A stretch of DNA of 43,450 bases from Clostridia bacterium (GTDB lineage Bacteria; Bacillota; Clostridia; UMGS1840). Under the pieces are notes generated by a model. That model made no database searches. It saw only the letters and a program-made list of their open reading frames with translations, and was not told where the DNA came from. Below, piece by piece: positions 1-43,450 of the stretch. The stretch is taken from the NCBI GenBank assembly GCA_017468465.1, contig JAFUIN010000005.1, forward strand, positions 1 to 43,450. The letters are read 5' to 3'. Position 1 is the first letter of the stretch, and each line of letters opens with the position of its first letter. A program made the translations under genes and the position numbers.

Positions 1-710
1 ATTACAACTGCAAAAATCGGAATACCGAGCCATTTATTGGTAAGAACAGCATCGATTTTATCCCCAAAGTTCTTATCTTTTGTGAGAACCTTACGGGTTT
101 CAACAGCTTTTACAATTTTATTCACGAATTCAAAACGTTTACGGTCAGCGGCTTCCACTGCATCTTTACTTGTAAGGTCAATGTTTCCCTGTGAATAAAC
201 TGCCTTTTGTGATGTTCCTGCCGCGCTTGCAGCAGCTTCAACAACTGCCTGCAAACCGTTTGAAGAAATTGAAACAGTTTCGATTACAGGGCACGCAAGC
301 TTTTCCGAAAGCTTTTCCACATCAATCTTTGTACCTTTCTTTTCGTTGATGTCGCTTTTGTTAAGAGCAACAACAACAGGTACGCCAAGCTCTAAAAGCT
401 GTGTTGTGAAGAAAAGAGAACGGCTAAGATTTGTAGCGTCCACGATATTGATAATAACATCGGGATTTTCTTTCTTCACATAGGAGCTTGTGATACTTTC
501 TTCAGATGTAAACGGTGACATCGAATAAGCACCGGGCAAGTCCACAGCGATAAGTTCTTCGGCTCCTTTGTAGTAAGCCTTTTTGATTGGGTGTTCTTTC
601 CTCTCAACGGTAACACCTGCCCAATTCCCCACTCTTTCGTTACAGCCTGTTATGGCATTATACATTGTGGTTTTTCCGGAATTCGGGTTCCCTGCCAATG
701 CAATTCTCAT
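1..710 (-). CDS. feoB: Ferrous iron transporter FeoB, N-terminal part (cut by window edge)
   Basis: FeoB is the inner-membrane Fe(II) importer with a cytosolic GTPase domain. Translation of the minus strand from the ATG at 708-710 gives an open frame to the window edge (about 236 codons). The GTPase motifs are in order: G1 GNPNSGKTT at residues 7-15, a GVTVE switch-I segment, G3 DLPG and G4 NKSD. The membrane part lies outside the window. An AGGAGG site about 8 nt upstream fixes the start. It follows feoA in the same direction, and a palindrome at 753-772 lies in the gap, so it is probably under the same iron-responsive control. Identity is very secure; the rest of the gene cannot be assessed. 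Confidence 0.97.
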   Translation of the reverse strand, partial: MRIALAGNPNSGKTTMYNAITGCNERVGNWAGVTVERKEHPIKKAYYKGAEELIAVDLPGAYSMSPFTSEESITSSYVKKENPDVIINIVDATNLSRSLFFTTQLLELGVPVVVALNKSDINEKKGTKIDVEKLSEKLACPVIETVSISSNGLQAVVEAAASAAGTSQKAVYSQGNIDLTSKDAVEAADRKRFEFVNKIVKAVETRKVLTKDKNFGDKIDAVLTNKWLGIPIFAVV

Positions 711-752
711 GATACATTCCTCCTGATACTTCATCCTTCAATGATTATATTT

Positions 753-772
753 CAGTTAGGCTTAGCTAACTG
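753..772. promoter_or_regulatory. Palindromic operator between feoA and feoB
   Basis: The arms CAGTTAG and CTAACTG are separated by 6 nt. The site shares its GTTAG...AGCTAAC core with the palindrome at 1072-1087 in front of feoA and resembles DtxR/IdeR/MntR-type boxes. A DtxR-family gene is adjacent. Binding by that regulator is inferred. Confidence 0.7.
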
Positions 773-803
773 TTCGTCAAAAAAATAAGTCGTATGGAAG
801 CTA

Positions 804-1019
804 TCATCCAACAATGATAGCCTCCGCCAACTGATTATCTATATTATATCTTCCGTCTTTAATTGAAACGGTACATCCACCTTTTCTGAATGCAATAACT
901 GTGATTGCTTCTCCTGAATAGCATCCAAGAGAGAACAAAAACGCATTGAGTTCTTCGTCATCGGTTTCTACTCTTTTAATAATATATTCCTGTCCCTCAG
1001 ACACTTCCAGTAAATTCAT
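804..1019 (-). CDS. feoA: Ferrous iron transport accessory protein FeoA
   Basis: This is a 71-residue single SH3-like FeoA domain, the cytosolic partner needed for FeoB function. The hydrophobic pattern and the central glycine region before a short C-terminal strand (DNQLAEAIIVG) fit the family, as does the length. I chose the ATG at 1017-1019 because an AGGTGAG ribosome site lies 4 nt before it; an in-frame GTG nine bases upstream overlaps that site. feoB follows 93 nt downstream with its own operator, so the two could be co-transcribed and partly separately controlled. Identity is secure from sequence pattern and context. Confidence 0.9.
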   Translation of the reverse strand: MNLLEVSEGQEYIIKRVETDDEELNAFLFSLGCYSGEAITVIAFRKGGCTVSIKDGRYNIDNQLAEAIIVG

Positions 1020-1071
1020 AAATCTCACCTATTCTTTTAGAAAAATCATCAGACAACCATCCGTTTCTTTG

Positions 1072-1087
1072 GTTAGCTTTAGCTAAC
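1072..1087. promoter_or_regulatory. Palindromic operator upstream of feoA
   Basis: GTTAGCT-TT-AGCTAAC is a perfect 7-bp inverted repeat. It starts about 11 nt downstream of the feoA -10 element at 1098-1103, a position where a bound repressor would block initiation. It matches the palindrome before feoB. The likely ligand is the DtxR-family protein encoded at 1253-1639. Confidence 0.75.
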
Positions 1088-1097
1088 TCCGAAATAG

Positions 1098-1126
1098 AGT
1101 TTAACATAACTAACCGAATTTGTCAA
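1098..1126 (-). promoter_or_regulatory. Sigma-A promoter of feoA(B)
   Basis: On the minus strand TTGACA (1121-1126) and TAAACT (1098-1103) are spaced by exactly 17 nt. The spacer holds another GTTAG half-site. The operator at 1072-1087 lies just downstream. Confidence 0.8.
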
Positions 1127-1183
1127 GTGAATTTTCCAAATTTTTTCAAAAATTTTTATGATATATTCCAGTTTTTCTGTGTA

Positions 1184-1212
1184 TTGACAAAAAAAACGTT
1201 TTATGATAAAAT
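1184..1212 (+). promoter_or_regulatory. Sigma-A promoter of the DtxR-family regulator gene
   Basis: TTGACA (1184-1189) and TAAAAT (1207-1212) are spaced by 17 nt and sit about 40 nt before the regulator start. No copy of the GTTAGCT palindrome lies in this promoter, so direct autoregulation is not evident. Confidence 0.75.
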
Positions 1213-1252
1213 AACTCCAAGGTCACTTGTAAAGATGCGAGGTAGCAGAATT

Positions 1253-1639
1253 ATGAATATTAAAGAATCCGCCCAGAATTATCTGGAAACCATTTTAATA
1301 TTACACAAAAAAAACGGCTCTGTGCGCAGTATTGACGTTGCCAATTATATGAATTATACCAAAGCAAGCATCTCGGTTGCCATGAAGCATCTTCGAGAAA
1401 GCGACTACATTGCGATAGCTGCCGACGGCAAAATCACCTTAACTCCAAGCGGCAGAGAAATTGCAGAAATGCTTTACGAACGGCATCAGGTGATTGCCGA
1501 CATTCTGATTGCTTTGGGCGTCAACGAAAAAACTGCCTACGAAGACAGCTGTAAAATTGAACACGATTTAAGTGAGGAAAGCTTTGAAAAAATTAAAGAA
1601 TGCCTTTATAAGCATCACACACAATTTAGAAAATCATAA
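1253..1639 (+). CDS. DtxR/MntR-family metal-dependent transcriptional regulator
   Basis: This 128-residue cytosolic repressor has an N-terminal winged helix (ESAQNYLETILIL, then SVRSIDVANYMNYTKASISV as the recognition region and a wing TLTPSGREIAE) and a short dimerisation/metal-binding half with the typical ERHQVI, DSCKIEHDLSEE pattern. It has no C-terminal SH3 domain, as in MntR-like proteins. The longer open frame starting at 1127 runs across the promoter, so I chose the ATG at 1253 with GAGGT 10 nt upstream. It is divergent from feoAB, whose operators match DtxR-type boxes, so it probably represses feoAB in the presence of Fe(II); Mn(II) cannot be excluded. Confidence 0.93.
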   Translation: MNIKESAQNYLETILILHKKNGSVRSIDVANYMNYTKASISVAMKHLRESDYIAIAADGKITLTPSGREIAEMLYERHQVIADILIALGVNEKTAYEDSCKIEHDLSEESFEKIKECLYKHHTQFRKS

Positions 1640-1640
1640 A

Positions 1641-1687
1641 AAATAAGCTGTTGCAAAATGAAATTCATTTTGCAGCAGCTTATTTTT
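1641..1687 (+). terminator. Intrinsic terminator after the regulator gene
   Basis: A long, nearly perfect stem runs from AAATAAGCTGTTGCAAAATG to its complement ending at 1685, followed by T-rich sequence. Its A-rich 5' side would also give a T-run on the opposite strand, so it may work in both directions. Confidence 0.85.
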
Positions 1688-1757
1688 AGTCTCTGTATTA
1701 GATAAGTATTGGTATGCATAAATGACCTTTTTATGAATACATAATAGAAAATGAGAG

Positions 1758-1789
1758 GGAGCAAGGTGTATTTCAACCTTGCTCCTTTT
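1758..1789. terminator. Hairpin between convergent genes
   Basis: GGAGCAAGGT (1758-1767) and ACCTTGCTCC (1776-1785) form a perfect 10-bp stem with an 8-nt loop, then TTTT. It lies 36 nt past the stop of the minus-strand gene at 1826 and may terminate either strand. Confidence 0.65.
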
Positions 1790-1825
1790 AGAATATATGT
1801 GCTGTTTAGTTCAACAAATTGGAAT

Positions 1826-2194
1826 TCACTTAATTTCTACATTCTCAATCTTGACCTTGAACATAATAAAATGTTCCATACCAACAGCACCAAACCTCTG
1901 CTGTAAGATAGGACATTCAACGAGCATTTGTTCTTTCAAATCCTTGTCATCACATTCTGTTGCAATGCCCGTTATTCTAATCCACTCTCTCGAATCGGGT
2001 TTCTTTGCAACAATTTGTATTTTATTATGTTCTCTCATTTGCTTATGAGCACTATTCATATCATTTGTAGAGAGATATAAATAATCACCAACTTCCATAA
2101 CTGCACCAAATGGTCTGCCTGCAGGATAATCACCGTTAATGGATAAAACAAAGAAAGAACCACACTCTTTCAAAAAATCATATGCTTTGCTCAT
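1826..2194 (-). CDS. Pyridoxamine 5'-phosphate oxidase superfamily protein (flavin-binding split barrel)
   Basis: This 122-residue cytosolic protein fits the small FMN-binding split-barrel family: an N-terminal helix (AYDFLKECGSFFVLSI), the GRPFGAV strand, LYLSTNDMNSAHKQM and a NKIQIVAKKP...EWIRITGIA strand pair. Substrate is unknown. Family members reduce or oxidise small molecules with flavin, and some are only flavin-binding regulators. A strong AAGGAG site lies upstream. It is a single gene between two hairpins and a promoter at 2277-2305. Assignment to the superfamily is good; the specific activity is not assignable. Confidence 0.82.
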   Translation of the reverse strand: MSKAYDFLKECGSFFVLSINGDYPAGRPFGAVMEVGDYLYLSTNDMNSAHKQMREHNKIQIVAKKPDSREWIRITGIATECDDKDLKEQMLVECPILQQRFGAVGMEHFIMFKVKIENVEIK

Positions 2195-2276
2195 ACCAAA
2201 AACTCCTTTTTCAAATTCTTATTTGTCGAACCCTTTCTATCTATATAGATTGTAAAAAGTTTCAATATCTAACTAT

Positions 2277-2305
2277 ATTGTAGCATTTTTTTGCCTATTT
2301 GTCAT
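2277..2305 (-). promoter_or_regulatory. Promoter of the split-barrel flavoprotein gene
   Basis: ATGACA (2300-2305) and TACAAT (2277-2282) on the minus strand are spaced by 17 nt, leaving a leader of roughly 75 nt before the start at 2194. Confidence 0.6.
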
Positions 2306-2378
2306 CTATTTACGCATAATTATCTTAAAAAATGTATATTTTTTGTTCACCAATACTCATGTAGGACAGAGACTATTT

Positions 2379-2624
2379 TTATTCTGCAATCTGACGATAC
2401 ATCAATGCCGCATCGTCTTTTTTGACAACTTCTTTTACCTCCAGCACTTCTACCGTAACGGTTTTGATGCCAAACTGCAAGCTTAAAATGTCGCCTACCT
2501 TCACCTCGGAGGAGGGCTTTGCCACCTTGCCGTTAATCGTCACTTTTCCACCCTCGCAGGCTTCCTGTGCAACAGTGCGGCGCTTGATAATGCGGGAGAC
2601 TTTCAAATATTTATCAATTCTCAT
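2379..2624 (-). CDS. rqcP: S4-domain RNA-binding protein RqcP (YabO type)
   Basis: The 81-residue protein begins MRIDKYLKVSRIIKRRTVAQ, the typical S4 alpha-L motif, followed by GGKVTINGKVAKPSSEVKVGD. In Bacillus subtilis RqcP acts with RqcH in alanine tailing of stalled nascent chains on the 50S subunit (established knowledge). It is the last gene of the folD string, with 13 nt between the folD stop and its start and an AGAGGA ribosome site. The related heat-shock protein Hsp15 has the same fold; length and clostridial context favour RqcP. Confidence 0.9.
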   Translation of the reverse strand: MRIDKYLKVSRIIKRRTVAQEACEGGKVTINGKVAKPSSEVKVGDILSLQFGIKTVTVEVLEVKEVVKKDDAALMYRQIAE

Positions 2625-2637
2625 ACTATATCCTCTT

Positions 2638-3489
2638 TTATTTTTTCAATCCGTTCTGACAAATTGCGGCAGTCACCGTGTTTTTCATCAGCATCGCAAT
2701 GGTCATGGGACCCACACCGCCGGGAACAGGAGTAATGGCGGATGCCACTTTGGATACAGCTTCAAAATCCACATCGCCGCATAAAGTTTTATCTGCCAGA
2801 CGATTGATGCCCACATCAATAACCACAGCACCCTCTTTTACCATATCTGCGGTAACAAAATGGGGCTTACCGATTGCTGCAACCAGAATATCGGCACGTT
2901 TGGTCACTTCTTTTAGGTTTTGTGTACGGGAATGGCAGATGGTAACCGTTCCATTCTGATGAAGAAGCAGCATTGCCTGCGGTTTTCCCACAATGTTGCT
3001 TCTGCCTAAAACCACACATTCTTTTCCGCTGACATCAATGCCGCTTTCTTTGATAAGCTCCATCACTCCGGCAGGCGTGCAAGGCAGAAAATCATAATTT
3101 CCAATCATAATTTTGCCCACATTCTGCGGATGAAATGCGTCCACATCTTTTGCGGGGTCTATGGTATTGATGACTCTTTCTTCGTTGATATGTTTCGGTA
3201 AGGGCAACTGGACCAAAATGCCGTTGACCTTTTCATCTTGATTCAGTTTTTCAATTAAAGAAAGCAGTTCTTCTTCGGTGGTATCTTCAGGCAAGGCAAA
3301 TTCCTGAGAAACAATCCCCAGCGCTTCGCAGGCTTTCCTTTTGGAATTTACATAAACACGGGATGCCGGGTCATCGCCCACGATGATTACCGTAAGCCCC
3401 ACGCTTACCCCCTGATTTTTGAGATTTTCCACTTCTTCCCTGAGGGCGTCCTTGATTCTTTGTGATACCAGTTTTCCGTCTAAAATCAT
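2638..3489 (-). CDS. folD: Bifunctional methylenetetrahydrofolate dehydrogenase / methenyltetrahydrofolate cyclohydrolase FolD
   Basis: FolD interconverts 5,10-methylene-, 5,10-methenyl- and 10-formyl-tetrahydrofolate in cytosolic one-carbon metabolism. At 283 residues it has the usual length. Visible signatures are [14 protein letters not shown] with the catalytic Lys at about residue 50, [23 protein letters not shown], the NADP-binding [15 protein letters not shown] and a C-terminal [14 protein letters not shown]. An AAAAAGGAG site 8 nt before the ATG supports the start at 3489. The upstream YgiQ-like frame does not stop until 3371, so the first 119 nt are read in two frames. metK and other one-carbon genes are nearby but not adjacent. 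Confidence 0.98.
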
Positions 3490-5290
3490 TGTTTGGTTTC
3501 TCCTTTTTAGTCTGTTTATGGTAAGGCAGCAGCACTGCTGTCAAATGCTGCATTCCTGCCTGCTCCAAGGCTTTTTTAACCAGGTCACGGTTTTCTGCCT
3601 TATAGGTCTGAAGCAGCGCTCGTTGCATGGTTTTTTCCTGATAAGTTTTTGCTACATACACTTTTTTTCCGGTAAAGGGATCCAGCTCGGTGTAATACAT
3701 AGCGGTGGAAACAGTTCCCGGTGTGGGATAAAAGTCCTGCACCTGCTCAGGCACCATTTTATGTTTTCGCAAAAACAATGCCAGCTCGATGGCGTCCTTG
3801 ACATCACAGCCCGGATGAGAGGACATGAGATAGGGCACAAGATACTGCTCTTTTCCGACCTTTTTGGTTAAGATGTAGAACTTTTTCATAAACCCTTCAA
3901 ACACTTCAATGTTGGGTTTTCCCATATAGTGAAGGACACGATTGGAGGAATGCTCCGGCGCCACCTTTAACTGTCCCGAAACGTGATGCTCTACCAGTTC
4001 TTTGAAAAAGGTGTCGTTTTTATCCGCCATTAAGTAATCAAACCGGATGCCAGAACGAACAAACACTTTTTTCACTTTTGGAAGGCTCCGAAGCTTTCTT
4101 AAAAGCTCCAAATATTCCCGATGGTCTGCTTTTAGGTTTTTACAGGGTGTGGGAAACAGGCATTGCTTATTCTTGCAGGCTCCCACCTTCAGCTGATTGT
4201 CGCAAGCGGGAAACCGAAAGTTTGCAGTAGGCCCACCCACATCGTGAATGTACCCTTTGAAATCCGGCTCTGCCACAATTTTTTTGGCTTCCTCCAAAAT
4301 AGATGCTTCGCTTCTGGAGGTGACAATTCTGCCCTGATGAAAGGCAAGAGAACAGAAATTGCAGCCACCAAAGCATCCACGTTCGGAGATAATGGAAAAC
4401 TTCACCTCGCTGATAGCGGGAACGCCTCCCTCTGTTTCATACATGGGGTGATAGGTTCTCATATAAGGCAAACTGTATACGTCGTCTAATTCCCGACGGG
4501 AAAGGGGTCTCATGGGTGGATTTTGCACAACATAGCGGTCAATATGATGCTGAATAAGCGTCTTTCCAAGGTATGGATTTTGTTCGCCAAAGCTTTCTTT
4601 GGTAAATTTTGCATAAAGCTTTTTATCTTCCCGCACCTCTTCAAAGCTGTTTAAGATCAGGGCATTCGGAATGTGGTCAATCACTTTGGTCTGATAAACA
4701 ATGCCGGGCAGTTCTTTGATTTTTTCGGGAGTGCCGTCTCTTAGAAAACGGGCAACCTCTCGGATGGTAAGTTCCCCCATCCCGAAAATCAGGTAGTCTG
4801 CCTTTGCATCCACCAAAACACTGCGACGAACCTTATCACTCCAATAGTCATAATGTGCCAGACGGCGCAGCGATGCCTCCAGTCCACCAATTACCACGGG
4901 AATTTGTCCATATGCTTCCCGAATGCGATTGGTATATACAATTACAGCTCTGTCGGGACGCTTTCCCATCACACCGCCGGGAGAAAAAGCGTCGGTGCTT
5001 CTTTTTTTCTTATTAACTGTATAATGATTCACCATGGAATCCAAATTGCCGCTATTGACCAAAAAACCAAGCTTTGGTTTTCCAAACCGCATAAAATCGT
5101 TTTTGGATTGATAGTCGGGCTGAGAAAGAATTGCCACACGGTAGCCCTCTTTTTGCAGCACACGGGAAATAATTGCGGTGCCAAAGGAGGGGTGGTCCAC
5201 ATAAGCATCTCCCGTTACCAGAACAAAGTCTACTTCCCCTTGGTAACGGCTGTTTACTTCTTCCATGGTTACAGGTAAAAACTGATTCAT
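3371..5290 (-). CDS. YgiQ-family radical SAM protein
   Basis: This 639-residue protein belongs to the YgiQ radical SAM family: an N-terminal UPF0313-like domain, then [20 protein letters not shown] with the CxxxCxxC [4Fe-4S] cluster, a Cys-rich [12 protein letters not shown] stretch and the C-terminal [14 protein letters not shown] segment. The substrate is unknown. The start at 5290 has AAGGAA upstream, overlapping the stop of the DUF4364 gene. The last about 40 residues are a Lys/Arg/Gly-rich tail encoded out of frame inside folD, a 119-nt overlap. Such basic tails are common in the family, so the overlap may be genuine rather than an assembly frameshift. Confidence 0.95.
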
Positions 5291-5293
5291 ACT

Positions 5294-5842
5294 CTATTCC
5301 TTCGGTTCTGAAAACAACTTCATAATTTCCTGATTGGTCTGTTGATAGATTTCTTCAATGTGCTCCTGAAAAAACTGACACACGCGGATGGCATGTTCCC
5401 GACTGGGCACCAGCACATTGATGGAAAACTGTTCCTGATCGTTTTCCAAAATTTTAATTCCCGCCAGGAATTCTCCGCCCTCAGGCGTAAAATCTGCAAT
5501 TACTGCAGTTTTTGGCTGTCGACTTTTTTTCTTTTCCAGAATGGCATTGTCTAATTTTTTGCGGATTAAAAGAGGAATTTTTGTCTGAAAAAAGCCTGCT
5601 GCCTCCTTACCCTCATCGGTCAGCTCATAATAATGCTTCCCATTATCCATAAACATACGAAGCTGCTCCATTTTTACCAGCTCGTAGATGTTATACTGCA
5701 ATGTAAAATAATCTACCTCCTGCCCCTCCATAATCAGCTTGGTCAGCTCCGGATTGGTCAGAGATTCGCCATATTCTCCGGCAACATACAAAATAATGAG
5801 CCGCAAAATAAAATCATCTTGCAATATTTTTTCAAAAGGCAT
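5294..5842 (-). CDS. DUF4364 family protein
   Basis: The 182-residue protein starts MPFEKILQDDFILRLIILYV, continues with a winged-helix-like segment (LTNPELTKLIMEGQEVDYFTLQYNIYELVKM, then YYELTDEGKEAAGFF) and ends in an alpha/beta half. This is the arrangement of DUF4364, a clostridial family with a predicted N-terminal winged helix and no established role. I chose the ATG at 5840-5842, which has AGGAGGAAGAAAC in front; the longer frame to 5911 would overlap the preceding ABC-F gene. It lies between the ABC-F gene and ygiQ with short gaps, suggesting one transcript. Confidence 0.87.
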   Translation of the reverse strand: MPFEKILQDDFILRLIILYVAGEYGESLTNPELTKLIMEGQEVDYFTLQYNIYELVKMEQLRMFMDNGKHYYELTDEGKEAAGFFQTKIPLLIRKKLDNAILEKKKSRQPKTAVIADFTPEGGEFLAGIKILENDQEQFSINVLVPSREHAIRVCQFFQEHIEEIYQQTNQEIMKLFSEPKE

Positions 5843-5876
5843 TGTTTCTTCCTCCTTTTTTCGTCTCAAAATTGAG

Positions 5877-7742
5877 TTATTCTTCTTGTGAAAGTGTCTC
5901 CCAGGTTTCATAAAGAGCGGTTAATTTTGCCTCCAGCTCTTCTAACAAATCGCATTTTTCTTTTAAGATGGTAAAATCGGATGCAATTTCAGGAGAGGCA
6001 ATCTCTGCCTGGAGTGTTGCGATTTCGTTTTCTGTTTTTTCAATTTCTTCTTCGGTTTTTCGGATGTCGTTTTTCCGCTTTGTCTGTGCGGCACGGTCTT
6101 TTTTGGAACGGTAAAAATCGTTTGCTTTTTCCGTTTTTTTCGGCGCCGTGTCGGAAAGCGTTTCTTTATGCTTTTCTAAATAATAGTCATATTTTCCGTC
6201 ATACACCACCATACCGTCAGGCGTCATTTCCACAATTTTTGTGGGAACTTTATTCAAAAGATAACGGTCGTGAGACACCATAATGACGGTGCCTTCATAA
6301 TCGTCGAGGGCTTTATCCAACACTTCTTTCGATGGTAAATCCAGATGGTTGGTAGGTTCGTCTAAAATAAGCACATTGCCCTCTTCCAGCATCATAATGG
6401 CAAATTTCAGCTTCGCCTTTTCGCCGCCGGAAAGCACCTCAACCTTTTTATAAACATCTTCTCCTGTTAAGCGAAGACTGCCCAGAATCCGTCGCAGCTC
6501 CTGTTCATATACTGTGGGAAAACGGTCCCATAATTCGTTGAGTGCCGTTTTTTCGGGATGAAGATTCCACGTTTCCTGCTCAAAATATGATTTTTTGACA
6601 CCGCCACCCCAGGAAACATTTCCCCTTTCATAAGGAAAGATGCCTAAAATAGCCTTCAAAAAGCTTGTTTTTCCGACGCCGTTGGCGCCCACGATGGCAA
6701 TTTTGTCGTTTTTGCGAACGTGTAAATTGACGTCCGGATTCAAAACGGTATCCTTCACCTTCAATTCCAAATTGGAAACCGAAAGCACGTCTTTGACCGG
6801 CTCGGTTTTGAAGGAAAAGTTCAAATGAATGGTTTTTAAGTAATCGGAAGGCTTTTCCATCACTTCCATGGTATCTAAAATGTGCTGCCGGCTTTTTGCA
6901 CTTTTTGCTGTGGATGCCCGCACCTGATTACGCGCCACATAATCTTTTAAGGATGCAATTTCTGCCTGCTGTTTTTCATATTCTTTTTCCAGATATTCCA
7001 ACTGTTGCGCCTTCAATACCACAAATTTAGAATAGTTTCCTTTATATCTGGTTAATTTTCCTTTATAAATTTCACAGATATCGGTGACACAGCGATCCAA
7101 AAAATAACGGTCATGAGACACCAGAACCAGAGCGCCTTTATAACCTGTAAGATATTCCTCCAGCCATTCCAGCGTCTTAAAATCCAGATGGTTGGTGGGC
7201 TCGTCCAAAATCAGCAAATCGGGCTCGGAAAGCAGCAGCTTTGCGAGCGCAAGCCTTGTTTTTTCTCCACCGGAAAGGCGGTCAACCGGGGTAGATAAGT
7301 CTCGCCCCATAAACCCCATTCCGTTTAAGACCGTATTGATTTTTACATCAATATGATATCCGTCTTTTTGTTCAAATATGGTTTGAAGCCTTGCATATTC
7401 TTTTTCATTTTCGGGGGAATCAGAGATTTTATGATACAAATCTTCTAATTTTTTCCCCATGGCAATCAAATCGGAAAACACGCTTCGCATTTCTTCCAGG
7501 ATAGAATTTCCCGAAGAAAGCCCGGCATTCTGATGAAGGTATCCAACAGATTTTTTGGAAAAAACCACTTCTCCTTCGGTGGCATCCAGCTCCCCGGTGA
7601 GTAAATTGAGCAGCGTGGATTTCCCCGCTCCGTTGGCACCTATCAGCCCGATTCGGTCTCGGTCTTCAATTTTCAGTGAAATATCGGTGAGAACTACTTC
7701 GGCTCCGAAGAACTTCGACACCCCTTCTAATGCTACAATCAT
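5877..7742 (-). CDS. ABC-F family ATPase (ribosome-associated, YdiF-like)
   Basis: The 621-residue protein has two ABC cassettes and no membrane segments, the ABC-F plan of translation factors that act at the ribosomal E site. Cassette 1 has Walker A GANGAGKST (35-43), signature LSGGE (156-160) and Walker B ILDEPTNHLD (178-187). A charged linker (about 245-300) follows, and cassette 2 has Walker A GANGVGKTS (352-360), LSGGEKAKLKF and ILDEPTNHLD. The C-terminal 80 residues are a Lys/Glu-rich coiled coil, as in YdiF/Uup. Whether it gives antibiotic resistance cannot be told from sequence; a housekeeping role is more likely beside metK and DUF4364. AAGGAA lies before the start. Confidence 0.95.
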   Translation of the reverse strand: MIVALEGVSKFFGAEVVLTDISLKIEDRDRIGLIGANGAGKSTLLNLLTGELDATEGEVVFSKKSVGYLHQNAGLSSGNSILEEMRSVFSDLIAMGKKLEDLYHKISDSPENEKEYARLQTIFEQKDGYHIDVKINTVLNGMGFMGRDLSTPVDRLSGGEKTRLALAKLLLSEPDLLILDEPTNHLDFKTLEWLEEYLTGYKGALVLVSHDRYFLDRCVTDICEIYKGKLTRYKGNYSKFVVLKAQQLEYLEKEYEKQQAEIASLKDYVARNQVRASTAKSAKSRQHILDTMEVMEKPSDYLKTIHLNFSFKTEPVKDVLSVSNLELKVKDTVLNPDVNLHVRKNDKIAIVGANGVGKTSFLKAILGIFPYERGNVSWGGGVKKSYFEQETWNLHPEKTALNELWDRFPTVYEQELRRILGSLRLTGEDVYKKVEVLSGGEKAKLKFAIMMLEEGNVLILDEPTNHLDLPSKEVLDKALDDYEGTVIMVSHDRYLLNKVPTKIVEMTPDGMVVYDGKYDYYLEKHKETLSDTAPKKTEKANDFYRSKKDRAAQTKRKNDIRKTEEEIEKTENEIATLQAEIASPEIASDFTILKEKCDLLEELEAKLTALYETWETLSQEE

Positions 7743-7759
7743 ATCGTTTCCTTATGCTT

Positions 7760-7797
7760 AAAACAGCCATAAGAGCATTTGTTCTCTATGGCTGTTT
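7760..7797 (-). terminator. Hairpin between metK and the ABC-F gene
   Basis: AAAACAGCCATA (7760-7771) and TATGGCTGTTTT (7786-7797) pair almost perfectly, with further AGAG/CTCT pairing. On the minus strand the stem ends in TTTT, so it could attenuate readthrough from metK. Confidence 0.65.
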
Positions 7798-7805
7798 TCT
7801 CTCTA

Positions 7806-8966
7806 TTATCTGTTGGAAAGTGCCTGTTTTAATGCTTCTACTTTATCGGTTTTTTCCCACAATACGCCCAAATCTTCTCTGCCCATATGTCCGTATGCGG
7901 CAAGCTGTCTGTAAATGGGTTTTCTTAAATCCAATGCTTCAATAATGGCTGCAGGACGAAGGTCAAACACTTCGTTTACAATGTCGGCAATGATTTCATC
8001 CGAAACAACCCCTGTACCGAAGGTGTCCACCATAACAGAAACGGGTTTTGCAACTCCAATGGCATAAGCAAGCTGAATTTCACAGCGTTTTGCAAGCTTG
8101 GCTGCCACAATGTTTTTGGCAACCCAGCGGGAAGCGTATGCCGCACTTCTATCAACTTTTGTGGGGTCTTTTCCGGAGAAGGCTCCGCCGCCGTGACGGG
8201 CGTATCCGCCATAAGTATCCACAATGATTTTTCTGCCGGTTAAGCCGGAATCACCCTGAGGTCCGCCCACAACAAAACGTCCGGTGGGGTTTACAAAAAT
8301 CTTGGTGTTTTCATCCATCATAGAAGCGTCGATGATGGGAGCAATCACATATTGTTTCATATCTTCACGGATGGTGGAAAGCTCTACTTCGGCAGAATGC
8401 TGGGTAGAAATGACAATGATATCAATCCGTTTGGGAATGTCGTTTTCATATTCCACAGTTACCTGCGTTTTTCCGTCGGGACGAAGATAAGAAAGGGTGC
8501 CGTCTTTTCGCACATCGGTGAGTTTTTTTGCCAGGCGATGTGCCAAAGAAATGGGAAGCGGCATCAGCTCGGGAGTTTCGTCGCAGGCGTAGCCGAACAT
8601 CATGCCCTGGTCCCCTGCACCGGTAGATTTGTCGTCGCCGGATACATCAACCCCTTGTGCAATATCGGGTGACTGTTCATCAATGGAAGTGATGACAGCA
8701 CAGGTGGTGCCGTCAAAGCCGTATTTTGCACGGTCATACCCGATGTCCAAAACCACTTCTCTTGCAATTTTGGGAATGTCCACATAGCCTGTGGTGGTAA
8801 TTTCGCCCATCACCGAAACCATCCCGGTGGTACAGGTGGTTTCACAGGCAACACGTGCCGAAGCATCCTGTGCTAAAATCGCATCTAAAATCGCATCGGA
8901 AATCTGGTCACAGATTTTATCCGGATGTCCTTCTGTTACAGATTCCGAAGTAAATAATTTTCTCAT
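7806..8966 (-). CDS. metK: S-adenosylmethionine synthase MetK
   Basis: MetK makes S-adenosylmethionine from methionine and ATP in the cytosol. The 386-residue sequence has the usual length and hallmarks: [17 protein letters not shown] near the N-terminus, [16 protein letters not shown] in the middle and [19 protein letters not shown] with the phosphate-binding lysines. AAAAGGAG lies before the ATG. Only 31 nt separate it from the upstream DUF486 gene, so there is no room for a SAM riboswitch here. It probably shares the transcript coming from mreB-mnmG-walRK-hslO, ending at the hairpin at 7760-7797. Confidence 0.98.
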
Positions 8967-8997
8967 AATTCAAATCTCCTTTTCCCATGGCAAACTT

Positions 8998-9342
8998 TTA
9001 CTTTTTGAAAATAAAGAACACTGCTCCCAACATACAGAGGAAAGCGTAAAAATAGTTCCAGGTGAATTTTTCTTTTAAGTACAGCACTGAAAAAACAGAA
9101 AACACCGTTAACGTGATGACTTCCTGAATGATTTTCAGTTGTGCTGTGGTAAAGTAGCCCGACCCCATACGGTTTGCCGGAACCTGAAAAATATATTCAA
9201 ACAAGGCAATTCCCCAGCTTGACAAAATCACAATCCAAAGAGCTGTGCTTTTGAATTTTAAGTGTCCATACCAGGCGAATGTCATAAAAATGTTGGACAC
9301 CAAAAGCATCAGAACAGGAATGGCAGGTCTTAAAAATTGCAT
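8998..9342 (-). CDS. DUF486 (DMT-like) small membrane protein
   Basis: The 114-residue protein has four hydrophobic segments (about 8-25, 32-52, 68-88 and 94-112). FMTFAWYGHLKF, GIALFEYIFQVPANRMG and LKIIQEVITLTVFSVFSVLYLKEK are characteristic of DUF486, which resembles half of a drug/metabolite transporter and may work as a dimer. Its substrate is unknown. An AAGGAGG site overlaps the stop of hslO just upstream, so translation is probably coupled to it. Confidence 0.9.
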   Translation of the reverse strand: MQFLRPAIPVLMLLVSNIFMTFAWYGHLKFKSTALWIVILSSWGIALFEYIFQVPANRMGSGYFTTAQLKIIQEVITLTVFSVFSVLYLKEKFTWNYFYAFLCMLGAVFFIFKK

Positions 9343-9355
9343 CGTATTTTCCTCC

Positions 9356-10240
9356 TTATCTGGTTACTATGCGAAGAAGCATTTCCAAATCTTCTTTGGA
9401 AAAATGATATTTCTTATTGCAATAATGGCAACAAACTTCGGTGGTTTCGTCTTCCTCTATCATCTTTTCCACTTCTTTTTTCCCCAAGCTGATGAGTGCT
9501 GTTTCCACACGGTAACGGCTGCAATCGCAACGGTACAAAGGCTCTTTTTTAGAAAGAATCTGATAATCAAAGCCTACAAGCAGCATTGATAAAATTTCTG
9601 CCGCATTTTTCCCGTCTGCAATGAGGGAAGAAATGGATGCAGGAAGATTTTTTACATTTTCTTCGATTTTATCAATCACATGGTCCGGTGCACCGGGCAA
9701 AAGCTGAATCATAAATCCCCCCGCCGACAAAATGGCAAAGTTCTGTGCCACCAGCACTCCAAGGCCCAAAACAGTGGGAATCTGCTCCGACTGCATGTAA
9801 TAATAAGAAATGTCTTCCGCAATTTCGCCCGAAATCAGCTCTACCGTGCCAACATAAGGCTCTTTCATTCCAATGTCACGGACGATAGTTAAGCTTCCCT
9901 TATGTCCCAAGGCACCGCCAACATCCAATTTGCCGTCGGCACGGGGCGCAAGCACCACATTGGGATTGGACACAAAGCCTTTCACTTCGTTTTTGCCGTT
10001 TGCTTCGGCAACCACATTGCCAATGGGTCCTTCGCTTCGGAATTGCACGGAAACACGGTCCGTTTCATTTTTCATATCATTTGCCAGAATCAATGCCGCA
10101 GTCAAGGTTCTGCCCAAGGCAGCTGAAGCAATTTTTCCGGTGCCGTGAAGCCCCTGGGCTTCTCTTACCACCTCGGTGGAGTTCACCACATAGGCTTTTA
10201 CATAGCCGTCTTCGGTAATCGCTCTGATGATTTCATCCAT
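9356..10240 (-). CDS. hslO: Redox-regulated chaperonin Hsp33
   Basis: HslO is a cytosolic holdase that is activated when oxidants release zinc from four cysteines. The 294-residue protein has the Hsp33 substrate-binding body (EGPIGNVVAEANGKNEVKG, the TVLGLGVLVAQN region) and the C-terminal zinc module: CDC at 238-240 and CHYC at 271-274. An AAAGG site lies 11 nt before the ATG. It sits just after walK, an arrangement different from the yycHIJ genes that follow walK in Bacillus. Confidence 0.97.
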   Translation of the reverse strand: MDEIIRAITEDGYVKAYVVNSTEVVREAQGLHGTGKIASAALGRTLTAALILANDMKNETDRVSVQFRSEGPIGNVVAEANGKNEVKGFVSNPNVVLAPRADGKLDVGGALGHKGSLTIVRDIGMKEPYVGTVELISGEIAEDISYYYMQSEQIPTVLGLGVLVAQNFAILSAGGFMIQLLPGAPDHVIDKIEENVKNLPASISSLIADGKNAAEILSMLLVGFDYQILSKKEPLYRCDCSRYRVETALISLGKKEVEKMIEEDETTEVCCHYCNKKYHFSKEDLEMLLRIVTR

Positions 10241-10278
10241 AGTGTTTTTGCCTTTCTTCTTCTGAAACGTGTGATCTT

Positions 10279-12075
10279 CTAAAGAACTTCTTCTGCCTGA
10301 GGCTCGTCCTGCGTAAGAAAGCTCTTTTCCACAGGAAGGGTAATCACCACTTCTGTTCCTTCATTCACTTTAGATGCCAAGGTGATTTCTCCTGCATGGG
10401 CATTTACAATTTCTTTGGCAATCGCCAGACCGAGTCCTGTGCCGCCCTGCTCACGGGACCTTGCTTTATCTACACGGTAAAACCGTTCAAAAATTCGTTC
10501 TACATCTTTTTCCGGAATGCCCATTCCATTATCAGCAATGCGGATAATGGCATTGTCGGACACATAGCTGGAATAAATTTTAATGTCACCGCAATTTGGT
10601 GTATACTTAATTGCATTGGAGACGATATTGATAATCACCTGCTGCATTCTGTCATAATCAATGGGAATTGCGGGAATTTCATTGAGCATCGTATAGGTGA
10701 GACTCTGGTTTTTCTTTTTCGCCTCAAACTGCATTTTCTCTGCAATGTCTCGCAAAATCGGCTCAAGGCTCATGCGGGTGAGATTCAGTTTGACCCCATT
10801 ATCCAGACGGGACAGTATGAGCAGGTCAGACACCAGACGAGTCATACGGTCGGTTTCCCGGTGAATGGTGTCCAGAAATTTCTCTTGCATTGCTCCGTCT
10901 ACTTCGCCGCTTTCCAGCGTTTCGATATATGCTTTTACGGTGGTTAAAGGGGTGCGGAGCTCATGAGACACATTGGCAACAAATTCCCGGCGGGAAAGCT
11001 CCAGTTTTCTGCTTTCCGTCACATTTTGCACATCCACAATGACGCCGCCAACCGAATCGTCGGAATATTTGAAGCTGCCGAAATGAAATTTCAAATAATA
11101 GTTGTTATAATCGGTCTCTTTGATGATTTGCTTATCCTGATTGAGATACAAAAAGTCGCCCAAAGAAATATCGGAAAAAACAGGGGAGAAAAACTCATCA
11201 AACCGAATATTTTCTTCTCGGATAGATAGGTATTTTTTTGCCGAGGGATTGATATGCAAAAGCTCTCCGTTGGTGTCAAAAGCCACAATACCATCGGTGG
11301 AATATTCCATGATTTTTTCCAGCTTGGTATTCTGAGAGGCAACCTCCTGCACAGTTTCCCGAAGGCGCTGTCCCATGGTGCGGAAGGTGTTGGCCAACAC
11401 CCCGATTTCGTCTTTGGAGGGAGATTCTTCGCCAATTTCAAACTCGCCCACTGCAATTTTTTCTGCACGGTCGGTTAAGTTTTTAATTGGCGTGGTAATG
11501 GTTTTGGAAAGCAAGTATCCCAATACCACAGAAATTAGCAACGCTGCCAGAAGCGCCTGCAAAATTACCGACAGCATACTGCCGGAAAACTTGTTCATTT
11601 CCTCTTTGGTTTCATAAATGTATACAATATAAACAGGTCCGTTTTCTCCCATAATGGGGTAAGCATATTCCATATATTTGCCGGTAGAATCGGCAACATT
11701 TCCTACCTGACCGGACAATGCTGTCAAAATATTGTCCGATACTTCAATTTGAGTCAAAAGCTCGTCTGAACCGGCCAAAAGGCCTCCGTCCTGACCGTCT
11801 AAAATAGCATAGTTACGGTACGAATCCACTCCGATTCGTCCCGATGCCGCCTCCAACAGCTCCGATAGCTTCTGAAATGACTCTTTTGATTCTGCTGCTT
11901 CCTCCAACTGGGGAATAAAATCCTCGGTGAACACGGCAGTGCTGATTTGCGACATGAAATCAGAATAATAAAACCGTGTTACATTGGTAACAATGAAGGT
12001 TCCCACCGTCAGCATTACCGATAAAATAACAAGGATAAAAAGCAAAACTAATTTTGTTTGAATACTTTTGAACAT
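10279..12075 (-). CDS. walK: Cell-wall two-component sensor histidine kinase WalK
   Basis: WalK (VicK) senses the state of the cell wall and controls WalR. From the ATG at 12075 it is 598 residues: TM1 (8-30), an extracytoplasmic sensor domain (31-166), TM2 (167-189), HAMP (190-240), PAS (about 255-355), HisKA with phospho-acceptor His371 in VSHELRTP, and a HATPase with DNGMGIPEKDVERIFERFYRVD and GTGLGLAIAKEIV. A TTG twelve bases further upstream is open but less plausible; GGGG lies 7 nt before the ATG. walR ends 27 nt upstream. Full length and all catalytic boxes present. Confidence 0.96.
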   Translation of the reverse strand: MFKSIQTKLVLLFILVILSVMLTVGTFIVTNVTRFYYSDFMSQISTAVFTEDFIPQLEEAAESKESFQKLSELLEAASGRIGVDSYRNYAILDGQDGGLLAGSDELLTQIEVSDNILTALSGQVGNVADSTGKYMEYAYPIMGENGPVYIVYIYETKEEMNKFSGSMLSVILQALLAALLISVVLGYLLSKTITTPIKNLTDRAEKIAVGEFEIGEESPSKDEIGVLANTFRTMGQRLRETVQEVASQNTKLEKIMEYSTDGIVAFDTNGELLHINPSAKKYLSIREENIRFDEFFSPVFSDISLGDFLYLNQDKQIIKETDYNNYYLKFHFGSFKYSDDSVGGVIVDVQNVTESRKLELSRREFVANVSHELRTPLTTVKAYIETLESGEVDGAMQEKFLDTIHRETDRMTRLVSDLLILSRLDNGVKLNLTRMSLEPILRDIAEKMQFEAKKKNQSLTYTMLNEIPAIPIDYDRMQQVIINIVSNAIKYTPNCGDIKIYSSYVSDNAIIRIADNGMGIPEKDVERIFERFYRVDKARSREQGGTGLGLAIAKEIVNAHAGEITLASKVNEGTEVVITLPVEKSFLTQDEPQAEEVL

Positions 12076-12102
12076 ACCATTCCCCAACTTTTCTAAGCTG
12101 TG

Positions 12103-12810
12103 TTACTTACAGTTTTTGTTGAAATAATAGCCAATGCCACGCTTGGTTACCACAAAATCGGGCTCGCCCGGATTGTCTTCTAACTTTTCGCGCAAGCGAC
12201 GGACCGTAACATCCACAGTTCTCAAATCGCCATAATATTCATACTTCCAAACGTTTTCCAAAAGCTTTTCTCTGGAAAAAATCTTATCCGGCTGACTTGC
12301 CAGATACTTTAACAACTCAAACTCACGGACAGTGATATCCACAGGCTTGCCGTCTTTGGTCACTTCAAACCGCTCGGTATCTATGGAAAGTCTGCCATAG
12401 GTAATGGTGTCAGCATGTTCCGAAGTGCTTGCCACCTGTGCTTTTTTGGTACGACGCAAATTTGCTTTGATTCTTGCCAGAAGCTCTCTGACACTGTATG
12501 GCTTGGTAATATAATCGTCTGCCCCAAGCTCCAGCCCCAGCACCTTGTCAACCTCTTCTTCACGAGCAGTTAACAGAATAATGGGAACCTGAGATTTCAT
12601 GCGAATTTCTTTACAAACGGTAAATCCGTCCATTTCGGGCAGCATGACATCCAAAAGAATTAAATCCGGATTTTTTTCCAATGCTAAATCCAGACCGGTC
12701 TGCCCGTCATAAGCTTCGATGGTGTCGAAGCCTTCTTTTTGCAAATTGAATTTCAAAATGTCTACAATCGGTTTTTCGTCATCTACAATCAGAATCAATC
12801 GTTCTGCCAT
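12103..12810 (-). CDS. walR: Cell-wall response regulator WalR
   Basis: WalR (VicR, YycF) is the OmpR-family regulator of peptidoglycan hydrolase genes in low-GC Gram-positives, usually essential. The 235-residue protein has a receiver domain with acidic D10/D11, phospho-acceptor D54 in LILLDVMLPEMDG and K in YITKPYSVREL, then a winged helix ending in RTVDVTVRRLREKLEDNPGEPDFVVTKRGIGYYF. AGAAAGGAG lies before the start. It is placed between mnmG and walK, directly joined to its kinase. Confidence 0.97.
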   Translation of the reverse strand: MAERLILIVDDEKPIVDILKFNLQKEGFDTIEAYDGQTGLDLALEKNPDLILLDVMLPEMDGFTVCKEIRMKSQVPIILLTAREEEVDKVLGLELGADDYITKPYSVRELLARIKANLRRTKKAQVASTSEHADTITYGRLSIDTERFEVTKDGKPVDITVREFELLKYLASQPDKIFSREKLLENVWKYEYYGDLRTVDVTVRRLREKLEDNPGEPDFVVTKRGIGYYFNKNCK

Positions 12811-12832
12811 GATGATGCTCCTTTCTGAAGCG

Positions 12833-14737
12833 TTATGCTTCGGTGGAAGATGCTCCTTGTGCTGTCTGATTCCGGCGACTGTCCAGATAAATCAACAATA
12901 CCGAAATATCTGCAGGAGATACTCCCGAAATACGGGACGCCTGCCCGATGGATGAAGGACGAAGCTTGGAAAGCTTCTGCCGTGCTTCTATGCGAAGGCC
13001 GTAAATATCGTCGTAGTTGATATCCTCCGGCAGTTTTTTCTGCTCCAGCTTTTTGAATTGATTCACTTGAGACATCTGTCGTTTGATATAGCCTGCATAT
13101 TTTATGGTGACGGTTACCTCCTCCTCAATATCTCGAGGAAGGATGTGCACCTTATCAGAAATTTCTTTGAGCATTTCGTAAGAAATTTCCGGTCTGCGTA
13201 GCAAATCGGTAAGGCGGATGCCTGTTTTAATCGGTGTGCTTTCATACTTCTCCAGGGTGGCAATTACATGCTCGGAGGGTGGCACAATCACCGATTCCAA
13301 ATATTTAATTTCTTCTTCTATGATGGCTTGTTTTTCTAAAAAGTCCTGATACCGCTCCTTGGAAATCAGCCCCAATTCATACCCCAGAGGGGTCAGCCGC
13401 TGGTCCGCATTATCTTGCCGCAAAAGCAAACGGTACTCACTGCGGGAGGTCATCATACGATAGGGCTCGTTGGTGCCTTTTGTAACAATATCGTCAATTA
13501 AAACGCCAATGTAGGAATTGTCACGGCTTAGGTGAAACTCCTCACGGTTTTCAATATATCTTGCGGCGTTAATACCGGCAATCAGCCCCTGTGCTGCCGC
13601 TTCCTCATAGCCGGAGGTTCCATTAAACTGCCCTGCTCCGTATAAGCCTTTGATTTTCTTAAACGAAAGTCCTAACGTTAATTCTGTGGGGTCGACACAG
13701 TCATATTCAATGGCGTAGGCAGGACGCATCAACTCCACTTCCTCCAACCCGATGACAGAACGGTACATCTGCACCTGAACCTCATAGGGAAGAGATGATG
13801 ACATCCCCTGCACATACATTTCTTTGGTGTTAAGCCCCATGGGTTCAATAAACAGCTGATGCCGCACCTTATCGGGAAACCGCATGATTTTGTCTTCAAA
13901 AGAAGGACAATATCTGGGTCCGATTCCTTCAATCACGCCGCTGTAAAGGGGCGATAGATGAATGTTATCCAAAACAATTTGTTTTGTTTTTTCGGTGGAA
14001 TAAGTAAGGTAGCACTCCACCTGATTGGCAAGCTCCCGTTTGGTGGTAAAGGAAAAGGGAGTAATGATATCGTCACCCTTTTGAATCTCCATTTTGGAAA
14101 AATCAATGGTATCCCGATGGACTCTGGCAGGCGTTCCTGTTTTGAATCGCATCAAGCGGATGCCGTGGTTTTGCAAGCTTTCGGTCAGTTTATTGGCTGC
14201 AAACATTCCGTCCGGACCACCGGGTTCAAAATAAGTACCCACAATAATTTTTCCCCGTAAGTAAGTTCCGGTGGCAATAATTGCGGCATTTACCCGATAG
14301 TAATTCCCCAAAGCATCCGTAACACCGACTACCTTGCCGTCTTCTGCATCAATGCTTACAATCTCTGCCTGCTTCAAATGAAGATTGGGCTGATTTTCTA
14401 TTCTTTTTTTCATTTCCTCCTGATAGGCACGGCGATCCTCCTGCACACGAAGAGAATATACAGCCGGCCCTTTCCCGCGATTCAGAACACGGGACTGGAG
14501 AAAGGTGTCATCTGCCAGTTTTCCCATTTCGCCGCCTAAGGCATCAATTTCCCGAACCAAGTGCCCCTTTCCTGTTCCCCCGATGCTGGGGTTACAAGGC
14601 ATATTGGCAACTGCGTCCAGATTGATGGAAAACAGCACAGTTTTATGCCCCAGTCTTGCCGAGGCAAATGCCGCTTCACAGCCGGCGTGACCGGCTCCGA
14701 TAACAGCAACTTCAAATTTATCTTCTATAAAAGCCAT
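12833..14737 (-). CDS. mnmG: tRNA uridine 5-carboxymethylaminomethyl modification enzyme MnmG
   Basis: MnmG (GidA) works with MnmE to install the cmnm5 group on U34 of several tRNAs, using FAD and methylene-tetrahydrofolate. The 634-residue protein shows the FAD-binding IGAGHAGCEAAFASARLG at the N-terminus, CNPSIGGTGKGHLVREIDALGGEMG, the TGTPAR segment and the C-terminal SRISGVSPADISVLLIYL. The AAGGAACC ribosome site overlaps the stop of the mreB homologue, so the two genes are coupled. mnmE is not in the window. Confidence 0.98.
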   Translation of the reverse strand: MAFIEDKFEVAVIGAGHAGCEAAFASARLGHKTVLFSINLDAVANMPCNPSIGGTGKGHLVREIDALGGEMGKLADDTFLQSRVLNRGKGPAVYSLRVQEDRRAYQEEMKKRIENQPNLHLKQAEIVSIDAEDGKVVGVTDALGNYYRVNAAIIATGTYLRGKIIVGTYFEPGGPDGMFAANKLTESLQNHGIRLMRFKTGTPARVHRDTIDFSKMEIQKGDDIITPFSFTTKRELANQVECYLTYSTEKTKQIVLDNIHLSPLYSGVIEGIGPRYCPSFEDKIMRFPDKVRHQLFIEPMGLNTKEMYVQGMSSSLPYEVQVQMYRSVIGLEEVELMRPAYAIEYDCVDPTELTLGLSFKKIKGLYGAGQFNGTSGYEEAAAQGLIAGINAARYIENREEFHLSRDNSYIGVLIDDIVTKGTNEPYRMMTSRSEYRLLLRQDNADQRLTPLGYELGLISKERYQDFLEKQAIIEEEIKYLESVIVPPSEHVIATLEKYESTPIKTGIRLTDLLRRPEISYEMLKEISDKVHILPRDIEEEVTVTIKYAGYIKRQMSQVNQFKKLEQKKLPEDINYDDIYGLRIEARQKLSKLRPSSIGQASRISGVSPADISVLLIYLDSRRNQTAQGASSTEA

Positions 14738-14746
14738 AACGGTTCC

Positions 14747-15778
14747 TTATAAGTCATAATATTTTCTGCCGGCAACCGAGTTCGAGTCGTCGGTGAGAAG
14801 GTGCATCTGTTCCAATGCTTTGCCGGTGCCAAGTGCCACACAGGTGGTGGGGTCATCCGCAACGGTAGCCTTAATGCCGGTACGCTCGGTAATCAGCTGC
14901 GGGAATCCTCCCAAAAGTGAGCCACCGCCGGTCATAATAATGCCGCCGGAAGCAATATCACCAACCAGTTCCGGAGGTGTTTTTTCCAAGGTCTGATGCA
15001 CTGCATCCACAATGAGATTTGCGGTGTCAATCAAAGCTTCGTGAATTTCAGTAGAAGTAACAGTGAAAATCTTGGGAAGGCCAGTCAAAAGGTTTCTGCC
15101 CTTAACTTCTGTGGTGCGTTCTTCTTCGGGAAGGTATGCACAACCCACTTCGTATTTAATCTGCTCTGCGGTACGTTCCCCGATTAACACATTGTGTTTT
15201 TTACGGATATATTTGATAATGGCATCGTCAAATTTATCACCGGCAACCTTGATGGATGTGGAAACAACCACGCCGCCTAAAGAAATCACCGCAACATCAG
15301 TGGTTCCACCGCCGATGTCTACAATCATGGTGCCGTTGGGCTGTGAAATATCCACGCCGGTACCGATTGCTGCCGCAATGGGTTCTTCAATGATGAAGGA
15401 CTTTTTCGCCCCTGCCTGAATGGCTGCATCCTTTACCGCACGTTCTTCTACATCGGTAACGCCGGAGGGCACACAAATCATAATATTCGGTTTGAAAATC
15501 TTAGAAATATTCACCTTATTGAGAAAGCTTTTGAGCATCTGTTCGGTAACATCATAATCAGAAATTACCCCATCACGAAGCGGACGCACCGCAACAATAT
15601 TACCGGGGGTTCTTCCAATCATACGCTGTGCTTCATATCCAACAGCAAACAGTCTGCCGGTCAGCTTGTCTACTGCGGCAACTGAAGGCTCTTTCAAAAC
15701 AATTCCTTTCCCTTTAACGTAAATGAGAACTGTTGCTGTTCCCAAATCCACACCCACATCCTGTCCGAAACCAAACAT
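14747..15778 (-). CDS. mreB: Actin-like rod-shape protein, MreB/Mbl family
   Basis: This is a 343-residue MreB-type filament protein that organises peptidoglycan synthesis under the membrane. Visible actin-fold motifs are DLGTATVLIYVKGKGIVL (phosphate 1), IEEPIAAAIGTGVDI, DIGGGTTDVAVISLGGVV (phosphate 2) and IIMTGGGSLLGGF. I chose the ATG at 15776-15778, preceded by AAGGATGG; the longer frame to 15877 would begin near the promoter. There is no mreC or mreD beside it, so it could be one of several paralogues (MreB, Mbl or MreBH). It heads the mnmG-walRK string and has its own consensus promoter. Confidence 0.95.
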   Translation of the reverse strand: MFGFGQDVGVDLGTATVLIYVKGKGIVLKEPSVAAVDKLTGRLFAVGYEAQRMIGRTPGNIVAVRPLRDGVISDYDVTEQMLKSFLNKVNISKIFKPNIMICVPSGVTDVEERAVKDAAIQAGAKKSFIIEEPIAAAIGTGVDISQPNGTMIVDIGGGTTDVAVISLGGVVVSTSIKVAGDKFDDAIIKYIRKKHNVLIGERTAEQIKYEVGCAYLPEEERTTEVKGRNLLTGLPKIFTVTSTEIHEALIDTANLIVDAVHQTLEKTPPELVGDIASGGIIMTGGGSLLGGFPQLITERTGIKATVADDPTTCVALGTGKALEQMHLLTDDSNSVAGRKYYDL

Positions 15779-15891
15779 TGGGCACCATCCTTTCATTTCT
15801 CTGTATGTTATCCTATCGTAATCAGCATTTTGCGCCGGGTAATCATTGCAACTTGACGGAGCAATAGCCACTACCACTCCATATTATACTA

Positions 15892-15920
15892 ATTATAGTA
15901 CAAATTCAAAAATTTGTCAA
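15892..15920 (-). promoter_or_regulatory. Consensus sigma-A promoter of the mreB-mnmG-walRK string
   Basis: TTGACA (15915-15920) and TATAAT (15892-15897) on the minus strand are spaced by exactly 17 nt: a perfect consensus about 115 nt before the mreB start. Confidence 0.9.
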
Positions 15921-15943
15921 CTATATAATACAATTATATCCCC

Positions 15944-15982
15944 AAAAAAACTGCCGCAGAATCTCTTCTGCGGCAGTTTTTT
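15944..15982 (-). terminator. Terminator after the SLH-domain gene
   Basis: CTGCCGCAGAA (15951-15961) and TTCTGCGGCAG (15966-15976) form a perfect 11-bp stem with a 4-nt loop. Minus-strand reading gives a run of seven T after it; plus-strand reading gives six T, so it is symmetric. Confidence 0.93.
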
Positions 15983-15988
15983 GAAAAA

Positions 15989-18043
15989 TTATCCTTGGGT
16001 TTTCAAAAAATGATATAAAATGCTTGCTGCTTCTGCACGGGTCAGCTCCTTTTCGGGATAGAAGTTTCCATCCGTGTCCCCATGGAAAATGCCGAATCCT
16101 GTCAGAAGAGCAATATCCCCTTTCCACTGCGCTGCTCCGCTGTTGGCATCTCTGAACGGATACTGAAAAATCTCATCCAACTTTGCAACCTTTTGATATC
16201 CCATCCGATATACCAGGTACCCTGCCGCAATCTCCTTGGTCAGGGGTTTGCTGCAATCTGCCAGGGAAGGCTCAATTTCTTCGATGTTTGCAATCAATTC
16301 ATTGACTTGAGCATCCTCCTCGTTTCCAACCATTTTAACAAATGTCAAAAACTCTTTTTTAGTCACCGTATCATCAGGTCGAAATGCTTCTTCCGGGAAA
16401 TAATATCCATTATCCAACAGTGTCAGAATCATATCCTCTGCCCAATGCCCTTGGATATCCGTATATTCCGGAAGTATATTTTCTTTTTGTTCGGTTCCGT
16501 CGTAATTGAGTACCTTTCCGGTAAAGGGGTCAAACATCCGGCTGTCCGCACGTAAAAAAGTATATGCCGGGATGTGTTCCGCTTTCGTAGGCAGATAAGT
16601 AAGCGCAAACTTCATTTTCTGACCCATCGTTTCAAAAATTTCTTCCTCGCTCATACAACCGGAAATATCGGAAAATGTGATGCCGTCGCTGTAGGTTCGC
16701 TCAAAAGCACCAACCTGTTTTGTTTTGGCATCCACCCGCACGCTAAGGCCTTCACCGTTCACAGGGATTCCGTTTTCTGTGCGACGGTAGGTAAGCCAGT
16801 AATAATCCTCTGTTGCATCATCGTTTTTCAACGGAACATAAGAGATTTCTTCTTCGGTATACATCGTTTTTGAGAATACATCAGAAGCCTCTTTTTTTAA
16901 GAAAACCTCTGCAATTTTTTTCGCATCCTCACGGGTAAAGCTGTTGTTTTCGTAAGTATCTACCGGCACGGAAAAACTAATCAGCTGTGCTGATTTTGCA
17001 TCCAGACAAACATAGGCGCTGCCGGCTTCTTCCTTTTTCAATCGGAACTGCCAATAAATCTTGGTTTCGTCGCGGTAATCACGCTGCAGGGAGGCAGTCG
17101 ACAATGAATACTTCTTCAAAGCCGGAACTTTGGAGGTTGCAATTTTCAAAGCCTCTTCTTTTTCATAAACACCCTCCAGATTGGACAGTGCTTCCATCTC
17201 TGCCGGGGTAAACTGCACGCCGGCAGATTCATTTTTCGTTGCTGCATCTTCCATCATATCTCCGCCGCCGTATACTCTGAAAAGGTAAGAATCGGGAAAA
17301 TAAGGCTCTACGACCTGTCCTGTCACCGCATCAACCGACTTTCCGGACGTGTCCTTCAGCCGATATGCCGGAAATACCTTGTATTCTTTTTCTTTGTAGT
17401 CATAATACAACCGGTATTCCAGTTGCACACCAATCTCCTTTATGTACGCCTCTTTTGCTGCTTCTTTGGTAAGGATTTCTCCGATTTCAGCAACATCTTT
17501 GGTTTTTTTTGCGCCCACATAATTGCGCACAGTGCCGTGGTATCTGTCAACCGTTACCGAAACCGTGTTCTGATAAACCGGAACATCCCCAATATATTCC
17601 CCGAATAAAAACCGTTGGGTGCGGGAATTGCGATTTTCCCCATCCGGCGTGATTTCCCGCAGATTGGGGAATAATTCGGGATTCACTTTTTCAAGGAACC
17701 GAAGCGCAATTTCTTTTGCTTCCTGATAGGTATAATCAGCAATAGAATCATCATAAGATTCGCTGTAAATCCAGGAATAGTAGCTTACCAAAAAGCCATC
17801 CTCGGAAAGCGTTGCTTCCATATTTCCCTTTTTGTCGCCGGACCAGTGAAAATACCAATACACCGTTCCGTCTGTATCGGTTTCTGACTGATACGAAAAT
17901 TCGGTATAGTCCTCCGGCACAGTCAGGATGGTTTTTGCTTTGGTCAACGCCGCTTGCATCTGCTCGGATTCCGTTTGTGCCAAAACCGGTGAGCATAAAA
18001 GAAAAAAGCATAACATCAGCGAGAAAGCAGATTTTAATTTCAT
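15989..18043 (-). CDS. Secreted protein with YcdB/PepSY-like repeats and C-terminal SLH domains
   Basis: The 684-residue protein begins with a signal peptide (MKLKSAFSLMLCFFLLCSPVLAQ). Its body holds repeated segments of the kind seen in Bacillus YcdB/YcdC, with PepSY-like modules such as YTYQEAKEIALRFLEKVNPELF and FTREDAKKIAEVFLKKEAS. The C-terminus has SLH domains (DIQGHWAEDMILTLLDNGYY at about 535, then FPFRDANSGAAQWKGDIALL and GDTDGNFYPEKELTRAEAA near the end) that bind pyruvylated secondary wall polymer. It is therefore likely a cell-surface protein. Its precise role is unknown. It has an AAAGGGG ribosome site and its own terminator. Confidence 0.88.
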   Translation of the reverse strand: MKLKSAFSLMLCFFLLCSPVLAQTESEQMQAALTKAKTILTVPEDYTEFSYQSETDTDGTVYWYFHWSGDKKGNMEATLSEDGFLVSYYSWIYSESYDDSIADYTYQEAKEIALRFLEKVNPELFPNLREITPDGENRNSRTQRFLFGEYIGDVPVYQNTVSVTVDRYHGTVRNYVGAKKTKDVAEIGEILTKEAAKEAYIKEIGVQLEYRLYYDYKEKEYKVFPAYRLKDTSGKSVDAVTGQVVEPYFPDSYLFRVYGGGDMMEDAATKNESAGVQFTPAEMEALSNLEGVYEKEEALKIATSKVPALKKYSLSTASLQRDYRDETKIYWQFRLKKEEAGSAYVCLDAKSAQLISFSVPVDTYENNSFTREDAKKIAEVFLKKEASDVFSKTMYTEEEISYVPLKNDDATEDYYWLTYRRTENGIPVNGEGLSVRVDAKTKQVGAFERTYSDGITFSDISGCMSEEEIFETMGQKMKFALTYLPTKAEHIPAYTFLRADSRMFDPFTGKVLNYDGTEQKENILPEYTDIQGHWAEDMILTLLDNGYYFPEEAFRPDDTVTKKEFLTFVKMVGNEEDAQVNELIANIEEIEPSLADCSKPLTKEIAAGYLVYRMGYQKVAKLDEIFQYPFRDANSGAAQWKGDIALLTGFGIFHGDTDGNFYPEKELTRAEAASILYHFLKTQG

Positions 18044-18109
18044 AAAAATTGCCCCTTTCCAAATGGCATATCAAAAAAACTTTTTGTTTTTTTGACGGAT
18101 AAAAAATAA

Positions 18110-18146
18110 AAAAGTTCCGAAATTTTGGAAAACTTCGGAACTTTTT
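18110..18146 (-). terminator. Terminator after fba
   Basis: AAAAAGTTCCGAA and TTCGGAACTTTTT (18134-18146) form a 13-bp stem 34 nt downstream of the fba stop, followed on the minus strand by a T-rich tract. Confidence 0.9.
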
Positions 18147-18179
18147 ACTATATTTTTATTCCAAAAAGAAACAAATCGC

Positions 18180-19043
18180 TTACGCTTTTCCAACAGAACC
18201 AAACAGTTCCATTTTTTCTTTTACGGTAGCTTTGATTGCTTCAAAGCCGGGAGCCAGCAGTTTTCTGGGGTCAAAGCCTTTGCCTTCTAAATCCTTGCCT
18301 GCTTCAATGTATTTTCTGGTAGCTTCTGCAAAAGTCAGCTGACATTCGGTATTTACGTTGATTTTGGAAACGCCCAGAGAAATTGCTTTCTGAATCATTT
18401 CAGCGGGGATACCGGTACCACCGTGAAGAACCAGAGGCATTTTGCCGGTTTTCTGCTGGATTTTATCCAGCGCTTCAAAGTTTAAGCCTGCCCAGTTTGC
18501 AGGATATTTGCCGTGAATATTACCGATGCCTGCAGCCAGCATATCTACGCCTAAATCTGCAATCATTTTGCATTCATCGGGGTCAGCCACTTCGCCTGCA
18601 CCAACAACGCCGTCTTCTTCGCCGCCGATGGAACCAACTTCAGCTTCTACAGAAATGCCTTTTGCATTTGCCATAGCGATGATTTCTTTGGTTTTCTGAA
18701 TGTTTTCGTCAATGTCGTAGTGAGAACCGTCAAACATAACGGAAGAGAAACCTGCTTCGATACATTTGATTGCACCTTCATAGCTGCCGTGGTCCAAATG
18801 CAGAGCAACCGGAACAGTAATGCCCAGGTCTTCCACCATCGCTTTTACCATAGCGGTAACAGTTTTGAAGCCGGTCATATATTTTCCTGCACCCTCAGAA
18901 ACGCCCAAGATAACGGGAGAGTTACATTCCTGTGCAGTTAAGAGAATTGCTTTGGTCCATTCTAAGTTATTGATGTTGAACTGACCAACCGCATATTTTC
19001 CTTCTTTTGCTTTTTTAAGCATTTCGCTTGCAGAAACTAACAT
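18180..19043 (-). CDS. fba: Class II fructose-1,6-bisphosphate aldolase
   Basis: This glycolytic enzyme cleaves fructose 1,6-bisphosphate to dihydroxyacetone phosphate and glyceraldehyde 3-phosphate with a catalytic zinc. At 287 residues it has the typical short class II length. Zinc-binding and catalytic segments are VALHLDHGSYE, VEAEVGSIGGEEDGV, GNIHGKYP and LVLHGGTGIP, and SKINVNTECQ binds phosphate. It has AGGAGG before the ATG, its own promoter at 19112-19140 and its own terminator. Tagatose-bisphosphate aldolase is similar, but a lone constitutive-looking gene favours the glycolytic enzyme. Confidence 0.95.
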   Translation of the reverse strand: MLVSASEMLKKAKEGKYAVGQFNINNLEWTKAILLTAQECNSPVILGVSEGAGKYMTGFKTVTAMVKAMVEDLGITVPVALHLDHGSYEGAIKCIEAGFSSVMFDGSHYDIDENIQKTKEIIAMANAKGISVEAEVGSIGGEEDGVVGAGEVADPDECKMIADLGVDMLAAGIGNIHGKYPANWAGLNFEALDKIQQKTGKMPLVLHGGTGIPAEMIQKAISLGVSKINVNTECQLTFAEATRKYIEAGKDLEGKGFDPRKLLAPGFEAIKATVKEKMELFGSVGKA

Positions 19044-19111
19044 TGTAAAAATCCTCCTCGATTTTTCGTGTATATGATATAATTTTAATACAATTTTTTA
19101 CATCGGAATAT

Positions 19112-19140
19112 ATTATACTACATTGTCAAAAAAAAATCAA
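19112..19140 (-). promoter_or_regulatory. Promoter of fba
   Basis: TTGATT (19135-19140) and TATAAT (19112-19117) on the minus strand are spaced by 17 nt, about 70 nt before the start at 19043. Confidence 0.75.
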
Positions 19141-19434
19141 ACATTTTTTCAAAAAAAATCCCGATTTTTTTATTTTCTCCGTTTATGACGAATTTCGGAA
19201 AGAATTTGAATGTTTTTCGTGTATTGTCACAAAAATGAAATTGACAGTCTGCCAAAAGCCATTAAAAATTCAACCAACAAAATGCTTTTGCTCCCGCCGT
19301 CTCAAACAAACAGCTATCGGCTGAATTTTCAAGATAAAATTGTCGCGAATGATTGACAATTCTTATATTATATGGTAAATTATTATAATAGGTATATTAT
19401 GTAATTATATATATGAAAAATAAAGGTATCCATT
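19141..19434 (+). promoter_or_regulatory. Divergent intergenic region upstream of murJ
   Basis: This stretch between fba and murJ has no gene. A plausible murJ promoter is TTGACA at 19353-19358 with TAAATT at 19376-19381 (17 nt apart); a better -10 (TATAAT, 19384-19389) is 25 nt from that -35. Two other TTG(A/T)CA-like boxes occur near 19223 and 19240. The part at 19250-19340 is more GC-rich than its flanks and I see no known element in it. Confidence 0.45.
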
Positions 19435-20952
19435 ATGAAAAAATCGATTAAAACCGTGGGCTTTATGTTTGTAATGATTCTGCTCTCCAAGGTGCTGGGT
19501 CAGGCAAGAGAAATGCTCATTGCACAGCTATACGGCTCCTCGGGAGATGCCTCCGCTTTTTACGGCGTATCGGCATTGCCCTTAAATTTATTTGATATTG
19601 TGTTTGCCTCGGCGGTAAGCTCTGCGTTTATCCCTGTTTACAACACTTATTTGGAAAAAGACGGAGAACAGGAGGGGGACCGTTTTGCCTCCGCATTCTT
19701 AAACGTCATCTTTCTGGGGTCGGTTGTATTCACGGGAATTCTGATGCTTCTTGCCTCCCCCTTGGTCAGCATTATGGCAGGCGGTCTTGTGGGACAAGTC
19801 CGCCAAACTGCAATTAAGCTGTTAGTCATTATGCTTCCCATGACGGTGTTTGCCTCCCTTGCGTTTTCTCTGGTCGGGCTTCTTCAGTCCAAGGGAGAGT
19901 TTACCATTCCTGCAATGATGAGTCTGATTTCCAATGGCGTGGTGATTTTATATTTATGCTTGGGCAACCGCTATTTCGGCATTGAAGGGTTGGCGGTGTC
20001 GCTGGTCATTGGCTGGGCACTTCAGTTTGCCATCCAGATTCCCGTTGCAAAAAAGAAGGGCTTTCACTATCAGCCTGTGCTTCGCCACGAGGGCTTGAAA
20101 ACTGTGGTAAAGCTGGCACTTCCGGTTATGGTTGGAACCTGGATTCAACCCATTTCCACCATCATCAACAACGCTTTCGGATCTTCCATTCCCGGTGCAT
20201 TGACCACGTTAAACTGGGCAAACAAGCTGTATCTCATTGTCTCCAGTGTGTTTACCGTGAGTCTGACCAACTATATTTTCCCCCGTCTGTCACGGCAGTC
20301 TGTGCAGGAGGACAGCGAAGCTTACAAAAACACGCTGAAGGTTTCGTTTTTACTGATTGTCACCGTTTTAATCCCCATTACGGTGTTGATGCTTGCATTC
20401 AAAACTCCCATTATTGAAATTGTTTATAAACGTGGTGCTTTCACCGAGAAAGACTTATATCTAACGGCAGGCGCATTCTTCTACTATTCTTTGGGCATCC
20501 CCTTTTACGGGCTGCTGGACTTGCTCAACAAAGCCTACTATGCACGAAAAAATATGCTGATTCCGTCTGTGACCGCAGCGGCGGCGATTGTATTTAACAT
20601 TGCTCTATCATTCTTCTTAAAAAGTGTCATGGCATCCTTCGGGCTTGCCCTTGCCACCAGCCTGACAGCAGTATTCATGTCGGGCATTCTGCTCATTCTG
20701 CTGAATCACGAGCTTGGATTCTTACAAAAAACAGACTTTTTTGCCATTGTGCGTTATGTCATATACGGCGCTCTGATGTTCCCTGTCTGCATTCTGTGCT
20801 ACAAGGTATTCCCCGGAAAAGAAACCCTTTTAGGAAACATCGCTGCAGTGGGCATATCTGCTTTGGCAGGACTGCTGCTATACGGCAGTTGTGTTCTGGC
20901 ATTTCAACGTGATGTCAGAGAATTTATTAAGAAAGGAATTCTGAAACGATGA
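19435..20952 (+). CDS. murJ: MurJ/MviN-family lipid flippase
   Basis: The 505-residue protein has about 14 transmembrane segments and the MOP-superfamily MurJ pattern: KVLGQAREMLIAQLYGSSGDASAF at the N-terminus with the conserved Arg of the central cavity, GLLQSKGEFTIPA, VGTWIQPISTIINNAFGS and YSLGIPFYGLLDLLNKAYYA. MurJ flips lipid II across the membrane. Because it overlaps (ATGA) a polymerase-like gene and a glycosyltransferase, an alternative role is flipping a different lipid-linked glycan. AAAGG lies 8 nt before the start. Confidence 0.93.
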   Translation: MKKSIKTVGFMFVMILLSKVLGQAREMLIAQLYGSSGDASAFYGVSALPLNLFDIVFASAVSSAFIPVYNTYLEKDGEQEGDRFASAFLNVIFLGSVVFTGILMLLASPLVSIMAGGLVGQVRQTAIKLLVIMLPMTVFASLAFSLVGLLQSKGEFTIPAMMSLISNGVVILYLCLGNRYFGIEGLAVSLVIGWALQFAIQIPVAKKKGFHYQPVLRHEGLKTVVKLALPVMVGTWIQPISTIINNAFGSSIPGALTTLNWANKLYLIVSSVFTVSLTNYIFPRLSRQSVQEDSEAYKNTLKVSFLLIVTVLIPITVLMLAFKTPIIEIVYKRGAFTEKDLYLTAGAFFYYSLGIPFYGLLDLLNKAYYARKNMLIPSVTAAAAIVFNIALSFFLKSVMASFGLALATSLTAVFMSGILLILLNHELGFLQKTDFFAIVRYVIYGALMFPVCILCYKVFPGKETLLGNIAAVGISALAGLLLYGSCVLAFQRDVREFIKKGILKR

Positions 20953-22448
20953 TAAAACTCTTCCAATCCTCTAAAATTTATGAAATCATCAGAAAAATTT
21001 ATCTCTTTTTACTGATTCCTTTTCGTGATACTTTTGTGTATAAACTGTTTATGACCGATTTGGGAAAAGACCTTTGGCAAAATTCGTTGGTTTACAAACT
21101 GATTCTTGCCATAAGAGCCCTTCTTTCCAAAATCAGCGGCTTCCTTACAGAAAGCGTAACCGTGACCTGTGTGCGGAAAGTGTTTTCCAAAACTACCTTG
21201 TCTGAAGTAATTTCCACCAGTAAAATTTTAGGTTGGTTTGGTGTGTCGGGAGAGGGCTACAGCTTCAACTTTTTTATTTTCCTCTTGCTTCTGTTCCTGG
21301 CAGGAATTTTGCCTACCATGGCAGTAGTGGGGCTGGTGCTTCTGACGTTGGCGTTCTCCTTCTTCGATTCCGACTTCAAACAGAATCTTTCCAAAACGAA
21401 ACCCATCTTCACCGATGCGCTAATTGGCTTATATTTAGTTTCTTTGGTTTGGGGCTTGTTCCTTTCCAAAGACCCGGGTAAGCTCCAAATCTTTTTGGTC
21501 TACTTTGTGTTTGTAGGATTGTACTATGGTGTGCGCTACTACATTTCTTCCGAGCGTCGGTTGATTTTAAGCGTTTCTTACTTTACCCTCTCGGGCATTT
21601 TTGTTTGCGGATACGGATTTCTGCAGTATCTTACCGGAAGCTACGAAACCACCACCTGGACCGATACCCAGCTCTTTTCCGATATTTCGGGCAGAATTTA
21701 TTCCACCTTCCAAAACCCCAATGTGTTTGGGGAATATCTTCTGTTTTTAATTCCCATTTCCATTGCCATGTTCTTAATTTCTAAAAACAAATTTCACAAA
21801 GTGGTATACGGGGGTTGTGTTCTTGCCTCCCTTGCCTGCCTCATCCTCACCTACTCCAGAGGCTGCTGGCTGGGGCTGATTGCCGGAATGGGTCTGTTTT
21901 TACTCCTTCTGTATAAAAAAACGCTGATTCCGCTGTTCTTTTTAGCTCCCTTTTCCATCTTTGTGATTCCCCAGAACATTATTAACCGCTTTTTAAGCAT
22001 CGGAAACTTAAAAGACGGCTCCACAGCATTCCGCGTGTATGTATGGAGAGGCACGGTGGATATGCTCAAAAAGCTCTGGCCCACCGGTGCAGGTCTTGGT
22101 AATTACTCTTTTGAAGTTTCTTATGCACCCTTTGCCTATATGGATATTATGGCGCCCCACTCCCACAGCTTATATTTCCATCTGCTGTCAGAAACCGGTC
22201 TGTTCGGATTTTTAGTCTTTGTATTGTTAGCCTATTTTATTTTACGCCAGCTGTTTTTAGTATATAAGCATCCCAAATCGAGAGAAATGCAGATCCTTGC
22301 CATTGCATTGGTTTCGGGCTTTGTGTCTTTTCTCATTCAAGGGTTCTTTGATAATACCTTTTATAACTACAGAATGTATATGCTGTTCTTTGCTCTGTTG
22401 AGTCTGGCGGCATCGCTATATGCAGTAGGAGGGAAAGAAAAAGCATGA
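20949..22448 (+). CDS. O-antigen ligase/polymerase-like membrane protein (Wzy_C)
   Basis: The 499-residue protein has about 11 hydrophobic segments and a soluble N-terminal 90 residues. The region after residue 230 shows the ligase signature: GRIYSTFQNPNVFGEYL, SRGCWLG, AFRVYVWRGTVDMLKKLW and PHSHSLYFHLLSETGLFG, including the His-containing extracellular loop typical of WaaL/Wzy_C proteins. It probably ligates or polymerises a lipid-linked glycan outside the membrane; the glycan is unknown. The start overlaps the murJ stop and the end overlaps the next gene, each by ATGA. Confidence 0.9.
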   Translation: MIKLFQSSKIYEIIRKIYLFLLIPFRDTFVYKLFMTDLGKDLWQNSLVYKLILAIRALLSKISGFLTESVTVTCVRKVFSKTTLSEVISTSKILGWFGVSGEGYSFNFFIFLLLLFLAGILPTMAVVGLVLLTLAFSFFDSDFKQNLSKTKPIFTDALIGLYLVSLVWGLFLSKDPGKLQIFLVYFVFVGLYYGVRYYISSERRLILSVSYFTLSGIFVCGYGFLQYLTGSYETTTWTDTQLFSDISGRIYSTFQNPNVFGEYLLFLIPISIAMFLISKNKFHKVVYGGCVLASLACLILTYSRGCWLGLIAGMGLFLLLLYKKTLIPLFFLAPFSIFVIPQNIINRFLSIGNLKDGSTAFRVYVWRGTVDMLKKLWPTGAGLGNYSFEVSYAPFAYMDIMAPHSHSLYFHLLSETGLFGFLVFVLLAYFILRQLFLVYKHPKSREMQILAIALVSGFVSFLIQGFFDNTFYNYRMYMLFFALLSLAASLYAVGGKEKA

Positions 22449-23560
22449 AGATTTTAATGGTGATTTCCGATACCAACATCGGTGGTGCGGGAAAATGGAT
22501 TTTAGAAACCTATCGCTCCATTGACAAAGCACGCTTTCTGGTGAAAGCGGTCATCCCCATCGGCTCCAAGCTGAAAGAGCTGTATGAGGGAGCCGGATTA
22601 AGTGTGATAGAATGCGGTGGAATTGATGACAAAAGCTTTTCCAAAAGCGGTGTGAAAGAGCTGTATCGCATCTTCCGGCAAGAGAAGCCGGACATTGTGC
22701 ATTCCCACGGCACCATGTCGGCAAGAATTGCGGCAAAGCTCCCCTTTGCAAATGTGAAAAAAGTAATTTACACGCGGCACAGTGTATTTGAACCAACCGG
22801 CTTTTTCACCACACCTGTCGGGAAACCAGTGAATCGTGTCATTACAGCGTTGACAGCTGACCGCATCACAGCGGTATGTGAAGCCGCAAAGAAAAACCTC
22901 ACCGACACCGGTGTGAACCCGAAAAAAATCACAGTGGTATACAACGGTGTATATGCCTTGCCGGCACCCACACCCGACCAGATAAAACAAGCAAAGGAAA
23001 AATTTGGTGTTTCGGAGAATGAAACTGTATTTTCCATCAGCGCAAGGCTGAACCCTGTGAAAGGGCACAAATATCTGGTAGAAGCGGTTCACAATATGAA
23101 ATCGAAAGAAAATGTTAAATTTTTCATTGCAGGAACCGGCTCGGAAGAGGCTGCCTTAAAAAAACAGGTTGCAGACTACGGACTGGAAGATAACATTATT
23201 TTTACCGGATTTTTAGACAATGTGTCCCAACTGCTTTATGCAACCGATGTTCTGCTTAACTGTTCCTATGGAACCGAAGCCTGCAGTCTGGCAATTTTAG
23301 AAGCAAACTCCCTTGGGATCCCCTGCATTGCCACCGACTATGGCGGAAATCCGGAGCTTGTGAAGGATGGCATCAACGGCATTTTATATCCCACCAATGA
23401 TGTGGCTGCCTTAACTGATGCATTGGAAAAAATCCAACAAAACCCGTCCCTGATAAAAGCATACGGCAACGCCGCAAAGAGAACCTATCAGGAAGGGTTT
23501 ACTGTTCAGATTATGACAAAAAATATTGAGAAAGTATATGAGGAACTGTTGTATGAATAA
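22445..23560 (+). CDS. Glycosyltransferase family 4 protein
   Basis: The 371-residue protein is a GT-B-fold retaining glycosyltransferase: an N-terminal domain with NIGGAGKWILETYRSI and DIVHSHGTMSARIAAKL, a hinge at FSISARLNPVKGHKYLVEA, and a C-terminal GT4 domain with FTGFLDNVSQLL and the EACSLAILEANSLGIPCIATDYGG E-x7-E region that holds the nucleotide sugar. Donor and acceptor are unknown. It overlaps the polymerase-like gene by 4 nt and the first DUF4330 gene by 8 nt, so it belongs to a surface glycan operon. Confidence 0.94.
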   Translation: MKILMVISDTNIGGAGKWILETYRSIDKARFLVKAVIPIGSKLKELYEGAGLSVIECGGIDDKSFSKSGVKELYRIFRQEKPDIVHSHGTMSARIAAKLPFANVKKVIYTRHSVFEPTGFFTTPVGKPVNRVITALTADRITAVCEAAKKNLTDTGVNPKKITVVYNGVYALPAPTPDQIKQAKEKFGVSENETVFSISARLNPVKGHKYLVEAVHNMKSKENVKFFIAGTGSEEAALKKQVADYGLEDNIIFTGFLDNVSQLLYATDVLLNCSYGTEACSLAILEANSLGIPCIATDYGGNPELVKDGINGILYPTNDVAALTDALEKIQQNPSLIKAYGNAAKRTYQEGFTVQIMTKNIEKVYEELLYE

Positions 23561-24020
23561 AGTTATAAAATATGTGATTGAAATCATTGTAGTTGCCGTG
23601 GTTTTGCTGGCAGCAATTTACGGAATCACCAAAATTAACACCTCTTTGACCCGAAGCAACCAAAAGGAAGTGCTCATCACCTTTGAAGCACAGGATGTGG
23701 AAGAAGCGCTTCTTCAAAAGGTGCAAATCGGTGACAACATCACCGACAATGCAAAAACCACTTATCTGGGTAAAATTGTAGCATTATCTGACCCCTATCC
23801 CTACACAGACTCTGTGGAAAATTATGAAACCAATGCCTATGTTGCGGCACAGGTTCCCAATCGTTATAACAAAGATATTACGGTTTCGGTAATGGCTGAT
23901 GTAACCGACTCTGCCATTATGGTAGGAGAAACGGAATTAAAAGTGGGTTACACCATTCCCATCATTAACGAAAAGTATATGCTGAGCAGCATCATCACAC
24001 ATTTGGAAATCAAAGAATAA
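23553..24020 (+). CDS. DUF4330-like single-pass membrane protein (first copy)
   Basis: This 155-residue protein starts MNKVIKYVIEIIVVAVVLLAAIYG, one membrane anchor, followed by an extracytoplasmic beta-rich domain with NAYVAAQVPNRYNKDITVSVMADV and GETELKVGYTIPI. It resembles the downstream DUF4330 protein (DUF4330 has a conserved RYN...TV.A block), so the pair probably arose by duplication. I chose the ATG at 23553 with GAGGAAC upstream, overlapping the glycosyltransferase stop; an in-frame ATG at 23526 would overlap more. Function is unknown; the context suggests a role in glycan export or assembly. Confidence 0.75.
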   Translation: MNKVIKYVIEIIVVAVVLLAAIYGITKINTSLTRSNQKEVLITFEAQDVEEALLQKVQIGDNITDNAKTTYLGKIVALSDPYPYTDSVENYETNAYVAAQVPNRYNKDITVSVMADVTDSAIMVGETELKVGYTIPIINEKYMLSSIITHLEIKE

Positions 24021-24038
24021 CAGGGGAGGAATGATACA

Positions 24039-24521
24039 ATGCTGAAAAACGGAAAACTCTTTGGCAAGCTCAATATATTTGATTTTGCTGTCATCTTGCT
24101 TTTATTGGTTTTGGTATTCGGAGTGGGCTATAAATTTCTGGTGTTGAATCGGGAAGAACAAAAAAACACTGTACAAATTACTTACGATTTATCTATTGAA
24201 GCGGTGCGTGATGTTACCGTAAACGCCTTTCGTGTAGGCGACACCGTATATCACTATAAATTAGACGAAGCCATAGGCAAAGTGACTGCAATCAGCACCG
24301 TCCCCGCGACCAAAGAGCTGGAAGCTCTTGACGGAACCGTGGTAATGGCTCCTGTGGAAAACCGCTACAATCTGACTGTTTCTGTGACAGGCACCGCTGT
24401 GCTGCAAGGTGACGGAAACCTGATGATGGGCAAAGCAAAAATTGTGGAAGGCACAGAACTGCGCGCCTCTACTCAACTGGCAAACTGTACTGCTGTGATT
24501 AAAAACGTACAATGGCAGTAA
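24039..24521 (+). CDS. DUF4330 family single-pass membrane protein (second copy)
   Basis: The 160-residue protein reads MLKNGKLFGKLNIFDFAVILLLLVLVFGVGYKFL, the characteristic DUF4330 opening with FGKLNIFD before the membrane helix, then an external domain with RVGDTVYHYK and VENRYNLTVSVTGTAVL. GGGAGGAA lies before the start. Its end overlaps the RluA-type gene by 10 nt. The function of DUF4330 is not established; repeated linkage to glycan genes would fit an export or assembly role. Confidence 0.85.
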   Translation: MLKNGKLFGKLNIFDFAVILLLLVLVFGVGYKFLVLNREEQKNTVQITYDLSIEAVRDVTVNAFRVGDTVYHYKLDEAIGKVTAISTVPATKELEALDGTVVMAPVENRYNLTVSVTGTAVLQGDGNLMMGKAKIVEGTELRASTQLANCTAVIKNVQWQ

Positions 24522-25402
24522 GAACTTCTCTTACCTTTCCCGCAAAAACAAGCTATAAAAAATTGGACTTTTTCTTACGCAGTAAAGGGATTTCCCGCAG
24601 ATTGATTACCGCTCTCAAATATGTTGACTGTCTGAAAATCAATGGTCAACCTGCCACAACCATTACTCCTGTTTTCGCGGGAGATGTGGTAACTTTGGTA
24701 TTCCCGCGGGAAGAAGCACTTTCCTGTGAAGCACAAGCCGGAGAACTGCATGTGCTCTATGAAGACGACGACATTCTGGCGGTGTGCAAACCCCACGGCA
24801 TTGCCACCCATCCGGCACTGGGCACAGCAAGCGGAACACTTGGAAATTTTGTGTCATACTACTACCAATCCCAGGGCTGTCCCCTTCCCTTTCGCCCGGT
24901 CAGCCGATTAGACAAAGAAACCGAAGGCCTTTTGATAATTGCCAAGCATAAGCTGGCTCACCATTCCCTTTCCCAACAGCAAAAAAACGGCTCTTTTCAA
25001 AAGAAATATCTGGCATTGGTTGAAGGTGTTCCAGCCGAAGAAAAGGGAGAAATCGACCTCCCCATCGCAAGGGAAGCCCAAGCCTCACTTCGCCGTGTCG
25101 TAAGATGTGACGGAAAGCCGGCACACACGCTCTACCGAGTGCTTTGCAGTGGAAAACACCATTCTTTGTTGGAAGTGGAACTAAAAACCGGCAGAACCCA
25201 TCAGATTCGTGTTCATCTAAGCCATATCGGTCACCCCATTGTAGGAGATCCCCTTTACGGAACTCCCGGAAAACGCTTATATCTTCATTCTTATGCTGCA
25301 AAATTTTTGCACCCCATCACAAAAGAACAAATGGAGCTGACTGCACCTTGTAACTTTGAAACCATTTTATCCAAAATAGAAAACGAGGAACCCATATCAT
25401 GA
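24512..25402 (+). CDS. RluA-family pseudouridine synthase
   Basis: The 296-residue enzyme converts uridine to pseudouridine in RNA; which RNA (rRNA or tRNA) cannot be told. It has a short N-terminal S4-like domain (residues 15-65), then the catalytic domain with PVSRLDKETEGLLIIAK, where Asp134 is the nucleophile, and LKTGRTHQIRVHLSHIGHPIVGDPLYG. No clear Shine-Dalgarno precedes the ATG at 24512, which overlaps the previous gene, so translation is probably coupled. hisA follows with an ATGA overlap. Confidence 0.94.
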   Translation: MAVRTSLTFPAKTSYKKLDFFLRSKGISRRLITALKYVDCLKINGQPATTITPVFAGDVVTLVFPREEALSCEAQAGELHVLYEDDDILAVCKPHGIATHPALGTASGTLGNFVSYYYQSQGCPLPFRPVSRLDKETEGLLIIAKHKLAHHSLSQQQKNGSFQKKYLALVEGVPAEEKGEIDLPIAREAQASLRRVVRCDGKPAHTLYRVLCSGKHHSLLEVELKTGRTHQIRVHLSHIGHPIVGDPLYGTPGKRLYLHSYAAKFLHPITKEQMELTAPCNFETILSKIENEEPIS

Positions 25403-26109
25403 TTATTTATCCCGCAATCGACATTAAAGACAACAAATGTGTCCGCCTTTGCAAAGGTGTTTACGAGGACACCACCGTATATTTTGAAAACCCTCTGGAT
25501 GCCGCAAAAAAATGGCAGCAGGAAGGCACAAGCTATCTTCATCTGGTAGATTTGGACGGCGCACGCTACAAAAAGCCCTACTGTAAAGACATTATTTTAG
25601 AAATTGCCAAGGAAACCAATCTTTTCATTGAAATCGGTGGCGGTATCAGAAGCTTTGAAACCGCAAAAGAATATTTGGAAAACGGCATCAGCCGTGTTAT
25701 TTTTGGCACTTCAGCCGTAACCGCACCCGAAGAAATTGAAAAAACTGCGCTTTGTTTCCCCGGAAAAGTTGCTGTGGGCATTGATGCAAAAGACGGCTAT
25801 GCTGCAATCGACGGTTGGATTGACACCAGTAAAATCAGCGCATTGGAGCTGGCAAAAAAAGCAGAAGCAATGGGTGCAGATACCATTATCTATACCGACA
25901 TTGCAACCGACGGAATGCTGTCAGGCCCCAACTTAAAAGCAATGGAGCAAATGAAAAACCACGTTTCCATCGATGTGATTGCCTCCGGTGGTGTCAGCTC
26001 TCTCACCGATTTAATTCACTTAAAAGAAATCGGTGTAGACGGTGCCATCGTAGGAAAAGCCATCTATACCGGAAATGTCGACCTAAAAGAAGCACTGCGC
26101 GTTATTTAA
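25399..26109 (+). CDS. hisA: Phosphoribosylformimino-5-aminoimidazole carboxamide ribotide isomerase HisA
   Basis: HisA catalyses the Amadori-type isomerisation of ProFAR to PRFAR in histidine synthesis. The 236-residue TIM barrel has catalytic Asp8 in IIYPAIDIKDNKCVRL, GGGIRS and GGVSS phosphate sites, Asp129 in AVGIDAKDG and YTDIATDGM. It is alone, with no other his gene nearby, overlapping rluA by ATGA. Either the other his genes are elsewhere or it does another sugar-phosphate isomerisation; the conserved catalytic residues favour HisA. Confidence 0.94.
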   Translation: MIIYPAIDIKDNKCVRLCKGVYEDTTVYFENPLDAAKKWQQEGTSYLHLVDLDGARYKKPYCKDIILEIAKETNLFIEIGGGIRSFETAKEYLENGISRVIFGTSAVTAPEEIEKTALCFPGKVAVGIDAKDGYAAIDGWIDTSKISALELAKKAEAMGADTIIYTDIATDGMLSGPNLKAMEQMKNHVSIDVIASGGVSSLTDLIHLKEIGVDGAIVGKAIYTGNVDLKEALRVI

Positions 26110-26143
26110 TTCAGTAAACAAAACGGAAAGGAGTATGTTAGAT

Positions 26144-27241
26144 ATGGTTCTCGAAAATTTGAAGCTATCACAATTTCGAAGCTATGACTATCTGGATATT
26201 TCCTTTTCTCCCAAAACCAACATCATTTGTGGAAAAAACGCTCAAGGAAAAACAAACATCATAGAAGCCATTCATTATTTTTCCACTTTGAAATCCCATC
26301 GATTTGTTTCTGACAAAGAACTGATTTTAACCGATAAAGATGCAGCCAAAATGCAGATTTCCTTCCAAAAGGAACAAAGTGAGCGTCTTCACAAAATGAA
26401 AATCCTATTGTCCAAAAATGCAAAACGAGAGCTTTACCATAACGAGGTGAAGGAAGATAACGCCTCTTTCCTGGGACAATTTCACTCTGTTTTGTTTTCG
26501 CCCGAAGATTTGAACCTCATCAAAGGCGATAAGGAACAGCGCAGAAAATTTTTGGATGCCGATGTGTGCCAGATTCGTCCCCGCTATTATAAAATCTTAA
26601 AATATTACAACTCGATTCTGCGTAACCGAAACAAGCTCTTAAAAGAAGAATCTCCCGACCCGGCGCTTTTTCAGGTCTATACCGAAAAGTTGGTGGAATT
26701 CGGCACAGAGGTGATTATTTACCGCGCCTTGTTTGTAGAGCGCCTAAAAGAAACTGCAAAAAAAATCTACCGTGAAATTTCCAACGGAAACGAAGAACTG
26801 ACCTTGCGCTATGAAAGCGAACTGTTTGACGAATTTGTAGAGGATCGAACTGCCATCCGCGGCTTTTTTCACGATAAACTGGAAAAAGTGCAAAAAGAGG
26901 AACAGTTGTTCCGCACCACAAGAGTTGGCCCTCACCGTGACGATCTGGAATTTTATCTGGACAATAAAAATGTAAAAATATATGCTTCTCAAGGGCAGCA
27001 GCGCACCATCATTTTGGCATTAAAGCTCTCGGAACTCCTTTTCATCAAGGAACTCACCGGCTCCTATCCTGTTCTCCTGTTGGACGATATTTTATCCGAG
27101 CTGGACCGGGAACGTCAGGAAAGCCTGTTTTCTTACATCAAAAACTGTCAGACCATCATCACCATCACCGATGCTCAAAAATTTGATGTAGCAGGTGCAA
27201 AAATCTTCACTGTAGAACAATCGGTAGTCACCGAAAATTAA
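26144..27241 (+). CDS. recF: DNA replication and repair protein RecF
   Basis: RecF is the SMC-like ATPase that helps load RecA at gaps with RecO and RecR. From the ATG at 26144 it is 365 residues: LKLSQFRSYDYLDISF, Walker A GKNAQGKTN (30-38), TTRVGPHRDDLEF, SQGQQRTIILALKLSELLFI signature and Walker B LLLDDILSELD. The in-frame ATG at 26135 is only one base from the AAAGGAG site, so the second ATG, 10 nt away, is preferred. It is separated from the usual dnaA-dnaN-gyrB setting. Confidence 0.96.
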   Translation: MVLENLKLSQFRSYDYLDISFSPKTNIICGKNAQGKTNIIEAIHYFSTLKSHRFVSDKELILTDKDAAKMQISFQKEQSERLHKMKILLSKNAKRELYHNEVKEDNASFLGQFHSVLFSPEDLNLIKGDKEQRRKFLDADVCQIRPRYYKILKYYNSILRNRNKLLKEESPDPALFQVYTEKLVEFGTEVIIYRALFVERLKETAKKIYREISNGNEELTLRYESELFDEFVEDRTAIRGFFHDKLEKVQKEEQLFRTTRVGPHRDDLEFYLDNKNVKIYASQGQQRTIILALKLSELLFIKELTGSYPVLLLDDILSELDRERQESLFSYIKNCQTIITITDAQKFDVAGAKIFTVEQSVVTEN

Positions 27242-27252
27242 GGAATCTTATT

Positions 27253-27900
27253 ATGACAAAAAAAGAACTGTTTTTCAAATTAAAAGAAAAATTGGATACT
27301 CTTTACGAAAATCCCCATTGCACCCTGGATTATACCACGCCTTTCGAACTTCTTGTGGCAACCATTTTGTCTGCCCAGTGTACTGATGCAAGAGTGAATA
27401 TCGTCACAAAAACCATTTTCCCAAAATATAACACCCCCGAAGCCTTTGCCTCCCTTTCGGAAAACGAAATTTCAAAATTGATTCAATCTACAGGATTTTA
27501 CCGAAATAAAGCCAAAAACATCCGGAACTGTGCAATCACCTTGGTGAACGAATATAACAGCATTGTGCCGGATACCATGGAAGAACTGACAAAGCTTGCA
27601 GGGGTAGGCAGAAAAACTGCCGGTGTTATATTGGGCGAAATTTATAAAAAACCGGCAATCGTCATTGATACCCATGCGAAACGTCTTGCCAACCGTATGG
27701 GCTTAACCAAACAAACCGATCCGGTAAAAATTGAGCTGGAGCTGGCAAAATTCATCCCTCCGGAGTTTCAGTTTGACTTCTGTCATCGGTTGGTGGCACA
27801 TGGCAGAGCAGTCTGCAAAGCCCAAAAGCCTGCCTGTGAAACCTGCATTTTGAAAGAAACCTGTAAACACGGCATCAAAACCTTACAAAAAGCAAAATAA
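27253..27900 (+). CDS. nth: Endonuclease III, DNA glycosylase/AP lyase
   Basis: Nth removes oxidised pyrimidines from DNA and cuts the AP site. The 215-residue protein has the helix-hairpin-helix LAGVGRKTAGVIL with catalytic Lys121, Asp139 in IDTHAKRLANRMG and the [4Fe-4S] cluster C188-x6-C195-x2-C198-x5-C204. Its ribosome site overlaps the recF stop, so the two repair genes are coupled. It ends the plus-strand operon; I see no clear hairpin before the tRNA promoter 26 nt downstream. Confidence 0.97.
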   Translation: MTKKELFFKLKEKLDTLYENPHCTLDYTTPFELLVATILSAQCTDARVNIVTKTIFPKYNTPEAFASLSENEISKLIQSTGFYRNKAKNIRNCAITLVNEYNSIVPDTMEELTKLAGVGRKTAGVILGEIYKKPAIVIDTHAKRLANRMGLTKQTDPVKIELELAKFIPPEFQFDFCHRLVAHGRAVCKAQKPACETCILKETCKHGIKTLQKAK

Positions 27901-27925
27901 CCACCCCATTTTTTTGAAAAAATAC

Positions 27926-27954
27926 TTGACAACCCCAAAAAAGTATGATAGAAT
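27926..27954 (+). promoter_or_regulatory. Strong promoter of the tRNA-Leu unit
   Basis: TTGACA (27926-27931) and TAGAAT (27949-27954) are spaced by 17 nt. Transcription would start near 27961 and run through the tRNA-like sequence and the intact tRNA-Leu to the terminator at 28261. Confidence 0.88.
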
Positions 27955-27960
27955 ATAAAA

Positions 27961-27991
27961 GCTGTTTGAACAAGCTTGCTTGAAAAACAGC
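27961..27991 (+). other. Hairpin at the start of the tRNA transcript
   Basis: GCTGTTT (27961-27967) pairs with AAACAGC (27985-27991), with inner CAAGC/GCTTG pairing. It would be the first structure in the transcript and may mark a processed leader. No known riboswitch is recognised. Confidence 0.5.
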
Positions 27992-28003
27992 GTTATATAG
28001 TGT

Positions 28004-28095
28004 GCGGATATGGCGGAATCGGCAGACGCGCTAGCTTCTGCTCGCGTCACATCGGTGAAAAGTTGTTGAATTCGGTTTAAACGTTTTCATATTTG
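28004..28095 (+). pseudogene. Degenerate tRNA-Leu-like sequence
   Basis: The first 35 bases copy a tRNA-Leu 5' half: acceptor strand GCGGATA, the D-arm GCGGAATCGGCAGACGC and the start of the anticodon arm CTAGCTTC. From the anticodon on the match fails. The 3' strand of the anticodon stem is absent, TCAC-ATCG-GTGA could be a relic variable arm, and no TATCCGC acceptor strand or CCA follows. GACGCG...CGCGTC forms a competing hairpin. The 3' limit is approximate. It is probably a non-functional relic or the scar of a recombination event in the anticodon loop. Confidence 0.6.
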
Positions 28096-28167
28096 AGGAT
28101 TAAGCGGTTTTGCTCCTCCTCGGGGTTACCTCTCCCGTGTAAAAATTATGAGGTTATAATTTAATAT

Positions 28168-28254
28168 GCAGGTATGGCGGAATTGGCAGACGCGCATGGT
28201 TCAGGTCCATGTGAAAGCAATTTCATGCAGGTTCAAGTCCTGTTACCTGCACCA
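28168..28254 (+). tRNA. tRNA-Leu (anticodon CAG)
   Basis: The 87-nt sequence folds as a class II tRNA: acceptor GCAGGTA/TACCTGC, D-arm with GGCAGAC, anticodon stem CATGG/CCATG with loop TTCAGGT (anticodon CAG, reads CUG), a variable arm, T-arm with GGTTCAAGTCC and an encoded ACCA end. It is transcribed from the promoter at 27926 and ends at the terminator at 28261. The mobile island begins immediately behind it. Confidence 0.97.
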
Positions 28255-28260
28255 TTTTCC

Positions 28261-28297
28261 AAGTGCTTACGAGATTTCTCCCGTAAGCACTTTTTCT
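28261..28297 (+). terminator. Terminator of the tRNA-Leu unit
   Basis: AAGTGCTTACG (28261-28271) and CGTAAGCACTT (28282-28292) form a perfect 11-bp stem followed by a T-rich tract. The recombinase stop codon of the island lies one base further, so this is the last clearly chromosomal feature before the island. Confidence 0.93.
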
Positions 28298-29962
28298 TTA
28301 ATTCTTCACTTCTTCGAGAGGTATCGGTTTGTAATCTCCGTTATGTGCAAGGGTTACATTTCCATCATCATCGAATATCTCTCCGTACTCGCCAAATGGT
28401 GCATTCATTACTATCACCAGGGCAAGCTCGTTGTTCTCCATATCGAGAACTATAATTTCTTTTACGAGAAGCCGTAGGTTTACATTGCTGATTGCACCTT
28501 CTGCTATGATTCCGTCAAGTATATCGATGCTTTCCTTGATTTCTTTTTTACGCTTTTTAACCGTCTGTTCCATATTCAGTATGTCTTGAATTTTCGTTTT
28601 AAGGTTTTCTATTTCAACCTTTCTTTTTTCAAGTATTCTGTCGTATGTAGCACGGTTTTGCATATCTCTGATTCTCTCTATCAGGATATTTTCTTGCTCA
28701 AGCTCAAGGTTTTCAATCATCGCTCGATAGTCCCTGATTTTCTTGTCGGTATTTCCTTTGTTCGATAACCACTTTTTAACCTCATCTTCAATGGCAAGCC
28801 AGTTGTCCTGTGCCTTTGATTTTAGTCTTGACAACTCTTTATACACAAGAGCATCCAAGTCCTTTTCCTGAACTCTGTGGGATGTGCAGTAGCCTTTGTA
28901 TCTGTGATAACCATTGCAGACATATTCTACTCTGTCAGGCTTGTCGCCCCATTTTCTTATCTTTGCGACAAAGGTGCATCCGCAGTCACCGCATTTTAGT
29001 AGCCCTGTGTACCTGTGATACGGATTTCCCGAGCTTGCACGGACATTGGTTTCTTTCTTACTTTCGATAAGATTTTGAACCTTATCCCATACTTCCTTGG
29101 GTATAATCACAGGGGCATAGTTTTCGTGCCTGAACTGTTCTTCCTTTGGCACTTTTCTTCGTATCTTTTTCGCCTTGTCTGTTTCTTCAATGTGACATAC
29201 AAGTGTGCCTGTGTAGAACTCATTTGCAAGGACCCGCTTTACTGCTGTCGGGTCCCATAAGTACCTGAATGTGATTGCCGGCTTGTTGTAGCCCTGATTT
29301 TTGTTATTATAAAGCTTTTGATAGTATGACGGTGATTTCTTGCCGTCTTTATTAAGCTTTTCTGCAATGGCTTTGAAACCGAAGCCGTCAAGGTACATTG
29401 TGTAGATTTCTCTTACGATTTCAGCAGGCTCGTCCATGATTACGATTTCGTCTTTGAGCTTGTCCTTGTAATATCCCATTGGAGGCATATTGCAAACACC
29501 CTTATCTTTCTGTTTTTGACGATAACCGTATCTTACTTTCTTGCTCACATCTCTGGCATACATATGGTTGATGAATTGATTCATGTCCATACGGAATTCA
29601 TCGTCCTCATTGAAGCTGTCTGTGTTGTCGGTTACACTTATAACCCTGATGTTGTGGCTTCTTAAGTATTCGATGAACATTGCTGTTTGAATCTTTTCTC
29701 TGCCGAGTCTTGATAAGTCTTTTACAAGTACGACATCCATTCTATGCTCCGCAGCGGCTTGATAAATTTCCTCGATTCCGTTTCTCTCGAAGGTCATTCC
29801 GCTTACATTGTCATCGAATGATTCTCCTGCGAACTGATACCCATTCTTTTCGATGTAGTCCATCAAAATTTGTCTTTGGTTTTTTAATGAATTCATTTCC
29901 TTGTCGTCATCTCTTGACAATCTGTAATAAATCCAAATTCTCCATGCTTGCATGATATTCAT
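28298..29962 (-). CDS. Large serine recombinase (site-specific integrase)
   Basis: The 554-residue protein has an N-terminal resolvase domain with the nucleophile Ser in YYRLSRDD (about residue 16) and VKDLSRLGRE, then a recombinase domain (about 170-300; MGYYKD, DPTAVKRVLANEFYTGTL), a zinc ribbon (CGDCG...C near 345-385) and a long coiled coil (about 400-500) as in integrases of clostridial integrative elements. Such enzymes join attP and attB by double-strand breaks. AAGGAAGGAG lies before the ATG. It sits at the island edge next to tRNA-Leu, its end one base from the tRNA terminator. It is intact, so the element could be mobile. Confidence 0.96.
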   Translation of the reverse strand: MNIMQAWRIWIYYRLSRDDDKEMNSLKNQRQILMDYIEKNGYQFAGESFDDNVSGMTFERNGIEEIYQAAAEHRMDVVLVKDLSRLGREKIQTAMFIEYLRSHNIRVISVTDNTDSFNEDDEFRMDMNQFINHMYARDVSKKVRYGYRQKQKDKGVCNMPPMGYYKDKLKDEIVIMDEPAEIVREIYTMYLDGFGFKAIAEKLNKDGKKSPSYYQKLYNNKNQGYNKPAITFRYLWDPTAVKRVLANEFYTGTLVCHIEETDKAKKIRRKVPKEEQFRHENYAPVIIPKEVWDKVQNLIESKKETNVRASSGNPYHRYTGLLKCGDCGCTFVAKIRKWGDKPDRVEYVCNGYHRYKGYCTSHRVQEKDLDALVYKELSRLKSKAQDNWLAIEDEVKKWLSNKGNTDKKIRDYRAMIENLELEQENILIERIRDMQNRATYDRILEKRKVEIENLKTKIQDILNMEQTVKKRKKEIKESIDILDGIIAEGAISNVNLRLLVKEIIVLDMENNELALVIVMNAPFGEYGEIFDDDGNVTLAHNGDYKPIPLEEVKN

Positions 29963-30017
29963 AATAATTCTCCTTCCTTAGCAACAAACAATACCACATA
30001 AGTTTTAATATATCCAG

Positions 30018-30215
30018 CTAAAAATCTAACGAAATTCCGCCGTCATTTTCTTGCATATCATCCTCGGGTTCATGAACTTCCGTTTCCGGTTGTTCAAGCC
30101 CCTGGCTTATGTAGTCTTTAACAACTGATTTGAGGAAATGATTGAATTCCTCGTTAGTTCCTGAATGGTAATAAATCACCTGAGTGATTTTAGGTTCATT
30201 GTTTTTTCTTGACAT
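30018..30215 (-). CDS. Small acidic protein upstream of the recombinase
   Basis: The 65-residue protein has a strong AGGAGG site 8 nt before its ATG and precedes the recombinase by 55 nt. Its N-terminal half is basic to neutral with a predicted helix (NEEFNHFLKSVVKDYISQGL); the tail is Glu/Asp-rich and disordered. I do not recognise a family. The position suggests a recombination accessory such as a directionality factor, but that is only positional inference. Confidence 0.75.
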   Translation of the reverse strand: MSRKNNEPKITQVIYYHSGTNEEFNHFLKSVVKDYISQGLEQPETEVHEPEDDMQENDGGISLDF

Positions 30216-30249
30216 AAAATTTCCTCCTAACTTATTAAAAATTTGAGTT

Positions 30250-30500
30250 GTAAAGCATCAGAACGGATTTTAGCTAATCCTCACAGGAATTCCACCTTCG
30301 CTCATTCTTATGACCGACCGTCCAATTCAGTGACGAGTTCAAGACGGGAGTATCATTATCGGCAATAATGGTCTTGGCACAACGGTTTGCTATTCCGCCT
30401 CGCTGCATGAAGTTTATCGCTCGCTTCCGTTTGGAAGGTTATGGCGTCTTTGCAGCCTTGCTCTCATTATTGCTTATGTATCCTGATTCTTAGTATTCAG
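30250..30500. other. GC-richer non-coding stretch with many short hairpins
   Basis: No open frame of note occurs here, and the sequence is clearly more GC-rich than the repeat array to its right. Visible pairings are GGATT/AATCC (30265-30280), CCGTC/GACGG (30318-30347), CATTAT/ATAATG with a CGGCA loop (30354-30370), CTTCC/GGAAG (30424-30437), and a long-range GCAATAATG/CATTATTGC (30362-30370 with 30465-30473). It could be a structured RNA on the minus strand, a transfer origin or a recombination control site; none is recognised. Confidence 0.45.
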
Positions 30501-30580
30501 TTGTGTTTTTATAAAAAGTCCTTCATCTTATGGAAGATAAAAGCTATTTCTATACCCCTGTTTTGAAATTTTTTCAAAAA

Positions 30581-31412
30581 CCCCTTCACTAATTATCATT
30601 TAAAACGCATTTCTACCAGTGTGTTTTGAAAAATTTCCCCTCTACTCTTATATACAGCAGACTTTTTATGTATTTTAGCAAATATTTTTTCTCTACTATT
30701 CTATATAGGGAGGTTTTTTCGATTTTTATGAACAAAATTTAAAATTTTTATAATTTCCCCTTCACTCTTATATAAGGCTGACTTTTTTCAATTTTTACAA
30801 CCAAAATTTTATATTTTTTTAAACTCCTCTCATATAAGGACAAAAAACATCAGTTTCTAAATCCTCAAGATGAAAATTTTACAAAATCATAATATTTATC
30901 CCTTCACTAATTATCCGTAAAAAGGTATTTCTACCACCCTGTTTTGAAAATTTATCCCTCTACTATTCTATATAGGGAGGTTTTTTTGATTTTGAGTAAC
31001 AAAATTTACAATTTGTTAATATTTCTTCTTTTACATAATGCGGAATTATAAGATTTTTACAAACTTATTGCGAAAAATTTATAAAAACCTTCTCACTAAT
31101 ATATAAAGCGAACTTTTTCTGATTTTCAGCAAATATTTTTTGAATTATCCCCCTATTAATATATAAAGCTGACTTTTTTGCGATTTGGAAACCATAATTT
31201 TCATTTTATAAAAGTCCTCTCATATATAAGCAGAAAAAATTGCATTTTCTAAACCCCCTAATTGAAGGTTTTACAAGATTGTAAAATAATTCTCTTCACA
31301 TATTGCCGTTTTGAACACGATTTTTAACCCCTATAAATCAAAAAACATCCCTCTATTAATATATAAGGCTGACTTTTTTGGAATTTCACCAAAAAATTTT
31401 AAAAAAATATTG
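30581..31412. repeat. Array of about 13 degenerate AT-rich direct repeats
   Basis: Unit starts that I can align are near 30581, 30637, 30691, 30757, 30823, 30899, 30955, 31023 (weak), 31088, 31149, 31214, 31291 and 31348; spacing is 54-77 bp. The best-kept core reads CCCTCTATTAATATATAAGG, then GCTGACTTTTTT. A 29-bp stretch at 30691-30719 recurs exactly at 30958-30986. Units at 30757, 30823, 30899 and 30955 correspond to those at 31149, 31214, 31291 and 31348, giving a higher-order period of about 392 bp. There is no gene. Iteron-like protein binding sites are one reading. Confidence 0.8.
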
Positions 31413-31429
31413 ATTTTCCTTTTTTGAGG

Positions 31430-31470
31430 GCATAAAAAAAGAGCAGGTGGGTAAATTACCCTACCTGCAG
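31430..31470 (-). terminator. Terminator after the secreted InlB-repeat-like gene
   Basis: GCAGGTGGGTAA and TTACCCTACCTGC (31443-31468) form a stem with a one-base bulge. On the minus strand it is followed by CTCTTTTTTT. It closes the transcript of the gene ending at 31527 before the repeat array. Confidence 0.87.
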
Positions 31471-31526
31471 TAGTTTTTCTCTGTAACGGGCTTTTACTGT
31501 CGTTACATTCGACTATAAATTTGATA

Positions 31527-32081
31527 TTATTCCATTGTGCCAACCATTTTATTTATATCTCCGTCTGAGTCTACGATGATGGTTTTGGTTTTACTTGGTG
31601 CCATATAGCCAAAGCCTTCGATGTAGGCTTTATTTTTCTCTTGTATTATTTCATTTCGCATTTTTGTTTCCTCATCTGTGAGGTAGCAAGTGTCTTTGCT
31701 CATGATTTCGTCATTTGGATTTATGGGTTCTTCCGGATTCTTTTCCCATTTCGCATATAGGACATCAGGCTTTGTGAATTTGAATGTTGTTACCTGATTC
31801 TGCTTTGTTCTGGGGTCTGTGAACCATCCTTTGAATGTATATCCGTATTTTGTCGGGGCATAACTTTCAAGGCTGATGCTCTCGCCATATCTTTTAGTTA
31901 TTGGTCTTATAAAGCTACCTCCATCCGATGCGAAGGTTAAGGTTACATTGCCTACGATTCCAAGTTCGTTGTCAAAGGTAACTCGATACTTACTGAGCCA
32001 CCAAGGTTGTGCAGTTGCCGATGCCGTTGATGATAGCAACATCGTTGTGGCAAGTGCCGTACATATTATTCTCTTTTTCAT
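31527..32081 (-). CDS. Secreted protein with an InlB/Flg_new-like domain
   Basis: From the ATG at 32081 (AAAGGAG upstream) it has 184 residues with a signal peptide (MKKRIICTALATTMLLSSTA, cleavage likely near ASATA-QP). The middle shows one bacterial repeat domain of the InlB/Flg_new kind: VTFASDGGSFIRPITKRYG, then YGYTFKGWFTDPRT and DVLYAKWEK. The C-terminal 60 residues are charged and unrecognised. A longer open frame starts at 32135 but includes the ribosome site. Similar proteins are carried by clostridial conjugative elements next to DUF6809 genes; the role is unknown. Confidence 0.75.
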   Translation of the reverse strand: MKKRIICTALATTMLLSSTASATAQPWWLSKYRVTFDNELGIVGNVTLTFASDGGSFIRPITKRYGESISLESYAPTKYGYTFKGWFTDPRTKQNQVTTFKFTKPDVLYAKWEKNPEEPINPNDEIMSKDTCYLTDEETKMRNEIIQEKNKAYIEGFGYMAPSKTKTIIVDSDGDINKMVGTME

Positions 32082-32131
32082 AAGTTCTGCTCCTTTCATT
32101 TTGGGTATAAAAATACCGACATACTCGAATT

Positions 32132-32416
32132 TCATTCATCGAATATGTCGGCATCGCTTTCGAAGCATTCTATAAAGAACCTTGCTCCTAATTTGAAGCC
32201 TTTTATAAAGGTTTGACATTCTGTAATTTGTATCATTTCGTCATAACAGGCTTTGACTTTATCAAACAACTCTTTTTCTTGCTCATTTAAATTCTTAAGC
32301 AATTCTTCTTCATTTTTGGTCAATAACCTGAATACCTTGTCAAACTTCCTTTGGCTTTGGAACGGTCTTTCCATTGGGTTAATATTCCCATACCAGAATT
32401 CTTCAAGCACTTTCAT
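32132..32416 (-). CDS. DUF6809-like small helical protein
   Basis: The 94-residue protein (MKVLEEFWYGNINPMERPF...ELLKNLNEQEKELFDKVKACYDEMIQ...FIKGFKLGARFFIECFE) matches the pattern I associate with DUF6809, a helical family found on clostridial mobile elements. AAGGAGG lies just before the ATG. It directly precedes the secreted protein gene, so the two are probably co-transcribed. No function is known. Confidence 0.7.
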   Translation of the reverse strand: MKVLEEFWYGNINPMERPFQSQRKFDKVFRLLTKNEEELLKNLNEQEKELFDKVKACYDEMIQITECQTFIKGFKLGARFFIECFESDADIFDE

Positions 32417-32521
32417 TTGATTTCACCTCCTTGCGACACAAACAGTACCACAAGAAAGTTCATAAGTCAACGAAGGAATTGAAAGAATTGGAATGATAAT
32501 ATTTTGTGAATTTACTATGTT

Positions 32522-33271
32522 CTATCCATTTTTACAGAATATTTTATTTGCATTCATTGATAGCAATAACATATCTGATATCGATACATTTTCTGTGTGT
32601 TTTCTAAGGAATTCTTTCATTTTATCAAACCAATTATTTTCCTTTGCGATGCTTTTATCGTCAATGTTGATTCCTTTATACTCGTAAGCAAGAATTTCTC
32701 CCATGAGATGCATAGTATAATAGATTTTCAAATGATAGTCTTCATGCCCGTTAAATAGCGTGTTAAAATCTTCGATTCTTTTCATACTATCATTGATATA
32801 CTGCTGAAAATACGGCTCGGGTAGCCTTTGAGCAAATTCCAACATATAGACATATCCTTTATATCTTGCGTGAAATTCTGTCCAATACCAAAAAGGAATA
32901 TTATGTAACATCTCATAAAAGTTATTTTCTTTTATAATTGGTAGATAATCATTAAAATCTTTGACATGTGTTAGTTCATGAACCAATGTTTCTATCCAAA
33001 GAAAGTTTTTTGTGAAATCATCATTCTTTATCAAAACTGTAGCTGTATTGTTTTTAAATAGAAGTGTATAACCGGTACACTCAAGTAATTGATTTTTATT
33101 AAAATGCTCTTCTGTAAATAGGGTTGGTTGTAGTTCTTTTACCTTTTGAAATATGTTATCAGTAAGAATAATATCATTCAACGGGAAATTAATACCAACC
33201 TTTTCCTTTTCAAAAAACAATTCAATTATTTTATTAAAGGTATTACTTGAACTTTCGTCTGTAATTTGCAT
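32522..33271 (-). CDS. HExxH-motif putative zinc metallopeptidase
   Basis: The 249-residue protein has LWIETLVHELTHVKDF with H98-E99-x-x-H102 and WTEFHARYKG at about 130-139, whose Glu132 could be the third zinc ligand, so a gluzincin-like or related fold is plausible. There is no signal peptide, so it should act in the cytosol. The start chosen (33271) has AAGGTGG 12 nt upstream; the open frame extends to 33361 but would overlap the previous gene by 56 nt. It is the last gene of the Type I restriction operon, 34 nt after the HEPN-like gene. Family not recognised; protease activity is inference. Confidence 0.7.
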   Translation of the reverse strand: MQITDESSSNTFNKIIELFFEKEKVGINFPLNDIILTDNIFQKVKELQPTLFTEEHFNKNQLLECTGYTLLFKNNTATVLIKNDDFTKNFLWIETLVHELTHVKDFNDYLPIIKENNFYEMLHNIPFWYWTEFHARYKGYVYMLEFAQRLPEPYFQQYINDSMKRIEDFNTLFNGHEDYHLKIYYTMHLMGEILAYEYKGINIDDKSIAKENNWFDKMKEFLRKHTENVSISDMLLLSMNANKIFCKNG

Positions 33272-33305
33272 TTGCTTTATTATCCACCTTACATAATTTT
33301 CAGAT

Positions 33306-34493
33306 TTAATCCTTTTCCATTTTTTCTTTAAGACATGCATCGCAGATACATGACTCTGCATTTTTCATTGGTCTATCACAGTCAGAACAAAAAGATATTT
33401 CATATCCCGAAAAATTGGAATCGCAGTGAAAACAATGGTATTTGTCCGTTTCACGGTCATATACTAATTGATTTTCATCACAATCCGGACAGTCATATAG
33501 TGGGAACTCACCTCCGTCTTTCACACATTCATACCCACTTATCCCAAGTTCTCTCTCAATAAATTCATCTGCTTTATCTCTATATTTGTAAAGCAAGTAC
33601 GAATCTTCTATAGGGCAAGCATCTTCATCATTGCCTGTCATCCTATTGTAATAGTGACAAAGGGCTATATGTAAGTCTTTGATATGTTCATATCCATCAT
33701 ATTCCTTAAAGGAAGATGTTTTAATTTTGCGTAGCCAATTAAGTTCAGTTTGAGTTAATGAATAAATATTTATAAACTCTTGTGTTATTTGATCGTCTGG
33801 ATCATAATAGCCTCTTATTTCAGGATCATAAAAATCCGAATTAGTTAATGTTTCAACATACAATTTAATTATTCCGTCTTTCAAGAGATCGAAAATCTGT
33901 TCAATTTTGCTATTGTACTGTTGAATTTCATCCAAAAACAAGTTATCAGAAGTAAGAAGTAATCGACCATTTGCATGAGCATAGATGTTTCTTGATTTAA
34001 CAAATTTTTTGAGTTCTCCCAAAATTGAATCGTTTAAACCTATCACGCGCAACAACATAAACACATCGCTTTCACCTATGATAGCAAAACTGCCAAAATA
34101 GAGTTCTCCTCTTTTGGTATTTTCTTCGCTGTAAAATTCACTTTTCCGCTCTTTAAGCAAATAATAAATAGCCTTGTCCATTTCTTCTTTGTGCAACATA
34201 TATATCTTGAGTAGCACAAAATATATAGAAGTCATAAAAAGCATATGATATTGCACATAGGCAAATTGGTATAGTCCGTTTCTATAGCTTGTTTCAAGTG
34301 CAAGATACAGGGCTTCAATATACTTCTTTTCACTTTCATCTTGAAATACTTGAGGTAAAAACTTGTTAATTTCGTGAATTTGTTCAGGAAGTTCATCTTT
34401 TATAGTATAATCCTTTAATGAACTCAATGGTAGATGCCCTACTTTTTCAAGCATCTTTGAAACATATTCCTTGCCAATTTCAATGTTGTTCAT
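33306..34493 (-). CDS. HEPN-like protein with C-terminal zinc knuckles
   Basis: The 395-residue protein is helical in its first 215 residues, with long hydrophobic helices (YHMLFMTSIYFVLLKIYML at 82-100) and KKFVKSRNIYAHANG, in which R168-N-I-Y-A-H173 fits the R-x4-H motif of HEPN ribonucleases. A middle helical part follows. The last 65 residues have Cys pairs 335/338, 354/357, 369/372 and 382(384)/387, two zinc-ribbon-like modules. The ATG at 34493 follows the hsdMS stop by one base, with GGGGGG upstream. No family name is recognised. An RNase role is inferred from the motif and the setting in a restriction operon; HEPN domains can also be non-catalytic. Confidence 0.7.
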   Translation of the reverse strand: MNNIEIGKEYVSKMLEKVGHLPLSSLKDYTIKDELPEQIHEINKFLPQVFQDESEKKYIEALYLALETSYRNGLYQFAYVQYHMLFMTSIYFVLLKIYMLHKEEMDKAIYYLLKERKSEFYSEENTKRGELYFGSFAIIGESDVFMLLRVIGLNDSILGELKKFVKSRNIYAHANGRLLLTSDNLFLDEIQQYNSKIEQIFDLLKDGIIKLYVETLTNSDFYDPEIRGYYDPDDQITQEFINIYSLTQTELNWLRKIKTSSFKEYDGYEHIKDLHIALCHYYNRMTGNDEDACPIEDSYLLYKYRDKADEFIERELGISGYECVKDGGEFPLYDCPDCDENQLVYDRETDKYHCFHCDSNFSGYEISFCSDCDRPMKNAESCICDACLKEKMEKD

Positions 34494-34494
34494 A

Positions 34495-36981
34495 TTAATC
34501 CCCCCAAACCTCGGAGATTTTATCTGAAATTTTCTGTTCAAAGATTTCTATTAGACGCTTGTTTTGTTCAACAATATTAATTTCAGTATTTATACTATCA
34601 ACTATGCGTTTTTGTGTTTCCATAGAGGGGACAGCAATTTGTGCATTCAAAACATAATCTTTTGTAAGTCTTCGCAACCCACCCGTACCAGTCATATGTT
34701 CTTTTCCGTTATTGATAAAACGATCACTATTAATAGTATAATAAATGATTTCAGGCAATATTTTAGTTTTGTCTGGTCTCAATACATAAAATTCACTTGA
34801 TCCAAATCCAATTCCGTTGCACAAATTTCTTGCAATGCCTGATTTCCCATTTTCAAAACAAGGTGTGACTTTTGCGAGCAATACATCTTCGTCTCTAAAA
34901 TATGTATATCCGCTGTAAACCTCAGATAATGTTGCAACATTCTGTGGCATAAATAACATATCTGAATCACTGACATCTGACATCGGAACAAATGATACAA
35001 GAGTATCTGACGATACTTCTTTAACTTCAGATTTGACAGGGTTAAGTGAACATATTTCTTTTATAGTTGTAATTTCCCAATCAGAATCAATTTTGATAAT
35101 AGGCTTGTAATTATCAACTATTTGCTTTGCACCATCAATAATCTTTTGATAGCTTTCTATTTCTTCAACGATTTCTTTTTGAACAGAAAGTGGAGGTAAT
35201 GGTACAACAAATTGCTCTACCGTTGTTTTTCTGATAGAAGGAGGATTAGACTCTGAAGCCCATTGCTTTAAATCAATAGGTTTTAACATATAGTATAAAT
35301 ATTTTTTTTCAATTCTTTCATTACATACTATGCCCATAACATTGTTATCAAACAATGATTTTTTTGTGAGCATCCTTTTTTTGTTAGTAGCTATTGCTGC
35401 TCCTATTTTAGGAAAAATAACTGTATTTTCAGAGACAAGCATCCAATTTTGCTCGCCAAGCGTCTTTTCAGTTATGTAGTTATTGCTAATACCCATCGCT
35501 GATTCATTTCCATGCAAATTCATATCGCTAACTTTATAAAAAGGTATATCCCCTTCAAAATCGCCTTGTAACTCTTTGGGGAATCCATTGCCCGAAATCA
35601 CTTCAGCTATGTCACATATTTTTACTAATGGCCATTTACTATTAATAATAATTTCTTCTTTATATCTTTCTCCAACAAGAATATATTCCTGTTTAGAAAT
35701 CTTTTCTTTACTTGCCATAGTAACAAGTGGATTACTACTTACATCTTCACCTTTTTGATATGCTTTCACTATATTAATAATGTCAGGAATATCATTCTGT
35801 TTTATTTCTCTACGTTGGGCGCCAAGATCAAATCCATCATTCTTCATTTTAACAAAGAGAATGTCATCACGCATTCTTGCTAAAGGCTTATCAATTAATA
35901 AAATACTTGTTTTTACACCGCTGTAAGGATTAAATACACCTGCAGGTAAAGAGATTACAGCATACAGCAATCCATCATCTACAAGATACTTTCTTAATTC
36001 TTTATAAGCGTTTGCTGATTGAAAAACAATGCCCTCAGGAACAATAATAGCCGCTCTTCCTGTTGGATTTAAGTGCTCTGCAATATAGTCAACAAACAGT
36101 ACTTCTGCACGCTTAGCTTTTACTCTGTATCTGTTGTGTGGTATTATACCGCCCTTTGGAGTCATAAATGGGGGATTTGCAAGGATTATATCGTAATTAT
36201 CGTCCCATTTTTCATCACTTGATAATGTATCATACTCACTAATTTGCGGTTTTGTAAAACGGTGTAAATACATATTCACACGTGCTAATCTTACCATATC
36301 AGGTGATATATCATAACCTGCAAAGTTATCCGTTAGACGCTTTTTATCATCGGAAGTCAATGTAGACTTACCATTTTCATCTACATTTGTTTTTAATATA
36401 TGCTTGTATGCACTTATCAAAAAACCTGCTGTCCCGCACGCCGGATCAAGGATAGTATCATTCTTTTTTGGATTAACAATCTCAACCATCATGTCAATAA
36501 TATGTCTAGGGGTTCTGAATTGTCCTGCATCGCCCTGACTTCCCATAATCATAAGGAGATATTCAAAAGCATTTCCTAAATCCTCGCTGTTATCATAAGA
36601 AAACTCACCGATTTCTTTTAAAAACATATTGAGAGTTTCAGGGTCTCTATATGGTATATATGCACCTCTGAAAATATCTCTGAACAATTGAGGAATATGA
36701 GGGTTCATAGACATTTTATCTATGCCTTCTGCATAAACTAAAGCTCTTTGTTGTCCGCTGTTTTCAGAACTCATAAGGTTAGACCAAGCATATTTTTCAA
36801 ACTCGTCTTTGAAAAACACTCGTTCTCCACCGAATTCCATTGCTTCGATATCCATATCATCCATAAATTTATATATCATTGCAATGGTAATTTGTTCTAC
36901 CTGAGCTTTAGGGTCTGGTACTTTACCGACCAGTATGTCACGCAAAGTATTTATTTTACGTTTAACATCAAAATTTAACAT
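34495..36981 (-). CDS. hsdM: Type I restriction-modification methyltransferase-specificity fusion (HsdM-HsdS)
   Basis: The 828-residue protein joins two subunits that are normally separate. Residues 1-440 are HsdM: helical N-terminal domain, SAM motif DPACGTAGF (179-187) and catalytic NPPF (269-272), an N6-adenine methyltransferase. Residues 445-828 are HsdS: target recognition domain 1 starting WPLVKICDIAEV, a central coil after PLPPLSVQKEIVEEIESYQ, domain 2 starting WEITTIKEICSL, and a second coil after QKRIVDSINTEI. The recognition site cannot be read off. AGGAGG lies 6 nt before the ATG at 36981; the longer frame to 37011 overlaps hsdR. It probably carries modification and DNA recognition for the complex. 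Confidence 0.95.
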   Translation of the reverse strand: MLNFDVKRKINTLRDILVGKVPDPKAQVEQITIAMIYKFMDDMDIEAMEFGGERVFFKDEFEKYAWSNLMSSENSGQQRALVYAEGIDKMSMNPHIPQLFRDIFRGAYIPYRDPETLNMFLKEIGEFSYDNSEDLGNAFEYLLMIMGSQGDAGQFRTPRHIIDMMVEIVNPKKNDTILDPACGTAGFLISAYKHILKTNVDENGKSTLTSDDKKRLTDNFAGYDISPDMVRLARVNMYLHRFTKPQISEYDTLSSDEKWDDNYDIILANPPFMTPKGGIIPHNRYRVKAKRAEVLFVDYIAEHLNPTGRAAIIVPEGIVFQSANAYKELRKYLVDDGLLYAVISLPAGVFNPYSGVKTSILLIDKPLARMRDDILFVKMKNDGFDLGAQRREIKQNDIPDIINIVKAYQKGEDVSSNPLVTMASKEKISKQEYILVGERYKEEIIINSKWPLVKICDIAEVISGNGFPKELQGDFEGDIPFYKVSDMNLHGNESAMGISNNYITEKTLGEQNWMLVSENTVIFPKIGAAIATNKKRMLTKKSLFDNNVMGIVCNERIEKKYLYYMLKPIDLKQWASESNPPSIRKTTVEQFVVPLPPLSVQKEIVEEIESYQKIIDGAKQIVDNYKPIIKIDSDWEITTIKEICSLNPVKSEVKEVSSDTLVSFVPMSDVSDSDMLFMPQNVATLSEVYSGYTYFRDEDVLLAKVTPCFENGKSGIARNLCNGIGFGSSEFYVLRPDKTKILPEIIYYTINSDRFINNGKEHMTGTGGLRRLTKDYVLNAQIAVPSMETQKRIVDSINTEINIVEQNKRLIEIFEQKISDKISEVWGD

Positions 36982-36991
36982 AATTAGCCTC

Positions 36992-39520
36992 CTACATAAA
37001 CCTTGAAACATTTACATTATCATTGACATAATCAACAATACTGAGCATAGACTCTTTGCCAAGTCTTTTTAAGTCGGACATTGTATATGTGCTGACTTCT
37101 GTACCTAAAAGCTGATACTCACCGTCTTCAATAGCTCGTCTTACATCTTTATCGGTTATATAAGTTTCAAAGAATTGTTTTATATCCCAATATTTTTCCT
37201 GTGGGACTGTTCTTGTGAGCATAAATGATTCAAATTCATCTTCTACAAGTTCCTTTTTACTCTTAAAGAACGGCAACACTCCAAATATCTTGTCGATAAT
37301 TTCTCTTGCAGTAATTCGTCTGTCACTACCGATTGCCCTACGAAGTTTATCCCAAGTATAATATTCGTTAGGTTTATTCATTATATTTTCATCAATATAA
37401 GTAATAACCGCCTGATAATTGCCTTGTTCGTACTGTTCTTTAGCAATCGGATCGTCTTTAACTGTTTCTTCAAATTTATCAAAGAACATTCTGTCAATCT
37501 TCATACCTTCAAGACCTATTTTAGTTTCGGTCATGGAAGCTAATGGGTCAGGGTTAAAGTTCTCATAATCTTCCGTCTGTGGAGGCGGATCGCCGGGAAT
37601 TCCACCTGCAGACTGTGCACGTGGTAATTTTATGATTTCATCGTAATCAAATTTTTCTTCAAAATATTCACAGTTACCAAAGAAATCAAACAACTTAAAT
37701 GTTGTTTTTTCTTCCTTATGCTCTTCAATAACTCCATTTACCTTTTCCTTATAAATAAAGGTTGCTTTTCTTGTTCCTCTACCTTTTATCTGAATGAAAT
37801 CGGTAGGAGAAAAAATAGGTCTAAATAAACCGATGTTAAGCAAATCTTCACAGTCATACCCTGTTGTCATCATGCCAACAGTGACACATATCCTTGTTTT
37901 TGAAGATTTATACCCATCCAAAAACGTAGTTGTTCCGCTTAAGTTGTTGTTTTGGAAATTCGTAGTATAAGTTTGTGCGTTCATAACATCAGATGTTATT
38001 TGCATTGCAAAATCAGAGCAATATTTATCAGCGAACATTTTATCTGCATATTCATTAAGTAATTGTGTGATTTTTGATGCATGTCTACGGCTAACACAGA
38101 AAATAATACCCTTACCAATTTCACCAGTTATCGGGTCTTTTAATGCATTATCCATAAAGGTTTTCACAAATACTTTATTAGTTGTTTCTGAAAAGAATTT
38201 GCGTTCAAAATCTCTTGCGAAAAAAGTTTCTTCTTGTTCTTCGTCTTGCTCATCTCCGGTTGCTACAACGGCATAACCTTCTTCTGCAAGTAGTTTGGTT
38301 GTAATCTCAGTTCTTGCATCAACAACTGTAGGGTTGATCAAATATCCATCACGAACTCCATCTAGCAATGAGTATCTAAATGTCGGTTCGCCACTTTCGC
38401 AGCCAAAAGTCTTATAACTATCAAGGAGTTGTCTCTTTTCCCATGCTCTTGGGTCAGTAGTTTTCAGTTTTTCAATATCGACATTCTTTATATAATCTTT
38501 TGGGGTAGCTGTGAGACCTAATTTGTATCCTAAGAAATACTCAAATACAGCTCTACTGTTACCATTGATTGAACGGTGACTTTCGTCTGCAATAATCAAT
38601 GAAAAGTCAGTAGGTTTGAAGAACTTTTTATATTTGTTATTTGCTACAAGTGTTTGTACTGTTGACACGACTATTTCAGCTTTACGCCAATCATCTGTAT
38701 TCTCCTTAAAAATAACAGTTTGATAATCGGGTGTGAGGTAATTTTGAAAGTTTTTCTTTGCTTGATTTTCTAGCTCTATTCTATCTACAAGGAACAGAAC
38801 TCTGTTAGCATTTCCGCTTCTCAAAAATAACCTGATAACAGCAGCAGAAGTAAGAGTTTTTCCTGTTCCTGTTGCCATTTCAAACAAGAAACGCTGATTT
38901 CCTGCTTTAACTGATGCTTGCAATGCTTTTAATGCGTTAACCTGATATGGTCTTAAGAAACGGAGTCCAGTATCAAAGATAAATTTCTGTCTTGTCTGTT
39001 CATTTTTATATTCAGGAGCTTCTGCATAATTAGGGTTCTTTACAACGGCTATGTAATCGCTTTTAATTTCTTCGTTGTATAATCTTGCAGGATTGGTATT
39101 AAACGCTTTACTGTCTCTTAAACTCTCATAACTTGGGAATGCAGTTATAATTTGAGGGTTGCCCTTTGTAATATTCCAAAAATAATGCTGATTACCATTT
39201 GATAAGATAACATATTTAACATAGGTTTCTTTCGCATATTTTCTTGCTTGTTCCTTTCCAATAAGTGGGTCTTTAAATTCAGACTTTGCCTCAAGCACAA
39301 CAAAAGGTTTTCCGTTTTCGTCAAGTAGCAAGTAATCAATAAAGCCACCTGTTCTTGATTCAAAATCATCTCCCATGTCATCAATTTGCTTTTTTGTATT
39401 CTTTACATTTGGCTCAACTTGGATATTGGCGGCTCCGTTTTCGTCATCAAAGAAACGCCAACCGGCTTCTTCAAGTAGTTTGTTTATTTTTATACGAGCC
39501 TTAGCTTCTTTTGCTTTCAT
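36992..39520 (-). CDS. hsdR: Type I restriction enzyme R subunit
   Basis: The 842-residue protein is the ATP-driven translocase and nuclease. A PD-(D/E)xK nuclease lies at the N-terminus (Asp62 in GGFIDYLL, E77-A-K79). Then come the helicase motifs ATGTGKT (216-222), DESH (312-315), GLTATP and QIKGRGTR, and an EcoEI-like C-terminal domain. The sequence is intact and of typical length for the shorter HsdR group. AAAGGAG lies before the ATG. It is followed by the hsdMS fusion after 10 nt, so one transcript is likely. Confidence 0.96.
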   Translation of the reverse strand: MKAKEAKARIKINKLLEEAGWRFFDDENGAANIQVEPNVKNTKKQIDDMGDDFESRTGGFIDYLLLDENGKPFVVLEAKSEFKDPLIGKEQARKYAKETYVKYVILSNGNQHYFWNITKGNPQIITAFPSYESLRDSKAFNTNPARLYNEEIKSDYIAVVKNPNYAEAPEYKNEQTRQKFIFDTGLRFLRPYQVNALKALQASVKAGNQRFLFEMATGTGKTLTSAAVIRLFLRSGNANRVLFLVDRIELENQAKKNFQNYLTPDYQTVIFKENTDDWRKAEIVVSTVQTLVANNKYKKFFKPTDFSLIIADESHRSINGNSRAVFEYFLGYKLGLTATPKDYIKNVDIEKLKTTDPRAWEKRQLLDSYKTFGCESGEPTFRYSLLDGVRDGYLINPTVVDARTEITTKLLAEEGYAVVATGDEQDEEQEETFFARDFERKFFSETTNKVFVKTFMDNALKDPITGEIGKGIIFCVSRRHASKITQLLNEYADKMFADKYCSDFAMQITSDVMNAQTYTTNFQNNNLSGTTTFLDGYKSSKTRICVTVGMMTTGYDCEDLLNIGLFRPIFSPTDFIQIKGRGTRKATFIYKEKVNGVIEEHKEEKTTFKLFDFFGNCEYFEEKFDYDEIIKLPRAQSAGGIPGDPPPQTEDYENFNPDPLASMTETKIGLEGMKIDRMFFDKFEETVKDDPIAKEQYEQGNYQAVITYIDENIMNKPNEYYTWDKLRRAIGSDRRITAREIIDKIFGVLPFFKSKKELVEDEFESFMLTRTVPQEKYWDIKQFFETYITDKDVRRAIEDGEYQLLGTEVSTYTMSDLKRLGKESMLSIVDYVNDNVNVSRFM

Positions 39521-39644
39521 AGCCTATGCTCCTTTCTATCGCATATTTTTCAACAAATCTTCAATCTATAACCAATGTTTTTTAAAACAAATCATCGAAC
39601 TTTTATTTTGGTATATTTATGTTCATAATTTATTTGCCATACTG

Positions 39645-40460
39645 TTATAGTTCTTCACTAATGTATATCGTATCTCCGTTTTCGTCCTTTTCAAAGCGAC
39701 CTATTGTATATTCTTGTGCAAATAGATTACAATGCCATTTCCCGGGAATTTTAGATATTTTATCAGATAAGGATGTTATGATTACCACAAATGTTTCTTT
39801 ATAACGCTTTGAAAAACGATTTTCCAAATATAATTCTATCGTTACTCTTTGGCTTATTAACTCTGTCATAAACTCTGGAGAAGCGTAAAATATAAATGAA
39901 TCCTTATCACCAGGGGCTAAGGTCATTTTAAGATTTTCTTGATTTATTGCAACTTTTCCCCAAGCTATTTCCTTATTTTCTGATTTGCCACGTCCATATT
40001 CAACAGTGATACAAGATTCAGCAGTATTGGTTAATTCTATCTCTAACCCCAAAGCTTTCCCCGTCTTATACTCACCAATTTGGATATATTTTCCCCTCGG
40101 ATCGTTCAACAGTTGTTCTCTTTCGATTTCATAAGCTTTCCAGTTACTAACTAATGCAAAAGGTCTTAGTTCCAACCTGTACTTATCTTTTTCTAGGTCT
40201 ATAACTTTTTCTGACAGCTTGTTTGCTTTTTGTGATGCTTGTAATGCAAGAACACCAAGAACAACAGTACCAACAAAAGAAAGCATTGTCCCTACATATC
40301 CCAACAATTCGCCAGCTGTCCATTCTGCAACTAAAAATTCAAAACCACTATACCATTTGAAAAGACAATGTATGATTAACAAAGGGGTAATAAAACATAT
40401 AAAAGTTGTCAGTATAATTTTTTTTTTGTGTTTTTTTAGTGTTTCTAAAACTTCTCTCAC
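39645..40460 (-). CDS. Two-helix membrane protein of unknown function
   Basis: The protein has about 271 residues with two membrane helices: IILTTFICFITPLLIIHCLF near 18-37 and LLGYVGTMLSFVGTVVLGVLAL near 53-74. A coiled stretch (ASQKANKLSEKVIDLEKDKYRLE) and a cytosolic beta-rich domain of about 170 residues follow. I favour the GTG at 40458-40460, with AAGGGTG 6 nt upstream, over the GTG three codons earlier. No family is recognised. It sits between the Mrr-type nuclease and hsdR in the defence block; membrane-anchored proteins of this plan are often seen in such loci, but the function is unknown. Confidence 0.72.
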   Translation of the reverse strand: MREVLETLKKHKKKIILTTFICFITPLLIIHCLFKWYSGFEFLVAEWTAGELLGYVGTMLSFVGTVVLGVLALQASQKANKLSEKVIDLEKDKYRLELRPFALVSNWKAYEIEREQLLNDPRGKYIQIGEYKTGKALGLEIELTNTAESCITVEYGRGKSENKEIAWGKVAINQENLKMTLAPGDKDSFIFYASPEFMTELISQRVTIELYLENRFSKRYKETFVVIITSLSDKISKIPGKWHCNLFAQEYTIGRFEKDENGDTIYISEEL

Positions 40461-40516
40461 TTTTTTCACCCTTTTAACTATTTAATCTTTTTTATAAATA
40501 ACTTTATTAAAAGAGG

Positions 40517-41422
40517 TTACTCTTCTGTATTGTAAAATTCATCTAATACATAAGTTTTAACGGGTGTTATGTATAACTCGTATTTAATAACCAACTTTAC
40601 CAAATCATTTCCGTCAATTAATGTAATAGGCGAACCCTCTCTTGCTGCTTGTCTTGCAGAATTGGTAAATCTTCCATTGGTAATAAAAACGCCATAATCA
40701 GCTTGATATTTATTCATTGCACCCAAAAACTGGTTAATTTCCGGTTCTCTTACGGGGGCTACATTATATCTTTTGCATTGAATAACAACTCTAGTTGTTC
40801 TGAAGTCATTGACATCAGTATGATAACCATACCCATCAATCCCACCATCATTACTGATTTGAACACCTTTTTCTGTAAATTCCACACCCATACGATTAAG
40901 CAACGCTCGTGAAAATGCTTCAAATTTTTTAGGAGACATTTTTGATATGGCTACAAGAAGTTTTTCCTTAAAATCATCTTTGATTTTTTCCTCTTCCTCT
41001 GGCTCTTCTTCATTATCGCTAATATCAACAATTTTGTTCTTTTTATTGTTCTGACTAAGTTCTTCCCAATGTTTTTTAGATGTTTCAATAATATCTTTTT
41101 GCACATCGAGGTTATCAATATCAAGGCATAATCCTTTGTCAGTCAATGTGATAGGAGAAGAATCTGTATATGTAAGTAACTTGTTAAAATATAAATCCTT
41201 AATGGCAAAATTGAATTTAAAATTAAATTCCTTATATTCGCTACCGGTCTTTTTTGATTTCTTTACCATTTCGGCGTACTCAGCTATTTGGTCATCCAAA
41301 TCAGCAATTCGTTCTTTAATTTCAGACCTTTCTAATTGTCCGCCAGCTCCCTGAAGGACTTTTAATATAGGTTTTATAAGGTATGCAATTTTACCTTCTG
41401 AAGATAATTCTTTTATATTCAT
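40517..41422 (-). CDS. Mrr-type restriction endonuclease
   Basis: The 301-residue protein has an N-terminal winged-helix Mrr-like domain (residues 1-125), an acidic linker (about 132-150) and a C-terminal Mrr catalytic domain: MSPKKFEAFSRALLNRMG, GGIDGYG with Asp196, VVIQCKRYN with Q215-C-K217 and YGVFITNGRFTNSARQAA. These are the PD-(D/E)xK active-site parts. Type IV enzymes of this family cut methylated DNA. AAAGGAG lies before the ATG. It may be an independent restriction gene next to the Type I system. Confidence 0.92.
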   Translation of the reverse strand: MNIKELSSEGKIAYLIKPILKVLQGAGGQLERSEIKERIADLDDQIAEYAEMVKKSKKTGSEYKEFNFKFNFAIKDLYFNKLLTYTDSSPITLTDKGLCLDIDNLDVQKDIIETSKKHWEELSQNNKKNKIVDISDNEEEPEEEEKIKDDFKEKLLVAISKMSPKKFEAFSRALLNRMGVEFTEKGVQISNDGGIDGYGYHTDVNDFRTTRVVIQCKRYNVAPVREPEINQFLGAMNKYQADYGVFITNGRFTNSARQAAREGSPITLIDGNDLVKLVIKYELYITPVKTYVLDEFYNTEE

Positions 41423-41436
41423 ATCTCTATGCTCCT

Positions 41437-41532
41437 TTAACTGTTTATCTTATTCATTTCCTTTTCTAATTTCTCAATGCCATCCAAAATCGTATCAAAC
41501 GGTATCTTTTCACCGAAAATCATATTCTGCAT
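41437..41532 (-). CDS. Short open frame, probable gene remnant or small peptide
   Basis: A 31-codon frame (MQNMIFGEKIPFDTILDGIE, ending KEMNKINS) lies between the HTH gene stop and the Mrr-type gene. It is too ordered to look random, with a helical, charged end, but no ribosome site precedes it and the frame stays open upstream into the HTH gene in another register. It could be the C-terminal stub of a lost gene or a real small peptide. I do not recognise the parent with confidence. Confidence 0.3.
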   Translation of the reverse strand: MQNMIFGEKIPFDTILDGIEKLEKEMNKINS

Positions 41533-41549
41533 ATGATCGTGGTCATCTT

Positions 41550-42188
41550 TTAATACTCCATCAAATCTTCCATTTTGCAACCCAGGACTTTCGCGAGGTT
41601 ATTGACAGTTTCCATTTGTGCTTTATTTATATCCTTATTTCTCTGTTCGTACATCTGGATAGAGCGAAGAGATACGCCTGATTGCTTTGCAAGTTCATTT
41701 TGGGTTATTCCACAGCTTTTTCTTATTACCTGAAGTCTTGTAGGCTCGTTTTTTTCTTTAATCATTTTCTCTACTGTATCTGCAAACTTTTCTTCAGGTG
41801 CTTCGTGGTAGAGGTCGAACATAACATCGATATCGCTCATTTTAACATGTCTTGCTATATTACTAAACGGTCTTTTGGAGTGCCATTGATAGAATGCAAG
41901 TATCCATCCGCACCAATAATCTCTATGCTTGTTTATATTCTCGCTGCTTGGCGGAACAAGTCTTTCTATACCTGCTTCTTTTAATACTTCTTCTACAAGT
42001 TCGGGACCGGACATTCCCATTATATATTTGGGATTTCCGTTACCAAATTCTTCAGCAATTCCTGTAGATATAAATAATTTCAGGAATTCGTCCTTATCCA
42101 TATTCAAATCACTTGCGACGTAATCAAAGGCATCACCCAAGTTATTCATGGCACTGTCGACATACATTTCATCGTAAGCGTGAATCAT
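41550..42188 (-). CDS. HTH-domain partner of the DUF3990 protein (putative antitoxin)
   Basis: The 212-residue protein has an N-terminal helical domain (residues 1-140, including YWCGWILAFYQWHSKRPFSNIARHV) and a C-terminal Cro/C1-type helix-turn-helix (RKSCGITQNELAKQSGVSLRSIQMYEQ). The ATG at 42188 has AAAGGA 9 nt upstream; the TTG nine bases earlier overlaps that site. It overlaps the end of the DUF3990 gene by 20 nt. DUF3990 and HTH partner genes occur as pairs in Bacillota. The palindrome in the shared promoter suggests that this protein autoregulates the pair. Confidence 0.85.
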   Translation of the reverse strand: MIHAYDEMYVDSAMNNLGDAFDYVASDLNMDKDEFLKLFISTGIAEEFGNGNPKYIMGMSGPELVEEVLKEAGIERLVPPSSENINKHRDYWCGWILAFYQWHSKRPFSNIARHVKMSDIDVMFDLYHEAPEEKFADTVEKMIKEKNEPTRLQVIRKSCGITQNELAKQSGVSLRSIQMYEQRNKDINKAQMETVNNLAKVLGCKMEDLMEY

Positions 42189-42846
42189 TATTATCAATCC
42201 TTTCCCTGATTATATCACGCATAAATAATCCGTTAATATCATCAACCTCTTGCTGAAGTCTGAACTGCTTATTAGCTTCTTCATTTCGTTTTTTTCTCTT
42301 GATATAATATTCAGCACTGTCAGCAATTTCATACTTTTGGAATTTGATTGCATCAAATGCTTTTTCACTCTTTAATACAATCTGCTCACCGAGCTTCCCG
42401 AGTTTCATTGCCTCGGATAATTGCTCAATTGATATCTGGTTATTCACGAAAGCTCTTGCGAATGAGAAGTATGAGTCATCTGCACGGTAGCCTGTGATTA
42501 TATCATAGTTTGATATGTCAGGCAGGAAGTTATTTAACAAATAATTTCTGCCTTGCTTCGACACAGCAGTTGATACTCTGAAGTTTCTGTTATTGGCAAG
42601 AACAGCAAGCCAGTTAAGTATCGTATATTCATCACCCGATAAATCAAGTGTAGTGAGTCCATCTATATTAAGTTCATAGCAGTTAGCATATCCATCTTTG
42701 GCAGGTTTCTGACAAGCCCATTCCTTTGCAAGTTCCAAAGTTTCTGTGCAATAGAATCCTAAGCCATAATCATTATTCTCTTTGCCTAATCCGAATACAG
42801 GCTTTTCAATTATTTCCGGAGAGCCATGCCATATTATTTTTTTCAT
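42169..42846 (-). CDS. DUF3990 family protein (putative ADP-ribosyltransferase-like toxin)
   Basis: The 225-residue protein opens with IIWHGSPEIIEKPVFGLGKENNDYGLGFYCTE, the DUF3990 signature that resembles ADP-ribosyltransferase folds: a HGS strand followed by a YGLGFY(C/T)T strand. A helical C-terminus (from about 150) follows. DUF3990 proteins are taken as likely toxins of toxin-antitoxin pairs; that is inference here. AGGAG overlaps a TGATA half-site before the ATG. Its promoter (42874-42902) is a perfect consensus with an operator inside the spacer. Confidence 0.85.
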   Translation of the reverse strand: MKKIIWHGSPEIIEKPVFGLGKENNDYGLGFYCTETLELAKEWACQKPAKDGYANCYELNIDGLTTLDLSGDEYTILNWLAVLANNRNFRVSTAVSKQGRNYLLNNFLPDISNYDIITGYRADDSYFSFARAFVNNQISIEQLSEAMKLGKLGEQIVLKSEKAFDAIKFQKYEIADSAEYYIKRKKRNEEANKQFRLQQEVDDINGLFMRDIIRERIDNNDSRLR

Positions 42847-42873
42847 TCTATCACTCCTAACTTTACATTTAAC

Positions 42874-42902
42874 ATTATATCACCAAAGTGATAGTTTGTC
42901 AA
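42874..42902 (-). promoter_or_regulatory. Consensus promoter with built-in operator for the DUF3990-HTH pair
   Basis: On the minus strand TTGACA (42897-42902) and TATAAT (42874-42879) are spaced by 17 nt. The palindrome TATCAC-N4-GTGATA (42878-42893) fills most of the spacer and overlaps the -10. A half-site AGTGATAG recurs at the ribosome site near 42848. This is the layout of toxin-antitoxin autorepression. Confidence 0.88.
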
Positions 42903-43028
42903 TAATATATGAGAAATTGAAAATATATTTTTTTACACTTGACACCACCTAAAACACCATCTAAATCGCTTAACAATCGCACAAATCAAGTCATTTTCAC
43001 CAAAACAGCACCAATTGCTATTTTTCGA
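42903..43028. other. AT-rich spacer without a gene
   Basis: No coding frame or known element is seen in this stretch. A GACACCAC word at 42950 recurs at 43027. Confidence 0.5.
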
Positions 43029-43098
43029 CACCACCCGAACGGCACTGCCGGTCGGGGTTTGACCGCACTGGTGGCGGTTTACGACACCAGTGCTTTTT
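43029..43098. other. Cluster of three perfect hairpins, GC-rich island
   Basis: In AT-rich DNA, three consecutive stems occur: CGGC/GCCG (43040-43050), CGGTC/GACCG (43049-43065, sharing the end of the first) and GCACTGGTG/CACCAGTGC (43065-43093), the last followed by TTTTT on the plus strand. The last could be a terminator for a plus-strand transcript. The cluster could also be a transfer or recombination site or a folded RNA. Confidence 0.6.
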
Positions 43099-43194
43099 CC
43101 TGCTTCAATTTATTTTGACTAATTTTCAGTCTAACTGCAGTGATTTTCATGTATCGTTTTATCATTTTAGCAGTGGCGTATTCTATATGAATTT

Positions 43195-43430
43195 TATACC
43201 GATAGGGTTATTGGATTAAAAATATATTTATTCTAATCAGGAACACACCATCGATTTTAATGCCTCAGTAGCCTTGTTCAACCTTGGTACGAGCGACTAA
43301 ACTGACCGAGGGTGTGTAATTACCTTACTGCTATTTTTTAACTTCAAGCCTCCATTGTTGAGCCTTGGTACATTGCGAGAGTTTGTATTGAAGGGATATT
43401 GGAATAAAAAATAATTAATTTGCGAATTTC
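43195..43430. repeat. Imperfect direct repeats at the right edge
   Basis: A motif TTGTT-N-A-N-CCTTGGTAC occurs at 43274-43290 and again at 43355-43371, 81 bp apart, both followed by a GCGA word. A GGG(T/A)TATTGGA(T/A)TAAAAA word occurs near 43206 and again near 43394. No gene of at least 60 codons is present. An open minus-strand frame of about 50 codons ending at 43297 reaches the window edge but is not recognisable. Confidence 0.45.
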
Positions 43431-43450
43431 TACAAGAAGTGCCAATCAAT

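Follow-up and report, generated by a model that had tools for sequence, protein, structure and literature searches.

A putative HEPN ribonuclease gene linked to methylase-specificity proteins in restriction loci

HEPN proteins in restriction-modification loci

HEPN ribonucleases encoded in restriction-modification (R-M) operons, and the idea that they act as guards, were described in 2013 by Anantharaman et al. for at least 16 HEPN clades (AbiU2, AbiJ, ApeA, EC042_2821, pEK499_p136, MAE_28990 and others), standalone or fused, which were proposed to back up restriction by suicide as a further line of defence (PMC3710099). Fusions were reported to endonuclease, helicase and ATPase subunits only, and not to methylases, and the RiboL-PSP HEPN was listed either in fusion with endoRNase L-PSP or in an operon with ParB (PMC3710099). 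PrrC-EcoprrI is the classic restriction guard. The Type I enzyme EcoprrI keeps PrrC inactive (PMC3710099; PMC12707154) and, according to a 2022 paper, no HEPN-R-M complex of the PrrC-EcoprrI kind has been characterised beyond E. coli (PMC9296519). Accessory defence genes are also found inside the Type I operon of V. cholerae VPI-2, where TgvAB, which restricts in a modification-dependent manner, gives protection that does not require HsdR activity (PMC11411939).

The locus described here lies in a 43,450-nucleotide stretch of a Clostridia bacterium contig, which is referred to as the window. It resembles PrrC/EcoprrI (Type IC) in that a HEPN-type protein is encoded in a Type I locus and is proposed to be silent while the enzyme is intact, and it differs in having fused M and S subunits, an EcoAI-like HsdR and, in some family members, double zinc ribbons. 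PrrC senses nucleotides through an N-terminal ABC ATPase, whereas profile searches found no ATPase domain in the window HEPN protein or its relatives; because PrrC's ATPase is absent, the window protein is not a PrrC, and by analogy it probably works like one. With the clades of 2013 it shares the HEPN domain in an R-M operon, but its family occurs specifically in systems with an M-S fusion, tied to the modification/specificity polypeptide, which nuances the 2013 view of HEPN domains as not tied to methylases. The RiboL-PSP HEPN of that compilation is not listed with Type I genes, beside which the present family occurs, and, unlike TgvAB, the window HEPN gene does not represent a modification-dependent restriction system. 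The HEPN family, with the two architectures described below, looks like a new form of the known R-M-linked HEPN arrangement. The statement of the initial annotation that no described system has this gene set is accurate for the literal four-gene set only, since HEPN ribonucleases in R-M operons were published in 2013 (PMC3710099); we found no description of the M-S-linked HEPN family in the open-access papers searched.

The Type I operon and its surrounding island

The four genes follow each other on one strand with gaps of 10 nt (hsdR/hsdMS), 1 nt (hsdMS/HEPN gene) and 34 nt (HEPN gene/HELTH gene), exactly as initially annotated, the first gap being counted from the second ATG of hsdMS, where its relatives begin (Table 1). 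HsdR contains an HSDR_N nuclease motif (D...ExK) and an SF2 translocase (GTGKT at 218, DESH at 312), and matches Pfam ResIII (6e-39) and HSDR_N_2 (2e-7), as well as NCBIfam restrict_EcoAI with 3.6e-66, a value below that model's cut-off. HsdMS matches N6_Mtase (7e-59) and, in two stretches, Methylase_S (5.6e-25), and is the sole N6_Mtase-family match in the 1.5-Mb genome. Judged from their sequences, both HsdR and HsdMS are Type I proteins of the ordinary kind, and the presence of HsdR (nuclease motif and translocase), HsdM and HsdS places the operon among Type I restriction-modification systems.

Table 1. Features of the window, in order of position
Feature	Coordinates	Strand	Description
Large serine recombinase	28168-29962		Gene end 43 nt from tRNA-Leu (CAG), near the GC drop
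Repeat stretch	30539-31420		AT-rich, non-coding
HELTH gene	32522-33271	minus	249 aa; HELTH at 98-102; possible zinc metallopeptidase
HEPN gene	33306-34493	minus	395 aa; RNIYAH at 168-173
hsdMS	34495-36981	minus	828 aa; N6-adenine methylase (NPPF motif) fused to specificity subunit, two TRDs
hsdR	36992-39520	minus	842 aa; EcoAI/FtnUII-like Type I restriction subunit
Mrr-type restriction endonuclease	40517-41422		Upstream of the Type I operon
DUF3990 + HTH pair	41550-42846		Upstream of the Type I operon; matches PADLOC candidate PDC-M42A/B

The operon lies in a stretch of 32-35% GC, against about 44% beyond tRNA-Leu, and the point where the serine recombinase meets tRNA-Leu is likely the island boundary. 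Considering the low GC, the serine recombinase abutting tRNA-Leu and the Mrr-like nuclease and DUF3990 pair upstream, the operon seems to be part of an acquired defence island. We also noticed that the AT-rich stretch of about 900 bp, which separates the serine recombinase region from a gene coding for a secreted InlB-repeat protein, contains at least seven degenerate direct repeats of ~70 nt, with a core like CCCTCTACTATTATATAAGGCTGACTTTTTT.

The HEPN family and its restriction partners

The structure of the 395-residue protein was predicted with AlphaFold2 from a 37-sequence alignment, from which the Paracoccus plasmid relative was left out, and the model (mean pLDDT 86) displays a HEPN domain (about residues 43-205), a helical extension (to about 316) and a double zinc ribbon (about 333-390). 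The seven best VIA structural neighbours are all HEPN-fold proteins, including HepT toxins; two Thermus entries (ranks 2 and 3), whose titles give a gene name only, we take to be HEPN proteins. The best neighbour, 2hsb, has a modest Z of 7.8 (rmsd 3.9, 112 aligned residues), Csm6 appears at ranks 10 and 14, and the matches all fall within residues about 43-206. Foldseek alone gave nothing significant with this model, the HEPN neighbours being recovered after VIA re-alignment. In profile searches, the window protein by itself matched no Pfam HEPN model, and its relatives matched HEPN_RiboL-PSP (PF18735; 29 of 37, weakly, with a best E of 3.9e-5), HEPN_Swt1 (9 of 37), and MAE_28990 and Csx1/Csm6-type HEPN models. 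The R-x4-6-H motif is conserved, with Arg168 and His173 each kept in 36 of the 37 aligned sequences, and Tyr75, His83 and Glu141 are present in all 37. Since the Z is modest and Foldseek alone was not significant, the assignment draws its weight from three kinds of evidence that agree, predicted fold, motif and profiles, by which we identify the protein as a HEPN-domain protein. The HEPN fold and the conserved Arg/His pair proposed at the outset were thus borne out; the C-terminus, initially labelled a zinc knuckle, is instead a double zinc ribbon with CxxC pairs at 335/338, 354/357, 369/372 and 384/387. This ribbon is confined to a subset of close relatives and is an optional part of the family.

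The sole exception to the Arg/His pair, L045, has lost both residues (K...R, in KNEMFR), and in L046 the HEPN gene is broken. Both come from bins of one sample series (Th196P1) and retain the upstream M-S gene, a pattern that suggests decay of a toxin. No relatives of the HEPN protein were found in viral contigs; an unannotated 'Bacteriophage sp.' contig matches it at 27%.

Relatives of the HEPN protein, most of them from metagenome bins, are encoded at 41 GTDB loci, and the upstream gene is readable at 40 of these (L029 starts near a contig end). An HsdMS-type gene is located upstream of the HEPN gene in 39 of the 40, the exception being L039, and the three genes also stand in this order on a complete Paracoccus plasmid. 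A chance association is excluded by this number of loci and by the constancy of the upstream gene, and the relatives are not scattered away from restriction genes, an outcome that the initial annotation had named as contrary to its proposal. The M-S and HEPN genes are usually separated by -11 to +3 nt; at five of the 39 loci an extra gene intervenes, coding for an AbiTii-type protein, another helical protein or short membrane proteins.

These loci present two architectures, which have the M-S core in common. In group A, which includes the window, HsdR and an HsdMS of about 830 aa are followed by the HEPN protein, while in group B (L019-L043, L045 and L047) a single chain of ~970 aa, composed of an HSDR_N nuclease, methylase and specificity regions and devoid of a translocase, precedes a HEPN protein of 260 aa. 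At many group B loci a small winged-helix gene (~90 aa) precedes the single chain. We considered whether group B is a methylase plus HEPN arrangement without a nuclease, which is ruled out by the N-terminal HSDR_N domain with an intact D...ExK; nearly all members retain an undamaged nuclease motif, RPDY...EAK. No separate HsdR was observed beside the group B chain at the loci read, and neither query gave an HsdR match in the genomes of L019, L020 and L042, which are metagenome bins, so that this absence is weak evidence. Motif IV of the group B chains, which are candidate methylases, is NMPY (once NIPY), and not NPPF, in every aligned sequence.

HEPN distances correlate more strongly with M distances (r 0.96 in group A and 0.78 in group B; permutation p 0.0002) than with those of the swappable S part (r 0.56 and 0.30, respectively), a co-divergence that simple inheritance as one operon, with no physical contact between the proteins, would explain as well. 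From this genomic context, we regard the HEPN gene as a genuine partner of the restriction system. The restriction system, in turn, does not need the HEPN gene, because, among the five HsdMS systems found closest in a 386-genome sample, two (L062 and L064) are HEPN-less sisters. The C-terminal tail of HsdMS, KIxxxIxEVWGE, was regarded as a docking signal for the HEPN protein and was rejected as not specific, since it is also present in these two sisters. Conjugative plasmids of E. coli (about 52 records; L068, NZ_CP116482.1, positions 3806-11354) carry a related HsdR plus M system, with an M region 50% identical and a TrlF-family AAA-like ATPase in the slot of the HEPN gene.

Possible roles of the HEPN protein and the downstream slot

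We hypothesize that hsdR, hsdMS and the HEPN gene form one unit, a Type I system with a guarded putative HEPN ribonuclease that is released by inhibition of the enzyme, a reading that we consider probable on balance. The HEPN protein would be made together with HsdMS, given the 1-nt gap, and would be kept silent by binding of the methylase-specificity module. Blocking or depletion of the restriction enzyme by a phage or plasmid (e.g., by a DNA-mimic anti-restriction protein), or its being overwhelmed, would act as trigger; the released HEPN dimer would cut cellular RNA through Arg168/His173, and growth would stop before the invader replicates. The zinc ribbons may be an optional extension for RNA or partner binding. 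Since M-S is the constant partner in both architectures, we infer that the M-S core holds the ribonuclease. More tentatively, the ATPase-less proteins may represent an uncatalogued family that guards the M-S module itself, in the same way whether the enzyme is a translocating Type I complex or a translocase-less single chain, so that the sensor would be M-S and not the motor; we regard this as plausible, short of probable. Points counted against a guarded ribonuclease are the lack of a nucleotide-sensing ABC ATPase, the modest Z (best 7.8) with no significant match from Foldseek alone, the HEPN-less sister systems, the origin of most relatives in metagenome bins, and a co-divergence that operon inheritance could also produce. 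The layered defence initially proposed, in which restriction guards an RNase, agrees with the HEPN fold, the Arg168/His173 pair and the linkage to restriction genes, the ribonuclease itself being predicted. The pairing supports the known idea that restriction systems are guarded by a toxin, and a compact HEPN gene that lacks an ATPase and diverges in step with the methylase in both R-M architectures offers a simple testable system, raising the question of whether the guard watches the methylase-specificity core instead of the restriction motor.

The main alternative is that the M-S module, on meeting unmethylated foreign sites, switches the HEPN ribonuclease on in parallel to DNA cleavage. The constant partner is indeed the M-S sensor and not the HsdR translocase, no separate HsdR adjoins the group B chain, and the L019, L020 and L042 genomes gave no HsdR match with either query; nevertheless, the documented precedent, PrrC, is inhibition-released, and under such a mechanism entry of an ordinary unmethylated plasmid would arrest the cell, which makes this alternative unlikely. 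The tight translational coupling to hsdMS would also suit a HEPN protein without catalytic function that binds RNA or assists assembly and so adjusts the expression of hsdMS or the stoichiometry of the complex, the more so as zinc ribbons could bind nucleic acid and some motif-less HEPN families are thought to be RNA-binding (PMC3710099). The retention of Arg and His in 36 of 37 sequences, very divergent members included, and the persistence of HsdMS without the HEPN gene make such a role improbable. An independent abortive-infection gene, carried as unrelated cargo of the defence island, would be in keeping with the other defence genes around the operon and with independent defence genes embedded in other Type I loci, such as TgvAB (PMC11411939), but is difficult to reconcile with an M-S gene located upstream at 39 of the 40 loci that could be tested, in both R-M architectures, and with a HEPN protein that co-diverges with M, unlike the truly variable downstream genes; we regard it as decidedly improbable.

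A three-layer model, in which the HELTH protein acts as a protease that activates or controls the HEPN ribonuclease, relies on the gene order with its 34-nt gap, seen in the window only. The glutamate singled out in the initial annotation, E99, does belong to the HELTH motif (98-102), but no relative of this protein was found at other HEPN loci, and, of the two accessory genes, the HEPN gene keeps its place after an HsdMS-type gene elsewhere (39 of 40 loci), while the HELTH gene does not. Plasmids, phages and viral contigs gave no relatives either. When two samples of about 390-400 genomes were searched, one weak but clear relative was detected (L060, one in 398 phylum-level genomes), a 150-aa open frame that has HELTH and WTE[FY]HAR in common with the window protein and lies beside a tyrosine integrase; the 3.4 kb read around it contains no restriction genes. 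The window protein, a candidate gluzincin/ImmA-type metallopeptidase, matches no Pfam family at cut-off, and its single-sequence model has a pLDDT of 47, too low for a usable fold comparison. With the slot downstream of the HEPN gene filled elsewhere by HamA and HamB (Hachiman), SIR2 proteins, AAA helicases or a radical-SAM protein, the protease partner initially suggested seems highly improbable, and the HELTH gene is best described, on its distribution, as passenger cargo of the defence island in a variable slot and not as part of the system. In L009 (9198-12254) and L010 (9182-12226), this slot directly downstream of the HEPN gene codes for SIR2-domain proteins of ~1015 aa, for L009 with a Pfam SIR2_2 match, whose C-terminal half looks PIWI-like by eye.
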